Below are positions 1-56,985 of a DNA stretch of 56,985 bases, piece by piece. A model generated the notes under the pieces. It had not been told where the DNA came from, made no database searches, and saw nothing but the letters and a program-made list of their open reading frames with translations. The DNA is taken from the IMG/VR virus record IMGVR_UViG_3300024334_000003, positions 1 to 56,985 of that record; one strand, written 5' to 3'. How positions within the stretch are numbered: position 1 is the first letter of the stretch; every line of letters starts with the position of its first letter. This DNA is from a virus. Both the position numbers and the translations under genes were made by a program.

Positions 1-159
1 ACTTCTAGCGATTATTGCCCAGTACAATAGTCAAAAAAAAAAAGAAGAAACTTCACAATCTCCCTTGGTTTCGGAGGTGGGTTCATTGGATTCAAGTTCA
101 CCTACATCTCTGGGTGGAGAACAAGACACTGCACTTTCGGATTTTCTTACGGCACCGAG
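1..159. repeat. Left copy of terminal overlap (A11 version)
   Basis: These 159 bases recur at the right end of the window with a single difference: this copy has 11 A's (33-43) and the right copy has 10. The match shows that the molecule is circular or terminally redundant, with a unit length of about 56,827 bases. The A11 version keeps the giant gene open across the junction. Confidence 0.97.
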
Positions 160-3100
160 GATAGGTAACAAAAGGGTTCCGCAGTTTGAGGCGGACATCC
201 TGAATGATTATGCCACGTCTTTTGACAACGCATACCTACAAACGATTTACGAAAAGTTTGATGTATCCAAGTTCACAGATATTGTCAACTATGAAAATAG
301 TCAAGGTAGCTATCAGGACTTTCTAAACGCTTTCAACCAATCAAGCACCGAGGACGAAAAGTTCACAGCTAAAAAAGAACTTGTAGATTTCTTGATTGAA
401 GAGGGTGACCCTGACTTTGAAATCAATAGAAGGGTTTTAGGTGGTGTAACTGATGAGGTTTACAGAGACCTTACTGGAAACCCAGAGCTTGAGGGGGAGG
501 ACATCTTAACCCCTATTCCGCTTAAGAATCAGGTATCTAAATCTCTTCAAGACTTAGGAGCTGGTGTCGCCACTAGGTCTGGTGCTAAGCTTAGGGAAAA
601 CCTACCTCAATCCATTCTCGAAGACCCTAAAAAAGTAAGTGATTACGAGAGATACCTGTATGATAATTACGGACTCTCAGTTGACCTGAACGAAGACAAA
701 TACATCGGCGGTGTAGAGGTCGTTGAGGGTGGTGCATTTGCTGGGTTTGGGCGTTCGGTATCCAAGGCGTGGAAAGAGACCATGGCTGGTGGCAACTTCA
801 TACTTGGCGATGCGGTCGCTTCAATGTTTGGTGACGACAACTGGTTCACACAATGGGCCATTCGTGCTGGTGAAGAGGGGAGTGCGCAGGCTGAGGAAAT
901 TGCAAAGGAACTTCCTATTTCGTTAGAGAGACTTGCAGCTAAGACAGACAAGGTGTTGTCTCTTAAGGGAGATGATGGAGAGCTTGACGACTTAATTAAT
1001 GATTACCTCAGAATGGGGGGTGAATCTGTTCCTATGATGGGTGGCGCAATCGTTGCAGGGGTACTCACTAGAGGGGCAGCATCAAGAAGCACAGGGCTTT
1101 CGCAACTTAGAACCTCACTTAAAGGGTTGAGTCGAGCTGAGCAAATTGCAAAGACCAGACAGTTTATGGCTGCTGGTAAAACTATATCTCAGGCAAAGAA
1201 GATTGTCAAAACAAGCCAGACCGCAGGTGCATTTACCGCTACCAGTGCTATGGGTATGGGTACTCAGTACAATGCTGTAAGGGACGAGGAGTGGTTCCAA
1301 GAAATGAGTGGAGCTGAGAAGTCTGCATACACTTCAATCATGGGTGTTGCCGAGGGATTGCCAGCCTTAGTCGCCGCAAACATTAGCGCAAGAGCATTAG
1401 GTAGGCTTTCTAAAGTTGGTAAGGAGAACTTTGTTAAGGGTCTTCTAAAGGCAACTGGTATTGGTATGATTGAGGAGGGTGTTACCGAAGGTGTTACTGC
1501 GGGCATTCAGTACATTACAAGCACATCATTCAACCCCAACGTGGAGTTTGATTTTGATGACATGATGGCTGACGTAAAGGACGGTGTGTACGGTGGTATC
1601 GCGCTTGGCGGTGGTGTTTCCGTTACGGCTCAAATTCCCGGTGCTATCTACGCGGGAGCTATGGCTGTAACATCGCTGCCTTCAGTTCGTGACGCTATTC
1701 AAATCGAGAAGCTCACTAAGGAGTACGATACAGCTCCAGACCAAGCCACGAGACAAGAGATTGGCAGGAAGTTGGAGGCGGCTGTAATGGGTAGGGCTAC
1801 TCGAAACCGGAACAGAAGAAAGTTCTACGAAGACCTACACGAAAACAATAACGAGGCTTGGTCTCAGTTGACTGGCATCCAGAAGAAGATTATCCAACTG
1901 GGATTACAGTTTGAAAGAACTGAAAAGGGTGAGACGAGAGATGGCTTTAAAGCAGAGATGGTTGCGTTGCTTGAGGAAAGAACCAAGCTTGAGAAGGAGC
2001 TTGGCATGGAGTATGACCTCGATATAAACAAAGAGTTTAATCGTGTCAGTGGTAGAATTTCTAAGATTGATAGGTACTACAATGACTACGGCTCTCTGTT
2101 TGAGGGTGACTCAGAATCCACTACTGTAACTGGAGAAAATGCAGACTCTGTTCTTGATGCCATTAATGAGGTGACGTTCAATAGGATTGACCAAGTTGAA
2201 AAGCTAAGCACCGGGGTGAGCATGAAGCGTGCTTTAAAGAATGTTGTAACTGTAGCTAAAGCACTATCCAAGACAGGTAAGTTTGAAGGCATTGTAATTC
2301 ACAAAACAGACACATCATTTATGAACGCGACAGGACAAGCTCTTGGTCGCGGAATGTGGACAGGTAAGGGTAAGATTCACATCTATGCCCCAGCTGCAAT
2401 GGAGAACACATCTTTTCACGAGGCATTTCACGACCTTGTTCTTGAGTCCTTGGGGGAGGAGGCGTTACAAAAGCTATCTGTTTCTCTGTACAAGGGCTTG
2501 TCTGGAGACCTTCGAAAGAAGTACAACAACTTCCTTGCTGGTCAGAGAGGCGTTAATAGAAGGCAGGTTCAAGAGATGGAGGGTGACCCCATGACCGCTG
2601 AGGAGTTCTTGGTTGAGCTTCTTGGAGACATTACAACTGGTGATGTAGGCATTGAGGTAAAGAAAGGTTTGGTAAATCAGTTCAAAGACTTTGTTGCTAA
2701 GGCTGTCAATACCATTCCGGGTGTTGAGGTAGACATGACGGAAGCCGACCCTAGGCTCGATGACCTTGTTACAGCTATTCAAAAAATGACTGGTCAGTTG
2801 GCGGCAGGCGAGGCGGTAACAGCTACCGAAGACTTGCGTGATGCGTCTGTTCGTGCTGGGTATAACGCTATGATGGTGGAGCTTGAGGACATGAGTTCCA
2901 AGGCTCAAGGAATCTACGCTAGGAATAGGGATGTAGAGGAGGTTACTGATGCGGGTCGATGGGCTGCTTCTATGGCTGAGGCCACGGACAGAATGAAGGA
3001 GCTCAAGATGAAGATGGTTCTTCAGGTCGATGCTCTATCGGAGGCGGACGCACAGAAAATCATAGACGACGGAGGTAAGCTGTTCATGACTAAGGATGGG

Positions 3101-6100
3101 CTTGGTGGGGCGTACCTTAAATCTGATGGATACATGGGTGGGTTGTTTAAGAACCCTGACTCACAGTTAAGGGCAATCAGCGCACCTCTTCAAGCCATCA
3201 GAGCAAGGGAGGGAGGTAAGTTTTACGATGCTTTTGCAACAAAGCTTGAGAGTCTTTACGTGAGCAATGGATGGAAGCCAGTTGCTAGGCTTGATTTCAA
3301 TGAGGAGTTTGCACCAGAGGGTTGGAATGACCCTGACTCACCGCTCATAGATAAGCCGGACGTTGTGTTCTTTGTTAAGGGTGAGGGAAAGGTTGGGGAC
3401 GGTATCCGCATGGATGAATACGACGATGCGTTCAACTATGCAGAAGGTCTTGCCAACGGTAAGGCACAGGCATTCATTAGAGAGCTTCAAAACAAGCCCG
3501 GATTAGAGGACTTTCTCACCAAAGCTAACCTCACCGAGACTGAACTTGAGGAGAGAAAGAAGGAACTCTTGCTTCCGGAAAGTCAACGTCAAAAAAGAAA
3601 GCCTATTGTCGTAGAGGCTCTCAAGAACTACGCTGCCCAAGAAATCAATCAGGAGCAGTTCATTGAGATTATCAGGAGGGAGTCACCAATTACTCCGTTC
3701 CCCACTGTTCCCGAGGTTCCAAGCATACTAGATGTTGGTAGTGCCCTTACATCCAATAAGCTGAACGCTGGAATCATTGACGTAAACAAGACCATACCTC
3801 AGGGGTACTATGTTGCGCTTCGTTTGGACATACCTGCATACGACAATTACGATGTGTGGGTTGTTTCCATTCACCAAGGCTCTACCAATGACGTGAGGTC
3901 TCCCAATATGGGGGGCTCTATTGGGTATGGTCAAACGGGACTGATTAGTAATGTTGAGTTCCTTGCCATGCCGAAGGCTGCATTTCAAATTGCTACACAG
4001 AAAGGGAAGGCTCCTATCGCTCGGATGTTCGGCGATTGGAAAAATCACGATTCGCAAGAGTTACGTCAGCGTGCGGTAGACATCATGGCTGGCGACCAGT
4101 ACAACGTCTCAGACCACCCTGTAGGAAAGCACGAGGGATGGGTGCAGGTGGGCATGAATCCCTTCCGTCACAGCTGGTTCTATGACAAGAGGGACGGCAA
4201 CCCGATTGTGTCTGCATCTGAGGTTATTCAGATTGGTGCCCTCGTCCTTGCTAAGGATGTAGAGAAGGTTCCCGTTACCGACGAGAGATTTAGCATAGCC
4301 ACAGAAGACGGTGCGACGATTAAGTTTCAGCACATCCTTCCGGGTCAAGATGGCATGGACACCAAGGTGTCTTTTAGCAACAAGGCACAGAAGTTTGGTC
4401 GCATCTCAAACAGATACGCTGTAGAAGATGGTGAGTTTGAAGAAAGTGCTAATGCTGTACTTCACAACGCTGTGTTTGATGAGGTGCTTAATGAGAGTCA
4501 GGTGATAGTATCATCTCCAGACCACATGCTTGTTGGTACTGTTTTTCTTGACGAAGAAGTTTTGGCTGAAGGTGGCGGCGGATTGTTTTATCCAGTTCGA
4601 ACAAAGAACACATGGGCGTTTGGACAAAAGGGAGATGCTAACGCATTTAAAAACACCGTCAACAAGATGAGAGGTGAGTCTCCTGACGGTAAGGTTCACG
4701 TATTACTTGTCAGTGGGACTGATGATAAAGTGAAGAGCAACATCACCACGATGGAAGCAGGGCTTAATCTTATGGATAGGCTAGTTGGAGAGGGTATCCT
4801 TACACAAAATCAAATTGACAAACTTATCGTGGACTCTTTGAACGACATCATTGATGCATTGCCAGCAAAGAAGGAAGGCAGGTACGGTGAGAAGGTTAAG
4901 TTTAAGGGCAAGAGGGCAGACATTCGTGCGGCTGTGGAGGCAAGTCTTCGCAGAACCGACAACACATCCTTTGAATTAAGGAGAGCTTACATGGATAAGC
5001 TGTTCGCTAACCTCGGGCGCATGTCCGTGATTAGGGAAAACCCTAAGTCTCTTGATAAGGTAAAAGAAATTACGGGAGTAAGTAAGCTGACAAAATCTCA
5101 AGTTGGAAGCACACTCAAGAGGACGCTTGTTCTCTCTATGATTGAGGGTCATCTTCAAGGTGTCCCAAAAGACGTGGTGTATGCTTCGATTGAAGTTGAC
5201 TCAGACCTTGAGGTTGATATGATGCCGGGCAATGAGGCATTCCCTGCTGCTGTGGTCATGAGAGATGCTGGTGGAAATAAAAAGACACCAAAGATTCACT
5301 TGTTCGCAGACAAACCTCATGTCAACGATGTGATGCTTGACAACGAAACAGGTCTAAGTAGGGCAGACTTCATGGAAGCTAAACTTGCTGACGGTGAGTA
5401 TGCTAAGAAGGACGGTGTTCGAAGAAGTGAGGCAAACGAACGTAAGGCTATTGATGGTAGATGGAAGGGCAGTATGGGTTTGCTTCAGGCGGCCTACGGT
5501 TTTGGTAAAACTAGACCCAAGGCTCAAGCTATTGTTGACTCAGAGTCTAAGGCTCAGGGTAGTTTCCTGAAGAAAGTTTCTCAGATGATTGACAAGGTGT
5601 ACCCATCACCTATTATCAGTCGAGATAAGCGCAGAAAGAATCCCGTCACAGGACTGGATGAATCTCAACAGCTAGATGCTTTTGCTTACGCCAAGAGTGA
5701 GGTTATTAAAACCCTGATGGACATGGGTATGTCTAAGGAGGGGGCCGACATGATGTTCAAGAAAGCTGTAGCTTATAAGCAGGGGCGTTCTCAGGGAAAG
5801 AGAGAGGGTATGCGCGTGGCCATGGCTAACGCAGCCGAGACTCGTAAGATGGGGACTAAGGCGAAGAACCTACAGAAAGCTCTCATTCAACTGAAGGATA
5901 AGTCCAAGACCTTTAATGAGTTCTTGACTAAAGCTATTGAGCTGATTGATGGACGCATGAAGGAAGATGCAAAGACTCCTTTTACCCGTTCTCAAATTAC
6001 AGGAATGGTTAAGGCTATCCGACAGGCTCATAAGACCAGCGGAAAGAAGATTGAAGAGCAGGGCATGGAGGCTATGCAAACTTTCATCGACAAAATCTCT

Positions 6101-9100
6101 GTCATCTTTGACAAGAGAGACTCTAGGGCTGAGCTGCAACGATATCTAGATGGTATCAAGCACGCTCAAAAGTTGCAGAAGCGAATTAAAAGAATGGCTA
6201 AGCCAAAGGGTAGAAGCGGTGCGGCAAAAAACGTAACGACCTACGCTAAGATTGCAAACGGTTTGGCTTCAATCAATCCTGCACTTCTACCACAGAACGA
6301 GCTGGAGGGATTCGTCAGCACACTGATGTCAACCATCAGCTCGATGTCCAAGGCTAAGGCGGTCTTTGAACCGGAGATTGAAGCCTATGTTGGGGTGTCT
6401 TTCGCTAAGACCGAGGCGGTAGTTCTATACAATAAACTCAGCAACTATCAAGCAATGGAGGAGCTGGGTCGGCAGGCTGTGTTTATGGCTCGCGCTCAAC
6501 TACGTGCAGCAAAGAACAATACTACTGTAGAAGAAGAGTACAAGAAACTGGTTCAGAATTACGAGAGAAGTAGGTTGTCCTCTAGTCGTAGAGCCATACT
6601 TAAATTCATTGATGACAACCCAACAATCCAACACCCAGATACAGGTGATACTGTTGTGCTTAATGCAAGCAACCCGGCGCACGTTGATTTGATTACTCAA
6701 ATTTTGGCTGAGCAGGCTGCTACAAAAGAGGAGTTGCAAAAAGATGCCATCATCAATGATGTATTACTCCCAAGAATTGTAGCTAATATCGACAAGCTTC
6801 TGGAGGACACACAGATTGCGGACATCCTTGGTATCTATAGCGTTGCAGACTTGGACTTTGATAAACTCAGAGCAAGACTCAACAAACTAAAAAGACATCA
6901 CATCATCAACCTTGATTACAGGCTTGACGATTACCTCATCAATGATTCGGTATATGGTATCGGGTACATGCACGCCCTAGTTCAAGGTAACATCGACATG
7001 CCTAGCGAGCTTGAAAAACTTGTGAAGCGTAAAGGATTGAAGGCGAGAAAAGGTGCTCTTTTTGGTATGCTAGATACTGTCAACTCCTATCTGTCTAATG
7101 TGATTCCAACAGACAGGATAACCTTCGCGAAGCTTAGGGTTGCTATTGGTTTGGCACAGCTAACCAATGACTTTGCTAATGCGGATTTCATTCACAGTCA
7201 GGTGGTTGAGTTGTTAGAGAATGAGATTAACAGAATTACCGAAAAGGGGGGAAGCGTAACAACCAGAATGGACAGAGCTATCATGCAGCTGTACTCTATG
7301 GCTAAGCAGATGCCTGAGTTTGAGGGCGAGCGTGGTCAAGCTGAGGCGGCTTGGTACTTGGAGCTTCGAAACTCTATGCGTAGAACGATTGATTACTACT
7401 CTGAACAGCAGTCTTTTTCTAATGAGGAGATTGATGAGTTTGAAGATGCATTCAATTACATGTTTGGTCAGGCTGAAACTCTTTCAGAAATGATTGCTCG
7501 GGTTGAGTCTGAACGTAAGGACGTAGTAGAGATGGTTCAGTTTACGTCGGACATTCACTCCAGCCTAATGCCAGCGTTTAGAAACTACGTCGAGAGGTAC
7601 CTTGGAAAGGAGCTGGTTGTCGAGGACAACTACACTGCGTTTGAGGTTATTCCTGAAACTGGAGCAAGGGATGTAGATGATATGCTAAGCCTTCGAATTT
7701 CACTCAATGATGCATTGGCAAGCAGCTCACTATCGCAAACTAAAAAGGTAGCCGGAAGTAGCTTCGAGAGAAATCCTCGTTCACTCAAGGGTAAGAATAG
7801 AATTGGTCTTGACTTTCTATCTGCTAATGAGAGAACGCTGAGAGACAACATCATATTATCCAACACCGTTGGTTCAGTTGTCCGGTCAAGCTATGTCCTA
7901 AACAGCGACGCAATGAAAGCCTTCATCCCGAACGCTAAAGTTCGCATGGAGCTTGAGAGGAAAATCATGCTGTATGTGCAGCAAGATACTGGTAAGGTTC
8001 CTCCAGTGTTCCAACCTACATTCAAGGCTATTGGTTTTAGATTTATCAATCCCATCAACCTGCTTCGTAATGCGGTCATCGTAAGGGCATTCGGTAGCTT
8101 CGGTATTCAAACTCTAAAGCAGAGCACGGTTCTTACGTCGGTCATGTTTCAGACCAAGAACCCAATTCAATCTATCCCATATCTGCTTACAACCCTATCG
8201 GAGATGGTTTACTTCTCCTTGAAGACTCTAGCGGGTAAAGACGCTAAGCTTGCTCTTGATGATGGCAGGTACAAACTACTTCAAAACTCTCCTGTATTCC
8301 AGAGGGACTACGAGGCGGGCAACATCGACCCATACACAGGAAGGATGAGCCTTGATGAGGGTAGTCTTCAAAAGGTCGTCAGGACTATGAGTGATATAAG
8401 CTTGAAGAACCTTAAGGGTACTGACAAGGTTGCGGCTGTAGCATCGTGGTTCACATTCTATGGCGATGCCTTGATTACCGAAGGTGTCGTTGAAAGCTTT
8501 GACCAGATTGATTGGGATGCCGAAGCTGTTGCCCCAAACTCTACAGCATTGAGCTATGCTGACGCAATGGTGAATAAAGACCAAGCGGCATCTACTCCAA
8601 GAGAGGCAGCTGATTTGTACATGCAGGAGAAAGGTGTGAAATCTATCATTGCCTACCTCGCACAAAACATTCTTCTTCCGTTCTCAAGATTCGCCGTAAA
8701 TAAGAAGCGAAGCATCTCTTCGGATGCAATGAGAATCTACAAGGGTGATGCGCAAGCTAAAAAAGAGGGTGGTGTTGCTATGCTTGGACACGCTGCCGAA
8801 CTTACTCTATTTGCTTACATCGGAAAGGTTTTGATTCCTGCAATCTCTAGCATCTTTATCGACGATGACGAAGACGAGATGCCAAAAGATTCGAGATGGA
8901 GAGACATTTTATCTCAGGTTGTTGTCGATGCGAACCCGCTCCCTCCAATGGGAATCTTTGACAATCAAGTCAAGGGTGCTTTGAACAAGTTCCTATTCTA
9001 TCCCTACGATGTAATGATGGAAGGTGATTTTGATTTAGGTGACGATGATGGATACGAAAGATGGACAAGGCTAGGTAAAGGTGTTCCGATGTACTATAAG

Positions 9101-9799
9101 TCTGCGCCAAAGGATGTAACTCAAGGGTTCACTAGATTCCTTGGCCCGTATGGAGACTTCCTTGACGATGCTAGAACGATTGCAGAAAACCTTGCGCTAC
9201 CACCCAACCGTGTGGTGTCGAGCAACGGTACGGAGTACTTCGTTAGACCAGAAGACAAGGAAGCAATGGAATTGCACTACTACATGAAGACTTTCCTGTT
9301 TGCTGGTCAGATGTTCGGGCTGTCTAGTAAAGAGATTGATGTTCTTGTACGTGAGATGGATGACCTACCAAGAGACAGGAGGTTGTCCAACGAGGAGGCA
9401 CTCGCTGCATACGAGGTGATTGCAGAAAAGTATGGCAACACCCTTGAAGGTGAGGTCATAGGCGAGGAGAGAATCATGAAGGTCATCGAAGACAAAGAAT
9501 CTGTGTTTGATAAGAAGCGTGCTGCTGACAGCTTCCGCTCTTCTGTCAAGCCATTGGTGGCGGAGCAGGTGATGAGGGATGAATACCCAGAGGGCTACAA
9601 GTCATATATCAGAGAGGCTCGCAAGCTACCTAAGCAACTTAAGAACGCTAGAGATTACTACGCCTACCTCAGGGGGAAGAGTCAAGACATGGAGCCGCAA
9701 GAGTTTGAAAAGTTCAAGACATTCATTGACTCTTATCTGGCCATCGTCAGACCTTCGTTCTACGTTGAGGAGCAATACATAGAATCCGTAGAAGAATGA
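2..9799 (+). CDS. Giant polyvalent virion/ejection protein, zincin-containing
   Basis: This is the main part of a protein of about 3286 residues (numbering from the ATG at 56766). A hydrophobic, alanine/glycine-rich stretch lies at about 360-520. A zincin-type HEAFH motif is at about 827-831. The middle is rich in long charged helices. Towards the C-terminus there is a conserved-looking segment with NPINLLRN at about 2700 and LPFSRFAVNKK at about 2912, resembling the C-terminal LPD38-type domain of phage polyvalent proteins. Such proteins are packaged in the capsid and delivered into the host with the DNA (family knowledge). It follows two internal virion protein genes, which fits an ejected inner-core role. 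Its stop overlaps the next start (ATGA). The exact domain set and the substrate of the metallopeptidase are unknown. Confidence 0.85.
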   Translation, partial: LLAIIAQYNSQKKKEETSQSPLVSEVGSLDSSSPTSLGGEQDTALSDFLTAPRIGNKRVPQFEADILNDYATSFDNAYLQTIYEKFDVSKFTDIVNYENSQGSYQDFLNAFNQSSTEDEKFTAKKELVDFLIEEGDPDFEINRRVLGGVTDEVYRDLTGNPELEGEDILTPIPLKNQVSKSLQDLGAGVATRSGAKLRENLPQSILEDPKKVSDYERYLYDNYGLSVDLNEDKYIGGVEVVEGGAFAGFGRSVSKAWKETMAGGNFILGDAVASMFGDDNWFTQWAIRAGEEGSAQAEEIAKELPISLERLAAKTDKVLSLKGDDGELDDLINDYLRMGGESVPMMGGAIVAGVLTRGAASRSTGLSQLRTSLKGLSRAEQIAKTRQFMAAGKTISQAKKIVKTSQTAGAFTATSAMGMGTQYNAVRDEEWFQEMSGAEKSAYTSIMGVAEGLPALVAANISARALGRLSKVGKENFVKGLLKATGIGMIEEGVTEGVTAGIQYITSTSFNPNVEFDFDDMMADVKDGVYGGIALGGGVSVTAQIPGAIYAGAMAVTSLPSVRDAIQIEKLTKEYDTAPDQATRQEIGRKLEAAVMGRATRNRNRRKFYEDLHENNNEAWSQLTGIQKKIIQLGLQFERTEKGETRDGFKAEMVALLEERTKLEKELGMEYDLDINKEFNRVSGRISKIDRYYNDYGSLFEGDSESTTVTGENADSVLDAINEVTFNRIDQVEKLSTGVSMKRALKNVVTVAKALSKTGKFEGIVIHKTDTSFMNATGQALGRGMWTGKGKIHIYAPAAMENTSFHEAFHDLVLESLGEEALQKLSVSLYKGLSGDLRKKYNNFLAGQRGVNRRQVQEMEGDPMTAEEFLVELLGDITTGDVGIEVKKGLVNQFKDFVAKAVNTIPGVEVDMTEADPRLDDLVTAIQKMTGQLAAGEAVTATEDLRDASVRAGYNAMMVELEDMSSKAQGIYARNRDVEEVTDAGRWAASMAEATDRMKELKMKMVLQVDALSEADAQKIIDDGGKLFMTKDGLGGAYLKSDGYMGGLFKNPDSQLRAISAPLQAIRAREGGKFYDAFATKLESLYVSNGWKPVARLDFNEEFAPEGWNDPDSPLIDKPDVVFFVKGEGKVGDGIRMDEYDDAFNYAEGLANGKAQAFIRELQNKPGLEDFLTKANLTETELEERKKELLLPESQRQKRKPIVVEALKNYAAQEINQEQFIEIIRRESPITPFPTVPEVPSILDVGSALTSNKLNAGIIDVNKTIPQGYYVALRLDIPAYDNYDVWVVSIHQGSTNDVRSPNMGGSIGYGQTGLISNVEFLAMPKAAFQIATQKGKAPIARMFGDWKNHDSQELRQRAVDIMAGDQYNVSDHPVGKHEGWVQVGMNPFRHSWFYDKRDGNPIVSASEVIQIGALVLAKDVEKVPVTDERFSIATEDGATIKFQHILPGQDGMDTKVSFSNKAQKFGRISNRYAVEDGEFEESANAVLHNAVFDEVLNESQVIVSSPDHMLVGTVFLDEEVLAEGGGGLFYPVRTKNTWAFGQKGDANAFKNTVNKMRGESPDGKVHVLLVSGTDDKVKSNITTMEAGLNLMDRLVGEGILTQNQIDKLIVDSLNDIIDALPAKKEGRYGEKVKFKGKRADIRAAVEASLRRTDNTSFELRRAYMDKLFANLGRMSVIRENPKSLDKVKEITGVSKLTKSQVGSTLKRTLVLSMIEGHLQGVPKDVVYASIEVDSDLEVDMMPGNEAFPAAVVMRDAGGNKKTPKIHLFADKPHVNDVMLDNETGLSRADFMEAKLADGEYAKKDGVRRSEANERKAIDGRWKGSMGLLQAAYGFGKTRPKAQAIVDSESKAQGSFLKKVSQMIDKVYPSPIISRDKRRKNPVTGLDESQQLDAFAYAKSEVIKTLMDMGMSKEGADMMFKKAVAYKQGRSQGKREGMRVAMANAAETRKMGTKAKNLQKALIQLKDKSKTFNEFLTKAIELIDGRMKEDAKTPFTRSQITGMVKAIRQAHKTSGKKIEEQGMEAMQTFIDKISVIFDKRDSRAELQRYLDGIKHAQKLQKRIKRMAKPKGRSGAAKNVTTYAKIANGLASINPALLPQNELEGFVSTLMSTISSMSKAKAVFEPEIEAYVGVSFAKTEAVVLYNKLSNYQAMEELGRQAVFMARAQLRAAKNNTTVEEEYKKLVQNYERSRLSSSRRAILKFIDDNPTIQHPDTGDTVVLNASNPAHVDLITQILAEQAATKEELQKDAIINDVLLPRIVANIDKLLEDTQIADILGIYSVADLDFDKLRARLNKLKRHHIINLDYRLDDYLINDSVYGIGYMHALVQGNIDMPSELEKLVKRKGLKARKGALFGMLDTVNSYLSNVIPTDRITFAKLRVAIGLAQLTNDFANADFIHSQVVELLENEINRITEKGGSVTTRMDRAIMQLYSMAKQMPEFEGERGQAEAAWYLELRNSMRRTIDYYSEQQSFSNEEIDEFEDAFNYMFGQAETLSEMIARVESERKDVVEMVQFTSDIHSSLMPAFRNYVERYLGKELVVEDNYTAFEVIPETGARDVDDMLSLRISLNDALASSSLSQTKKVAGSSFERNPRSLKGKNRIGLDFLSANERTLRDNIILSNTVGSVVRSSYVLNSDAMKAFIPNAKVRMELERKIMLYVQQDTGKVPPVFQPTFKAIGFRFINPINLLRNAVIVRAFGSFGIQTLKQSTVLTSVMFQTKNPIQSIPYLLTTLSEMVYFSLKTLAGKDAKLALDDGRYKLLQNSPVFQRDYEAGNIDPYTGRMSLDEGSLQKVVRTMSDISLKNLKGTDKVAAVASWFTFYGDALITEGVVESFDQIDWDAEAVAPNSTALSYADAMVNKDQAASTPREAADLYMQEKGVKSIIAYLAQNILLPFSRFAVNKKRSISSDAMRIYKGDAQAKKEGGVAMLGHAAELTLFAYIGKVLIPAISSIFIDDDEDEMPKDSRWRDILSQVVVDANPLPPMGIFDNQVKGALNKFLFYPYDVMMEGDFDLGDDDGYERWTRLGKGVPMYYKSAPKDVTQGFTRFLGPYGDFLDDARTIAENLALPPNRVVSSNGTEYFVRPEDKEAMELHYYMKTFLFAGQMFGLSSKEIDVLVREMDDLPRDRRLSNEEALAAYEVIAEKYGNTLEGEVIGEERIMKVIEDKESVFDKKRAADSFRSSVKPLVAEQVMRDEYPEGYKSYIREARKLPKQLKNARDYYAYLRGKSQDMEPQEFEKFKTFIDSYLAIVRPSFYVEEQYIESVEE

Positions 9800-10266
9800 A
9801 GCTAGAAGTGATGAGGTTTAGCAGCCAAGAGCGGGACACGCTGGGGCTGTTGTTTGATGTGAGCAACGGGACAGAGTTCCGTGAGTTTCTTTGCTTCACC
9901 CTTGAGGACGAAGACAGAAAGGAGAAGGTCATGCATGAGACACGAATCCCTGCGGGAACATACAAGCTAAGGCTAAAGACTTGGGGTGGATACCATGACA
10001 GGTACACCAAAAGGTTTGGCGACATGCACAAGGGTATGCTTGAGGTATTGGATGTGCCTAACTTCGAACACATTCTGATTCATTGCGGCAACGATGAGGA
10101 CGATACTAGCGGGTGCCTCTTGCTTGGCAATACCCAGACGGAGAACATCGCGTCCACTGGATTTGTCGGTGGCTCGACCGCAGCATACAAAAGAGTTTAC
10201 CCTCCCATCGCAGCTGCACTGGAGTGTGAGGAATGTACAATTACATACACCGATTACGATGGATGA
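9796..10266 (+). CDS. DUF5675-like protein
   Basis: A 156-residue protein. Its centre reads IPAGTYKLRLKTWGG...HKGMLEVLDVPNFEHILIHCGN...TSGCLLLG, the pattern of the DUF5675 family: a conserved histidine in ILIHCGN and a glycine/cysteine motif about 10 residues later, which recall the layout of small cell-wall-active or YkuD-like enzymes. The biochemical role of the family is not established. It overlaps the giant gene by 4 nt and the holin-like gene by 8 nt, so it belongs to the end-of-late-operon lysis position. An accessory lysis role is an inference. Confidence 0.75.
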   Translation: MKLEVMRFSSQERDTLGLLFDVSNGTEFREFLCFTLEDEDRKEKVMHETRIPAGTYKLRLKTWGGYHDRYTKRFGDMHKGMLEVLDVPNFEHILIHCGNDEDDTSGCLLLGNTQTENIASTGFVGGSTAAYKRVYPPIAAALECEECTITYTDYDG

Positions 10267-10699
10267 TAAAAAGAAAATCAAAGACACTGGTCTAGGCAAG
10301 TGGCTTGCTAAAGCTGCGCCTAATGTACTCAGCACTGTAGGGGATTTACTTCCCGATAAAGGAGCACTTGGCATAGTCAAGAACTTGCTTGATAAAGAGC
10401 CGGGTGTTTCACCAGAGGAGGCTAAGGCTCGTGTTGATGCGGAGATTGCTTACCAAAACAATGTGACCGAGCGTTGGAAAGCCGACATGAGCAGCGATGT
10501 AAAGCTCGCTAAGTACATTAGGCCAGTAACACTGATTGCCTTGATGGTAATGTTTGTAATGACCATGGTGCTAGACTCTATGGATAACCTTCCATTCAAC
10601 GTGAAGGACAGCTACGTGTCTCTCCTTGAGATACTTATGCTTACATCATTTGGTGCTTACTTTGCAGGACGAACCATTGAGAAATCCAGAACAAAATGA
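10259..10699 (+). CDS. Holin-like membrane protein
   Basis: A 146-residue protein. The ATG at 10259 overlaps the upstream stop. A longer in-frame extension upstream was rejected because it lies wholly inside the DUF5675-like gene. The N-terminal half is hydrophilic with lysine-rich helices. The C-terminal half has two membrane segments (about 84-105 and 114-134), the first following a YIRP motif, and ends in a basic tail (RTIEKSRTK). This resembles the 3TM-type phage holins, in which a conserved R-P precedes the first segment. It would form the inner-membrane lesion at lysis. Position after the late structural genes supports this. Confidence 0.72.
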   Translation: MDDKKKIKDTGLGKWLAKAAPNVLSTVGDLLPDKGALGIVKNLLDKEPGVSPEEAKARVDAEIAYQNNVTERWKADMSSDVKLAKYIRPVTLIALMVMFVMTMVLDSMDNLPFNVKDSYVSLLEILMLTSFGAYFAGRTIEKSRTK

Positions 10700-10827
10700 G
10701 CGAAGAAGAATTTGATATCAGCTTTCTTGACCCGAAGAAACTTAAGGAGTCAGAAGACAAGATTGAATCGGGGGAAATCACCTGTAACATTGAAAGTCCA
10801 GAGGATTGCGAGTCATGTAGTGGCTAA
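10696..10827 (+). CDS. Small acidic cysteine-containing protein
   Basis: A 43-residue frame overlapping the holin-like gene by 4 nt (ATGA). It begins MSEEEFDISFLDPKKL and ends in a cysteine-rich tail (CNIESPEDCESCSG), with three cysteines in the last 13 residues. It has no membrane segment. It is the last gene of the late operon before the convergent terminator. Function unknown. The tight coupling to the upstream gene and acidic composition support real coding. Confidence 0.55.
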   Translation: MSEEEFDISFLDPKKLKESEDKIESGEITCNIESPEDCESCSG

Positions 10828-10832
10828 CAAAA

Positions 10833-10856
10833 ACCCCCACTCCGAAGAGCAGGGGT
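10833..10856 (-). terminator. Rho-independent terminator of the early operon
   Basis: Read on the minus strand this is a 10-bp stem (ACCCC, two G-U wobbles, CUC) capped by a UUCG tetraloop and followed at once by a T-run (TTTTTGTT). On the plus strand the two wobble pairs become mismatches and no U-tract follows. It therefore terminates the minus-strand early transcript that comes from the right, and lies between convergent operons. Confidence 0.85.
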
Positions 10857-10916
10857 CTGAAAGGTAACCAAAATTCGCTATGCACTATCCGGCGTAACGC
10901 AATGCAATATACATCT

Positions 10917-11402
10917 TTATGGCATTCGCCAGAGCTCTGACACCTTGCATTTGTAAGCGTCAACGTGCTCAACAAAGCGTCCATCTCTATCCCCCTTGCG
11001 TACGCGCTTCGCTTTACTAAGAAAATCTTTCTTGGTTATCCAGCCTAGTGCCCACACCCTGAAGCTATTGTCTGTCTTGACGATAGATGTAAAGATGTAT
11101 GTATCACAGTCCTGATGCAGACTAGTGTCTGCAATATGGCAATCGAAGTAAGGTGATGGTAGTTTGGTTCTGCGCTTGGTCTTGATGTCGGCTGTAAGGA
11201 CGTTGCCTTTGGGTGCCCATAATAAATCGTAGTCGTAAGTGTCTTCAAGGCTCTGTTTCAGGTGCTCTGAAACCGATTGCTCTGCAATGAATGCCTCTAG
11301 ATTTGCTTCACCCTCTGTGATACTGTTGTTCAATGCGCCCATTTCTTCTGCGCGTTCTTCCGCTCTGGTAATCATGCTAGATGTTACCGAGAGCTCAACC
11401 AT
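10917..11402 (-). CDS. Putative PD-(D/E)XK-type nuclease
   Basis: A 161-residue protein. The start is the ATG that overlaps the stop of the upstream gene (ATGGTTGA); a longer upstream frame would sit inside that gene. After a charged helical N-terminus it has DYDLLWAPKGN followed by LTADIKTKR, an arrangement like the D...(D/E)XK core of restriction-like endonucleases. The C-terminus is basic. It is the last gene of the minus-strand operon. A role in recombination or DNA processing is inferred from the weak motif and from other such nucleases in the same operon. Confidence 0.5.
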   Translation of the reverse strand: MVELSVTSSMITRAEERAEEMGALNNSITEGEANLEAFIAEQSVSEHLKQSLEDTYDYDLLWAPKGNVLTADIKTKRRTKLPSPYFDCHIADTSLHQDCDTYIFTSIVKTDNSFRVWALGWITKKDFLSKAKRVRKGDRDGRFVEHVDAYKCKVSELWRMP

Positions 11403-11688
11403 ACGAGATGAATACAGGAGTCTTGTCTCCAACGTACGAGCCAACGACATTAAACTCCATAAACTCAACAGCATCCTCAATAGTCATACCGTCTCTATGG
11501 ATTAGGATTGCAACACAGGTGTCGTAATCGTACACAGCTACGACGTTTGCCCCTTGCGTGTGACCAATCAAAGCTTCTTCGAAGCCATCAGCCAATAGTG
11601 CATCGTTCTCTGCTAACACCTCGATAAGGTAGTCTCTTTTAAACTTATTGAGACCAGCGATAAACTCTTTAGTGGGTCGTGTGTTCAT
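11395..11688 (-). CDS. Hypothetical early protein (97 aa)
   Basis: A mixed alpha/beta protein beginning MNTRPTKEFIAGLNKFKRDYLIEVLAEN. A central AVYDYDTCVAILIHRDGM segment is predicted as beta strands. No motif was recognised. It overlaps both neighbours by a few bases, so it is translated as part of the nuclease cluster. Confidence 0.6.
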   Translation of the reverse strand: MNTRPTKEFIAGLNKFKRDYLIEVLAENDALLADGFEEALIGHTQGANVVAVYDYDTCVAILIHRDGMTIEDAVEFMEFNVVGSYVGDKTPVFISYG

Positions 11689-11921
11689 TTCAAATCCATT
11701 ACTCGTAAGAACATCTCCCCGCTCTGCTCATCAAACGTCTTGATTGCTTTGTAAATCTTTCGAGACTCTCTTTTCACAGCTTCCCGCTCACCCTTCGTTG
11801 AATCCGTTCCTAGGCCGCAGTGCAAAGCACAGTCCATCCTAAGGAGTTCGTCCATCTTTTGTTTGTTTGTCCAAGTCGTGAAGCCTAGAATCTTATCAAG
11901 GTCGTTAATAGTGTAATCCAT
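11685..11921 (-). CDS. Hypothetical early protein (78 aa)
   Basis: Begins MDYTINDLDKILGFTTWTNKQKMDELLRMD, which reads as helices with a possible helix-turn-helix spacing, then a basic stretch (KGEREAVKRESRKIYKAIK). It overlaps the DnaA-like gene by 17 nt and the downstream gene by 4 nt. Function unknown; a small DNA-binding or accessory protein is possible. Confidence 0.6.
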   Translation of the reverse strand: MDYTINDLDKILGFTTWTNKQKMDELLRMDCALHCGLGTDSTKGEREAVKRESRKIYKAIKTFDEQSGEMFLRVMDLK

Positions 11922-12441
11922 TTAGGTAACTGTTAAGGGCGCGTTGTACATTCGTCTCTTCTCCAATCGGACACTTTTGATGCAGCAATTCCTGTATCCC
12001 ATCAAAGCCACCCTTCCACACGTACTTCTCTTTCACTTCGCGTAGGTATTCCTTCGCTTCGGTGACATCATTCTCTAGTGACTTGATTGTTTTTCTAAGG
12101 TTGAACACCTCGTCCTTGAGTTCTTTGTTGCTCATGTCAAACACTGGGTCGAAGCTACCGAAGTACACTGCCTTTGCGCTTTCGTAAGAACCCTTTAGCC
12201 TTTTATCATTTAGAATGTATCCGTCAAATCGTTTCTTGTAATGAACGATAGTGCAGTGAGTCTTACCTAAGTACTCAGCAATAGCCACCGTAGTGTAGCC
12301 TTTGTCCAGTAAAATCTTGGAGAAAATCATACGGGCATTTACGTTCTCTCTGTTTCGGCATGTTGTAATCAGCTCAACATGAAGAATACTTTCAATGGCT
12401 TCATGAAGAACGCCAAACTCCTTGTTAATAATCTTTTTCAT
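11905..12441 (-). CDS. DnaA domain IV-like DNA-binding protein
   Basis: A 178-residue protein. Residues about 36-72 (ARMIFSKIL...TVAIAEYLGKTHCTIVHYKKRF) match the C-terminal DNA-binding domain of DnaA, including the helix that carries the HsTV-like signature, here HCTIVHY. The ATPase domains are absent. The rest is a coiled coil (KELKDEVFNLRKTIKSLENDVTEAKEYLREVKEKY). Domain-IV-only proteins are common in Bacteroidota phages and may mark the origin or recruit host replication proteins (inference). It overlaps both neighbouring genes by a few bases. Confidence 0.7.
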   Translation of the reverse strand: MKKIINKEFGVLHEAIESILHVELITTCRNRENVNARMIFSKILLDKGYTTVAIAEYLGKTHCTIVHYKKRFDGYILNDKRLKGSYESAKAVYFGSFDPVFDMSNKELKDEVFNLRKTIKSLENDVTEAKEYLREVKEKYVWKGGFDGIQELLHQKCPIGEETNVQRALNSYLNGLHY

Positions 12442-13022
12442 TGTGTTAAAATCGGAAGAGAAAGATAGTCAGAGATGTCATAAACAGCCAACCATCCGCT
12501 GTCTTTTTTCGATTCATTAACAATGTCCCAAGGGAGAATCCAACCACGAGCATTTACCGGCATGCCCTTACCCACGTCTCTTTTTGTGTCGCGTGTATTC
12601 AAGTTGCTTGATTCACAGAATCTTAGTAGGGCTTCGCGATTGAAGAGATGTGCGTGAGCCTTGTAGTCACCGAAACTATTCTCATCAACTACAGAATTAG
12701 GTGCGTACTTAACCACATAGACCCAGAACTTTGAAATCGACGCTCGAATCCCACTGTCTTTATCCGCACTTGGGTTTACATACTCAATAAACAAGTTGCC
12801 AGTGGGGTCTCTACGGGTTCCGTATGAAGACCAAGCTGCCGAAGATTTGGTATCCCACTTGACCTCGAAGTAAACCTTATCGTTTAACTCAACGATATCC
12901 CAGCCGGGCTCCTTGCCCTTTGACTGCTCGTATGTCTTTAGGGTTTTGTCCCCCATGAAGTTCATCCAAGCAAGCTCTATCCTGTTGCCGAACTCAAGGT
13001 CTTTACGAAAGCTGCTCGCCAT
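12438..13022 (-). CDS. Putative PD-(D/E)XK nuclease (194 aa)
   Basis: Near residue 40 it has GWDIVELNDKVYFEVKWDTKSSAA, the D...E-X-K layout of restriction-like and resolvase-type nucleases, with an N-terminal helix carrying RIELAWMNFMG (conserved-E position). A later part is rich in aromatic residues (SKFWVYVVKY). It lies one gene away from a second resolvase-like gene, with 4-nt and 20-nt overlaps to its neighbours. Cleavage of branched DNA or of host DNA are both plausible. Only the core motif supports the assignment. Confidence 0.55.
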   Translation of the reverse strand: MASSFRKDLEFGNRIELAWMNFMGDKTLKTYEQSKGKEPGWDIVELNDKVYFEVKWDTKSSAAWSSYGTRRDPTGNLFIEYVNPSADKDSGIRASISKFWVYVVKYAPNSVVDENSFGDYKAHAHLFNREALLRFCESSNLNTRDTKRDVGKGMPVNARGWILPWDIVNESKKDSGWLAVYDISDYLSLPILTQ

Positions 13023-13236
13023 CTGATTCTTCTATGTATTCTTTGAGGGCAGACTTCATCGCTTCAAGTTCCAAGATTACCAGCTTCTTGTACTTTCTTA
13101 CGTTGTCTAGCGTTTGTTCCCAACTCGTAGTTGGTGCACCCTTGTTATCATGAAGCTGCTCGTACAGCTCCGTAGTCAACCTCTGTATCTCCTGAGTACA
13201 GTAGCTGTAGAGCTGACTAAGTTTTTGCTTCTCCAT
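13003..13236 (-). CDS. Hypothetical helical early protein (77 aa)
   Basis: An all-helical, charged protein (MEKQKLSQLYSYCTQEIQRL...LKEYIEESDGEQLS). It overlaps both the upstream resolvase-like gene and the downstream nuclease gene by 20 nt. No family recognised. An accessory subunit of one of the flanking nucleases is possible from position only. Confidence 0.6.
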   Translation of the reverse strand: MEKQKLSQLYSYCTQEIQRLTTELYEQLHDNKGAPTTSWEQTLDNVRKYKKLVILELEAMKSALKEYIEESDGEQLS

Positions 13237-13699
13237 TGATGTGGTTTAGTATGATTGTTATCGCGGCATCTATTTGTTTTTTGTTTTTAGGGATGAAAAG
13301 CATGTAGTCATCCATGTCATTGTCTGACATGTACTTTAAAAACAGCTTCCACCTTAAAGGAAAAGTGTGTTGTGACGGAACCCAACCCTTCGTCTCAATA
13401 ATGAAACGATTCTCATGGCTAACAAAGTCTGGAGTGTACTTAATCGAAAGCACCACCTTGTTTGTCGCATCAGTCATAACATCCTTACCCCGTGTAGACT
13501 TATGATAAACTCCGGGATACCTAAACGAGTCCATCAACTGAAATGTCTCGCTCTCGTATCCGAAATCAATCTTTGATTCTTTCAGCCTATCGTAACAATA
13601 GGTCTCAAGAGTTGACTTCAGTTTTACTGAACCCCTATTGAGGTCTTTGCGCTTCCTCCCCTTTGTTGGTCTTGTTAAGTTCTTCCGGCGTTTAGCCAT
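13217..13699 (-). CDS. T7 endonuclease I / DUF1064-like resolvase
   Basis: A 160-residue protein. The N-terminus is strongly basic. The catalytic region reads LETYCYDRLKESKIDFGYE, YTPDFVS and FIIETKGW: the E...PD...E-X-K order of PD-(D/E)XK nucleases of the T7 endonuclease I/DUF1064 type. The following FPLRWKLFLKYMSDND helix also fits that family. These enzymes cut Holliday junctions and branched intermediates before packaging. It lies directly downstream of the primase-helicase gene. Confidence 0.75.
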   Translation of the reverse strand: MAKRRKNLTRPTKGRKRKDLNRGSVKLKSTLETYCYDRLKESKIDFGYESETFQLMDSFRYPGVYHKSTRGKDVMTDATNKVVLSIKYTPDFVSHENRFIIETKGWVPSQHTFPLRWKLFLKYMSDNDMDDYMLFIPKNKKQIDAAITIILNHINGEAKT

Positions 13700-13715
13700 G
13701 CCCTAAAAGGTACGG

Positions 13716-15512
13716 TCAGAAGTGCTCTTGTTTGCCAACAAGTTGTTCACCAAGGGATGTGAATAGCTTTTGGTTAGGTGCGTGCATGGAGAATCCGCTC
13801 TGTGTTGAGTTCAATTCAAAAATCATTGGCTGCGCGTAGGGAGTAGGCTTGCCACCAGTGTCCACCTCTCGAACCTTTCGAACGTGCATCTCAATACACC
13901 TGCGCTGGAGAACATCGGGGTGCTGAATCTTTCTGTGTAACGTGATGAAGCAGTCACTACGATTCACCCACTTTCCGCCATGCTCAGTATCCTCTGCGTA
14001 AGGAGCGACTTGCAAACCGTCATCGCCTTTCCTGCGCTGGCTCTCAGTAATGCTGTGAGCGTTTACCCATACAGCTACATCCATGTTGTTGCTGAATGTC
14101 AGAAACTCTGACGCTGCCTCATAGTGATACTCGTGAGGGCCGACCCCACGGTTAGCACTCATCTCAATCTTAAGGCTGTTGTATGGGTCAACAAACAACC
14201 CGTCAATCGGATTCTGTCTGTGCACCTTTTCACAAAACAAGATGATGTCCATGTAACTGTAGGTCTTGCTGTTGTCAATAACAACGAAGTGCTTCTCAAC
14301 CCAGTCCCTAGCCTTCTTACGTTCGATGTGTGTGGTGCTACCAATTTTCTTATTGAGCGCAAACTGAACCAGCTTCATCTTCACAGCAGCAGAACGATTC
14401 TCTGAGCTGTAGATTACCCACCTCCAGTTGTGATGCATTGAACTTGCCACCATCATCCACAAAGCAAAGGTTGTCTTTCCTATGTTGCTGTGTCCATTAA
14501 TCATGACAAACTCCTTCTTGAATACGAAGCTCTCATCCATGAACTGATTGCCTGTGCTAAGACCCAAGGGTATCTTACCGTCCACATACTGCTCAATCCA
14601 ATCGTAGTCGATGTCGTCACTGCTGATAAAGGACATGTCCCCATCGTTCAGCTTCATGTCCCTCTTAATCTTCTCCTCGCTGTTAATGACCTCGCTAATC
14701 GGTAGCTTCTTTCCGTTCGCTATACCGTCGCTGATGGTTAACAAAGCCCCTTCCAAATTGTCAATGTCCCGCTTCTGAATCTCTCTTTCGAGTATCCAAC
14801 GAGCAACATCTTCTTCAACAATACCACTGGCAATGTACCCACCCATCAAACTAGAGGCTTTGACAAGAACGTTGTGCTTCTCTCCTTCCTCCGCCTTGCG
14901 TATCATAGCTGCTGCTATGTTTATCTTATTGAAGTCAGTCCTCCCAGACAAGTCTTTAACAACCTGATTCTGAGAATGCTCCGACATCATGCCACCATAC
15001 CTCTCGTACTCAGCCTTGACAACGATGTCTGGGTCGTATGACTCAAAGCACGCTCGGCTTTCATTCTCTCCGGTGCTGTCTAACTCAAGGCCGTACTGCT
15101 CATCGAAGTATTTAATCAGTGAGCGGTAGTGGTCACGATGTCTCTCCGTGTTTGTTATCTCTACTAGACCCTTAACTCCCTCACCACTGGGTGATGCCCA
15201 GCACGACATGATGTACTTGTCTCCAGCTAAGGCAGACTTAGTTCTTGTTACGTCAACATGGTCAAAGTCTAGGACTACCAAGCCACTGTGAAACTTTAAG
15301 CTGTCATCGCTTCGCTTGTTCTTCTCAAAGACTCCGCTAAAACATACCGCAGGTAGTTCTTGCTTAATAGACTTATCACCTTCCCTTATTAGCTCAACCT
15401 TTGGTTGGCTCTTGCCTTCCTTAATCCTCGTTAGAACTGTATCTAACGATGTTATTACTGCCTCCTGTGTGCGATAGATTGTCGGATAGATGGTTACCTT
15501 TTGATTGTTCAT
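13716..15512 (-). CDS. Primase-helicase: BT4734/VirE-N domain fused to a DnaB-like ATPase
   Basis: A 598-residue replication protein. The N-terminal part has ELPAVCFSGVFEK and HSGLVVLDFDHVD (LDFD at 81-84), the BT4734-like/VirE-N domain that supplies primase-type activity in Bacteroidota elements. The C-terminal part is a RecA-fold helicase with Walker A GHSNIGKT (340-347), a Walker B-like segment GLFVDPYN (about 438-445) and a later AHSITESQRRKG that fits the DnaB-like C-terminal motifs. It would unwind the fork and prime synthesis. No DNA polymerase gene was found, so host polymerase is presumably used. Its ATG lies inside the 3' end of the DUF3310 frame and overlaps the stop of another frame (ATGA). 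Confidence 0.8.
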   Translation of the reverse strand: MNNQKVTIYPTIYRTQEAVITSLDTVLTRIKEGKSQPKVELIREGDKSIKQELPAVCFSGVFEKNKRSDDSLKFHSGLVVLDFDHVDVTRTKSALAGDKYIMSCWASPSGEGVKGLVEITNTERHRDHYRSLIKYFDEQYGLELDSTGENESRACFESYDPDIVVKAEYERYGGMMSEHSQNQVVKDLSGRTDFNKINIAAAMIRKAEEGEKHNVLVKASSLMGGYIASGIVEEDVARWILEREIQKRDIDNLEGALLTISDGIANGKKLPISEVINSEEKIKRDMKLNDGDMSFISSDDIDYDWIEQYVDGKIPLGLSTGNQFMDESFVFKKEFVMINGHSNIGKTTFALWMMVASSMHHNWRWVIYSSENRSAAVKMKLVQFALNKKIGSTTHIERKKARDWVEKHFVVIDNSKTYSYMDIILFCEKVHRQNPIDGLFVDPYNSLKIEMSANRGVGPHEYHYEAASEFLTFSNNMDVAVWVNAHSITESQRRKGDDGLQVAPYAEDTEHGGKWVNRSDCFITLHRKIQHPDVLQRRCIEMHVRKVREVDTGGKPTPYAQPMIFELNSTQSGFSMHAPNQKLFTSLGEQLVGKQEHF

Positions 15513-15795
15513 CGCGCAGCTGTTGTATCTGGTTCTCGTACCACTTCGCTTTCTCCATGTCCTGTTCCGTGCTGTTCCCCGGCTTGTTCCCTGCCCGCAT
15601 GCGGTACTTGAAGGCGTTCATCTCGCAGAACGCGATGTATGAGTCTTTGCCCCAGATATCTATCATCATCTGCCACACTTGCTTGCCCCCCTTCTTGTAG
15701 TGTTCTGGGTTTATAGCGTCTAAGTCTGATTTGGATTCGGTCTTTGAAGGCTTCGAGAGTTTCGATGATGCCTTTGATTGTATCAATTTGCTCAT
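15421..15795 (-). CDS. DUF3310 family protein
   Basis: A 124-residue frame. Residues about 28-90 carry the DUF3310 pattern: INPEHYKKGGKQVWQ, then AFCEMNAFKYRMRAGNKPGN and MEKAKWYENQIQQL. The family is widespread in phages, often near nucleotide and replication genes; its biochemical role is unsettled. The first 28 residues are low-complexity (S/K-rich) and share DNA with a well-formed helix of the upstream gene in another frame. The last 30 residues overlap the primase N-terminus by 92 nt. Both ends are therefore uncertain, although the core is clear. Confidence 0.75.
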   Translation of the reverse strand: MSKLIQSKASSKLSKPSKTESKSDLDAINPEHYKKGGKQVWQMMIDIWGKDSYIAFCEMNAFKYRMRAGNKPGNSTEQDMEKAKWYENQIQQLRDEQSKGNHLSDNLSHTGGSNNIVRYSSNED

Positions 15796-16120
15796 GAGGA
15801 GAAAGAAAGTTTTGAGCCTCTAAATTTAAGTCCTCCTTCTTAAAGGAGTCTAGCTTTTCCAGCACGATTCGAGAGGCTGTTTCGAAGTACGTTCTGTATT
15901 CAGGGCTTGAGACAAAATACATCTCATGACTCTGCTTGTAATGATAGATAGTTGTCCTGTCTTTATTGAACAGGTTTGAACACACGCTGTGGTGAAAGAA
16001 GGCTGATGTAGCATTGGCAAAAGCTGCCCTTATCTCTACCTGCTGTCGTGTTCTTGAGTTGTTTGGTTCTGCACCGATAGCCTCGATGTAGGCTTGGTAT
16101 GTTTGTCTGAAGATGTCCAT
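15509..16120 (-). CDS. DnaA domain IV-like protein with out-of-frame tail
   Basis: A 203-residue frame starting 15 nt after the tRNA. An earlier in-frame start was rejected because it would run through the tRNA. Residues about 22-69 (SRTRQQVEIRAAFANATSAFF...FNKDRTTIYHYKQ) resemble the DnaA DNA-binding domain with its D-x-T-T/S helix. Good helical sequence continues to about residue 135. From there the frame overlaps the DUF3310 core and looks like a shadow (glycine-, arginine- and glutamate-rich). The real protein may be shorter, or may be fused to DUF3310 by a +1 shift. The frame ends in ATGA with the primase start. Confidence 0.6.
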   Translation of the reverse strand: MDIFRQTYQAYIEAIGAEPNNSRTRQQVEIRAAFANATSAFFHHSVCSNLFNKDRTTIYHYKQSHEMYFVSSPEYRTYFETASRIVLEKLDSFKKEDLNLEAQNFLSPHEQIDTIKGIIETLEAFKDRIQIRLRRYKPRTLQEGGQASVADDDRYLGQRLIHRVLRDERLQVPHAGREQAGEQHGTGHGESEVVREPDTTAAR

Positions 16121-16135
16121 TGAAATAAAATTTTG

Positions 16136-16209
16136 TACTCCCGGCAGGACTCGAACCTGCAACATTCACCTTAGAAGGGTGATGCTCTATCCAGTTGAGC
16201 TACGAGAGC
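16136..16209 (-). tRNA. tRNA-Arg (anticodon UCU)
   Basis: A full cloverleaf on the minus strand: acceptor GCTCTCG paired with CGGGAGT (one G-U at each of positions 1-72 and 5-68), D stem GCTC/GAGC, anticodon stem TCACC/GGTGA with loop CTTCTAA (anticodon TCT), and T stem GCAGG/CCTGC with loop TTCGAGT. Discriminator A; CCA is not encoded in full. It reads AGA codons, which are frequent in this phage's structural genes. Confidence 0.95.
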
Positions 16210-16216
16210 ATAGCGA

Positions 16217-16250
16217 GGGGAGCCAGAACAATTCACGAAACTGACTCCCC
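16217..16250 (-). other. Hairpin just 5' of the tRNA
   Basis: On the minus strand GGGGAGUCAG pairs with CUGGCUCCCC, 10 bp including one U-G pair that exists only in this strand's RNA, with a 14-nt loop. It lies between the stop of the SSB-tail-like gene and the tRNA, 7 nt from the tRNA 5' end. No U-tract follows, so a processing signal or mRNA 3'-end stabiliser is more likely than a terminator. Confidence 0.55.
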
Positions 16251-16280
16251 CCTTGCGGTCACGATGGTCTTGACCACTAA

Positions 16281-16541
16281 TTAGAATGGCACTTCAGAAG
16301 TGCTTTGCTTATCTACCTTGCGTTGCTGTTCACCTTGACTATTAGGGTCATACACAGAGCAGAAGGCTTTCATCTTTCGATTGTCTTCTCGGTCTGGTAC
16401 AGAGACTACATCAATGTAAACTCTACCCTTTGCAGTTGCGTACTGCTTCAAGTTGTCCAACTCCTCCAGCGTAAATGATACTCGCTGGTTTACTCGTGGG
16501 GATTCAGTGTATCCCACATACACGTTGCTGTTATCAGCCAT
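16281..16541 (-). CDS. Small protein with SSB-like C-terminal tip (86 aa)
   Basis: Begins MADNSNVYVGYTESPRVNQRVSFTLEELDNL, followed by a beta-rich middle (RVYIDVVSVPDRED). It ends in a disordered stretch closing with SEVPF, which resembles the acidic/proline-phenylalanine tip that bacterial SSB proteins use to bind partners. No OB-fold signature was recognised. It lies in the recombination/replication operon, next to the exonuclease and annealing protein. A single-strand-binding or SSB-mimicking role is an inference. Confidence 0.55.
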   Translation of the reverse strand: MADNSNVYVGYTESPRVNQRVSFTLEELDNLKQYATAKGRVYIDVVSVPDREDNRKMKAFCSVYDPNSQGEQQRKVDKQSTSEVPF

Positions 16542-16551
16542 GTCTAAAAAA

Positions 16552-16821
16552 TTAAAAGGTTAATGTAAACTGCTTGTACCGGTTGCGGGATTGTACAACT
16601 CCCATAAGTCCTTCAGCGTACAGCCACATTAGGCGTAGCTTAGTTCTGTCCTGCTCGTCCATGGCATCAGCCAGTTCCTTGTAGGGCATCTTCAATTCAG
16701 TGATGGCATAGTATGCTGTAAAGCATCGGTCGGTGAAACCGTCCTTGCCAAAGTCCTTACACTTGGTAACGTCGATACCAAAGTGCAGGTTTGCTCGGTT
16801 GATTAACTCTTGTGCCTTCAT
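16552..16821 (-). CDS. Hypothetical early protein (89 aa)
   Basis: A helical protein (MKAQELINRANLHFGIDVT...TAYYAITELKMPYKELADAMDEQDRTKLRLMWLYAEGL). The middle has helix-turn-helix-like spacing (MPYKELADAM). The start overlaps the stop of the exonuclease-like gene by one base, so it is translationally coupled to the recombination module. Function unknown. Confidence 0.6.
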   Translation of the reverse strand: MKAQELINRANLHFGIDVTKCKDFGKDGFTDRCFTAYYAITELKMPYKELADAMDEQDRTKLRLMWLYAEGLMGVVQSRNRYKQFTLTF

Positions 16822-17585
16822 TAGATTAATCCTTTGATGTAGAACGTCTCTGTCTCAAGGTTGTTGTCCAAGTATCGAGTAATTCTTTCTACTGCTTTGT
16901 CAAACTTCACCTTGCCATTCTCAATGGTTTCGTCACTGGCTTGGTACACACCGATGACGTAGGGATACGCCTTCTCTTGCGCCACCCAGTAGAACTTATC
17001 CAGACCAAGCACACTACAGTAGATGTAGGCTTGGATGTCGTACCCGTAGTCCCGTACTGCGTAACGGAATGCCGATAGGCTACGAGTAGTCTTGTGGTCG
17101 CTGATGTAGTCCTTGTTCAAGCAGTCCAAGAATCCACGTACAGGAACGCCTGAGATTTCTTTATTGAACTCGTGTTGGTAATCACCGATGAGGTACTCCT
17201 CCATGACACCAGTCACCTTCAATCTCTCAATCATTTCTTGAGCCTTCTTGAAATCGTCCTGACCAATCAGCTTGACTTTCTTCTCTTCGGCCTCCTCTTG
17301 GAAGTCCTTAACCCAAGCCTTGTACTTGTTAGTCATGCGTGGTGCACGACCACCAATCTCTTCACACTTTGCGCTGTCATTAAGCACTAAGAATTGTTTA
17401 TCGAAATCCTCTGGTGTAAACAGAAGGCAGTCGTACATACTTCCAAACGTTAGGGCTTCGCTCTCCTTGAAGAGCTGTCCCCTCATGTACATCTCCCACA
17501 AGCGCATGTCTTGCAGTGCGTACTTCACTGAGCTGTATGATAAGTGACCCTTACCTACGGCTTCTGCTAATTGAACTGACAGCAT
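16821..17585 (-). CDS. RecE/exonuclease VIII-like nuclease
   Basis: A 254-residue protein. The N-terminus SYSSVKYALQD...LTFGSMYDCLLFTPEDFDKQF is the hallmark of exodeoxyribonuclease VIII-like proteins. The catalytic region has GVPVRGFLDCLNKDYISDHKTT (D...D-X-K) and then YGYDIQAYIY, the Q-x-x-x-Y of the lambda-exo/RecE PD-(D/E)XK fold. It would resect double-stranded ends to give single strands for the annealing protein encoded immediately upstream; the stop and start overlap by one base. Together they form a RecET-like recombination pair. Confidence 0.78.
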   Translation of the reverse strand: MLSVQLAEAVGKGHLSYSSVKYALQDMRLWEMYMRGQLFKESEALTFGSMYDCLLFTPEDFDKQFLVLNDSAKCEEIGGRAPRMTNKYKAWVKDFQEEAEEKKVKLIGQDDFKKAQEMIERLKVTGVMEEYLIGDYQHEFNKEISGVPVRGFLDCLNKDYISDHKTTRSLSAFRYAVRDYGYDIQAYIYCSVLGLDKFYWVAQEKAYPYVIGVYQASDETIENGKVKFDKAVERITRYLDNNLETETFYIKGLI

Positions 17586-18103
17586 TAGGCTTCGGAGTAT
17601 TCCACTAGTTTGCTGTACTGAGCCTTACTGAACTTGGTCTTGGATTGCTTTTCAATCTTACCCCAAGCGTCCTTCCGGTCTTTAGCGTTCTTGAGGTAGG
17701 TCACCGCCTTTTGGTAGTCCTGCTCAACATCTTCCGGCTTGTCCTGTTTTGCGATAGCCTCTTTGACCTCATTAGCCGAGGCAATGCTGGCATCTATTCC
17801 AATGCCCATCACCGCAAGTGCACGACCAATGGCTGAGGTCTCACAGTTCTCAACAAAGGATGTCTTGTTGATGTTGCTTGAGGATTTCTCTTCGTGAGCA
17901 GTTCCTGTGGCAATGACACGTTGTTCAGTGTCTGCTACGATGGTCTTACATAAAACCTCCGTCCCATCATCAGACAAGGAGCAGTCGGTTGAGATTGTCC
18001 AGTTCTTGTACTGGTCTTCCTGTCGGAAGAATTTGATACGCTCGTTTACTTCGACGTATTGTTTGCCACGGATGTTCGTGGTCTTGAATTTGTGTTGTGA
18101 CAT
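17585..18103 (-). CDS. Erf/Rad52-superfamily single-strand annealing protein
   Basis: A 172-residue protein. It carries TSFVENCETSAIGRALAVMG followed by IGIDASIASANEV (about 81-113), the E-T-S-A-x-G-R-A-L-x-x-L/M-G-I signature of the Erf/Sak-type annealing proteins. The N-terminus is beta-rich (KQYVEVNERIKFFRQED...WTISTDCSL). The C-terminus is a helical lysine-rich segment with possible helix-hairpin character (RKDAWGKIEKQSKTKFSKAQYSKLVEY). It coats and anneals single strands, and is coupled to the downstream exonuclease gene. Confidence 0.75.
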   Translation of the reverse strand: MSQHKFKTTNIRGKQYVEVNERIKFFRQEDQYKNWTISTDCSLSDDGTEVLCKTIVADTEQRVIATGTAHEEKSSSNINKTSFVENCETSAIGRALAVMGIGIDASIASANEVKEAIAKQDKPEDVEQDYQKAVTYLKNAKDRKDAWGKIEKQSKTKFSKAQYSKLVEYSEA

Positions 18104-18122
18104 ATTCTATTTAATAAAGGAT

Positions 18123-18395
18123 TCAACTTCTTTCATTATCCATCCTTGTAGTATCACTACTGGGTGTAGTAGGATTGACAGGAGGAGTAGGGGTGATGCT
18201 ATTAGCATCTTGATTGCTCTCATCATAGGCTTTAACTAAATCTTCGTATTCATCAAGTAGTACACTCTGTTGTCGTATCAAGTTGTTGTAAGCTTCCCTC
18301 TCGACGTGAACCGCTTTTGCAAAGTTCGATGTTTTCCGTGACATTTTCAACAGATTACCGCACATTTTTTTCCACATGTTGATTGCTTCATTCAT
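18123..18395 (-). CDS. Hypothetical early protein (90 aa)
   Basis: The start is the ATG overlapping the upstream stop (ATGA). A longer upstream frame lies inside the neighbouring gene and looks like a shadow. The protein is helical and basic (MNEAINMWKKMCGNLLKMSRK...), with a coiled-coil-like middle and a threonine/proline-rich disordered tail (PTPPVNPTTPSSDTTR). Function unknown. Confidence 0.55.
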   Translation of the reverse strand: MNEAINMWKKMCGNLLKMSRKTSNFAKAVHVEREAYNNLIRQQSVLLDEYEDLVKAYDESNQDANSITPTPPVNPTTPSSDTTRMDNERS

Positions 18396-18610
18396 GAGTC
18401 CCATTCTTTTAAAGGGTCTCGCAACCCAAGGTTTTCTGCTTCGTCTGCGGCCAGCATGCATGCCTGCACCATCTGACTCTGGTCTATCCTGCCTTGGTCG
18501 TACCTGCGGCAAGCATCAAGGAACATCCGGCACACTGTCTTACTATCGTGAAGGTCGAAGTGCATTGTCAACATCTCCACACGGCTCATATCTTCTGTTG
18601 TCTTACTCAT
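18392..18610 (-). CDS. Hypothetical early protein (72 aa)
   Basis: An all-helical protein (MSKTTEDMSRVEMLTMHFDL...VCRMFLDACRRYDQGRIDQSQMVQACMLAADEAENLGL). A copy of the early promoter motif lies just upstream, inside the end of the preceding gene, so this gene heads a transcript that also covers the recombination genes. Function unknown. Confidence 0.65.
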   Translation of the reverse strand: MSKTTEDMSRVEMLTMHFDLHDSKTVCRMFLDACRRYDQGRIDQSQMVQACMLAADEAENLGLRDPLKEWDS

Positions 18611-18626
18611 TGTAAAAGGGGTTATG

Positions 18627-18667
18627 GTTTATACATCTACAACGTTTCGCGTTGCTCTTTTATTGTG
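18627..18667 (-). promoter_or_regulatory. Early promoter copy (g)
   Basis: On the minus strand: CACAATA, 16 nt, CGTT, 5 nt, TGTATAAAC. It sits within the last codons of the upstream gene, and the ATG of the 72-aa gene follows 17 nt after the last box. It has no inverted-repeat operator. Confidence 0.65.
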
Positions 18668-18924
18668 TCCTTCACCGTAATTGACAGCTCGTGCCAATCT
18701 ATTGTCTGAAGGCATCCATCAACGAAGTCCTTGAGGATTCCGTTAGGTAGTTTGCTGTAGGTATCCTCGACCATCATATCGAAGCAATCTCTACACCACT
18801 GGGGACTTGCTCCCGTTAGGTCTTTCGGATTCTCGGTGTCGATGTAGGTCTCTGCTAGACCATCAACAAAACCCCAGACGTTGACCAACCACGTCTCTCT
18901 GTTGCGGAATGATTCGTAACTCAT
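18637..18924 (-). CDS. Early protein of the DUF7249-like 'ETW' type (95 aa)
   Basis: Begins MSYESFRNRETWLVNVWGFVDG, the N-E/R-E-T-W-x-V-x-x-W motif common to small phage proteins grouped as DUF7249-like. The rest is helical with a cysteine pair (QWCRDCFDMM). The motif is frequent in phages of Bacteroidota and other hosts, but no function is known. It overlaps the upstream gene by 4 nt. Its last codons contain the promoter of the next gene. Confidence 0.65.
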   Translation of the reverse strand: MSYESFRNRETWLVNVWGFVDGLAETYIDTENPKDLTGASPQWCRDCFDMMVEDTYSKLPNGILKDFVDGCLQTIDWHELSITVKDTIKEQRETL

Positions 18925-19325
18925 GGTGTTGGTGCTTTAAGAATACCAGTCAACCGGTGATAGTCGCTCAGGATTCCGTTGCGACGAGCCATATCCATGC
19001 CTTGCTCGTAGGTGAAGTACTTGCGGTCGGGTTCTTCCATGTGGTCTTCCTCGGACACATCGTCCCATACGCTGTAGCGCAGAACTCCATCATCACCATA
19101 AACCCAGTACTCATCTCCCTCGCTGAAGGGAAACTTGAGCCTACGCTGGTACTCTGACCAGTCTTGCTTGAATGCCTCCAGCTTCTCATTAATCTTCAGC
19201 TTGTGATACTTCTTGTAGCTGACTTGCATTGGCACTCTCGATGAGTTGGTGTTGCCTGCGTACACTTGACAGAAGGCCATCATTGCCTCGTCTGTCCACT
19301 CGATATTACTATTTACTTTACTCAT
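18921..19325 (-). CDS. Hypothetical early protein (134 aa)
   Basis: Begins MSKVNSNIEWTDEAMMAFCQVYAGNT. A middle segment, EGDEYWVYGDDGVLRYSVWDD, reads as beta hairpins. No known motif. It is the first gene after promoter copy (a) and is followed with a 4-nt overlap by the DUF7249-like gene. Confidence 0.65.
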   Translation of the reverse strand: MSKVNSNIEWTDEAMMAFCQVYAGNTNSSRVPMQVSYKKYHKLKINEKLEAFKQDWSEYQRRLKFPFSEGDEYWVYGDDGVLRYSVWDDVSEEDHMEEPDRKYFTYEQGMDMARRNGILSDYHRLTGILKAPTP

Positions 19326-19341
19326 GATGAAATGTTTTTAG

Positions 19342-19380
19342 GTTTCTATATCTATAACGCCAGAGTATCTGGGTTATTGC
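19342..19380 (-). promoter_or_regulatory. Early promoter copy (a)
   Basis: On the minus strand: TGCAATA, 15 nt, CGTT, 5 nt, TATAGAAAC, then an A-rich leader (AAAAACATTTCATC) to the ATG. The inverted repeat lies 9 nt upstream of the first box. Confidence 0.7.
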
Positions 19381-19389
19381 ACTCCGTTT

Positions 19390-19405
19390 GTTAACGGATG
19401 TTAAT
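19390..19405 (-). repeat. Operator-like inverted repeat, copy 1
   Basis: TTAAC-ATCC-GTTAA, 5-bp half sites with a 4-bp spacer. It is identical in the three best copies and placed at the same distance from the downstream promoter boxes. It begins directly after the stop codon of the upstream gene. A repressor or activator site is inferred. Confidence 0.65.
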
Positions 19406-19884
19406 TACCAAGATGAGCTGTACTCGAAGTCCATCGAGTGCTTCATATCCTTGGCTTGGATTTGCTGTTGCACAAGCTTCTCTATAACCTTTGCGGTCAT
19501 GCGCAAGTCTTCTAAGTAGTACTCATCAAACTCTGTGCTCCCGTAGAACATCCCACCTTGTGTGGGAAGTAGTTCCTCGGCTCGCTCTGGCGATGCGATG
19601 ACGGCAAGGCATGCGTGTCGCAACTCTTGTAGTTGCTCGATACCTACGTAGTACTTCCCGCAGTCATCATCTCCGTCCTGTACGTTATCAACGAACCACT
19701 TATGGATGGCGTTGGCCTTTCTCCAGCACAGCACCTCCTCGCGGATGCTGGTCACTTCGCCCACGCTTCCGAGGAAGGGTACGCTCTTGTTGTTCATCTT
19801 AGCAGAGACCTTGTAGTCTCTGTCTGGTCGGTGACTCCAGTTCCTCACATAGTGATTCCGAGTCAGGTACATATCTAATCCCAT
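19405..19884 (-). CDS. Conserved phage protein of the 'GLDMYL' type (159 aa)
   Basis: Begins MGLDMYLTRNHYVRNW and continues with CWRKANAIHKWFVDNVQDG, then GKYYVGIEQLQEL and MFYGSTEFDEYYLEDLRMT. This pattern (W-R-K-x-N-x-I-H-x-W-F-V, later G-S-x-x-x-D-x-x-Y) is very widespread in phages, yet no function is known to me. An A-rich leader (AAAAACAATTCACC) precedes the ATG, but no promoter copy was seen within the 25-nt gap. Confidence 0.72.
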   Translation of the reverse strand: MGLDMYLTRNHYVRNWSHRPDRDYKVSAKMNNKSVPFLGSVGEVTSIREEVLCWRKANAIHKWFVDNVQDGDDDCGKYYVGIEQLQELRHACLAVIASPERAEELLPTQGGMFYGSTEFDEYYLEDLRMTAKVIEKLVQQQIQAKDMKHSMDFEYSSSW

Positions 19885-19909
19885 GGTGAATTGTTTTTGG
19901 GGGGTTAAC

Positions 19910-20143
19910 TTAAATGTCCAGTGATTCTAGCTTCCAGAATAACGATATGACATCGTTGAAGTCTGTGAACTTGGTCTCAGAAACTTGGTCTCCGCTCTCT
20001 GAGAACACTACAGCTTCATTGATTCCGTTGAGCGTTGTGATTGACAGCTCAAGCTTTCCGATTTGAATCTTCATGACTCCGGCTTCGGTGGCCTTGTTTT
20101 GTGTCACGCTGAAGTGACGTGGGGTTTTATCGAACATACTCAT
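19910..20143 (-). CDS. Hypothetical early protein (77 aa)
   Basis: A beta-rich small protein (MKIQIGKLELSITTLNGINEAVVFSESG) ending in a helix (FNDVISLFWKLESLDI). It follows early promoter copy (f) and the conserved A-rich leader. Function unknown. Confidence 0.62.
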   Translation of the reverse strand: MSMFDKTPRHFSVTQNKATEAGVMKIQIGKLELSITTLNGINEAVVFSESGDQVSETKFTDFNDVISLFWKLESLDI

Positions 20144-20159
20144 ATTGAATTGTTTTTTG

Positions 20160-20200
20160 GTTTCTATAGTTAGAACGGCAGAAACTCGTGAGTTATTGTG
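20160..20200 (-). promoter_or_regulatory. Early promoter copy (f)
   Basis: On the minus strand: CACAATA, 16 nt, CGTT, 5 nt, TATAGAAAC, leader AAAAAACAATTCAAT, ATG. The upstream boxes are inside the last codons of the preceding gene. No inverted repeat is present. Confidence 0.7.
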
Positions 20201-20403
20201 CCATCCTCGGATAAACTTCCTTGGTCGATGAGGTGACGAGCAGTACGACCATAGCTACCTTGAAGTGACCAAGCCATGCCAGTTTGGATGAGCACGGAGA
20301 ACAACTCCAATACTTCTTCAACTGTAGATTGTCGCTCCTCGAAGCTGATAATCATGTCGGTCAACTGACCTCTCTCTGGGATTGCGGCTTTACTCTTCAT
20401 CAT
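20170..20403 (-). CDS. DUF7417-like early protein (77 aa)
   Basis: The start is taken at the ATGATG overlapping the end of the upstream gene by 14 nt, rather than further upstream inside that gene. Its core, VEEVLELFSVLIQTGMAWSLQ followed by GSYGRTARHLIDQG, is a well-conserved phage motif (grouped, as I recall, under DUF7417). Function unknown. Its 3' end doubles as promoter copy (f) for the next gene. Confidence 0.65.
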   Translation of the reverse strand: MMKSKAAIPERGQLTDMIISFEERQSTVEEVLELFSVLIQTGMAWSLQGSYGRTARHLIDQGSLSEDGTITHEFLPF

Positions 20404-20641
20404 CTTCCTCAATGGTTTCAAATTCAACTCCCGTGTACTCTTCGATTGCGCCATCTATCCTGTCATGCAGTTCGGTGACAAAATCCTTGAGGTCACTGAG
20501 CATTTCCTTTGCGCTCATGCTTCGCGTGCAACACTGAATCTCGTAGTGCATCTCACGAGCATGTGGTAGTAGCTCGGATACCTCCATGATGGCGGGAGCG
20601 CAGTCCCATCCGTCTTCTGTTGTCTTAATGATTTTACTCAT
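20390..20641 (-). CDS. Hypothetical acidic early protein (83 aa)
   Basis: A helical protein (ELLPHAREMHYEIQCCTRSMSAKEMLSDLKDFVTELHDRID) with a strongly acidic C-terminus (FETIEEDDEE). The acidic tail resembles DNA-mimic or partner-binding tails. It is the first gene after promoter copy (b) and its operator. Function unknown. Confidence 0.62.
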   Translation of the reverse strand: MSKIIKTTEDGWDCAPAIMEVSELLPHAREMHYEIQCCTRSMSAKEMLSDLKDFVTELHDRIDGAIEEYTGVEFETIEEDDEE

Positions 20642-20660
20642 GGTGAATTGTTTTTGTGGT

Positions 20661-20700
20661 GTTTCTATAGTTAGAACGCACCTTGTTCTGAGATATTGTC
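20661..20700 (-). promoter_or_regulatory. Early promoter copy (b)
   Basis: On the minus strand: GACAATA, 15 nt, CGTT, 5 nt, TATAGAAAC, leader with AAAAACAATTCACC, ATG. The inverted repeat lies 9 nt upstream of the first box. Confidence 0.72.
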
Positions 20701-20708
20701 CGTCGTTT

Positions 20709-20724
20709 GTTAACGGATGTTAAT
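20709..20724 (-). repeat. Operator-like inverted repeat, copy 2
   Basis: The same TTAAC-ATCC-GTTAA repeat as at 19390, with 23 bp of total identity including flanks. Here its last bases provide the end and stop codon (ATC CGT TAA) of the 55-aa upstream gene. Confidence 0.65.
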
Positions 20725-20877
20725 TAACTCCATCAAGCTGTACTTAGCATCAAGTGCATCAGCTACTAGCATCTGGGATTCTAGGTCAACTCCTTGGAAG
20801 AAGTTGTATGCTTCCACCAGCTCTTCCTTCGATAGGTTAAGCTCGATGAATGGGTTGTGTGCGTTATCGAACATCAT
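20710..20877 (-). CDS. Small early protein (55 aa)
   Basis: A short frame starting in an ATGATG that overlaps the stop of the upstream 401-aa gene (ATGA). It reads MMFDNAHNPFIELNLSKEEL and continues as an amphipathic helical protein ending LMELINIR. Translational coupling and protein-like composition support it. The stop codon lies in the inverted repeat. Function unknown. Confidence 0.65.
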   Translation of the reverse strand: MMFDNAHNPFIELNLSKEELVEAYNFFQGVDLESQMLVADALDAKYSLMELINIR

Positions 20878-22079
20878 GCCGCATGTATTTGGTTCTGGTG
20901 ATTAGTCAAGTTGCTTTCAGCCTGCTCTTGCTCCTCCTCCAGCTTAACCAACTCAGCCCTTTCTTGAACGAGCTGTTCTCTCATGTTGTTGATGCGATTG
21001 ACTTTGTTCTCCACTCGTCGCTTTGCTGTAGCATCTCTGTCTGATAGCCCTCGCAACTTATCAGCATCCTCATACTTGAGTCCAGATGCAATCACGTTCG
21101 CCTCTGGCTTGACCTTAGAGCACTCAACGCACCCGAAAGACTCTGAGCCAACTTTCACTACAGAGAACGTAGTCTGCTCTGGCAGTTCCACGCACTGGGC
21201 ATCGGCCAGCTGTCGAATCTCGTCCTGTGTGAACAGGTCTTGAATCAATGGCATACCTCGCTCGCATTGTCGAATCGCTGACTCTACTGCCCGCAGTTCT
21301 CGGTCGTGTAGCTTATAAGACAGCCCCACGATAACGTCGTACAGCTTGTCCTCGAACGCCACTATCCTCCATGGATTGACTGAATTGGTAGTCAGTTTTT
21401 CTACGACATACACAGGGGAGTCAGTATCTTTTACGACACGTAGTTGGTGACCAATGAAGAGTACACGAGTAAACATGTCAATGTGGTCATCGAACACAGC
21501 ATCGGTGAACTCGTAGCACACCCGCCCATCTTCAAGTCCAGCGCGTAGCGGATTACCCTTGCGTACTGCCTTGAGATATTTGCCTCTCTTGATAGACCTT
21601 TTAACGTCTTCGTTGTGGTCTAGTAGCTCTTGGTTGTCAATGCTCTTTTTGCCTAAGACAAATTCTAAAACTCGGTTTATGTCGTACTCACTAACACGAC
21701 TGCTGTATGATGAATGGCTTGACCCATTGCCGTTCGCCTCCTCCAATACAGCCTCACCTTCCTCACATAGCGATATCGTGTAGTCAGACTTGTTTGGTAC
21801 GACTTCAACGAACCGCTTGCATATAGCCACATCATCCCCACTAATTACAGACAACCTAGCCTTTGCCATAGCCTTGGCGTTCTCCGGTTTTTGGAGCTGA
21901 TAGTAATCTGCTGGGATGAGGCCGAAGCTGTTAGCTGTAAGCTTGATGTACTCGTCTCGGATTGCTCGCTCAATCTTGTAGATGTTTGCAAACGAATCTT
22001 TGCGTAGTCTTACAAGTGCGATGATGGCTGACTTGGAATCAGGCGTGAAGGCAATGTCGTTTTTCTTGGTAACTCTCAT
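20874..22079 (-). CDS. Large hypothetical early protein with C-terminal coiled coil (401 aa)
   Basis: The largest unassigned early protein. The N-terminal third is mixed alpha/beta. A serine-rich linker (NGNGSSHSSYSSRVSEYD) lies near residue 125. A middle domain is beta-rich (FTRVLFIGHQLRVVKDTDSPVYVVEKL) and carries a possible cysteine pair (FGCVECSKV). The last about 70 residues form a coiled coil (NKVNRINNMREQLVQERAEL...). The coiled coil suggests an oligomer. It is driven by promoter copy (c) with an operator. No family recognised. Confidence 0.65.
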   Translation of the reverse strand: MRVTKKNDIAFTPDSKSAIIALVRLRKDSFANIYKIERAIRDEYIKLTANSFGLIPADYYQLQKPENAKAMAKARLSVISGDDVAICKRFVEVVPNKSDYTISLCEEGEAVLEEANGNGSSHSSYSSRVSEYDINRVLEFVLGKKSIDNQELLDHNEDVKRSIKRGKYLKAVRKGNPLRAGLEDGRVCYEFTDAVFDDHIDMFTRVLFIGHQLRVVKDTDSPVYVVEKLTTNSVNPWRIVAFEDKLYDVIVGLSYKLHDRELRAVESAIRQCERGMPLIQDLFTQDEIRQLADAQCVELPEQTTFSVVKVGSESFGCVECSKVKPEANVIASGLKYEDADKLRGLSDRDATAKRRVENKVNRINNMREQLVQERAELVKLEEEQEQAESNLTNHQNQIHAA

Positions 22080-22100
22080 ATTGAATTGTTTTTAATGATG

Positions 22101-22140
22101 TCTTCTGTAGTAATAACGCGGCAAGTTTGCTGTTATTGTG
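22101..22140 (-). promoter_or_regulatory. Early promoter copy (c)
   Basis: On the minus strand: CACAATA, 15 nt, CGTT, 5 nt, TACAGAAGAC, leader with AAAAACAATTCAAT, ATG. The inverted repeat lies 9 nt upstream. Confidence 0.7.
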
Positions 22141-22148
22141 CGCAGTAT

Positions 22149-22164
22149 GTTAACGGATGTTAAT
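22149..22164 (-). repeat. Operator-like inverted repeat, copy 3
   Basis: The same TTAAC-ATCC-GTTAA repeat. It begins in the stop codon of the upstream gene (GAT TAA). Confidence 0.65.
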
Positions 22165-22453
22165 CCTTCACGTAGTTCTCGTCTAAGGTCACGAAGACCT
22201 TTACCTCCACGCATTCGCCGAATAGTCCTGTCAGGTCACATCCACAGATGTATCGCTCACTTGACGTGCACTCGAACTCGATGCTAACAAAGTCTGGGTA
22301 GTCCTCCTCAGCCGTCGCGTTATACCAACCCACCTCACGCTCAAGGAGGAACTCCTCGTTTGCGTTGAGACCCTCGAAGTCTCCGTTGAAGATTGCAGGA
22401 AGGAAGTGCTTGCCGCAAGTCATGGTGTCTATCTTAATCATTTTCTGTCCCAT
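22160..22453 (-). CDS. Conserved hypothetical early protein (97 aa)
   Basis: The core FLPAIFNGDFEGL followed by a helix resembles a motif (L-P-A-x-x-N-G-D-x-S/E-G-L) found in many phage proteins (possibly the DUF6926 group; not certain). The C-terminus is beta-rich with three cysteines (CTSSERYICGCDL). The start is 12 nt after the upstream gene, with no promoter between, so the two are cotranscribed. Function unknown. Confidence 0.62.
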   Translation of the reverse strand: MGQKMIKIDTMTCGKHFLPAIFNGDFEGLNANEEFLLEREVGWYNATAEEDYPDFVSIEFECTSSERYICGCDLTGLFGECVEVKVFVTLDENYVKD

Positions 22454-22465
22454 ACTATTTTCTGT

Positions 22466-22801
22466 TTAGTGTCCGGCGGCGCGTCTAGCCTTCCATCCAT
22501 TAGGCTTGTGAAACTTGGTCTTTACAGCCTCACCTTGATACGCCCAAGAGTCCTCAAGCGGAGTCAGGTTCTTTCCATACCAAACCTCATCGACGTTCCA
22601 GCCCTTAGTCCTCTCCATGTATGCAATGAAGTTGTCCACGTGGCTCTCGTTGTTGAACGTCTTGGAGCATGCCCATGTGCCCTTCCCCCATGCACTACCA
22701 GTGTAGAACTGGATGGTGGCGCGGAACTTGCGGTCGGTTCGGACTACTCCAGTCTCTGGGTAGCTTGCGTAGGCAATCGGTGTTGAGTCGTATTTTTTCA
22801 T
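22466..22801 (-). CDS. Hypothetical early protein (111 aa)
   Basis: A basic, tryptophan- and tyrosine-rich protein (ATIQFYTGSAWGKGTWACSKTF, RTKGWNVDEVWYGKNL) ending in KARRAAGH. No known motif. It follows promoter copy (d), and a degenerate operator precedes that. Confidence 0.6.
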   Translation of the reverse strand: MKKYDSTPIAYASYPETGVVRTDRKFRATIQFYTGSAWGKGTWACSKTFNNESHVDNFIAYMERTKGWNVDEVWYGKNLTPLEDSWAYQGEAVKTKFHKPNGWKARRAAGH

Positions 22802-22810
22802 GTTTCTCTC

Positions 22811-22851
22811 GTTTCTATAGTAGTAACGCTGGATGTATTCGTTTTATTGTG
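22811..22851 (-). promoter_or_regulatory. Early promoter copy (d)
   Basis: On the minus strand: CACAATA, 16 nt, CGTT, 5 nt, TATAGAAAC, then a short leader to the ATG. A degenerate form of the inverted repeat (TTAAC-ATTAA-TTCAC) lies 9 nt upstream. Confidence 0.7.
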
Positions 22852-22859
22852 CGCTACTT

Positions 22860-22875
22860 GTGAATTAATGTTAAC
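22860..22875 (-). repeat. Operator-like inverted repeat, degenerate copy
   Basis: On the minus strand GTTAACATTAATTCAC; the upstream half site is intact and the downstream one has lost symmetry. Its spacing to promoter copy (d) equals that of the three exact copies. Confidence 0.45.
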
Positions 22876-22912
22876 GCCCCGAAGGGCGGAGGGGAGGCTC
22901 ACGCCTCTCCCC
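22875..22912 (-). terminator. Tandem hairpins at the end of the ardC-like gene
   Basis: Two adjacent stems on the minus strand: an imperfect GC-rich one across the stop codon (around 22891-22912), and CGCCC-UUCG-GGGCG (22875-22888). They are followed by TTAACATTAATTC, which lacks a long U-run. This may be a weak terminator, attenuator or 3' stabiliser before promoter copy (d). Confidence 0.5.
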
Positions 22913-23825
22913 CCATGATGAAGTCCACAGCCTTCATTGCCTTGTTCGCGGCAGACAGAGCCATCTTCGGCTTGTCCTTCAACTGCTTGACCCAGTTGTT
23001 GACGTAGGCTTGGCTGTTCACGTGGTCATCCTTTGGCTTGATGCCTGTGAGACCCACGAGGAACTGCGCACCAATCTCAGCCACCAGCTCCTCTTTGCTG
23101 TAGTCCTCAGACCCGAAGGCAGCCACCTTGTTCAGGCGATTCAAGATATCCTCGTGACCAGTGCTGTGCACCAACTCATGAAACAGAGTCTTGTAGTAGT
23201 CATCGTTGGTGACGAAGGTCTCAGGCTTGGGCATCTGGACGTGGTGGCGCATTGGAGCGTAGAACGCGCTGGCTCCGCCGTGACCCAACGTGGGCTTGTG
23301 CTTGGTGGGGTACAGCTCTGCGTACACCTTCTCAGCCTCACCGATTGGATTGAACTGCTCCGCTGGCTCGACCGGAGTCATGGGCTTGCGGCGTGGCTCG
23401 ATGCCTTCGCACTGGGCGATGTTGAACACGTTCCAGAGGCGTGGGCTGAAAAGCTTGTCGAACGCCATGCCTACAGGGATGTCCTGAATCTTGCGGTAGA
23501 ACTTGCCGTCCTCACCCTTGTAGCTGATGTTCCAGAACACAATCTCAGTTCCTGTAGAACCCTTAACCACATTGCCGCCAGCCTTAGCCGCCTGCTTGTA
23601 GGTCAACCATTCGTTGTGCTCGTAGCCATTGGCCGTCTGCTCGATGCAGAGGAACAGCTGGTTGAGACCACGATAGGCTTTCCCCGTGGTGTTATTGATG
23701 GGCATCAAAGCACCCATGCCGTCACCTGCGTTCCAAGGCTTGAACCACTGGAGACCCTTGGTCTGGAGACCTTCGATGATGCGGTCGGTGACCTGCTGGT
23801 AGACGTCTTTCTTCGCTTTGCTCAT
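22899..23825 (-). CDS. ArdC-like antirestriction protein with zincin domain
   Basis: A 308-residue protein. The start MSKAKKDVYQQVTDRIIEGL is chosen because the region upstream holds the promoter. Residues 1-125 match the ArdC N-terminal single-strand-DNA-binding domain (LQWFKPWN, YRGLNQLFL, WLTYKQAAKAGGNVVKGSTG, VFWNI). The C-terminal domain is a zincin with HELVHSTGH (216-224). ArdC-type proteins protect incoming DNA from restriction (known family). Its place near the start of the early region fits that role. Promoter copy (e) lies immediately upstream. Confidence 0.85.
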   Translation of the reverse strand: MSKAKKDVYQQVTDRIIEGLQTKGLQWFKPWNAGDGMGALMPINNTTGKAYRGLNQLFLCIEQTANGYEHNEWLTYKQAAKAGGNVVKGSTGTEIVFWNISYKGEDGKFYRKIQDIPVGMAFDKLFSPRLWNVFNIAQCEGIEPRRKPMTPVEPAEQFNPIGEAEKVYAELYPTKHKPTLGHGGASAFYAPMRHHVQMPKPETFVTNDDYYKTLFHELVHSTGHEDILNRLNKVAAFGSEDYSKEELVAEIGAQFLVGLTGIKPKDDHVNSQAYVNNWVKQLKDKPKMALSAANKAMKAVDFIMGGEA

Positions 23826-23862
23826 GGCTTTCAATTTGTGGGGAGACTGGATTGCCTCCCCT

Positions 23863-23903
23863 GTTTCTATAGTGTTAACGTATCTCGGTTTCTGCTTATT
23901 GTG
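23863..23903 (-). promoter_or_regulatory. Early promoter copy (e)
   Basis: On the minus strand: CACAATA, 16 nt, CGTT, 5 nt, TATAGAAAC, about 35 nt before the ATG. The first box supplies the final codon and stop of the upstream gene (CAA TAA). No inverted repeat is present. Confidence 0.7.
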
Positions 23904-24213
23904 CAAGTGCTGAGAAATCTCCCATGCCGATACTGGACTTGAGATTGATGTGCGTTCTCCTGATATCGTTCATCGTGCTCCTTGCGGCTACTAGCTCGTC
24001 TAGGGCTACTGCCTCACGCTCTTGGATATTGCGCTTAGTCTGGTCGCACAAGCACAAGGCTTCAGCGGTTCGCAACTCACTTTCGATGGATTCAAGGCTG
24101 AACTTAGCCATCCCGAATGCAGTCTCAGCAAGGACTCTGGCACTCTTCAAGTGCATCTCAACCATTTCGATAGTCGCTTGCAATCCGTTGTTTTTGTTGG
24201 TTATCTCGTTCAT
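23896..24213 (-). CDS. Hypothetical helical early protein (105 aa)
   Basis: The first gene of the minus-strand operon. An all-helical, coiled-coil-like protein (GLQATIEMVEMHLKSARVLAE..., QTKRNIQEREAVALDELVAARSTM). No family recognised. Its first-expressed position suggests an immediate-early role, but nothing in the sequence says which. Confidence 0.65.
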   Translation of the reverse strand: MNEITNKNNGLQATIEMVEMHLKSARVLAETAFGMAKFSLESIESELRTAEALCLCDQTKRNIQEREAVALDELVAARSTMNDIRRTHINLKSSIGMGDFSALAQ

Positions 24214-24686
24214 AATCAGTGTGTTATGTGGTTTATGTTATCTATTTAGCTATCGCGTTGTTGAGTGTATAACGGATATCAATCTTGTTCTAGTATGAGC
24301 TAATTGCCAACAGATGTTAATGCCCCATTTGTGGGTAGCGTATAGGAGCAACCGAATGCAGGGGTGGTGATTGTGCCTTGGGTCTTTGGTTCTCGTCCAC
24401 CAATCGGTTGTCTGTAGCTCACGTCTCAGACCATGGATGGAGCAGGCCATCGACCAGACCAGCAGAGCACGCAAGCAAAAAGCTAGAATGTTTGGCGGCA
24501 ACCCGACACGTTTGCAGGGGGTGGGGTCAGCGATTGCGTTTCGGTTTGCGCAGCGTAGCGTCTGTGTGTATGTATAATCCCCCGGGCATACATTACTCAT
24601 CGCTTTTTTCACCTGAAAAGCGTATCAGCATGAGGGTTTTAAATACTACTTTTGTCGGGCAATCGTTTTCAATCTCATAAAGGCAC
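24214..24686. other. Non-coding divergent region (candidate origin/control region)
   Basis: No convincing gene. By eye it is richer in G+C than its flanks. It holds a minus-strand match to the early promoter, one degenerate half-operator (TTAACATCTGTT on the minus strand, 24308-24319), and a hairpin CGCTTTT/AAAAGCG at 24601-24622. A minus-strand frame of 120 residues has a composition unlike the phage's proteins and was rejected. It separates the two divergent operons, so an origin or control region is a reasonable guess, but no iteron array or AT-rich unwinding element was recognised. Confidence 0.5.
24339..24375 (-). promoter_or_regulatory. Early promoter-like copy (i)
   Basis: On the minus strand: CACAATC, then a GGTT and TATACG with 24 nt between the outer boxes, the same overall geometry as the other copies but with more mismatches. 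It would drive the first early gene with a leader of about 110 nt. Confidence 0.4.
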
Positions 24687-24717
24687 TTGACTTTCTAAAT
24701 TTTTTCGTGTACCTTCG
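24687..24717 (+). promoter_or_regulatory. Bacteroidota-type promoter for the structured RNA
   Basis: TTGAC at 24687 and TACCTTCG at 24710-24717 (one mismatch to TAnnTTTG), separated by 20 nt, within the usual 17-23 range. Transcription would start at about 24722, just before the first paired base of the RNA described next. Confidence 0.6.
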
Positions 24718-24721
24718 CATA

Positions 24722-24820
24722 AGCTTAGCAACGGACGCTTCACGTAGAGTGCTAGTAGAGCACTCACGTATAGCTACGACAGCATCCAGCATTTCTGGAA
24801 ACATGGCTATCGTTCTTGTT
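24722..24820 (+). ncRNA. Predicted structured RNA with three-way junction
   Basis: Three helices fit together. P1 is AACG (24730-24733) with CGTT (24811-24814). P2 is ACGT, a bulged A, GAGTGCT, pentaloop AGTAG, AGCACTC, ACGT (24742-24769). P3 is ATAGCTA paired with TGGCTAT (24770-24810) and has an inner TCCAG/CTGGA hairpin. P2 abuts P3, and P3 abuts P1, with no unpaired bases at those junctions; only 8 nt are unpaired between P1 and P2. It begins right after a promoter and ends about 50 nt before the secreted protease gene. It may be a small RNA or a 5' leader controlling that gene. I do not recognise a known class. Confidence 0.5.
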
Positions 24821-24867
24821 GAATACTAATAGTGTGCGGGGGAATGCTTTACCCTAAATCCAACCAC

Positions 24868-25989
24868 ATGTCACGCTATAAGTTCCATGCAATCTTTGTC
24901 CTATGGATGCTAACCCTCCTGCTTGTAAGCAAGGCCAACTCTCAGTGTGTCACATTCGGTGAGCCAGAGGATTTAGCTGTAAGAACAATGGGGTTCTTCC
25001 CAGATGAACCAGAATGGAAGACGGTCAACTACGTCGTTCACATTTACTACACTGACAGCATCTCTCACAGCAATCTACCGCTCTATATCGTTAACGATGC
25101 AGCTGCTCATCTGAATGAGGAGTTCGAGGAGGCGATGTATGAGTTTGATTTATTGGCCATAGAGTATCATGACTTTGATGAGTACGAAGATTCCTATGCG
25201 TTGCTCAACACTAATTGCATTCCTTACAATGGGTTTGCTTTTAACTCTATGAATGACTACTTAGAGGATATCGTATGGGACAGAGAAACGGTAATGAACG
25301 TACATGTATTCCCAGCTCTTTGTCAAGGCATACTAGGTTTTGCATGGACAGCGTACACACCTCAAACAACACTAGACGGAGTGTGGGTCAAGACAAGTGT
25401 ATTCGGAAGGCTAGGAGACCACCTATTGGATAATAGAGATGAGAACAAAACACTTATCCATGAGGTCGGTCACTTCCTAAGTTTGCATCACGTCTTTCGG
25501 AACGTAGACAACTGCGGACAAAACCTCGGTGATTGCGAGGAGACAGGAGACTTTGTTTGCGATACCCCGCCAACTAAACTGAACTGGAGTTGCGAGAACC
25601 CAATATGCCCCCCTGCCCTGTACAGCTACACACCGGACAATCACATGGACTACTATGTAGATTCATGCCGGCAACACTTTACTGAAGGTCAGATTGAGCG
25701 GATGCATAGCATGATTGAGATTACTAGGCCGGGCATGACGACGGGAGACCCGTATTGCGCAGGTGACATCAGCGGCGATTTAGTTGTAGGTACTAACGAC
25801 TTAATGCTTATGCTCAGCCATTGGGGTGACTTTAATTGGATTGAGGGAGACCTAAACGGAGATGGCTTCTTTACAGTTAGCGACCTTCAAATTGTACTAG
25901 CTAACTGGGGGCAGATTTGTTTCGGTTCGGAGCTCGACCCCTTCTATAGAGAAGAGCAAGTAAGGAGGAAGTCAGAAAGAAGGTTTTGA
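24868..25989 (+). CDS. Secreted M43 (pappalysin-like) metalloprotease with dockerin-like tail
   Basis: A 373-residue protein. The start MSRYKFHAIFVLWMLTLLLV gives a clean signal peptide ending near KANSQC; earlier in-frame starts would place charged residues before it. The catalytic motif is HEVGHFLSLHH (H198, H202, H208; the usual glycine at 205 is serine). The M43 pattern continues: cysteines around NVDNCGQNLGDCEETGDFVCDTPP, then the Met-turn NHMDYY and CRQHFTEGQIERM. The C-terminus holds two 22-residue dockerin/EF-hand-like repeats (GDISGDLVVGTNDLMLMLSHWG and GDLNGDGFFTVSDLQIVL). It would act in the periplasm or outside the cell. Such a gene is unusual in a phage and was probably acquired from a marine Bacteroidota host. 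Confidence 0.85.
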   Translation: MSRYKFHAIFVLWMLTLLLVSKANSQCVTFGEPEDLAVRTMGFFPDEPEWKTVNYVVHIYYTDSISHSNLPLYIVNDAAAHLNEEFEEAMYEFDLLAIEYHDFDEYEDSYALLNTNCIPYNGFAFNSMNDYLEDIVWDRETVMNVHVFPALCQGILGFAWTAYTPQTTLDGVWVKTSVFGRLGDHLLDNRDENKTLIHEVGHFLSLHHVFRNVDNCGQNLGDCEETGDFVCDTPPTKLNWSCENPICPPALYSYTPDNHMDYYVDSCRQHFTEGQIERMHSMIEITRPGMTTGDPYCAGDISGDLVVGTNDLMLMLSHWGDFNWIEGDLNGDGFFTVSDLQIVLANWGQICFGSELDPFYREEQVRRKSERRF

Positions 25990-26019
25990 GTTAATGTAGT
26001 ATTCATTTTACTACTTTTG
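25985..26019 (+). promoter_or_regulatory. TTTG / TAnnTTTG promoter, 4 nt before ATG
   Basis: TTTG at 25985-25988 and TACTTTTG at 26012-26019, 23 nt apart. The ATG of the next gene follows after exactly 4 nt, so the transcript is predicted to be leaderless. Confidence 0.65.
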
Positions 26020-26023
26020 TAGC

Positions 26024-26230
26024 ATGGACACATTGACGCAATTTGAGATGATTATCATTGCGGGTTCGATAATTGGAACGTGGATTAAACACAATTCAGA
26101 TTACGCGCACCTGAAGGGGAGAGTGATTGCACTTGAGAATGATAACGGGGAAATGAAGGATGACGTGAAGCAACTGCTCAAAGAAGTCCAAGAACTAAAG
26201 GTTTTGTTGGCCAAAAACCAACTACAATAA
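26024..26230 (+). CDS. Small membrane protein with coiled coil (68 aa)
   Basis: One N-terminal membrane segment (FEMIIIAGSIIGTWI, about 7-21) followed by a long charged coiled coil (HLKGRVIALENDNGEMKDDVKQLL...) to the C-terminus. This layout is frequent in small phage membrane proteins near lysis genes. A lysis accessory role is possible but unproven. It has its own promoter. Confidence 0.6.
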   Translation: MDTLTQFEMIIIAGSIIGTWIKHNSDYAHLKGRVIALENDNGEMKDDVKQLLKEVQELKVLLAKNQLQ

Positions 26231-26256
26231 CCTACAGCTAATAGCGTTATAGGTCT

Positions 26257-26523
26257 ATGAAAGACCCTATACACCTCTGCGACGTTGTTCTTCACGACGG
26301 CAAAACCAAAAAAGATTACCGCATAAATGATGTGGTTCTTTCTGGCAACGATAAAAGTCTCATCTGGGGAAGTGACGTACACCGAGATAGACTAATACAG
26401 CTCGCGTTCAAGAGTCCTGCTAGAATTAAGAAGCAGAAAGATAACTTAAGACTGAGCGTAAAGTCCATTGACTTCAAGGTTCATGTTGGATACAGCAATC
26501 ACAAATGGGGTCTCACCAAATGA
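26257..26523 (+). CDS. Hypothetical protein (88 aa)
   Basis: A beta-rich, basic protein (IHLCDVVLHDGKTKKDYRINDVVLSG...). No motif recognised. It starts 26 nt after the membrane protein gene and ends just before the next TAnnTTTG box. Confidence 0.55.
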   Translation: MKDPIHLCDVVLHDGKTKKDYRINDVVLSGNDKSLIWGSDVHRDRLIQLAFKSPARIKKQKDNLRLSVKSIDFKVHVGYSNHKWGLTK

Positions 26524-26524
26524 C

Positions 26525-26532
26525 TATATTTG
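26525..26532 (+). promoter_or_regulatory. TAnnTTTG box, 4 nt before ATG
   Basis: TATATTTG, then CGTT, then the ATG of the 90-aa gene. The box is an exact match to the consensus with the same spacing as at four other genes. No clear -33 box. Confidence 0.6.
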
Positions 26533-26536
26533 CGTT

Positions 26537-26809
26537 ATGCTATACAAGCGCAAAAAGAAAGCCGCAAAGGGTGCCAAGATAAATGGTGACCCAACTAAAA
26601 AGCCGATAACAAAAGAGTCTAATCTAAAGGACATGGCTAAACACATGGGTGATGCTTTTCCCGATGTGTCAATCCCTGATAAGGTAATGAAAGGATACGC
26701 CATGACTTGGCTCCTTACCGGAAGAAGAGACGAGGCATTGAAGGACATCATCTCCAAAGAGAAGGAGCGACAGTCTAAGGGTTTGCCAAAACCTAAGATG
26801 AAATCATGA
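26537..26809 (+). CDS. Small basic protein (90 aa)
   Basis: The start is the ATG 4 nt after the promoter box; an upstream in-frame start lies inside the preceding gene. A lysine-rich N-terminus (MLYKRKKKAAKGAKING) is followed by a helical domain (DMAKHMGDAFPDVSIPDKVMKGYAMTWLL). It may bind DNA or be a minor virion component. It overlaps the next gene by 4 nt. Confidence 0.62.
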   Translation: MLYKRKKKAAKGAKINGDPTKKPITKESNLKDMAKHMGDAFPDVSIPDKVMKGYAMTWLLTGRRDEALKDIISKEKERQSKGLPKPKMKS

Positions 26810-26994
26810 AGACGGCTAAGAAATCAGAACGCGCAAAGCTGAAGGTTTCTTCTAAGAAGGTTTCAGTCTCTCCCCCTTCTGGATATCACTGGATGGAGGA
26901 GCAGGGTAGATACTACCTTATGAAAGGTGAGTACAAACCGCATCCCGGAGCTGTAGAGAAGGCATCGTTTAAAGTGGCTGACCATGGCAAGTAA
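26806..26994 (+). CDS. Small basic protein (62 aa)
   Basis: A lysine-rich N-terminus (MKTAKKSERAKLKVSSKKVS) is followed by SPPSGYHWMEEQGRYYLMKGEY, a short aromatic motif. No family recognised. It overlaps both neighbours, so it is translationally coupled in a cluster of basic proteins. Confidence 0.6.
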   Translation: MKTAKKSERAKLKVSSKKVSVSPPSGYHWMEEQGRYYLMKGEYKPHPGAVEKASFKVADHGK

Positions 26995-27406
26995 GAGGAA
27001 ACAACCGTATAGACTCGGACTCCCGACTAGATACACCGACCCCGGACAGGGTAAAGAAATCAAGGCCACTGTAGAGGAGGATGCCGACAACAAGAAGAAG
27101 ATGTCGGAGGACTACAAGTCTGGCAAGCGCATTAAGCTATCCCTATTCAAGAAGAGGGTAGAGGCTAAGAAGGGGGCTAAAGTAAAAGCCAAACCCTTGA
27201 GTAGCTCTACAATAACAACACTACAAAAGAAAGCCAAGAGTTCCGGAATTTCTTTCGGAACCTTAAAGAAAGTTTACAGAAGGGGTCAAGGTGCTTGGCT
27301 TTCGTCTGGCTCTCGTCGAGGAGCATCCATGGCTGCATGGGCTATGGGTAGAGTCAACAGTTACATCCGTGGCTCTAAGAAGCACGATACAGATTTGAGA
27401 AGATAA
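26984..27406 (+). CDS. DUF5824-like basic protein (140 aa)
   Basis: The C-terminal half, SFGTLKKVYRRGQGAWLSSG and AAWAMGRVNSYIRGSKKHDTDLR, matches the DUF5824 pattern of phage proteins. The N-terminal half is lysine-rich and likely flexible. The family is often encoded near head genes; its role is unknown. It overlaps the upstream gene by 11 nt. Confidence 0.68.
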   Translation: MASKRKQPYRLGLPTRYTDPGQGKEIKATVEEDADNKKKMSEDYKSGKRIKLSLFKKRVEAKKGAKVKAKPLSSSTITTLQKKAKSSGISFGTLKKVYRRGQGAWLSSGSRRGASMAAWAMGRVNSYIRGSKKHDTDLRR

Positions 27407-27422
27407 ACAACAGTTATATTTG
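27394..27422 (+). promoter_or_regulatory. TTTG / TAnnTTTG promoter, 4 nt before ATG
   Basis: TTTG at 27394-27397 and TATATTTG at 27415-27422, 17 nt apart, the best full match to the Bacteroidota promoter in the window. The ATG of the next gene follows after exactly 4 nt. Confidence 0.75.
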
Positions 27423-27426
27423 CGAT

Positions 27427-28011
27427 ATGAAAATGGTTAAAGTTGGGGGCAAGAGCGTCCCGTTTTTTGCAGCCGACGGCAAGGGAGGTAATGACCTCAA
27501 GAAAGCCATGTACGGCATGAAGATGAATAGGGCTGCTCACGGCACCAAGGTCGAGATGGGTGGTGGCGGTAAGATGTACGAGATGATGAGCGGTGGTCTC
27601 GTCAAGCAGTACGACGAAGGCGGAGAAGTGGGAGACCCACCTAGAAAGTTTTTCGTAGCTTCTGGGTTTGACAATCGCGGTGACGACCCATCGGGTAAAC
27701 AGATTGCAGCAGTCTTCATGAGAACAGAAGATGGAGTAAAGCAAATCAATCCGGGAGACCTCATGGAAATCTTCCCTGACGCGGAGAACATGATGCAGGC
27801 ATATCGTATGGCTGGTATCGCTGTGGAGGCCGGTGACAAAGGTGTCACTTTCCCTGAGATGAAACAAGGCTCTTACACCAAATCGTTGTTCGAAGAGTTT
27901 GGTGCCGAAGACATGGACGGCCTCAGAGCTAAACTCAACATCGCCCCCGTTAAGTACGATAGGGAAAGAGACCTCCCTAAGCTCGTTCCCGGTCTTCGAG
28001 GTGGAATGTAA
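27427..28011 (+). CDS. Hypothetical glycine/methionine-rich phage protein (194 aa)
   Basis: The N-terminal third is rich in lysine, glycine and methionine (KKAMYGMKMNRAAHG, MGGGGKMYEMMSGGLVKQYDEGG), a pattern seen in proteins near phage head genes and in the 'EEGGEV' segment of the internal virion protein at 54-55 kb here. The rest is mixed alpha/beta. Function unknown; a minor virion protein is possible. It ends abutting a minus-strand gene tail to tail. Confidence 0.6.
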   Translation: MKMVKVGGKSVPFFAADGKGGNDLKKAMYGMKMNRAAHGTKVEMGGGGKMYEMMSGGLVKQYDEGGEVGDPPRKFFVASGFDNRGDDPSGKQIAAVFMRTEDGVKQINPGDLMEIFPDAENMMQAYRMAGIAVEAGDKGVTFPEMKQGSYTKSLFEEFGAEDMDGLRAKLNIAPVKYDRERDLPKLVPGLRGGM

Positions 28012-28503
28012 TCAGTTGAAGGAAACGAACTCGGTTCTATCCCGACCAATACGAAGCGGTCTAGTCGATACGATTAGGCTGCTTCTTTTTTCTGCGTATC
28101 CTGTATCTATGACTCCCTGAATGAAGTTTTCGTTCACGACGATATGTACTCCCTCTCCTACGTTGTTTCCATCCTCGTCTAAGCAAAGGATGGTGTAGAT
28201 ACCTTTCTCAAAAAGAGGTAAGGCTAATACGTCTGCTCCGTGGAATACGGTGTACGTTTCCAGCGAGGTACCCAAGTTCGGGTCTAGTACGTCTCCAAAG
28301 ATTGAGTCTGGATTCATGCCCACGACCCGGATTACGAGAACCTCGTGCGGTATTCCGTTCTGTGGTTTCATACTTAGTAGTAGGGGTGTGCTAAGTGCGT
28401 TCTTCTCTGTTGGTGCGTACACACCGTCGAGGATACTATTAAGGGATTGAGCGTTGCTCACGGTTGCCAATGCGATGGCTAGGATGAAAATGATGTTCTT
28501 CAT
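28012..28503 (-). CDS. Secreted protein of unknown function (163 aa), minus strand
   Basis: A lone minus-strand gene among plus-strand genes. The N-terminus MKNIIFILAIALATVSNAQS is a textbook signal peptide ending in a Bacteroidota-style NAQ. The mature part is beta-rich (VLVIRVVGMNPDS, GIYTILCLDEDGN) and may be an Ig- or sheet-type domain resembling cell-surface sorting regions. It follows an early promoter copy (h), so it should be expressed early with the minus-strand operon 4 kb away. A host-surface or exclusion function is a guess. Confidence 0.68.
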   Translation of the reverse strand: MKNIIFILAIALATVSNAQSLNSILDGVYAPTEKNALSTPLLLSMKPQNGIPHEVLVIRVVGMNPDSIFGDVLDPNLGTSLETYTVFHGADVLALPLFEKGIYTILCLDEDGNNVGEGVHIVVNENFIQGVIDTGYAEKRSSLIVSTRPLRIGRDRTEFVSFN

Positions 28504-28519
28504 GACATTGTGTTTGGGG

Positions 28520-28561
28520 GTTTGTCTACATCCTTAACGCTATTAGATTCCGTATATTGTG
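28520..28561 (-). promoter_or_regulatory. Early promoter copy (h), isolated
   Basis: On the minus strand: CACAATA, 15 nt, CGTT, 5 nt, TGTAGACAAAC, 16 nt before the ATG of the secreted protein. It is the only copy outside the 18-24 kb block. Its first box overlaps the likely plus-strand promoter of the transglycosylase gene (TATATTGTG at 28553), so the two could interfere. Confidence 0.6.
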
Positions 28562-28564
28562 CCC

Positions 28565-29119
28565 ATGCTTGTAAAACGAGAAAAAAAATTTCAAAGGGTA
28601 GCCAGAGTAAGCATGAGAGAGGGCGGTTCAGTTGATTGGCCACCGTCTGGTGCTAAGAGTTTTAATGACATTCTTGAAAGACAAATCTTTAAGGAGTCTA
28701 GGTTTAACCCTTTAGCTGAGTCACCTGCGGGAGCTCGTGGACTAGCTCAGATTATGCCGGGCACCGAAAGCTACATGAAGGAGAAGGGAATGATTCCCGA
28801 AGGTTTCGATGCGTTCAACCCGGATGATTCGAGGTTGGCTCAACGTGCATACATGGAATCCCTTTTGGACAGGAGCTGGAATAAGGGTAGCGAGGAAGTC
28901 AAGATTGCAAAGGCTCTCGCTGCATACAACTTTGGACCTACGGCTGTGGTCCGTACTTTGAACAAAGCGAGAGAAGATGGGGTAGACATCTACGACTCAT
29001 TAGACTGGTTGGAAAGACTTCCTCTTGAGACTAGAGATTACGTCTCTAAGATTCTAGGTTACAACGAAAGGTTCGAGTCAGAGTATTCAGATTCATCCCT
29101 CAAGAGGTCTGAAGATTAA
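28565..29119 (+). CDS. Lytic transglycosylase (SLT domain)
   Basis: A 184-residue protein; the ATG at 28565 is preferred to a GTG two codons earlier. The SLT motif is clear: IFKESRFNPLAESPAGARGL, with the catalytic glutamate near residue 44, then AQIMPGT and ALAAYNFGPTAV. No signal peptide, so it may be a virion-associated enzyme that opens the cell wall at DNA entry, or reach the wall through the holin at lysis. It converges with a minus-strand regulator, overlapping by 20 nt. Confidence 0.85.
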   Translation: MLVKREKKFQRVARVSMREGGSVDWPPSGAKSFNDILERQIFKESRFNPLAESPAGARGLAQIMPGTESYMKEKGMIPEGFDAFNPDDSRLAQRAYMESLLDRSWNKGSEEVKIAKALAAYNFGPTAVVRTLNKAREDGVDIYDSLDWLERLPLETRDYVSKILGYNERFESEYSDSSLKRSED

Positions 29120-29534
29120 TAGGCTCTCCGCCCTCCAGCTTCCTGTATATTCGTTGCACAAGCATCCGCCCCGATTGAGACAAACCGAGTCTGTGCTCGT
29201 TACCTGATTTCTCATGGAATAAGGCATTGATGTAAGAATCAATCTCCTTGCCATGATGTATTACTTCTATGTACCCTTTTTGCTTCAAGGGCAACACGGT
29301 CCTTTCATACAGCTTCTTCCTGCTTTTGCCCATGGCCTTCGAGAGATGGTTGATGGTGAAAAACTCGTAGTCGTAACAGAACAAAAGTGCCTCGACTTCG
29401 GCCAGCCCTATATCGAAGTTAAGCTTTACATCTCTTAGTACTAACGATAGTTTCTTGAGGTCGTTACGCTTTACATATCGTTTATTCAATTTGCTAAATT
29501 CACGCCTTCTGCGTGACGGATGGTGTCTACTCAT
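29100..29534 (-). CDS. Winged-helix DNA-binding protein (MarR-like)
   Basis: A 144-residue protein. A basic N-terminus (SRHHPSRRRREFSKLNKRYVKR) precedes a winged-helix-like region: VEALLFCYDYEFFTINHLSKAMGKSRKKLYERTVLPL, then KQKGYIEVIHHGKEID as the wing and LSQSGRMLVQRIYRKL as the closing helix. This is the MarR/winged-helix order. It is divergent from a structural gene with only 30 nt between, so it could regulate the late promoter there. Target unknown. Confidence 0.62.
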   Translation of the reverse strand: MSRHHPSRRRREFSKLNKRYVKRNDLKKLSLVLRDVKLNFDIGLAEVEALLFCYDYEFFTINHLSKAMGKSRKKLYERTVLPLKQKGYIEVIHHGKEIDSYINALFHEKSGNEHRLGLSQSGRMLVQRIYRKLEGGEPINLQTS

Positions 29535-29540
29535 TAGTAG

Positions 29541-29548
29541 TATATTTG
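29541..29548 (+). promoter_or_regulatory. TAnnTTTG box before the 285-aa structural gene
   Basis: TATATTTG, 16 nt before the ATG. The gap to the divergent minus-strand regulator start is 30 nt in all, so the two promoters overlap. Confidence 0.6.
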
Positions 29549-29564
29549 CTGTAAAGTTAATAGC

Positions 29565-30422
29565 ATGGGAACACTTAGTGGAAATAGGATTAAGTCAACG
29601 TATCAAGGCCTTCTGAAAACAACAGATGCCGCGAACCTTACATCCAGTCTAAAGGTAATTGAAGACGGGAGCGGAAACTCTTCCGCACTCTCACTTTCTA
29701 CTACGGAAGTAAAAGTTGCTGGACTGAAGATTGGCAGTGGGCCAACTAGCTTAGCTACCGGAACCGAAACAGATGTCTTGATTATTGCTAGTGATGGTAC
29801 TATCAAGAAGAGGGCATTCCCTTCAGCTTCAACCGTAACGACTAGTACATCAGGAACTGCCAGTCCACAGATTACTGTAGCCCAGTCCACTGGGTCAAGC
29901 AAGACTGTGACGTTCAATTCAGGAGGTGGAATTACTCTTTCTAGAAATTCAGCAACAGACACGATTACCATTGCTGCGGATTCCGCCGTTCCCACCATGT
30001 CTACCCTTACGACCACCGCAGGCGTTCAGGCCAGTGACGGCAGTGTGGTTTACCTCTTGGATGTTAACTCAATTAACGGTGGTACTATTAGCCTGCCTTC
30101 AATCAGTGCTGCTGGTGATAATTTAAAGTTCGTTGTCTCAACAGAGAAGTCTACCGCCATGACAATCAAGTCCGCTAGTGGTGACAAGTTCTTCGGGAAG
30201 GTCACTCTTGACAAAAGCGATGGTAGCTCTAGGGCGATTCAAAATAATGTCAAGTCTGGCTCAAACAACACAATTACTCTTGCGGCAACCAGCGCAAGCA
30301 GTGGAGGAAAAGCTGGGGATGTTATTGAGTGTATCGCTGTTGATACAGAGTTCTGGCTTGTAAATGCTAACCTCACAACAACTGGTGCCGCGACTAGCTG
30401 TGATGTCTTCTCAACCACTTAA
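29565..30422 (+). CDS. Putative virion appendage/fibre protein (285 aa)
   Basis: A serine/threonine-rich, beta-repeat protein of low complexity (SGNSSALSLSTTEVKVAGLKIGS...). The N-terminus MGTLSGNRIKSTYQGLLKTTD is a short conserved-looking anchor of the type seen at the start of phage structural appendages. The C-terminus, GGKAGDVIECIAVDTEFWLVN, has the form of a beta-sandwich tip. It probably decorates the head or tail. Confidence 0.6.
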   Translation: MGTLSGNRIKSTYQGLLKTTDAANLTSSLKVIEDGSGNSSALSLSTTEVKVAGLKIGSGPTSLATGTETDVLIIASDGTIKKRAFPSASTVTTSTSGTASPQITVAQSTGSSKTVTFNSGGGITLSRNSATDTITIAADSAVPTMSTLTTTAGVQASDGSVVYLLDVNSINGGTISLPSISAAGDNLKFVVSTEKSTAMTIKSASGDKFFGKVTLDKSDGSSRAIQNNVKSGSNNTITLAATSASSGGKAGDVIECIAVDTEFWLVNANLTTTGAATSCDVFSTT

Positions 30423-30426
30423 TACT

Positions 30427-30714
30427 ATGGACGATATTCTAAAGAAAGCAATGTTCTCTGAAATCGCAGGTGTGATGGAGACAATAGAGGAGATTACCAA
30501 GAAGTACAATCACTCCGGGGATTTAGTTTACACGGCTGCCTTTGGGTTTCTTGAAGAAGAAGGCGAGGAGGAAAACCGTTGGAGCTTAACTTACGGAAAC
30601 AACTGTAGAGATTCAGGAGAGTTCGAGGAGTTCATGACACTTCAGTTTCAAGCGTTTCAAGGTGCTGAAGAGGATGAAGACGACGACGGCTTTATGGGTT
30701 TCTACCTAAACTAA
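30427..30714 (+). CDS. Acidic hypothetical protein (95 aa)
   Basis: The ATG follows the upstream stop by 4 nt. A helical N-terminus (MDDILKKAMFSEIAGVMETI) is followed by a very acidic C-terminal half (FLEEEGEEENRW, GAEEDEDDDGFMGFYLN). No family recognised. An assembly chaperone or DNA mimic are possible from charge alone. Confidence 0.55.
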   Translation: MDDILKKAMFSEIAGVMETIEEITKKYNHSGDLVYTAAFGFLEEEGEEENRWSLTYGNNCRDSGEFEEFMTLQFQAFQGAEEDEDDDGFMGFYLN

Positions 30715-30718
30715 AATC

Positions 30719-30955
30719 ATGCAACTTATTAGAAAGATTGTCGTTGGGCCAAACCCCAAGGACGCAATGGCGTATTATGTCGGGATGAAAGCGGGGCAAG
30801 CTAAGGTTTGCGCAATCAAGGAAGACGATGCAGCACTATACAGGTACAACGTAAGAAGGTACCATGTTTATCTAGAGGACAAAGATTCAACGTATATTTG
30901 GAAGACGGTTGAGAACCAACCTATTTTAATTGAGTACGATTGTAATTTTGAATGA
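30719..30955 (+). CDS. Hypothetical protein (78 aa)
   Basis: A beta-rich small protein (MQLIRKIVVGPNPKDAMAYYVGMKAG, RRYHVYLEDKDSTYIWKTV). It overlaps the GroES-like gene by 4 nt, so the two are coupled. Function unknown. Confidence 0.58.
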   Translation: MQLIRKIVVGPNPKDAMAYYVGMKAGQAKVCAIKEDDAALYRYNVRRYHVYLEDKDSTYIWKTVENQPILIEYDCNFE

Positions 30956-31533
30956 AATCATTAAGACACTTCTTCGTTGAGGTGCCCGAAAAAACTACAG
31001 GCACTATAACGGTAGGAGGCAAAGAGCTTTACATCGACACAAGGTTCAATGAATTTGAGCATCGTGTTTGTCATGGGAAAGTCCTATCCGCCCCTAATTC
31101 TTTTGAGACCGGAGTAAAGAAAGGAGACACCCTGTTCTTTCACCATCATGTAACTATCAGTGACAATCTACGGATAGATGATGGTGTGTACATGGCTGTG
31201 TTGAATTACTCAAACCCTAGAGGTAGTCATGCTATTGCGTATAGAAATTCAGATGGTGAGTTGCGCATGCTCGCCGACTGGGTTTTTCTTGAGCCTGTAG
31301 AATCCTCTAACGAAGAGGAGGTTACCGAGGGTGGTGTAATCATAGTTTCTCATGAAGAGAAAAAAGAGGCAGAGGCTAGGGTCGTTACCCCATCGAAACG
31401 GATGCTCGAACAAGGTGTAAAGAAAGGAGACGTAGTTGGCTTCTTGCCAGACCGTGATTACAAAATGACACTGGATGACGATAGTATTGTGTATCGTATG
31501 ACAGATGATGATATCCTCTATGTCGTCAAGTAA
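30952..31533 (+). CDS. Double-domain GroES-like co-chaperonin
   Basis: A 193-residue protein with two GroES-like halves. First half: GKVLSAPNSFETGVKKGDTLFF (the G-x-V-...-V-x-x-G-D-x-V/L-x-F of GroES), then HHHVTI and VYMAVLN. Second half: ARVVTPSKRMLEQGVKKGDVVGF and a terminal YRMTDDDILYVVK, equivalent to the GroES ending (D-I-L-A-V/I). An acidic linker (SSNEEEVTEGG) joins them. Phage GroES homologues such as T4 gp31 help host GroEL fold the capsid protein. Position just before the terminase and head genes supports this. Confidence 0.72.
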   Translation: MKSLRHFFVEVPEKTTGTITVGGKELYIDTRFNEFEHRVCHGKVLSAPNSFETGVKKGDTLFFHHHVTISDNLRIDDGVYMAVLNYSNPRGSHAIAYRNSDGELRMLADWVFLEPVESSNEEEVTEGGVIIVSHEEKKEAEARVVTPSKRMLEQGVKKGDVVGFLPDRDYKMTLDDDSIVYRMTDDDILYVVK

Positions 31534-31810
31534 ATTCACAACCATTGGTGCCGCTCAAAGGCTAATGAAGTCTATGGAGATGGCTATAGACAATATGATT
31601 GATGAGGTAAAGCGTCCTGTTGACCCCGAGGCTGGTGGCTCTGCGCGTAAAGCCGAACTACAGTCTATCAAACAAACAGCTATTGATTGCAAGGAGTTGC
31701 TGGTTGAAAGACAGCGGCTTGAGCAAATGGTAAAAGACCTGAAGTCAAACGGAAGCATTGAGCAAGAAAAGGATTACTCTGGCGGATTTGCTGAAAAATT
31801 TAGTAAATAG
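31520..31810 (+). CDS. Hypothetical helical protein before terminase (96 aa)
   Basis: Start taken at MSSSKFTTIGAAQRLMKSM; an earlier ATG 15 nt upstream is possible. The protein is all-helical with a coiled coil (LQSIKQTAIDCKELLVERQRLEQMVKDL). It lies two genes before the large terminase, where a small terminase subunit is often found, but no DNA-binding motif is clear, so that role is only a possibility. Confidence 0.55.
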   Translation: MSSSKFTTIGAAQRLMKSMEMAIDNMIDEVKRPVDPEAGGSARKAELQSIKQTAIDCKELLVERQRLEQMVKDLKSNGSIEQEKDYSGGFAEKFSK

Positions 31811-31812
31811 AT

Positions 31813-31998
31813 ATGGCAAAGTTTATCTGTAGCGATTGTAGCCACGAACAAGAAGCAACCAATACCTCGATTAGGATTATAGAGGGGAAGGCTCGTCATG
31901 ATGTCATGTGCGATAAGTGTGGGAGTTACATGGAATTAAAGGAGCCTAAGTCAGGCATGCCTAGCTTTAAGTCTAACCACTGGGGTCAGGTGATGTAA
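31813..31998 (+). CDS. Zinc-ribbon protein (61 aa)
   Basis: Two Cys pairs, FICSDCSHEQ and DVMCDKCGSYM, about 25 residues apart, make a zinc ribbon. The C-terminus is basic with an aromatic end (FKSNHWGQVM). It overlaps the terminase start by one base. A role in packaging or terminase function is inferred from position. Confidence 0.7.
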   Translation: MAKFICSDCSHEQEATNTSIRIIEGKARHDVMCDKCGSYMELKEPKSGMPSFKSNHWGQVM

Positions 31999-34112
31999 TG
32001 GACGTCCTATTTAAAATAGATGATTATGAAGAACCGATTGTTAAGATTTGTCCCAACGGTACGCTCGGAGATATCGTGGAGCTTGGTGGGATTCTCATTG
32101 GTCTTCCTGAAGCCCCATCAAAAGGAATCAAAGGAGAAGGTCTGGAGGCAAGTATGCAGATGTGGGAAAGGCTACCTATGCCAGCAGAACTGTCCCGTAT
32201 TCGAAGCATGGATGAGTGGGCCGAAACGCCCAAAGAGTTTCGAGAAAAGTTTCGTCCATTTATCGAGGAAGAGTTTAGAAGGCGTAGGGAAGGTTTTTGG
32301 TTTTACAATAAGGGTGAGCCTACGTTTATCACGGGGCGGCACTACATGCTCCTCCAGTGGACGAAGATTGACATTGGCTACCCCTCATATCTGGGATTCC
32401 AAAGAGATATCTTCCTTCACATGGCTGCGTGCGAAGCTGACCCGCGCTGTATTGGCCAGCTTTACACTAAGTGTCGCCGCTCTGGTTACACTAATATCTG
32501 CTCTTCTGTTCTTCTTGACGAGGCTACTCAAGTTAAAGACAAGCTTCTTGGCATACAGTCGAAGACTGGTAAGGACGCTCAGGAAAACATCTTCATGAAA
32601 AAAGTGGTGTCGATGTTTCGGCACTACCCATTTTTCTTCAAGCCCATTCAAGACGGCACCACAAACCCGCGCATGGAGCTTGCGTTCCGCGAGCCATCTA
32701 AAAGGATAACCAAGAACAATAAAACATCGTATGTTGGTGACGCGCTCAATACAGTGCTTAACTGGAAGAACACTACCAACAATGCTTACGATGGTGAGAA
32801 GCTTCACATGCTGTATATGGATGAGGCGGGCAAATGGGAAAAACCTTCTGACATCCGCGAAGCTTGGCGCATTGAAAGGACTTGTCTTATTGTTGGTCGT
32901 CGTATTGTAGGCAAGGCACTTGTTGGTAGCACCGTAAACCCTATGGATAAAGGCGGTTCCCAGTACAAGCAGATTTGGAAAGACTCAGACCCCGCGAAGA
33001 GGAATGCCAATGGCAGAACTGCCTCTGGACTTTACAGGCTCTTTATTCCGGCATACGAATCGTTAGAGGGGTTTTTTGATATGCATGGTAATCCCATTGT
33101 CGAAGACCCAAGCTCCGAGATTAAAACACTCGATGGAGACTTTATGACCTTTGGTTCTAAGACATTCCTCAAGAACGAAAGAGATGCTCTGAAGAACGAC
33201 GCTAAGGAGCTGAACGAAACCATTAGGCAGTTTCCATTTACTCCAGATGAAGCCTTCAGGGATAGCGTGGAGGGTAGCTTGTTTAACATTGGAAAGATTT
33301 ACGAGCAGGTAGAACATAACGAATCGCTATATCCAAACCCGGTAGTAAGGGGAAACTTTCAATGGAAAGGCGGGGTGCCTGATACTGAGGTTGTTTTCCT
33401 ACCAAACCACCAAGGAAGGTGGTATGTGTCATGGATGCCAGAACAAGGCAAAAGAAGTGTCATGTCAATGGATAGGAATAAGAGGGTTCCACCAAATAGC
33501 GATATGGGTTGTGGTGGTGTTGACTCTTACGACCTAGATGCTACAGTAGATAGCAGGTCGTCGAAAGGTGCATGTCACATCTACAACAAGTTCAACATGG
33601 ATGCCGCCAGTAACATGTTTGTCGCTGAGTACGCAAGCCGCCCGCCAATGGCAAAAATCTTCTACGAGGATGTACTTATGGCTGCTGTGTTTTACGGTTA
33701 CCCATTACTGATAGAGAATAACAAGTATGGTATCGTAAGACACTTTGAAGCAAGGGGCTACGATGGATATGTGATGGACAGGCCAGAACACCTAAGGTCA
33801 ACGTCATCATCTACTAACGTAAAGACTAAGGGCATCCCCTCTAATTCACAGGATGTAATTCAAGCACACGCATCAGCGATAGAAGACTACATACATAAAC
33901 ATGTTGGTTTGAATGAGATGGGTGAGCCCGGTCGCATGTACTTCAATAGGACTCTGGAAGACTGGATTGGATTTAAGATTGACAAGAGAACAAAGTACGA
34001 CCTATCAATTAGCTCTGGTCTTGCGCTATTAGCGGCTCAAAAAGTCAAGCAAAAGAAAGCAGTACCTAAGTTTGAGGATAAGGTTTTCTTTAGAAGATAC
34101 AAGCTGACCTAA
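31998..34112 (+). CDS. Terminase large subunit
   Basis: A 704-residue packaging motor. A helical N-terminal region includes FITGRHYMLLQW and FQRDIFLHM. The ATP-binding segment is TKCRRSGYTN (157-166, a Walker A variant with R/K-x-x-G-x-T) and Walker B is HMLYMDEAGKW (about 270-280). The nuclease domain begins near GGVDSYDLDATVDSRSSKGA, with the first catalytic aspartates. It cuts and pumps DNA into the procapsid through the portal encoded next. The long N-terminus and overall layout resemble terminases of Bacteroidota podoviruses. Confidence 0.9.
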   Translation: MDVLFKIDDYEEPIVKICPNGTLGDIVELGGILIGLPEAPSKGIKGEGLEASMQMWERLPMPAELSRIRSMDEWAETPKEFREKFRPFIEEEFRRRREGFWFYNKGEPTFITGRHYMLLQWTKIDIGYPSYLGFQRDIFLHMAACEADPRCIGQLYTKCRRSGYTNICSSVLLDEATQVKDKLLGIQSKTGKDAQENIFMKKVVSMFRHYPFFFKPIQDGTTNPRMELAFREPSKRITKNNKTSYVGDALNTVLNWKNTTNNAYDGEKLHMLYMDEAGKWEKPSDIREAWRIERTCLIVGRRIVGKALVGSTVNPMDKGGSQYKQIWKDSDPAKRNANGRTASGLYRLFIPAYESLEGFFDMHGNPIVEDPSSEIKTLDGDFMTFGSKTFLKNERDALKNDAKELNETIRQFPFTPDEAFRDSVEGSLFNIGKIYEQVEHNESLYPNPVVRGNFQWKGGVPDTEVVFLPNHQGRWYVSWMPEQGKRSVMSMDRNKRVPPNSDMGCGGVDSYDLDATVDSRSSKGACHIYNKFNMDAASNMFVAEYASRPPMAKIFYEDVLMAAVFYGYPLLIENNKYGIVRHFEARGYDGYVMDRPEHLRSTSSSTNVKTKGIPSNSQDVIQAHASAIEDYIHKHVGLNEMGEPGRMYFNRTLEDWIGFKIDKRTKYDLSISSGLALLAAQKVKQKKAVPKFEDKVFFRRYKLT

Positions 34113-34129
34113 GGCTTGCCGCATATCAC

Positions 34130-34137
34130 TATATTTG
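34130..34137 (+). promoter_or_regulatory. TAnnTTTG box before the portal gene
   Basis: TATATTTG, 24 nt before the preferred ATG and 3 nt before a possible TTG start. It lies in the 22-nt gap after the terminase stop. Confidence 0.55.
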
Positions 34138-34161
34138 CACTTGAGTCCAACAAACTATTTC

Positions 34162-36615
34162 ATGACCCAAGGGAGCAAAAATAACAAATACGGTAATTTC
34201 CCTGACCCCTTTGCGTCACCGCTAGAGAAATCAGACCGTTCTTACGGATTAAGGTATGCGAAAGCTATTGAAAGCCAATGGGGTAAAAGCGACAACTCAG
34301 GTTCCTTACTAAGGCAACGCCTGCATGATTTTGAAAAGAATCGGGACTACGCAAACGGCACGCAAGACACCTCTGTTTATAAGCAGATTCTAAATTCACT
34401 CGACCCTAATAACGGGGACGGGACACTACTTAATCTTGACTGGAGTCCGGTTCCTATCGTGCCTAAGTTTGTTAAGGTGGTTGTCAATAGGATTCTATCT
34501 AGAAAACCGTACCCATCTATTGATGCTATCGACCCCGTAAGTAAGGGCGAAAAGGACGAGGCACGCGCTGCTATCGAATCATCAATCGAGGACAAAGAGC
34601 TTCTCAAGGAAGCAAAGGCTATGGGTCTTCAACCTAATATTGACCCAGACATCCTTCCGGATACAACGGAGGAGGCTGAGATATTCATGGAGCAAAACAT
34701 GAAAACGAATGCGGAGATTGCTGCTCAGTTAGCTACTTCACTCACGTTGGATTGGAATGACTTTGACCAAACTGTTTATCGCAGAGCTGTGGAGGATTTG
34801 GTGGTGTGTGGAATGGGTGTCATCAAAAGAGAGAATGACCCGAACTACGGTATAACCACGAAGTATGTAGACCCATCTACATTCCTACATAGCTACACAG
34901 AAGACCCCACCATGTCTGATATTGTGTACGGTGGTCACATTAAAAGAATCAGCATTCAGGAGTTGAAGCGAATGGCTGGCGATGAACTTACTGAAGGTCA
35001 GTATGAGGAGATTGCTAGAGGAGTGATGGGGAAGAATTACAACGACAAAAGTTTGTTCGGTGTAAAGAGCTACGACAGAGGGGCTGGGGGCTACACCCAT
35101 GGGTACGATGACTACCTAATAGACATTATGGACTTTGAGTTCTTGTCTGTTGATTGCGTGTATTACGAGAGTAAAGAGTCTCAGTTTGGAAACACTGGCT
35201 TCTACTTTAAAGGGGGCGAGTACAAGGAGGCAGCTGGCTCTGTGTATGACAGGAAGCCATACAAGATGGAGAACCAAACCATCTATGGCGGATGCTACGT
35301 CGTCGGGACCAGTATGATTTTCGGATACGGCATGAAGAAGAATGTGCCTAAGAATGTACACGACCTTACGAAGGCTAGGCTTTCTTACAGCGTTGCTTGT
35401 ACAAACATACGGCGCATGCGACCCAAGTCTATTGTCGGTAGCGTTATCGGATTCGCTGACCAATTACAGCTCACACACCTGAAGATTCAACAAGCTGTAG
35501 CTAAGGCTAAGCCGGACGGAATCTTGGTTGACGTTGAAGGACTTGAGAATGTTCAGCTTGGAAGAGGAGGTGATTTGCAGCCATTGGAGATTCAAGACAT
35601 CTACGAGCAGACTGGTGTGTTTTATTACAGGAGTAAGAACCCAGAGGGTGGATTTCAAAATCCTCCTATCCGTTCAATAGAGAACAACATTCGAAACATC
35701 AACGAGTACATCAATCTATACAACCACTACTTGCGTATGATTCGTGATGCGACAGGAATCAACGAGGTTATGGATGCGAGTACACCGAAGGGCGATGCTT
35801 TGGTTGGAGTGAGACAGCAGGCTCTTGCCGCAGGCAACAACGCTTTGTATGACATCACAAACGCGGGTATGTTTTTGTATCGTAGAGTATGTGAGGATAT
35901 TGTTAAGTGCTTGCAGGTTATCCCGCCGGACTCAGTTCTGTATAGGGTTTATGAGAAGGCCGTGGGTGAGAAGAGCATGGGCGTACTCCAAAGTTTTGAG
36001 AATCTACCCATGTACAACTTTGGTGTTATGGTCGTTCAAGAAATGTCTGATGACGACCGCATCTTCCTTGAGCAAAATGTTCAAGCCACCTTAGCGCAAA
36101 AAGAGATTGACCTTGAAGATGCTATGGCAATCAGACAGGTTAAGGATATTGACCAAGCTCAAAGACTACTTGCCGTAAAGAGAAAGAAGCGCATGCAGAT
36201 GCTTCAGCGTCAACAGCAACAGAACATGCAGGCTCAAGCTCAGGCAAATGCACAAGCTTCCCAAGTAGCCGCGCAGACTGAGATGCAAAAAATGCAGGTG
36301 GAGGCTCAGGTGGAGGTTCAGAAAATTCAGCTCAAAGGTCAGGTCGAGGTTCAGGTTGCTGCTGCTCTGCATCAAATGAGAAAGGAGCTTGAGATGATTA
36401 GAGCTCAGGCAAGCCTTGGGTTTAAGGCTGATGACAAAGAGTTTAGACAAAAGATTGAAACCTTGAAAGAAGACCGCAAGGATGCTAGAGTAGAGAAACA
36501 GGCTGTTGAGCAATCAAAGCTTATCTCTCAACGACAAGGCAATCGGGGTGAACTTGAAGGTCAGCAGGCTGGAGTTAATCAAGAAGTAATCAACGAGATT
36601 TTTGGAGATGAGTAA
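34162..36615 (+). CDS. Portal protein
   Basis: An 817-residue protein. The start MTQGSKNNKYGNFPDPFASP is preferred over TTG codons nearer the promoter box. It follows the terminase gene directly. The central part, with RIMPKS-like RRMRPKSIVG, TGVFYYRSKNPEGG and IRDATGINEVMDASTPKGDALVG (a motif common to large podovirus portals), supports the call. The C-terminal 150 residues are a long glutamine/alanine-rich coiled coil (QRQQQQNMQAQAQANAQ...), the barrel-like end. It forms the dodecameric DNA channel. It overlaps the next gene by 8 nt. Confidence 0.85.
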   Translation: MTQGSKNNKYGNFPDPFASPLEKSDRSYGLRYAKAIESQWGKSDNSGSLLRQRLHDFEKNRDYANGTQDTSVYKQILNSLDPNNGDGTLLNLDWSPVPIVPKFVKVVVNRILSRKPYPSIDAIDPVSKGEKDEARAAIESSIEDKELLKEAKAMGLQPNIDPDILPDTTEEAEIFMEQNMKTNAEIAAQLATSLTLDWNDFDQTVYRRAVEDLVVCGMGVIKRENDPNYGITTKYVDPSTFLHSYTEDPTMSDIVYGGHIKRISIQELKRMAGDELTEGQYEEIARGVMGKNYNDKSLFGVKSYDRGAGGYTHGYDDYLIDIMDFEFLSVDCVYYESKESQFGNTGFYFKGGEYKEAAGSVYDRKPYKMENQTIYGGCYVVGTSMIFGYGMKKNVPKNVHDLTKARLSYSVACTNIRRMRPKSIVGSVIGFADQLQLTHLKIQQAVAKAKPDGILVDVEGLENVQLGRGGDLQPLEIQDIYEQTGVFYYRSKNPEGGFQNPPIRSIENNIRNINEYINLYNHYLRMIRDATGINEVMDASTPKGDALVGVRQQALAAGNNALYDITNAGMFLYRRVCEDIVKCLQVIPPDSVLYRVYEKAVGEKSMGVLQSFENLPMYNFGVMVVQEMSDDDRIFLEQNVQATLAQKEIDLEDAMAIRQVKDIDQAQRLLAVKRKKRMQMLQRQQQQNMQAQAQANAQASQVAAQTEMQKMQVEAQVEVQKIQLKGQVEVQVAAALHQMRKELEMIRAQASLGFKADDKEFRQKIETLKEDRKDARVEKQAVEQSKLISQRQGNRGELEGQQAGVNQEVINEIFGDE

Positions 36616-37006
36616 CGCAACAAAGATTAATCTAGATACCTCATCGAGAGTCGATGTGACTTGCAGAAAGGGAGATACTTTCTCTCTTCGGCTGACCGTG
36701 ACTAAGCCTGACGGTACTGCTGGTTTTAAAGTTGGAGACATATTCCTCTTTGAGGTTAGGCATTCTGACACGGGTGACTATGTGAAAAATGCAGCCGACG
36801 TAAACTTTGCGGCCACCGTTACAGCTGATTCAGATGACTTCGCAAATAAGTACATTGATGTTACTTTGGCAGCTACTGTAATGAAGACCATGCCTTCAGG
36901 ACTTTACGTTTATGATGTGGAGCAAAAGGCGGGCATCGACAATGCAGTTACTACTTTAATTTTTGGCACACTGAAAGTCAATGAAGATGTTTCAATAACC
37001 GCGTAA
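36608..37006 (+). CDS. Hypothetical structural protein (132 aa)
   Basis: The ATG overlaps the portal stop. A beta-rich protein (TCRKGDTFSLRLTVTKPDGT, GDIFLFEVRHSDTGDYV, GLYVYDVEQK, TLIFGTLKV) that looks like a single Ig- or jelly-roll-type domain. Probably a head or neck decoration. The same kind of domain occurs in many phage tails. Confidence 0.6.
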   Translation: MSNATKINLDTSSRVDVTCRKGDTFSLRLTVTKPDGTAGFKVGDIFLFEVRHSDTGDYVKNAADVNFAATVTADSDDFANKYIDVTLAATVMKTMPSGLYVYDVEQKAGIDNAVTTLIFGTLKVNEDVSITA

Positions 37007-37015
37007 TGAAGCACC

Positions 37016-38770
37016 ATGCCTGTAAGTGTAAACCAGCCTAAAAATGTAAAAGTATCCAGCCAGCACGGTGACATCATTAAGGTGTCTATTGTTAAAGATG
37101 GCCCGGACATTAAAGTCGTTACTTTAAATCAGGTAGCGGACAACTCCATCTCTATTGCTGGTGCCATTGGTGCTGGTCCAGCTGGTGCTACAGGTCCACA
37201 AGGACCGCAAGGTCCACAAGGACCAGCGGGTGCCGATGGTGCCGATGGTGCTCCCGGAGCGGACGGAGCTGACGGTGCCGATGGCGCGGATGGCGCGGAT
37301 GGCGCGGATGGTGCCGACGGTGCCGACGGTAGTGATGCAACAACTGAAACCCTAGACTCTGCAATTACTGTATTCTTACCAGACGGCGGTAACTTCGGAA
37401 AGTTTTCTCACACTGACCAGATAGTAGTAGGTGATGGTAATAAGACTGCCATCGACATAATTAGAGAGGCTCTTGTTCAGTTAGGGCAAATCCAAGCTCC
37501 TACGATAAATGTCACACCTAATAGTGTGGGCTTTAACGACACGCCTATTAGTAATGCTACAGCGCAGATACAAGCTTCTGTAACAAACCCCAATAGCTCT
37601 CAGGGCTCTACGATTACTTTCAAGTTTTACAAAAAGATTGGTAGTGGTGCGTTTAGTTTGATTCACACTCAAACTGGTGTTACTGGAGCATCAGCGAGTT
37701 ACACCCACAGTGAGACCTACAGCTTTGCCTTCGCTACAGAGAACCCAACTAATGAGCACATCACTTGGAAAGTAAGTGCAGAGGAACCTGATAACGGTCA
37801 GGGTGAGGTGTTTAGCTCGGAGGTAGACTACGACCCCGTGTATATCTCACCAAGATTAATAAAGACCAACAACACAAACGGTATTGAGCTTCAGAGAAAG
37901 TCCAATGCATTAGCTACGGTTTCATCAGACGAGACCGACTCCAATCGTCAGCTATACAACGGTGAAAGTAATCTCAAGTTTAAGGTTGAGGTTGAAACGA
38001 GCGGCGTAGCTCTGGATAGCTACGCGGTTTTAGATTCTAACAATGCTCTCGTTGGAAGTATAGTAGACATATCTGGTGAAAGTCTTGACTCTAACGGAAG
38101 AACCAGCACGTTTAGTATTGCTATAGATGATGGCGATGTCGCTATTGGCGATTCTAATACATACAAGGTAAAGATTTGGGATAGTGTAAGACCTTACTCT
38201 AGCTTGAGTTCTACTGAGTGTGACTTTGAATCTGCCTCCTACTCAGTAAATAGGGTTCCTGTTAAACTGGTTCTAAGCTCTACTGCTCTAACCACCTCAA
38301 GTACTGACTCAAATTTTCAGGATATGTACGATGGAGACACTTCCAACAACGGTGTTTCGTGCTACCCTGAAAACATAACTTCTACTGGTGACTTACTTGA
38401 CGCTAATACGTCTCAGTTGAGTGTCAGTATGCTTGTAAATACTTCTCAGCAGACAGGAGATTACGTTTACGTCTTTGTTCCTTCATACTATTTTTCAAAT
38501 GGTAGTGGGGGTTATCAGGATTTAACAGGAGGGGGTAATGTCAATCAAGATTTCTTTGAGGACTTTGGAGGTAACAACTACACGCAAAGAATAGAGAACC
38601 CCCCACAAACAACGGGTGACTTCTGGCTCCTGAAAGAAGCGTTAAATTTGCAAATTCAATTTGGCACAGCCAGCAATAAAATTCCATTTCATGTCTTGAG
38701 GCTCTATGAACCATTGGCTAACGTTGGTTTGAGAGGGAGCTATTACCTAATAAGAAATACGGAATCTTGA
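37016..38770 (+). CDS. Collagen-like fibre protein
   Basis: A 584-residue protein. The N-terminus (MPVSVNQPKNVKVSSQHGDIIKV) is a small beta domain. Residues about 58-108 are Gly-X-Y repeats: GPQGPQGPQ, then at least ten GAD/GAP triplets, giving a collagen-type triple helix stalk. After it come beta-sandwich repeats (TATIQASVTNPNSSQGSTITF...). The DNA of the stalk is a tandem GAY-GGY-GCN repeat. It is probably a trimeric head or tail fibre used in host binding. Confidence 0.75.
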   Translation: MPVSVNQPKNVKVSSQHGDIIKVSIVKDGPDIKVVTLNQVADNSISIAGAIGAGPAGATGPQGPQGPQGPAGADGADGAPGADGADGADGADGADGADGADGADGSDATTETLDSAITVFLPDGGNFGKFSHTDQIVVGDGNKTAIDIIREALVQLGQIQAPTINVTPNSVGFNDTPISNATAQIQASVTNPNSSQGSTITFKFYKKIGSGAFSLIHTQTGVTGASASYTHSETYSFAFATENPTNEHITWKVSAEEPDNGQGEVFSSEVDYDPVYISPRLIKTNNTNGIELQRKSNALATVSSDETDSNRQLYNGESNLKFKVEVETSGVALDSYAVLDSNNALVGSIVDISGESLDSNGRTSTFSIAIDDGDVAIGDSNTYKVKIWDSVRPYSSLSSTECDFESASYSVNRVPVKLVLSSTALTTSSTDSNFQDMYDGDTSNNGVSCYPENITSTGDLLDANTSQLSVSMLVNTSQQTGDYVYVFVPSYYFSNGSGGYQDLTGGGNVNQDFFEDFGGNNYTQRIENPPQTTGDFWLLKEALNLQIQFGTASNKIPFHVLRLYEPLANVGLRGSYYLIRNTES

Positions 38771-38771
38771 G

Positions 38772-39308
38772 ATGCCAGAGTTTAACGGACCATTATCACA
38801 TTCATCTGACTCTGCGAAGCTCCTTGAACTTGCCCTTCATCAAACTAGGGGTATTGGTTTATTCGATACTGTAGCTGAAAGAAACTCGTTGTCTTCCGCC
38901 AATAGGTCATCACCCTATTTGGCCTACATGTGCAATGACGACAAGCTATATGTGTATGATGGACCTAGGGAATCCACAGCGGGTCTCGACGATAAGTTCC
39001 AGTCGGTAGGTGATTCGGATTGGACAAACACCTCCAACTGGAAAGAGGTGGGTTCGGGTAGTGGGATTGACAATGTTGTTGAGGACACTTCGCCTGAGCT
39101 TGGTGGAAACCTAGATGTTCTTGCTCACTCTATAGTATCTAGCAGTAACAGAGACATAACCTTTACTCCTAACGGGACTGGTCATGTTAACTTAGATGGC
39201 GTTGTAGAGTTCAAGAGGTTCTCAAGCGGCTCAGAGCCAGAAGCTTTTCTTGGAGGCATGTACGCTGATGAGAACGACAACCTTTACTTCGGAGTTACTT
39301 CGGAGTAA
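38772..39308 (+). CDS. Fibre/appendage-associated protein (178 aa)
   Basis: The N-terminus MPEFNGPLSHSSDSAKLLEL is helical. The middle, LFDTVAERNSLSSANRSSPY followed by VYDGPRES...WTNTSNWKEVGSG, matches a motif of phage fibre chaperone-like or base domains (A-E-R-x-x-L ... W-x-x-V). It sits between two fibre genes and starts 1 nt after the first. A structural accessory role is likely. Confidence 0.58.
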   Translation: MPEFNGPLSHSSDSAKLLELALHQTRGIGLFDTVAERNSLSSANRSSPYLAYMCNDDKLYVYDGPRESTAGLDDKFQSVGDSDWTNTSNWKEVGSGSGIDNVVEDTSPELGGNLDVLAHSIVSSSNRDITFTPNGTGHVNLDGVVEFKRFSSGSEPEAFLGGMYADENDNLYFGVTSE

Positions 39309-39353
39309 CGTAAAACATCTTATCTTAGCAAAAAATTACAACCCCATATTCTC

Positions 39354-40652
39354 ATGGCAGATTGGAAAAGAGTTCTGTTAGAAACAGACATCACGCAAAC
39401 AGTAACGGATGGAAACACAACCACTGTTCCGTCAGAAGATGCAGTTGAAGCGGCGATTGCCACTGCTGTCAACGGACTGACATCGAATGTTGGTACTGTA
39501 ACATCGGTCACCGCAGGTGATGGTATGACTCAGAGTGGTACTAGCACTGTTGACCCAACCCTCAACGTAGTTGGCGGTGATGGTATTACTGCCAATGCTG
39601 ACGAGATTGAAGTAACCGTTGATGGTACTACTATCGAGCTGTCAGCGTCCAATGGTTCTGGTGCAGTTCGAGCAAAGACAGCAACTGTAGCCGACGGCAG
39701 CGCAGCCCTTGCAACTGGTGACCAGATTTATGATTTCGTTATCGCTCAAGGATACACGGGTGCGGTTGATTCAGGAACGACCAACCAGCTCACTGTTGCC
39801 GATGGTGCAGCGCAGGGTACGCCGACACTGAGTATTGTCACAGCAGCTGTAGCCGACGGCGAAACAGCTCTAGCCACGGGCGACCAGATTTACGATTTCG
39901 TTACTGGAATCACCGATAACCTTTCAGGTGCTGACGGTACTGTAACTTCGGTTACGGTTGATGGTGGTGCCAACATTACTGATACTGGCGGTCCAATTAC
40001 GACCAGTGGCACTATCACTCTAAACCTCGACCAGAACTTGCTCTCTATGGTATCCATGAGCGGTGTCAATGGTGCGACCAGTGGTGATACCGACTTGTCG
40101 GGTGGAGACCTTACGTTCACTGGTGGTATCAGTACTGGTACGGCAATCGGTGGTGATATCTTCTTCAAGGCATCAGGAGTTAATGGAAGCTCCAACATGG
40201 TTGCCAACGCGGTTGAGACAACCATGAAGATTGCAGCACCAACAACCGCTGGAGGTGACTCAGTTGTTACAATCTATGGTGACCTCGTTGTTAATGGTAC
40301 CTCATCATCTATTGATGTACAGACTCTGACTGTTGAAGACAAGACGATTTTGGTTGCCGATGGAGCAAACAGCGTTGGAGCCGCTGACGGTGCTGGACTT
40401 ACCGTAGACACGGTTACGGCTACCCCCGCAAACCATCCTAACTTTATTTGGAAAGACACCAACCTTGGTGTTGCTGGATGGCAGTTCAAAGACCACGGGG
40501 CCGCAGCCTCTGCTGGTAGTGCTCCAATGGGTGTTGCTGCTTTGACTAAAGGAACCGCAGAGCCTGACTCGGCCATCATGCCTACTGGTGCTATGTTTTA
40601 CAATACTGGCGGCGGCTCAGGAACTAAAGGACTTTATCTATACCTTGATTAA
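39354..40652 (+). CDS. Fibre protein with MADWK anchor (432 aa)
   Basis: The N-terminus MADWKRVLLETD matches MANWKKVLTEDD of the fibre gene at 41037, which suggests a shared attachment domain. The shaft has repeats around VADGSAALATGDQIYDFV and VADGETALATGDQIYDFV. The C-terminal part (GDLVVNGTSSSIDVQTLTVEDKTILVADGA) is the head domain typical of long marine phage fibres. The protein is rich in G, T, S and A. It likely binds a host surface receptor. Confidence 0.72.
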   Translation: MADWKRVLLETDITQTVTDGNTTTVPSEDAVEAAIATAVNGLTSNVGTVTSVTAGDGMTQSGTSTVDPTLNVVGGDGITANADEIEVTVDGTTIELSASNGSGAVRAKTATVADGSAALATGDQIYDFVIAQGYTGAVDSGTTNQLTVADGAAQGTPTLSIVTAAVADGETALATGDQIYDFVTGITDNLSGADGTVTSVTVDGGANITDTGGPITTSGTITLNLDQNLLSMVSMSGVNGATSGDTDLSGGDLTFTGGISTGTAIGGDIFFKASGVNGSSNMVANAVETTMKIAAPTTAGGDSVVTIYGDLVVNGTSSSIDVQTLTVEDKTILVADGANSVGAADGAGLTVDTVTATPANHPNFIWKDTNLGVAGWQFKDHGAAASAGSAPMGVAALTKGTAEPDSAIMPTGAMFYNTGGGSGTKGLYLYLD

Positions 40653-40828
40653 TGGGTTTACTAGGAAGGAAGAAAGAGGTTACTGGTTTTAACCCCAATG
40701 AACCTCTCTCTCAGCAGGAGGTAACCTTTATCTTAAAGACGTTGCACACTTGCACGTTCGAGGGTAAGGATGTACTTTTGCTGGCAGATGTAGTGAACAA
40801 GCTGCATAGTTTTTTGAAGTCACAATAA
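40652..40828 (+). CDS. Small protein after the fibre gene (58 aa)
   Basis: Starts in TAATG overlapping the fibre stop. It reads MGLLGRKKEVTGFNPNEPLS and continues with a helical segment (EVTFILKTLHTCTFEGKDVLL) ending LHSFLKSQ. The tight coupling suggests a fibre assembly or attachment role. Confidence 0.65.
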   Translation: MGLLGRKKEVTGFNPNEPLSQQEVTFILKTLHTCTFEGKDVLLLADVVNKLHSFLKSQ

Positions 40829-40844
40829 ATTAAAGGCGATTACA

Positions 40845-41027
40845 ATGAAATTAGAATTAAGTGAACTTTATTTGGTGAAGACCTCCGTTGAAAATCAAAC
40901 AATCAAAGCGTCTGACTCTCACACTGTTAGTGCTCTTTTGGATAAGATTGGAAAGGAATTTGAGAGGGTGCAAAAACTAGAACAAAAGAAGCAGCCTTCC
41001 GGTAGCGTTATGGAGGCTGCAAAGTAA
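40845..41027 (+). CDS. Small helical protein between fibre genes (60 aa)
   Basis: Begins MKLELSELYLVKTSVENQTI, then a helix (VSALLDKIGKEFERVQKLEQ) and a short basic end. It lies between two fibre genes that share an N-terminal anchor. Function unknown. Confidence 0.6.
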   Translation: MKLELSELYLVKTSVENQTIKASDSHTVSALLDKIGKEFERVQKLEQKKQPSGSVMEAAK

Positions 41028-41036
41028 TGCAACCTC

Positions 41037-42371
41037 ATGGCGAATTGGAAAAAAGTACTTACTGAGGATGACGGTAATCTAGCCACCACAAACCTAACTC
41101 AGTCGGATGCGGGTAGAAGCTACACTCTAGCTAGTAACGGAGGGAGTAACCTCAATTTTGTTTCTGGAAACTCAAACACCGTACTGCAATTAATTACCGG
41201 GATTACAAACGCGGGCGGCGACCTTCTTGTTGTTAAGTCTAACGAAGCTCGATTCCAAGGTTCATCTGGTAGTCTTCCCGGTAGAATTGCACTATTTGAG
41301 GCAACCGATAATGGCAGTTATAAGGTTGGTCTTTCAGCTCCTAACCTTACACAAGATTATGAGTTAAAGCTACCTACGTCTCTCGGTAATTCTGGAGATG
41401 TACTTCAGACAGACGGCAGTGGCAATCTATCCTTTGCTGCTTCGTCCTCATCTGACACACATCTCGGCAATACCAACTTAACAGCAGACGACAGCAGGAC
41501 TTATGACTGCGATGGAAACGACTTAACCATAGACCCTAACGGAGGTCAGTTTGAAATTAGTGACTCTACTGGCTCTCCTGTTTCACCTGAATTTGCAGTT
41601 GGTCAGGGTCAGGTACACATAAAGACCGTCGCTAATGGTATGTCTATTAACTCCATAGTGTATCCTGACTCTGACGGAACTACCGGTCAGGCACTTACCA
41701 CCAACGGTTCTGGCACACTCTCATTTTCTACGGTGTCAGGAGGAACGATTGATGGTAGCGGTGGCTCAAACCGCATCGCCATCTGGAGCGATTCAGATAC
41801 TCTTACCTCTGACTCTGAGATAACCTACAACGCCACCGGTCACAGAATCGAAGCAGGGTCATTCACAGCTTCCGAGATTTCGGGTAATGCATTTAGCGGA
41901 ATAGTTACCACTAAAGCACTTCAAGCCCAAGAAATAAATGTTGGTTTTGCTGCTACTACGTCAGCTGGTTTGTTTGGAACGGGCTCTAGGTTATTGAAGA
42001 AAGGAGGTTCATTTACAGGGACTCTGACTGCTGGACGAATTATGAGATACTCTCAGGGTCAGGGCACCAATCCCATCACTACAGCTGACCACACAACCTC
42101 GGCTGGCGCAACGACAATGTTGTTTTGTACTACTGACGCGGCAGATGCTCAAGAGTTATTGCTTAATGGTATCATAAAGATGTCAAGCAATCAGGGCTGG
42201 AATAATGCTGCACAGGGAACCCCACTCTACTTAGGGTCTACTAGTGGCCATGTCCAAGCATCACCTCCTACCACTCAGAACTACTACTCAAGAATTGTTG
42301 GATACGTTATCAACGCAAGTAGTGCACTAATCTACTTCAGCCCGTCACAAGAGTGGATTAAAATCAGCTAA
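41037..42371 (+). CDS. Fibre protein with MANWK anchor (444 aa)
   Basis: Shares its first 12 residues' pattern (MA-D/N-WK-x-VL-x-E-x-D) with the 432-aa fibre. The shaft includes TSLGNSGDVLQTDGSGNLSF and GQALTTNGSGTLSFSTV, the Q/G-L-x-T-x-G-S-G-x-L-S-F repeat of marine phage fibres. The C-terminus (YYSRIVGYVINASSALIYFS) forms a compact tip. Receptor binding is likely. Confidence 0.72.
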   Translation: MANWKKVLTEDDGNLATTNLTQSDAGRSYTLASNGGSNLNFVSGNSNTVLQLITGITNAGGDLLVVKSNEARFQGSSGSLPGRIALFEATDNGSYKVGLSAPNLTQDYELKLPTSLGNSGDVLQTDGSGNLSFAASSSSDTHLGNTNLTADDSRTYDCDGNDLTIDPNGGQFEISDSTGSPVSPEFAVGQGQVHIKTVANGMSINSIVYPDSDGTTGQALTTNGSGTLSFSTVSGGTIDGSGGSNRIAIWSDSDTLTSDSEITYNATGHRIEAGSFTASEISGNAFSGIVTTKALQAQEINVGFAATTSAGLFGTGSRLLKKGGSFTGTLTAGRIMRYSQGQGTNPITTADHTTSAGATTMLFCTTDAADAQELLLNGIIKMSSNQGWNNAAQGTPLYLGSTSGHVQASPPTTQNYYSRIVGYVINASSALIYFSPSQEWIKIS

Positions 42372-42373
42372 TC

Positions 42374-43228
42374 ATGGGGGAAATTTCAGGAGTATCAACA
42401 GACGACATTTCAAGCATCAGCGGTTTTTTTGTCACGCAAAGCGGAGGCGGCACAGCTACAGCTACACCGACTATCTCGGTTAGTGGCGGTACGTTCGGGG
42501 CAGTTAATGTGACGGTGACGAACCATTCAACCGCATACACAAACCCAAACTATTCTGTGACTGCGGTGGTGGGCGGCACAACTACGGTTATTGATTCAGT
42601 AGTAGACCGCACGTTAGATACTGGTAAACGCTCTGTAGGTGCTTCCATGAATTTTAACGACACAAATACAACGACAGGAACCAGAACCGTGAGCGTAAGG
42701 GCTCAGGAGTTTGGGGATAATGTTCAAAGCGCAGCGGTGACAGCGACCTATGATGTTTCGTTTATTCAAAGTAGATACCTGCGGATTAGGGGTGTTAGTT
42801 CAGACGGGTCAGACTCCAACAATAGATTAGCAATGACTGACTTAAGTTTTTATACTTCTCAGGGTCAAGGCGGAACGGAATATCCTACTACAAATATGAC
42901 TAGCAACACCTCAGAGACTGGGATTGCGGTCTCTCAAGGTCATGTGTATAGTAATACTTACGCGGCGTTCAAGGCTGTAGATAGTTCTAGCTCCCTATCT
43001 TGGCTTTTGGGTACGAACGCTGCAAATAATTGGTGGCAAATAGAATGGGAGCGAGGAACATATTCAACCATTCCGACAATTAAAAGCGCGAGGATTAAGT
43101 TTCACTCCCAATGCGATGCCAGCCATTTTAAACTTCAGGGAAGTGATACAGGAGCGTTTACAGGAGAGGAGACGGATTACGGAGTGTTTACAATATCCGC
43201 CGAAAACACCTATTTAAACTTTGGCTGA
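42374..43228 (+). CDS. Appendage protein with lectin-like C-terminus (284 aa)
   Basis: The N-terminus is short (MGEISGVSTDDISSISGFFV). A middle beta domain (TPTISVSGGTFGAVNVTVTNH) is followed by a C-terminal part, RYLRIRGVSSDGSDSNNRLAMTDLSFY through SWLLGTNAANNWWQIEWERG, that resembles an F5/8-type (discoidin) carbohydrate-binding domain: an N-terminal 'Y-L-R-I' strand and later W-W-Q-I. A sugar-binding role in adsorption is inferred. Confidence 0.62.
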   Translation: MGEISGVSTDDISSISGFFVTQSGGGTATATPTISVSGGTFGAVNVTVTNHSTAYTNPNYSVTAVVGGTTTVIDSVVDRTLDTGKRSVGASMNFNDTNTTTGTRTVSVRAQEFGDNVQSAAVTATYDVSFIQSRYLRIRGVSSDGSDSNNRLAMTDLSFYTSQGQGGTEYPTTNMTSNTSETGIAVSQGHVYSNTYAAFKAVDSSSSLSWLLGTNAANNWWQIEWERGTYSTIPTIKSARIKFHSQCDASHFKLQGSDTGAFTGEETDYGVFTISAENTYLNFG

Positions 43229-43407
43229 TGTACACTAAGAAATCAATTAATGCTGCTATAGACGCAACTAGCGCAATGTGCTTTGTTCTTCACGTAACAG
43301 GTGAAGAGTATTGTGATGCTGTTGCTATAGCTATGCAGATTAGTCACGACCAACAGGGTGTTCTATCAGAGTCAGACAAGGAGATGATAACGTCTTTAAT
43401 GCCCTAA
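43228..43407 (+). CDS. Small protein after the appendage gene (59 aa)
   Basis: Its ATG overlaps the upstream stop (TGATG). It reads MYTKKSINAAIDATSAMCFV, then a helical region (EEYCDAVAIAMQISHDQQGV) ending ITSLMP. It occupies the same place relative to its appendage gene as the 58-aa protein does. Function unknown. Confidence 0.62.
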   Translation: MYTKKSINAAIDATSAMCFVLHVTGEEYCDAVAIAMQISHDQQGVLSESDKEMITSLMP

Positions 43408-43429
43408 AAATCCCACCTCTTCTTTTTAT

Positions 43430-43437
43430 TATCTTTG
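43430..43437 (+). promoter_or_regulatory. TAnnTTTG box, 4 nt before ATG (head genes)
   Basis: TATCTTTG, then CTGA, then the ATG of the 106-aa gene that begins the scaffold/capsid cluster. Confidence 0.65.
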
Positions 43438-43441
43438 CTGA

Positions 43442-43762
43442 ATGTCCAGTGCCGCAGACAAAGCCAAGAAGCTAGGTTTTAAGGGAGTCAACAAACCAAA
43501 GTTGACTAAAGGGCATGCAACAAAAAAAGCAGCTGTGGTTAGTACACTTGGCCCCGGTCAAGAGAGCGGTGTGCTTGTTAGGTTTGGCGACCAGAGCATG
43601 GGCAATAACTACAGCTCAAAAGCTAGAGCTGCATTCAGAAGCAGACACGCAAAAAACATTAAGAGGAAAGGTAGTGCTGCATACTGGGCAAACCGATTCC
43701 TTTGGAGCAAGGGTGGTCACAGTAAGACACCACCAAAAAGCCAAAAGAAAACTTACAAATAA
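43442..43762 (+). CDS. Basic hypothetical protein before the scaffold (106 aa)
   Basis: A lysine-rich protein. The C-terminal part, ARAAFRSRHAKNIKRKGSAAYWANRFLW, recurs in phage proteins of marine Bacteroidota and cyanophage metagenomes, as far as I recall. The strongly basic character suggests contact with DNA or with the acidic scaffold encoded next. It starts a leaderless-type transcript. Confidence 0.6.
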   Translation: MSSAADKAKKLGFKGVNKPKLTKGHATKKAAVVSTLGPGQESGVLVRFGDQSMGNNYSSKARAAFRSRHAKNIKRKGSAAYWANRFLWSKGGHSKTPPKSQKKTYK

Positions 43763-43768
43763 TTCAAT

Positions 43769-44881
43769 ATGAGTAAAGATTTAGAAACCGCAATGGCGGA
43801 GGCTGGGTTTGCAATTAGCGACACACCGCCAGTACAAGAACCTACACAAAATGCTGTGGAAGAAACCGTGGCAGATGCTCCAGTGGAGCCTGTCCAAAAT
43901 GAAGTCGTGGCTGAACCAGCTGCTACTGAAAATACGCAACCTGTTGCAGAGCCTGAAGCTCAACCTTCAGAGTCTCTTCAGGAAGCTGTAAAAGAATCTG
44001 AATCATTCGAAGGCTTGGATGTCGATTCCGAAGTCCTCAAGTATCTAAGCGAAAAGCTTGGGACAGAGGTCTCTGGTTACGACTACTTGTCCGACGTGAT
44101 TTCAAATAAACCCGTTGAAATCGACGAGCGCGTTTCCGCTATCAATGATTTCGTCCGCAAGACGGGTCGTAGTCCAGAAGACTGGTATAAGTATCAGCAG
44201 TTGAACCCATCCGAAATGGATGACCTTACAGCTGTACGAAACCAGATGGTTATTGAACACGGCAATCTCACAACAGATGAGGTGTCTTTGTTGATGGCCA
44301 GTAAATACAAACTGGATGCCGACCGTTTTGAAGAGGGCGATGTCAACCTAGCGAAACTTCAACTCAAGATGGATGCGGAATCCGCACGGAAGTCTATCTC
44401 CGAACTCAGGGACGCTTATCAGCTTCCTGTTGATGAGAACGGAGACACGGAAGTGCAATCTCCTATTACTGAAGACTGGGTGAGAACAATGACTGCTGAG
44501 GTAAAAGACTTTGATGGTTTGGTATTTGAGCTTCCAACGGGTGAGAAATTCACCTATGGAATCAAAGACGACTATCGGTCACAACTCATTAGTAAGAACT
44601 CTCGACTAGAGGAATACTTCGATGACTATGTGAATGACGGAGGTGACTGGAACTTTGAGAAACTCAATGCCCATAGAGCTGTAGTAGACAACATTGATTC
44701 TATTGTAAAGTCTGTGTACCAACAGGGGCTAAGCGATGGTCAAAGAAAGGTTGTGCAAACGGCAGCTAATGTGAGTAACGATACAGCTCAAAGGGACATG
44801 TCTCAAGGTCAATCAGATGGTGTTGCAGAACAACTCAGAAAAGCTTTAGGTGGTAGGGGAACAATGACTTTTAACATCTAA
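43769..44881 (+). CDS. Scaffolding protein
   Basis: A 370-residue, strongly acidic protein immediately upstream of the capsid gene. The N-terminus (about 15-90) is a disordered E/P/A/Q-rich region. The C-terminal half is helical (LRDAYQLPVDENGD, YVNDGGDWNFEKL) and ends with a short region rich in Q and basic residues (AEQLRKALGGRGTMTFNI). Acidic, disordered-plus-helical composition and position are those of phage scaffolds, which guide capsid assembly and then leave or are cleaved. Confidence 0.75.
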   Translation: MSKDLETAMAEAGFAISDTPPVQEPTQNAVEETVADAPVEPVQNEVVAEPAATENTQPVAEPEAQPSESLQEAVKESESFEGLDVDSEVLKYLSEKLGTEVSGYDYLSDVISNKPVEIDERVSAINDFVRKTGRSPEDWYKYQQLNPSEMDDLTAVRNQMVIEHGNLTTDEVSLLMASKYKLDADRFEEGDVNLAKLQLKMDAESARKSISELRDAYQLPVDENGDTEVQSPITEDWVRTMTAEVKDFDGLVFELPTGEKFTYGIKDDYRSQLISKNSRLEEYFDDYVNDGGDWNFEKLNAHRAVVDNIDSIVKSVYQQGLSDGQRKVVQTAANVSNDTAQRDMSQGQSDGVAEQLRKALGGRGTMTFNI

Positions 44882-44895
44882 AAAACTTAGAACAA

Positions 44896-46305
44896 ATGGC
44901 CTACGGACAACAAGGGCAAAACACCCGTACAAATGCTCCAGAAGGAGCAACAAACAACGCTTTTAACTTAGGCGCACCAGTAAGCAAGTATGCTTCTTTG
45001 GGCGACTTGGCAAGCGTTCTCGCACCCGATGTGAGAAAAGACCTTATTAAAACTTTTGGAAATCAGGGTATCTCTGGTTTGTTGGAGTTGATGGGGGCTA
45101 CAAAAGCTGTAGGAACTAACGATGAGGTAACCTTCTTCGAGGAGACTCGTCTTCACCCAATTCAAGCTATTACTGCGACGGCAACTGATGCTGGAAAAAC
45201 TCAGGATTTGGTAGCTGGTGACGCTGACGCGGCTAGTGACTATGGTGATGCAGAGGCACTGAAGGTTAGAGTTGGAGACCTCGTACTTCACCCAATCGAC
45301 AAGGCGGTATGCATCGTTACAGATACTACTCCCGGTGATGGTGCTTTCACTATTGCTTCTTTTGCCAACTCAAACTTGTCTGCAATTACTGCTGCGGCAT
45401 ATGAGCTACCTATCGTGGGTAACATGTATGCTCAGGGAACGGACCAGCCGGGACGTTTTATCGAGTCTAACGTCGTGAAGAGAACTAACCCTTTCGCTAT
45501 CGTGAAAGAGACTTACCAAGTAAGTGGTTCTTCTGCAACCAACATTGGTTATATCGACACTGGTGGAGGAGATTACCGATGGTACATCAAAGGTGAGATG
45601 GATGCTCGTCAGCGTTTCCTAGACGCTAGAGAACTCACTATGTTGATGGGAAAGAAGATGGTAAATGCAAGTGGCCCTGCGGGTATCTCTGGTACTGAAG
45701 GGTACTTCGATGCTGTTGCTTCTAGAGGTATCACTTCTGCTGCTGCTACTGACTTGGATTCGGTTACTGACCTTGATGCGTTGATTGCTCTCTTGGATAA
45801 GCAAGGTGCTACTCCTGAGTATGCTGCTATGTTGAATAGCCAGCTCTTCGCTCAAATCAATAACATTCCTTCTGCTGCTGGTTCAGTTGGTAGTTCTGTT
45901 ACTTCTGGTGTTGCGGCGAACTTCGGTGCGTTCCAAAACAATCAGGACGCAGCTATCAACCTCGGTTTCCAGAGTTTCGCTAGAGGCGGATATACTTTCC
46001 ACCTTAAGAAGATGGGTCTCTTGAACAACCCTAACTTGCTCAATAATGCCTCGGGACAGGGTATTGTTAAGGGATGTATGATTCCTTTGACTAACGTTGC
46101 AGACCCTAAGACTGGTCACAGAGCTCCTGCTTTGGAGATGAACTATAAGGCTGCAAACGGATACAACAGAGAGATGGAGCACTGGGTAACTGGTGGTGGT
46201 GTACTTGGTTTCACCAATGACACTTCAGACGTTGCGAAGTTCCACTATCGCTCTGAGTGCTGCTTGGTAACTCGCGCTGCTAACCAGCACGTATTGCTCA
46301 AGTAA
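44896..46305 (+). CDS. Major capsid protein
   Basis: A 469-residue protein following the scaffold. It shows the layout of HK97-fold capsids in this phage group: a flexible N-terminal arm (YGQQGQNTRTNAPEGATNN), then APVSKYASLGDLASVL, a spine helix with GLLELMGATKAV, and later QFLDARELTMLMGKKM-type helix (MDARQRFLDARELTMLMGKK) and a C-terminal GCMIPLTNVADPKTGHRAPAL. It is the only gene in the region with this size and composition. A hairpin follows the gene, which may set its expression ratio. Confidence 0.88.
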   Translation: MAYGQQGQNTRTNAPEGATNNAFNLGAPVSKYASLGDLASVLAPDVRKDLIKTFGNQGISGLLELMGATKAVGTNDEVTFFEETRLHPIQAITATATDAGKTQDLVAGDADAASDYGDAEALKVRVGDLVLHPIDKAVCIVTDTTPGDGAFTIASFANSNLSAITAAAYELPIVGNMYAQGTDQPGRFIESNVVKRTNPFAIVKETYQVSGSSATNIGYIDTGGGDYRWYIKGEMDARQRFLDARELTMLMGKKMVNASGPAGISGTEGYFDAVASRGITSAAATDLDSVTDLDALIALLDKQGATPEYAAMLNSQLFAQINNIPSAAGSVGSSVTSGVAANFGAFQNNQDAAINLGFQSFARGGYTFHLKKMGLLNNPNLLNNASGQGIVKGCMIPLTNVADPKTGHRAPALEMNYKAANGYNREMEHWVTGGGVLGFTNDTSDVAKFHYRSECCLVTRAANQHVLLK

Positions 46306-46313
46306 TCTAATTG

Positions 46314-46350
46314 GTAATGCGGGGGAGGGAACTGCTCTCCCCCTCGTTAC
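46314..46350 (+). terminator. Hairpin after the major capsid gene
   Basis: Outer stem GTAA/TTAC, inner stem GGGGGAG (46321-46327) with CTCCCCC (46337-46343), 9-nt loop, followed by an AT/T-rich run (TTTCTTAATTTAATTTTTT). Probably a partial terminator or mRNA stabiliser that raises capsid expression relative to the genes downstream. Confidence 0.7.
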
Positions 46351-46372
46351 TTTCTTAATTTAATTTTTTAAA

Positions 46373-47179
46373 ATGGAACAGACAAAGAAGCGCGGTGGTA
46401 GACCGCCTCAAAAAACTACCAAGCCATCGGGCACTTCATTTAAGAGGGTTATTCCTAATACGGATAACGCCCCAAAGACTTACGAGGTAATCAGTGGTAA
46501 TAATTTTATCTTAAAGATTTCATCAAAGAATGTTAGGGCCATTGACCCTGAAACCAAAAAGATTCGGGCTCTAAGGTATTGTCCACAGGAAAACTCACCT
46601 TGGGTCGATGAGCAAACTAACCTAGCTCAGGTAGGTCAGGTACTCTTTGACAAGAAGTATCTTACAGTTTACCCAGACCAACCTAATCTCTCCGCGTTTC
46701 TAGATAATCATCCAGACAACAAGGCGAATGGGGGTATCCTGTTTCAACTGATGAACAAGGAAGAAACGTTTGAAGCGGATATAGAGAGTGAGTTCAAGAT
46801 TAATGATGCTATCTCAATCATCAAATCAAGACCGCTAGATGAGCTCTTACCTGTTGCTCTTGCGCTAAACATCAACACCAATCAAAAAGACCTTGCCGTA
46901 AAGCACGCTCTTATTAAGATTGCGAAATCAAACCCAGATAAGTTCTTGGGTACGATTGACAGTCCGATGGTTAACGCTCGCTCCACAGTATCGCAATCTC
47001 TTGACTTTCAGGTAATTGAAGAAAGGAAAGGTGCAGTGGTTTGGTTTGACACAGGAAAGATGATTGTTTCTGTACCTGTGGGGCAGGATGCTGTGGAAGT
47101 AATGACTAGATTTGTAATGACTGATAAAGGTTCAACGGTACTCTCAGAGCTGGAACGCCAGCTAGAGGCTATTGCCTAA
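46373..47179 (+). CDS. Hypothetical virion-associated protein (268 aa)
   Basis: A lysine-rich N-terminus with a GRPP AT-hook-like motif (KKRGGRPPQK) is followed by a globular domain (YEVISGNNFILKISSKNVRAID, GGILFQLMNKEETFEAD) and a helical part. The middle domain recurs in podoviruses of Bacteroidota after the capsid gene, by position. It may be a head decoration or head-closure protein. Terminators flank it on both sides. Confidence 0.58.
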   Translation: MEQTKKRGGRPPQKTTKPSGTSFKRVIPNTDNAPKTYEVISGNNFILKISSKNVRAIDPETKKIRALRYCPQENSPWVDEQTNLAQVGQVLFDKKYLTVYPDQPNLSAFLDNHPDNKANGGILFQLMNKEETFEADIESEFKINDAISIIKSRPLDELLPVALALNINTNQKDLAVKHALIKIAKSNPDKFLGTIDSPMVNARSTVSQSLDFQVIEERKGAVVWFDTGKMIVSVPVGQDAVEVMTRFVMTDKGSTVLSELERQLEAIA

Positions 47180-47199
47180 TATCAACGTAATCATCAAGG

Positions 47200-47230
47200 G
47201 AAGGGGGGCACATAGCCCCCTTTCTTTTTC
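47200..47230 (+). terminator. Rho-independent terminator
   Basis: A 10-bp stem: GAAGGGGGGC with GCCCCCTTTC (one G-T), loop ACATA, followed by TTTTTC. A new TAnnTTTG box begins 2 nt later, so it separates the head genes from the tail transcript. Confidence 0.9.
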
Positions 47231-47232
47231 TG

Positions 47233-47240
47233 TATATTTG
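47233..47240 (+). promoter_or_regulatory. TAnnTTTG box of the tail operon
   Basis: TATATTTG, directly after the terminator and 19 nt before the ATG of the first tail gene. An AGGAG lies in the leader (47242-47246), one of few Shine-Dalgarno-like sequences here, but 13 nt from the ATG. Confidence 0.68.
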
Positions 47241-47259
47241 CAGGAGATTCCCCTAATCC

Positions 47260-47997
47260 ATGGCAAGCGTACGAGAAGTTTACAATGCACTGAAAGACAT
47301 CGCTAATAAAGACCAGCGAGGCTTTGTTACACCCGCCCAATTCAATGCGTTTGCTCCAATCGCACAGGCTAACATATTCAATAAACTGTTCACTAAGCTC
47401 AGTGACATTGAAGCCCTGAAGAGAAGGGGTATTGACCCCGGTAGAGATAAGTCTTTGGCTAAGCAAATTAAGGAGGACTTGGCTATGTTCTCAAAGTCGT
47501 CTGGTGCAATCACCAGAACTACTGGCTCTCACTTTGCAAAACCAGATGACCTGTCTAAAATCATCACGGTAAAGACATACGGCTCAATACTAATGGATGT
47601 TTCATCATCTGTTACTGTTCCCGTTGAATACGATGAAGAAAAGCTTGAGTATATCCTAGCTAGTAATCTAAGTAAACCCACTGAGGATAATCCTGTTGCT
47701 TTCTTAGACGATGAAATCATGGTGTTTCCAGAGATGATTAATAAGATTAACGTGCGGTACTACAAACAACCAGAGGGGCTTTTGGCCACCACTGGTGCTA
47801 GAACTGTATCTATGCCCACGTTTGGATTCACGGTCGTAAATAACAAAGAGACTTACGCCGCTGCAAGTAGTGTAGACTTTGAACTTCCTGAGCATTACAT
47901 TCCTGAGATTATCGAGGAGATGGCTAGGCTTATCGGTGTTACACTGCGTGACGCTAATATCTACAACTACGCAGAGACTCAATCGCAAAAGAGATAA
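47260..47997 (+). CDS. Putative head-tail connector / ring protein (245 aa)
   Basis: A helical N-terminus (SVREVYNALKDIANKDQRGFVTPAQFNAFAPIAQANIFNKL) is followed by a beta-rich domain (VTVPVEYDEEKLEYILASNL, NKINVRYYKQPEGL) and a helical end (ELPEHYIPEIIEEMARLIG). The Y-x-P-E-I-I-E-E-M-A ending is that of connector/ring proteins in podoviruses of this type. It is the first gene of the tail operon, followed by another ring-like protein. Confidence 0.62.
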   Translation: MASVREVYNALKDIANKDQRGFVTPAQFNAFAPIAQANIFNKLFTKLSDIEALKRRGIDPGRDKSLAKQIKEDLAMFSKSSGAITRTTGSHFAKPDDLSKIITVKTYGSILMDVSSSVTVPVEYDEEKLEYILASNLSKPTEDNPVAFLDDEIMVFPEMINKINVRYYKQPEGLLATTGARTVSMPTFGFTVVNNKETYAAASSVDFELPEHYIPEIIEEMARLIGVTLRDANIYNYAETQSQKR

Positions 47998-48000
47998 CAC

Positions 48001-48822
48001 ATGGCAAGGAACCTCGTCACCGTAGAGCAGGTAGTAAATGACTTTGTTTTAACTATTGATTCTGATGATTACGTTAGCAACGCTTCTGATGTTGTTATCA
48101 GGAACCTTGCCCTGCGTGGAATCAGGGAGATGGGTTTTGACATGCTGAAGCGGGTTCGCTCAGTAAAACTAAAACGAAACACAAACGACACCGTTGACCT
48201 TCCAGACGATTTTGTAAGCCTGATTAAGGTTGGTGTTGTGGGTAGCGATGGATTAATTCGAGTCTTTGCAGAGAACAAAAACATTAACTACTCTCAGGCA
48301 TACGCCGATATCAATGGGACAAAGGCAGCTACTACAGCTGATGCCATAGACTCTAATGGAGATGGTTTGTTTGACCGGGTGGACGATAAAGGAACTACAG
48401 CTAGTGGTGTTTTTGGTGACGAAGATTTCATTACGTTTAGTAACTACGTTTTTCAGGGAGGGGTTGGACAGATTTACGGACTAGGTGGTGGGTTTTACGA
48501 AGGTCAATACAGGTTTAATGAAGACCAAAACCGAATAGAACTTTCATCAGGTTCCGGTGATGAGGTTGTCATTGAGTATATCGCAGATGAGGCGCGTTCT
48601 TCCAACCCTACAGTTCACGTTGAGGCTGAAGAAGCTCTACGCTCTTACATGTACTACAGGTTAATCGAAAGAAAGACAAGTGTACCATTAGGTGAGAAGG
48701 GGAGAGCAAGACAAGAGTACTACAACGAGAGGAGAAAGGCGAACGCCCGACTCAAAGCATTCAGCAAAGAGGATGCACTTCAAATCATTCGTAAGAACTT
48801 CAAGCAATCACCTAAGTACTAA
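48001..48822 (+). CDS. Tail adaptor/ring protein (gp4 / tail tubular A-like)
   Basis: A 273-residue protein. The N-terminal part (VVIRNLALRGIREMGFDML...VDLPDDFVSLIKVGVV) has the R-x-L-x-x-x-x-x-x-G and L-P-D-D-F pattern of T7 gp11/P22 gp4-type adaptors. An EF-hand-like insert, DSNGDGLFDRVDD, lies near residue 118. The C-terminus is helical and basic. It would connect the portal to the tail nozzle. Stop and start overlap the next gene by one base. Confidence 0.68.
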   Translation: MARNLVTVEQVVNDFVLTIDSDDYVSNASDVVIRNLALRGIREMGFDMLKRVRSVKLKRNTNDTVDLPDDFVSLIKVGVVGSDGLIRVFAENKNINYSQAYADINGTKAATTADAIDSNGDGLFDRVDDKGTTASGVFGDEDFITFSNYVFQGGVGQIYGLGGGFYEGQYRFNEDQNRIELSSGSGDEVVIEYIADEARSSNPTVHVEAEEALRSYMYYRLIERKTSVPLGEKGRARQEYYNERRKANARLKAFSKEDALQIIRKNFKQSPKY

Positions 48823-51800
48823 TGGCTATTGAGAAGCTTGTACCCCAGTATCTCAATAAGGATGAGGACGAAAGACTCGTAAAGCCTTTTGAGATGACCG
48901 ATGCGCTCAACATCCGCGTTTCACATGAGGATGACGGGCAACAAGGTGTTGTGAAAAACGTTGAGGGAAACACCGCTATAGCTGCGAGAACTGTACCAGA
49001 CAATATCCCAACCTCTGGTACAAACAGAGTCATTGGATGTGTTTCCTCTGACGCAGAAAAGAGTATCTACTTCTTTCTTTACAACTCATCCGGGAATCAC
49101 GGTATCTATTTGTATGATTCTTCTGATGATACCTACAGAAAGGTGTATGAGGATACCGTTTTAAACTTTTCCCAGAATGGTTTTGTGAAGGCTGATATTG
49201 TTGTGAATCAATTTCAAGAGCACCTGCTCTACTTCACAGACAACAGAAACGAGCCGAGAAAGATTAACGCTACTAAGGCAGTCCTCGGGCAATACAGCTC
49301 TACATTTACGGGTGGAACAGACCAAGCTAAATCGAAGTTCCTTACTGTCGCTAAAGCACCACCTCAAGATGTAATTACGTTTGCCTACCAGACCAATCAG
49401 AATCTGGGTGTAAACAACCTCAAAGAGTCTTGCTTTCAGTTCGCGTATCAATACGTCTATGATGATGGTGAGGTATCTGCGCTTTCTGCGTACTCCTCAT
49501 TAGCTGTAAGTAAGTCACACACAGCGTTTAACTCTAGAGAGTTTGGCTCACTAGAAAAAAGAAACAACGAGCTTAAGATAACAATTACTAATTCCGACGG
49601 CCCGGTTGAAAAGATTAGGTTGTTCGGAAGAAAGAACAACGAGGGAGCATTCGTTCTCATTAAAGAACTTGACAATGTTGAGCCAGTGAGCATAGGCACG
49701 CTGACCCAAGATTTTATCTTTAGGAACGATGGAGCTTACACTTTTCTTTCCGATGAAGAGGTAAACAAGTCTTTCGATGCGGTACCTAGAAGGGCTGGTG
49801 CTCAATGCGTTTCTGACGGCAGGTTAATTTATGGGAACTACCTAGAGGGGTTTGACAACATCGAGACAGATGTCTACAACTACCCAGTGTACAACCCCGA
49901 GAGTTCGCTTGGTGGAGACTACGACTTCACTGTTGACGACAACGATGCTATCGTAAGGTCAAACAACGCCTTCTACAGTAGTTTTGGAGGCTCGTACAAC
50001 ACGGACTTTGCCGAGGCTTTCTTTGCCCCGCTAAATGGCACTAGCTCAGCTAGTCCAGCTGAGTTGGATTTTGCAGCAAATCATCTTGATGGTCTTAGTT
50101 TTACAGACCCTGACAACACCAGCGATACCAGCTTCACTACGACTGGGATTCATTTTGATGTGGACCTTTCGGAGTTCCCTGAAGGGGGTTTCCCTGAGGA
50201 CATGTCTCCTTCTATTGACTTCAATGTAAATCTGTCTACGAGCAAGATTGGAATCATGTGCTCTGGGGATAATGACAGTGCTATTAACGTTCCGGCTAGT
50301 ACGTTTCAAAACGGACAGTTGGTGCACTCACAGAACTGCACGATTCTTCACCCTGACAACACGAATGGAGCACTGTCAAACTTCGCTCCAAATAGCGACA
50401 TCATATTCAATAAGCAGTTCAATGTATCTGGTGTAACAAACTTAGATGACTTTAGGAATGCTTTGATTGATGGTGTTGTTGGTCAGACTACTGCATTTGT
50501 TGGTGTGTCCCCGGGTCAGACATCGGGCTCTCAGGCTGGAGATGCCTATGGAAACAACCTTTCCTCTAACGATAATAACGCGGGTCAGTTCGGTAGGATG
50601 ACCACCCACATGGCCGCTGTTGGTGGCGCAAACCACGACTTAATCCCGTCAAACGTTAACAACAAGAACCAGTTGTTCGTTGCGTTTGCAGGCGAGTTAA
50701 AGTTTGTCATTCATTCTTCTTCGGTTATCTCGCCAACAAAAGTTAGGTTCTTTGTTAGGATGGCTGGTGTTGACCTTTCATCACAGTTTGTGAAAGGTGT
50801 AGAGAAGGGCTTCGGTTCAACTCAAACAGGGAATCAGTTTGTTGATACTTCAAACCATTCACTAGTTGCAGAAAACTATAGTGGCTACGATGTCTACGAC
50901 ATTGATGAGCACAGTGTCATCATCAACTCAACTCACATCAATGCTGATGGATTTACTGTCGAGGATTACGACAATGGCTCTAGTAGTATTAAGTCCTTGT
51001 TGTTTGATTACGATGCTGTAGGTAATGTTGATGTATTCGGAGAGTCCGATAAGGTTCAAAGCTTTAAGGCTGGTGCAACACACGACTTTGGGGTTGTTTA
51101 TTACGACGAAAGAAACAGAGCGTCTGGTGTTCAGAGGATTGACACCGTAGACGTAGCTCACTTTGGCACTTCCCAAAGGCAGGGTAGGAACGGACCGACT
51201 GCGATTGACATGAGAATCCTGCATGAGCCACCAGAGTGGGCATCAAAATGGGCTCCCGTGTACAGCAAGAACACCAGCTATGACAAGGTTATGCAGGTGA
51301 GTATTGCTGAAGCTTGCCTAGGGAAACAAACGACTTTCTCTGACATACTATCTCCTCAGAACGCTTTGGCAGATAGAGACAGACCAGTCATCGAGTCCAT
51401 CGCAGGTGGAATCAATGGTCAAATCTTCGTGTCTATGAGGCCTACTGAGGGTAAAGCAAACTCGTACAAGGAGTTTAAGGGAGGGCAGTTAGACTATCAG
51501 TATCAAGAGGGGGATGTGATGCGAATCATTGAGTACGTTGGTCCAGATGGTAGTCGTATTAGGCCACTACACGAGTTTGCAATCACCTCTTACAAGTACT
51601 ATGTAGATGATGACAAGAACCCGATTAAGCTGGCGGTTCAGTCTACGTCTGGTGACGGTGGTTCAGCTCAGTCCGATGAAAACAATTTCCGAAGAACGGG
51701 TTGGTTTTTAACTGTTAGGGACAACAACACCCCAAGGTTTAGTAGGGATGAGGTTGCTGTAGGCACGGACTTCTTTTCTCAAGGATGCGTGGTAGAAATC

Positions 51801-54155
51801 TACAGACCTCAAAAGCAACAAGAGAATAGGATTTACTACGAGATAGGTAGGTGCTATGATGTTAAAACAATAGGCGGAAATAGAACCCACGGAGGTGACC
51901 GAAGTAACACCTCATCTCCCGACTTCAGTATTACTGTTGAGGGTGAGCTTTCGTTTATCTCTTCTCAGAGGCTGTACAATGGAGATAGAGTCAACACTGG
52001 TGATAACGCAGACGGTGATGCAGTCAGTTCTACTGGTAGGGTTTTTGTCGAGAGTGTTAAGCCAGAGGGCAATGGTTTGTTTGTGTACGGCGTGCATCCA
52101 TCCAATCCATTTAGCTCTGACACTATAGGTACTACAGCATCTTCAAATAATGTAGATGCCACGGTGGGTAGCGGAAACAGTGTGTTCCCGGGTGTGATTA
52201 CACTTAGAGAGGGTGATGTTTACATGCGTATTAGGGAGCAGCTATTCAACCCTGAGTCTTTATTTGAGCCAGTGTCTGGTACCACTAGAATCTTTGACCC
52301 AACTAAGGTTGATGAGGCTAGATATAGAAAGCAAATTGTAGAGTCCGAATCTGTTAGTGACTTCTTTGATTCAAAAGCCGTTAACGTTGGCAGACCCTTC
52401 GTCGAGACTGTAGAGCAAAAGGAGATTACCCGCGAGTCGGCAGTGACTTACAGCGATAGGTTTGTGTCTGATTCTAGCAGGTTAAATCTTTCTTCGTTCA
52501 ACCCTGCGTTATTTCCTTTCAAGGACTACAACAGTCAGCATGGTATTATTACCTACTTAGTTGATGCAGGGGAGTCCTTTTTCAACCTACAAGAAAACAA
52601 GGTTAGCCTTACACCAGTAGGAAGAACACTGATTCAAAGCACAGGTCAGTCTCAACTAGTCACCTCCACTGATGTGCTGGGTAAAGAGACCTATATGTCT
52701 GGCACATACGGACCGGGAAGAAACCCAGAGTCGGTGGTTGAAAGATTCGGAAGGATTTATTTTTCTGACATGTCCTCAGGAAAAGTTATTGCGGTAACCT
52801 CATCTGGCATTAGTCCTATTAGCGACACTAAAATGGAGTCCTTCTTTGAGACCGCCTTCATGAATGCTTTTGAAAGTACATCAACCCCTAGGCTACCTTC
52901 GGGTATTGACCCAGAGAACAGCGAGTTCATAGTTACTATTGAAAGCACAGATGTCGCGCCACTGGGCTTTGGGGGCACAACCATTGGGGATATCGTTAAA
53001 CCTCCCACCAATCCAGACGTTGCCTCTGCTGACGGAAGGGTGTCAATCGTTGCATCGACCAACACTCTTACTTGGGATAAAGACGAATACCCTTGGGACA
53101 GTGCTCACATTGATGGGGACGACAGGGAGCCAATATGGAACACCACCCATGTTGGGGTTGCGTATGCAGACCTGCTAATGAAAAGAGGCTCTGTTTTCGT
53201 TGACCCAATTCATGTTGATAAGGGTGACAAGGTATCTGTGGATGTGGTCTTGAGTACATCTGGAGAGTTTAGAGGTACCGCCGAGCTGTCATGTAAAGAT
53301 GGTTCAATTAAGTTCTGCACTAAAATAATTGACATTGGGGGTGACGTTGCTTCGGATGCTTCAGATATCGTGGCGGTGGGAAGTGCCGTTACTAACAACG
53401 GAGAAACGATTGCGTACTCTACTACGAAAGAATTTTGGATGTCGAGGTACAGCTTCATACCCGAGATGTATGCTCACATACATAATAGATTCTTTTCTTT
53501 TGAAGGGGGTCAGATGTACAGGCACAACACAAACGCTACTAGAAATAACTTTTACGGTAATCAATTCAACTCTACAATAGATGTGATTTCTAAGCAAACA
53601 CCGTCCATGGTAAAGGCTTATACAGCTATGAGTCTTGAAGGAAACGACACTTGGTCTGGAACTATAGAAAACAACACACAAAACACAGCCATCACGGAAG
53701 CAATGTTTGAGGAGAAGGAAGGTATGTACTACACCAACATCCCTCGTGGTCTTGCTGCAAATGCCAGCGACTCTATTGGTACCGAAAGGATTGTACTAGG
53801 TGTTGTCGCTTCACAGGCAAACAGCAATAAAGAAATCACCTTCACCTCTAGGATTAGCAACCTTCCGTTCGGTATTGGCGATACTGTTAAAACTCTTACA
53901 GGCTCCGCAGAGGGCAATACAACCAAAACTATACAGTCCGTAAAGGACAGAAAGACAATCGTTGTAGACAGCGACCCCGGCAACCTTGTTGGTAGCACGC
54001 TAATGGCTTTATCTTCTGACGTTATTAACGGAGAGGTGTTGAGAGATTACTACGCTAAGTTCAAACTCGTAAATGACAACACGTCTGCGATTGAGCTGTA
54101 CGGAATCAATGCGGTTTATGCAGTTTCTCCATTAGATAATTCACAAAACCAGTAA
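48822..54155 (+). CDS. Tail nozzle/hub protein (1777 aa)
   Basis: The largest tail protein. Its N-terminus, IEKLVPQYLNKDEDERLVKP followed by ALNIRVSHEDDGQQGVVKN, matches the P22 gp10/T7 gp12-like nozzle family, in which a beta-propeller-like platform forms the tail tube tip. The rest contains many beta-sandwich segments, among them IYFFLYNSSGNHGIYLYD. The length is far beyond the family's usual 700-900, so extra receptor-binding or enzymatic domains are probably inserted. It lies between the adaptor and the internal virion proteins. Confidence 0.72.
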   Translation: MAIEKLVPQYLNKDEDERLVKPFEMTDALNIRVSHEDDGQQGVVKNVEGNTAIAARTVPDNIPTSGTNRVIGCVSSDAEKSIYFFLYNSSGNHGIYLYDSSDDTYRKVYEDTVLNFSQNGFVKADIVVNQFQEHLLYFTDNRNEPRKINATKAVLGQYSSTFTGGTDQAKSKFLTVAKAPPQDVITFAYQTNQNLGVNNLKESCFQFAYQYVYDDGEVSALSAYSSLAVSKSHTAFNSREFGSLEKRNNELKITITNSDGPVEKIRLFGRKNNEGAFVLIKELDNVEPVSIGTLTQDFIFRNDGAYTFLSDEEVNKSFDAVPRRAGAQCVSDGRLIYGNYLEGFDNIETDVYNYPVYNPESSLGGDYDFTVDDNDAIVRSNNAFYSSFGGSYNTDFAEAFFAPLNGTSSASPAELDFAANHLDGLSFTDPDNTSDTSFTTTGIHFDVDLSEFPEGGFPEDMSPSIDFNVNLSTSKIGIMCSGDNDSAINVPASTFQNGQLVHSQNCTILHPDNTNGALSNFAPNSDIIFNKQFNVSGVTNLDDFRNALIDGVVGQTTAFVGVSPGQTSGSQAGDAYGNNLSSNDNNAGQFGRMTTHMAAVGGANHDLIPSNVNNKNQLFVAFAGELKFVIHSSSVISPTKVRFFVRMAGVDLSSQFVKGVEKGFGSTQTGNQFVDTSNHSLVAENYSGYDVYDIDEHSVIINSTHINADGFTVEDYDNGSSSIKSLLFDYDAVGNVDVFGESDKVQSFKAGATHDFGVVYYDERNRASGVQRIDTVDVAHFGTSQRQGRNGPTAIDMRILHEPPEWASKWAPVYSKNTSYDKVMQVSIAEACLGKQTTFSDILSPQNALADRDRPVIESIAGGINGQIFVSMRPTEGKANSYKEFKGGQLDYQYQEGDVMRIIEYVGPDGSRIRPLHEFAITSYKYYVDDDKNPIKLAVQSTSGDGGSAQSDENNFRRTGWFLTVRDNNTPRFSRDEVAVGTDFFSQGCVVEIYRPQKQQENRIYYEIGRCYDVKTIGGNRTHGGDRSNTSSPDFSITVEGELSFISSQRLYNGDRVNTGDNADGDAVSSTGRVFVESVKPEGNGLFVYGVHPSNPFSSDTIGTTASSNNVDATVGSGNSVFPGVITLREGDVYMRIREQLFNPESLFEPVSGTTRIFDPTKVDEARYRKQIVESESVSDFFDSKAVNVGRPFVETVEQKEITRESAVTYSDRFVSDSSRLNLSSFNPALFPFKDYNSQHGIITYLVDAGESFFNLQENKVSLTPVGRTLIQSTGQSQLVTSTDVLGKETYMSGTYGPGRNPESVVERFGRIYFSDMSSGKVIAVTSSGISPISDTKMESFFETAFMNAFESTSTPRLPSGIDPENSEFIVTIESTDVAPLGFGGTTIGDIVKPPTNPDVASADGRVSIVASTNTLTWDKDEYPWDSAHIDGDDREPIWNTTHVGVAYADLLMKRGSVFVDPIHVDKGDKVSVDVVLSTSGEFRGTAELSCKDGSIKFCTKIIDIGGDVASDASDIVAVGSAVTNNGETIAYSTTKEFWMSRYSFIPEMYAHIHNRFFSFEGGQMYRHNTNATRNNFYGNQFNSTIDVISKQTPSMVKAYTAMSLEGNDTWSGTIENNTQNTAITEAMFEEKEGMYYTNIPRGLAANASDSIGTERIVLGVVASQANSNKEITFTSRISNLPFGIGDTVKTLTGSAEGNTTKTIQSVKDRKTIVVDSDPGNLVGSTLMALSSDVINGEVLRDYYAKFKLVNDNTSAIELYGINAVYAVSPLDNSQNQ

Positions 54156-54160
54156 ATTTG
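54153..54160 (+). promoter_or_regulatory. TAnnTTTG box before the internal virion gene
   Basis: TAAATTTG overlapping the nozzle stop codon, 5 nt before the ATG of the next gene; nearly the leaderless spacing. Confidence 0.5.
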
Positions 54161-54165
54161 TAGAC

Positions 54166-55119
54166 ATGGCACTATTCAATGAACCAGAGGGGGCACCCAT
54201 TCCACCACCAAACGACCCGCCACCAAACGACCCGCCACCAAACGACCCGCCATCTTCGTCTGGCTCAAGCACCTACGCTCCTGTAGGTAAAGCCATGGGT
54301 ATGTTAGGCTCTGGTGCGGCTACTATGCTTGGTGGAGTTGTTGATATTTTTGCTGGAAATGCAGGCATTAAAAGAGGTGAGGAATCACTTGGGGTTGCGG
54401 ACGCAGAGCTTAGAAAACTCAAGGCTTCTCAGCCCTCGCTATCAACACCCTCAGAGTACTACGAGGCTGCAAAGAACGCCTATGACCAAAGATTGGTTCA
54501 GATGAGAACCGAGGACATCAACCGTTCCTTAGCTACCACAACGCAGGCAGCAGGTCAGTTCGGGGCCAGAGGTCTTGGGGCTGTGATGCAGGCTCAGCGA
54601 GATGCTCAGTCTCAGATGAGGACGGAAGCCCTCACGCAACAGCAACTTCAAACACAGGCTCTTACAAATCTGGCTGATGCAAGACAGCAGGAAGTTGGTA
54701 GACGAGAAGCACGCTCTACGAGAGACATTGATTATGGCTATGATGCAAAGGCATTAGCCCAAGCTCAGCTCGCTCAAGCTAGACAACAGCGTTCCGCTGG
54801 CATTGCTGGTGCCCTTGGAGGGGCGGCTGAGGCCGCAGTAGGTGGGGTTGCTCTATCTAAAATGATGCCTCCTAAAGTGCCTAAAGTGATGGAGGAGGGC
54901 GGTGAGGTTCAAAAGACACCGGGTGAGTTTAGCCACGAGAAAAATGAGATGTATGTAGTTGATGAAGACGGCAAGTCTATGGGTATTGCCCTTACTGGAG
55001 GTGAGTATGTTATTGCTCCAAAGGATGCTGCTCGGCTACAGAAACTTTCAGGTAAGGGTAAGTCAGGACTTCACAGCTTTGTTAGAAAGCTCGTAACTAG
55101 ATTTGAAAAAGCAGACTAA
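54166..55119 (+). CDS. Internal virion protein with proline repeat (317 aa)
   Basis: Residues about 12-27 are a repeat of PPPND units encoded by a tandem 15-bp DNA repeat. A hydrophobic segment follows (AMGMLGSGAATMLGGVVDIFAG). The middle is a long Q/A-rich coiled coil (TQAAGQFGARGLGAVMQAQRD...). The C-terminus has MEEGGEVQKTPGEFSHEKNEMYVVDEDGKSMGIALTGGEYVIAP in two parts, a short module frequent in internal virion/ejection proteins. It probably forms part of the ejected inner core. Confidence 0.68.
   Translation: MALFNEPEGAPIPPPNDPPPNDPPPNDPPSSSGSSTYAPVGKAMGMLGSGAATMLGGVVDIFAGNAGIKRGEESLGVADAELRKLKASQPSLSTPSEYYEAAKNAYDQRLVQMRTEDINRSLATTTQAAGQFGARGLGAVMQAQRDAQSQMRTEALTQQQLQTQALTNLADARQQEVGRREARSTRDIDYGYDAKALAQAQLAQARQQRSAGIAGALGGAAEAAVGGVALSKMMPPKVPKVMEEGGEVQKTPGEFSHEKNEMYVVDEDGKSMGIALTGGEYVIAPKDAARLQKLSGKGKSGLHSFVRKLVTRFEKAD
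54205..54249 (+). repeat. Tandem 15-bp repeat (x3) in the internal virion gene
   Basis: CCACCAAACGACCCG three times without change, encoding PPNDP units. Copy number could vary among related phages. Confidence 0.9.
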
Positions 55120-55120
55120 G

Positions 55121-56749
55121 ATGGCAGAAGGAACGAGATTTAAAACTGGTTTTCTCCCAGCACCAATTAGCTACACAGGCATCGGTGCTCAGATTGGAGA
55201 TAGAATAAGCCAAGGCATTCAGGGCATGTCTGATGAGTTTGAAAGAAGAAAAGCTCAGACCAACCAAACCATGGGCTTTACCGACGCGCTCGGTGAGGCT
55301 GTACCCGCTGGAATCACGTCAAAGTACAGGGAGGGTGCTCAGATTTTATTGACTAAGTATCAGAATGCTGCAACAAAAGCTTACAGAACTGGTGTTCAAT
55401 CAGACATTGACGAGTATCAGAGACTTCGTGGTGAGTTTATTGAGTTCAAGAACATTTCTACAGCTAAAAGCGCACTAGATAATCAAACTAGATTGTCAAT
55501 CGCACAAGGCCAATACAAGAACCTATCGGGTGGTATTGCAGAAAGCTTAGATAAATACAACGAATACTCTAAAGCCAACTACAGTTGGAACGAAGCGACT
55601 AGACAGCTTGAGGTCGTGATGGGCAATGGTCAAACAAACTGGAGAGAGTCTAACATCGCGGACATGAACGACGTTTTTGTTCCTTCTACCTTATGGAAGG
55701 GTACCGAATACATGACGGAAAACCTTGGTAACTCTGTATATGAAGACGTACTCAAGGCTCGTGAGGCGACCTATCAAAATCTTACAGACCTTGGGTTTGC
55801 AGACGGCACACTTAACAACGAGGCCATCTATGAAGACATTGACACGAACCTTCAATCTAAGTTTGCCGTAAGGGGTACTGAGATGATGGAGGCTATCGCT
55901 ATTACGGGCTACAAAAATTTACAGAAGCCCGGAGCTATAGAGCTTACGGAAGAAGATTTTGCTGAGGCTGGTGTTCTTTACAACGAGCAAGAAATTTTTG
56001 CTGAGCTACCCAGTGGTAAAAACATTGGTGATGGTAAACTCAACTCTAGTGGAGAGTGGGTATTTGATGTGTCTGATGAGGAGGTTAAAGAAGAGATGGG
56101 GAACATGGGTTCTGTATCTCGACAGTACATCGAAAGAAGAAAGGCTGTTAAGCTGTACATGGAGGAGGCCTCATCAAAGGCATTCAACCTTGTGCAGGTA
56201 AACAATCAGCTTGCTCAAGACCTTTCGGCAAGACGCTCTGAAGCTGCTGCCGCAGCAAGACTTAAGGCTTCTCAAGGGGATGACAAACCAGCAACAGACC
56301 TTATCCCTGTAGCAGACAGTGTTACAATCCCAGCCCACCTTAGTGAAGAGGGCGAGACAGTTCCAGAAAAGCCTAATCAAAGCGTCTATCGTGTTCCCGC
56401 AAGCGTCAAAGGCAGAGAATTTAAGTTTGCTGTAAGAGCGGGGGATGAAGAGGCGGCTCAAACAACACTCGTTAATAATGTTGTTTTCAGCCCTCAGGGT
56501 GAGCTCATAGGTTATGATATTGCTACTGGTCCGGGGCTTATTGAAGGTGTTACTCAAGACATTGAAGGCCTTGACCTAAGCACAGAAACTGTATATGCAT
56601 TCGACCCAAGGTTCGAGCTAATCAATAGTAAGTTTCGTTCTGTTGGCCAAGCGAAAGGCAGAAGAATCGGTAGGGAAATTCTAGAAGAGGCAGCTACAAA
56701 AGTGATACTACAGGAGTTCTTGTCTCAACAGGAGAAGGGTCAGGAATAA
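55121..56749 (+). CDS. Internal virion protein (542 aa)
   Basis: The ATG 1 nt after the upstream stop is preferred; an earlier in-frame start lies inside the upstream gene. A helical protein (GTRFKTGFLPAPISYTGIGAQIGDRISQ, then long helices such as TTKYQNAATKAYRTGVQSDIDEY-type segments near 75-100) with no catalytic motif seen. A beta-rich part lies near 410-480 (YRVPASVKGREFKFAVRAGD). It precedes the giant polyvalent protein gene, the usual order of ejection-protein clusters. Confidence 0.65.
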   Translation: MAEGTRFKTGFLPAPISYTGIGAQIGDRISQGIQGMSDEFERRKAQTNQTMGFTDALGEAVPAGITSKYREGAQILLTKYQNAATKAYRTGVQSDIDEYQRLRGEFIEFKNISTAKSALDNQTRLSIAQGQYKNLSGGIAESLDKYNEYSKANYSWNEATRQLEVVMGNGQTNWRESNIADMNDVFVPSTLWKGTEYMTENLGNSVYEDVLKAREATYQNLTDLGFADGTLNNEAIYEDIDTNLQSKFAVRGTEMMEAIAITGYKNLQKPGAIELTEEDFAEAGVLYNEQEIFAELPSGKNIGDGKLNSSGEWVFDVSDEEVKEEMGNMGSVSRQYIERRKAVKLYMEEASSKAFNLVQVNNQLAQDLSARRSEAAAAARLKASQGDDKPATDLIPVADSVTIPAHLSEEGETVPEKPNQSVYRVPASVKGREFKFAVRAGDEEAAQTTLVNNVVFSPQGELIGYDIATGPGLIEGVTQDIEGLDLSTETVYAFDPRFELINSKFRSVGQAKGRRIGREILEEAATKVILQEFLSQQEKGQE

Positions 56750-56753
56750 TCCG

Positions 56754-56761
56754 TATTTTTG
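56754..56761 (+). promoter_or_regulatory. TAnnTTTG promoter box of the giant gene
   Basis: TATTTTTG matches the Bacteroidota -7 consensus TAnnTTTG and lies exactly 4 nt before the ATG of the giant virion protein gene. This spacing predicts a transcript that starts at or next to the start codon. No clear TTG -33 box was seen at the usual distance. Confidence 0.6.
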
Positions 56762-56765
56762 ACGC

Positions 56766-56985
56766 ATGGATGAACAGTTAAAGGCACTGCTTACTGAAGC
56801 GCAGGCTAATGGTGCTTCTGAATCAGAACTTCTAGCGATTATTGCCCAGTACAATAGTCAAAAAAAAAAGAAGAAACTTCACAATCTCCCTTGGTTTCGG
56901 AGGTGGGTTCATTGGATTCAAGTTCACCTACATCTCTGGGTGGAGAACAAGACACTGCACTTTCGGATTTTCTTACGGCACCGAG
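56766..56985 (+). CDS. N-terminal part of the giant polyvalent virion protein (continues at base 2)
   Basis: The ATG here, 16 nt after the preceding gene, opens the reading frame that continues across the circular junction into the frame starting at base 2. The first residues (MDEQLKALLTEAQANG) form a hydrophilic helix, followed by a lysine run encoded by the A-tract. In this copy the A-run is one base short, so the frame is lost after about residue 36. With the A11 version it continues to base 9799, giving 3286 residues. This start is preferred over a TTG at base 65 because it has an ATG, a matching promoter box at the 4-nt spacing used elsewhere in this genome, and tight spacing to the upstream gene. 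Confidence 0.8.
   Translation, partial: MDEQLKALLTEAQANGASESELLAIIAQYNSQKKKKKLHNLPWFRRWVHWIQVHLHLWVENKTLHFRIFLRHR
56828..56985. repeat. Right copy of terminal overlap (A10 version)
   Basis: Identical to bases 1-159 except for one missing A in the homopolymer (56860-56869). In this copy the reading frame that begins at 56766 is shifted after the A-run and reads lysine- and tryptophan-rich residues unlike the protein in the left copy. A sequencing or assembly error in the homopolymer is the simplest reading. Real length variation or slippage is possible. Confidence 0.97.

Follow-up and report, generated by a model that had tools for sequence, protein, structure and literature searches.

Here we present evidence that a run of A near the start of a giant cargo gene of a virus is a site of programmed transcriptional slippage, which probably makes a short protein, composed of a leader and a tail, beside a giant virion protein, both products being kept by selection. 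The window, as we call the whole stretch analyzed, is the 56,985-nucleotide IMG/VR record IMGVR_UViG_3300024334_000003. A short leader-plus-tail protein, predicted at 60-115 residues across the phages compared, is the best explanation of the patterns described below. The position and length of the run, its preservation against synonymous change, the conserved coding of the -1 frame behind it and the recurrence of the arrangement in other genera were observed directly; that the shift occurs in transcription rather than on the ribosome is what we infer from them. An earlier note on this DNA had proposed slippage at the run, and in the main the idea holds up, although the frame concerned and the grounds for it are different.

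End-to-end comparison of the contig confirmed that the two copies of its terminal overlap, positions 1-159 at the head and 56828-56985 at the tail (both + strand), are identical save for a single A. The head copy carries A11 at 33-43, the length that keeps the giant frame open, and the tail copy carries A10 at 56860-56869; the window has no other A or T run of nine or more. Joining tail to head connects the ATG at 56766 through A11 to the giant frame, as had been claimed, and gives an open frame of 3286 codons, in which codons 1-21 occupy 56766-56827 plus base 1, and codons 22-3286 with the stop occupy 2-9799 (+ strand). The leader up to the run, MDEQLKALLTEAQANGASESELLAIIAQYNSQ, lies at 56766-56859 (+ strand, tail copy). 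The statement that A10 breaks this frame after 36 residues stands in part: the two readings are the same up to and including residue 35 and diverge from there, but there is no immediate cut. In the circle the A10 reading continues to 74 residues, and in the linear file it reaches the end of the contig without a stop. Comparative support for ATG 56766 as the true N-terminus of the giant protein comes from the same start and leader in all 17 relatives that reach the gene start, which bears out the concern that annotation of the linear file alone would miss it.

Upstream of this ATG, by 4 nt, is a box, TATTTTTG (56754-56761, + strand), which fits the TAnnTTTG type and is a possible near-leaderless promoter. 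TAnnTTTG is the -7 promoter consensus of Bacteroidota, and boxes of this kind number 29 on the + strand of the window against 17.3 expected. Eight of them, at 26012, 26525, 27415, 30943, 34130, 43430, 54153 and 56754 (+), stand 1-5 nt before possible gene starts, a spacing that would yield near-leaderless transcripts. This is the "good promoter box" of the earlier note. It is present in the nearest relatives and in L032 and missing in L021, L022, L029 and L033, which means that the arrangement does not always include it.

Three scans of IMG/VR yielded 17 contigs containing the start of a clear relative of the giant gene, representing nine lineages, or ten counting the window; in L012, L013 and L040 the gene start is not reached. 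Comparison of the run in related phages had been put forward as a check, and 17 of 17 contigs proved to have the start codon and a leader followed by 10-12 A, with the giant frame open (A10 in L022/L036, L029-L031, L033 and L034; A12 in L021/L035; A11 in the rest). In each of the ten lineages the run is read as three lysine codons, AAA AAA AAA, following a codon that ends in A. Elsewhere in these genes AAA accounts for 10-37% of lysine codons, AAG is commoner than AAA in at least eight of the ten, and no second lysine triplet in the clade's giant genes is written AAA AAA AAA. The run is kept against synonymous change.

Behind the run a hidden -1 frame (43-168, + strand) encodes the tail RRNFTISLGFGGGFIGFKFTYISGWRTRHCTFGFSYGTEDR and ends in TAA at 166-168. 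One A more or two fewer leads into it; A10 does not. Its product in the window would be a 76-residue leader-plus-tail protein, the tail being Arg-rich and then Phe/Gly/Trp-rich. From the FG dipeptide to the stop, the -1 frame extends for 32 residues, gapless and with the same stop position, in 10 of 10 lineages. The nucleotide differences reverse their usual pattern: at codon positions 1/2/3 they are 0.32/0.32/0.23 in the overlap versus 0.29/0.20/0.58 in the rest of the gene, and where two lineages have the same residue, the codons are identical in 571 of 739 comparisons in the overlap versus 47% in the rest of the gene.

Conservation tests were done with eight of the ten clade lineages, leaving out L009 (near the window) and L032 (near L034). 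Among these eight, the -1 frame scored 3.17 BLOSUM units per site versus 2.12 for the giant frame, with identities of 57% versus 51%. When codons were redrawn with the giant protein fixed, none of 5000 sets matched the -1 score, and the sets held at least nine stops versus none observed. This null ignores relatedness among the lineages; a positional control that retains it, using 2456 windows of the same genes, gave a maximal -1 score of 2.31 versus 3.02-3.17 in the overlap and third-position differences of at least 0.43 versus 0.22-0.24, with none of the 2456 control windows free of stops in all eight lineages. The A10 (+1) frame was also considered as a functional alternative and rejected: with the 0 and -1 frames fixed, its conservation was 2.63 versus 2.46 expected (sd 0.04), and across genera it showed a small excess, 1058 versus a null mean of 875 (maximum 1028). 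The conserved frame is therefore the -1 frame and not the A10 reading, which the other two frames mostly explain, and the bare 36-residue peptide envisaged earlier gives way to the predicted 76-residue protein. The broader proposal, that slippage yields a short product together with the full protein, gains its support from the comparison with relatives and not from the A10/A11 difference.

The tail domain was also sought by itself. An HMM search found no standalone copy in the window or the fetched loci, the phage collection gave no copy and a single chance match (E 7), and the IMG/VR matches were to the same giant gene only (11 and 14 loci). In genome contigs, none of 19 pattern matches to the tail domain and none of 117 matches to the giant protein were confirmed.

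The giant gene is located downstream of a gene for a muzzle-type tail protein (48822-54155, + strand; Pfam crAss_MUZ_C, 2.7e-10; PHROG virion structural protein), in the same direction, with two genes of no assigned function between them (54166-55119 and 55103-56749, + strand). Together with a P22-like portal and a primase/helicase, the muzzle protein marks the virus as a podophage. The muzzle protein matched 94 records, from phages of Flavobacterium, Cellulophaga, Tenacibaculum and Maribacter plus one unclassified record, and the host is likely a member of the Bacteroidota. Several parallels make the giant protein a candidate muzzle-associated virion cargo protein. In crAss001, cargo proteins that have been detected in virions are the products of genes lying past the muzzle gene (PMC10172136); for ϕ18:3 gp123, a large protein at the equivalent place, the annotation cites MS/MS detection in virions, and the large Elemovirus protein at that place is annotated as "structural protein". 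The giant protein also contains FHEAFHD, a zincin-like motif, and a zincin-like HExxH motif has been found in phage polyvalent proteins (PMC5512222). Behind the giant gene, at 9796-10699, an L,D-carboxypeptidase/transpeptidase-like gene and a holin-like gene share bases with one another and with the giant gene's end. Elsewhere in the window, a 385-residue frame at 24832-25989 has a Peptidase_M43 domain (9e-19), unexpected in a phage; and a 584-residue fibre-like protein with a collagen-type repeat is encoded at 37016-38770.

From the 94 muzzle records, the giant gene or its start was read in ϕ46:3, ϕ13:2, ϕ18:3, ϕ19:3, ϕ38:1, Calle_2, Gundel_1, MW202828, Fpv3 and five Elemovirus records; MW202701 and CRP-9 share a domain only and were left out of the run comparison. 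A long run lies near the start of the giant gene in Elemovirus (A10), ϕ38:1 and Calle_2 (A10), Gundel_1 (A10) and MW202828 (A11), and the four Cellulophaga Pachyviridae (ϕ46:3, ϕ13:2, ϕ18:3 and ϕ19:3) have A9 as deposited. In each outside phage this is the sole A or T run of at least nine in the fetched stretch, except in Gundel_1, which has six in 36 kb. Using the Elemovirus giant protein as a scan query, we recovered ten loci, of which L094-L097 match later parts only. The six loci examined comprise one Elemovirus, one near-copy of it in leader and tail (L093) and four (L089-L092) that are 32-37% identical, each of the four having A10 at nt 92-215 with the giant gene in frame. The clade's layout thus recurs outside it as an exchangeable leader, an A9-A11 run and an "FGW" tail, both in cultured phages of Flavobacteriia (Elemovirus, ϕ38:1, Gundel_1 and the ϕ46:3 group) and in further phages known from metagenomes. 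The run arrangement was absent from crAss001 gp44-gp50, Fpv3 gp32 and the distant loci L038, L039, L041 and L042. Scans for relatives of the giant proteins of MW202828 and Gundel_1 returned, respectively, no relative among 15 matches and the phage's own record only. The gene that follows the muzzle-like gene of Flavobacterium phage Fpv3 (L085 20770-22566) opens with ATG and A9 (MKKK...), possibly a different slippage site.

Tails were compared across genera using ten representatives, one of them for the window's clade, with L093 left out as a near-copy of the Elemovirus representative. With the giant proteins held fixed, the summed local similarity of the -1 tails was 1497 versus 855 in the null (sd 46, maximum 970 of 400), and against random places of the same genes it was 1506 versus 735 (sd 44, maximum 866 of 500). 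Individually, 24 of the 45 pairs reached p 0.05, including window-L092, window-Elemovirus, ϕ46:3-L089 and Elemovirus-L092; the 21 that fell short include window-ϕ46:3, window-L089, window-L090 and all nine pairs with MW202828. HMM similarity of the outside tails to the clade tail was weak one by one, and the pairwise test is the better of the two. Each of the five outside families that were tested first had a -1 frame open for longer than expected (p 0.015-0.060; combined p 8e-5). A motif, [FISVY]G[WFY][RCQF], occurs in nine of the ten tails, MW202828 being the exception, a count that is descriptive since the motif was chosen after the tails had been seen. The predicted Elemovirus tail contains the peptides TYIGWR and NNWGFGIFCWER.

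The Cellulophaga phages differ in phase. With A9 as deposited, it is the giant, not the short product, that is in the shifted frame, and either the phase is truly reversed, as in tssM1 versus tssM3, or the run was undercalled. In ϕ46:3, ϕ13:2, ϕ18:3 and ϕ19:3 the small genes annotated ahead of the giant (L071 16119-16427, L081 3119-3382, L082 2810-3121 and L083 3556-3864) are its leader read through A9 in another frame.

The A10 copy in the window most likely is a contig end made by the assembler at a run of varying length in the reads. Positions 56859-56985, beginning at the base that precedes the A10 run, are the last 127 nt of the contig. A common largest k-mer of assemblers is 127, and an A10-specific node of the assembly graph would end exactly 127 nt on. 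Similarly, 32 of 60 listed Elemovirus records (MT497065-MT497125) start at the A10 run or 89-90 nt before it. Together, the 127-nt end and the Elemovirus record starts suggest that run length is not uniform among the reads and that assembly halts at this point. Such variation can come from errors of PCR or sequencing, from variants of the DNA, or from the two combined. Record starts at or near the run also concern L077, L078 and L079, and in MT497087 (Elemovirus) a split at the run left the giant protein annotated as two pieces. The A10 copy is thus best read as a by-product of run-length variation in the reads and not as a functional state. That the break might be only an artefact, a case the earlier note allowed for, fits the likely origin of the A10 copy but not the run itself, which is kept across relatives.

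The same observations could be taken to indicate a phase-variation locus, in which slippage of DNA polymerase leaves some virions with the giant protein and others without it, the variants alone making the shifted product. A10 and A11 do stand side by side in the window contig, Elemovirus assemblies often end at the run, and four Cellulophaga phages are deposited with the giant gene out of frame. Nevertheless, assemblies would look no different if a long run had been misread in sequencing or PCR, the giant gene is in frame in all 17 clade contigs and in all six Elemovirus-like contigs examined, and DNA variants would use both shifted frames, whereas the -1 frame is conserved and the +1 frame adds little. 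We consider phase variation improbable.

In three pairs of otherwise similar genomes the leaders differ, and similarity resumes at or near the run. L032 (run at 4703-4713) and L034 (4704-4713) match upstream, diverge over the leader and match once more from 4704, the run starting at 4703; ϕ13:2 and ϕ18:3 (L081 3268-3276, L082 3007-3015) show the same succession, with the match returning at 3266 and the run starting at 3268; and between L011 (5797-5807) and L035 (4706-4717), similarity resumes right after the run in L011 and 24 bases past it in L035. The leader therefore behaves as an exchangeable cassette with its right edge near the run. Several leaders resemble tandem repeats ending in Lys-Lys-Lys. 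A view in which nothing functional is involved would take the A10/A11 difference for an error of assembly, see in the run no more than the border of a recombining leader cassette and put the open -1 frame down to chance. In its favor are the leader exchange that ends at or near the run in these three pairs and the likely artefact origin of the A10 copy, given a contig end that lies 127 nt on from the base preceding the run. That view leaves the conserved -1 frame, the preserved AAA codons and the recurrence in distant genera unexplained, and we judge it very improbable indeed.

Under programmed transcriptional slippage, the reading we prefer, the first ~35 codons of the giant gene would form a leader module whose final Lys-Lys-Lys is encoded by an uninterrupted stretch of 10-12 A. 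In most transcripts the run would be copied without change, yielding the giant virion protein, and at times RNA polymerase would add one A, or drop two, so that translation enters the -1 frame and makes the 76-residue protein, the leader fused to the short Arg-rich, then Phe/Gly/Trp-rich tail. The run length, A10-A12 in all ten lineages and A9-A11 outside, suffices for RNA polymerase slippage, for which 8-9 or more are enough. Some considerations weigh against slippage: E. coli RNA polymerase slips little on the short A runs tested (PMC6260861); MW202828 has the run, but its -1 tail is unlike the others; the deposited A9 of the Cellulophaga Pachyviridae shifts the giant instead of the short product; crAss001, Fpv3 gp32 and the four distant loci do not have the arrangement; and DNA polymerase, too, is apt to slip on long runs, so that the DNA itself may vary.

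The main rival, which we regard as unlikely though far from negligible, is programmed -1 ribosomal frameshifting on A AAA AAA (or A AAA AAG), which would make the same protein from unaltered mRNA. The slippery heptamer is in the giant's frame in every lineage, so that a ribosome could shift likewise; the frame that codes for the conserved product is precisely the -1 frame; and the tail chaperones of tailed phages are produced through -1 frameshifting (PMC5009743). Transcription is favored over the ribosome because 9-12 A are kept where the ribosomal heptamer needs 7, because the third lysine codon is held at AAA despite the commoner AAG (AAA 10-37%), because the A11 of Citrobacter tssM1 slips at ~20% (PMC4256274), and because no downstream RNA structure stands out: none of the nine 80-nt sequences folded had a stimulator among non-pseudoknot structures (z -0.97 to +0.35). 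In the window, inspection by eye also revealed no Shine-Dalgarno-like stretch just before the run.

As to function, the leaders may be docking modules for loading of cargo into the virion. The leader is shared with a large virion protein, which suggests that the short protein uses the same binding site; at the giant's docking sites it might be a virion part in its own right or might limit the number of giant molecules loaded. More tentatively, and with the balance of our judgment somewhat against it, a large set of Bacteroidota podophages from several families might share a hidden slippage gene whose short leader-plus-FGW protein is its own virion part, competing with or anchoring the giant ejected protein through the exchangeable docking leader, so that slippage sets cargo stoichiometry. 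If slippage does operate here, a protein has been overlooked in many phages, cultured ones included (Elemovirus, ϕ38:1), and slippage-based control of a ratio acts at the start of the largest virion protein. Since the arrangement is also found in cultured phage-host pairs, direct testing is possible. The findings also carry a warning for annotation, since a functional run can be the point where a circular phage contig breaks, at the cost of the true N-terminus.

Slippage into a short overlapping frame is already known; in the open-access papers searched, we found no report of a conserved transframe gene of this kind in tailed phages. Among phage systems, lambda gpG/gpGT and other tail chaperones likewise derive two products with one N-terminus from a virion-assembly gene (PMC5009743), but there the shift is ribosomal, the shifted product is the longer one, and both gene and site are different. 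The crassvirus cargo proteins crAss001 gp45-gp50 resemble the giant protein in their large size and in the place of their genes after the muzzle gene, and they occur in virions (PMC10172136), but crAss001 gp44-gp50 are without the arrangement of leader and A run; phage polyvalent proteins share with it a zincin-like motif, HExxH (PMC5512222) versus FHEAFHD.

Bacterial genes provide precedents for the shift itself. Citrobacter rodentium tssM1 has an in-frame A11 with an added A at about 15-25% and two length variants, and in Yersinia tssM3 transcriptional slippage makes the recoded product the shorter one (PMC4256274); unlike the phage gene, these are bacterial secretion genes, and the excerpts of that source report no conserved second-frame coding over many lineages. 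Transcriptional slippage in the dnaX genes of Thermus thermophilus (A9) and of the chlorobial bacteria (A10) similarly gives a shorter product with the same N-terminus (PMC5009743, PMC3711429), but the shifted frames of dnaX stop soon, whereas the phages described here have a conserved tail of 24-51 residues in the shifted frame. A further parallel is potyvirus P3N-PIPO, in which one A inserted at a run joins an N-terminal module to a short -1 domain and the unshifted product is very long (PMC5009743). P3N-PIPO belongs to an RNA virus with its own RNA-dependent polymerase, a shorter run and an unrelated tail, whereas the window is from a DNA phage in which a DNA-dependent polymerase would carry out the same kind of shift.
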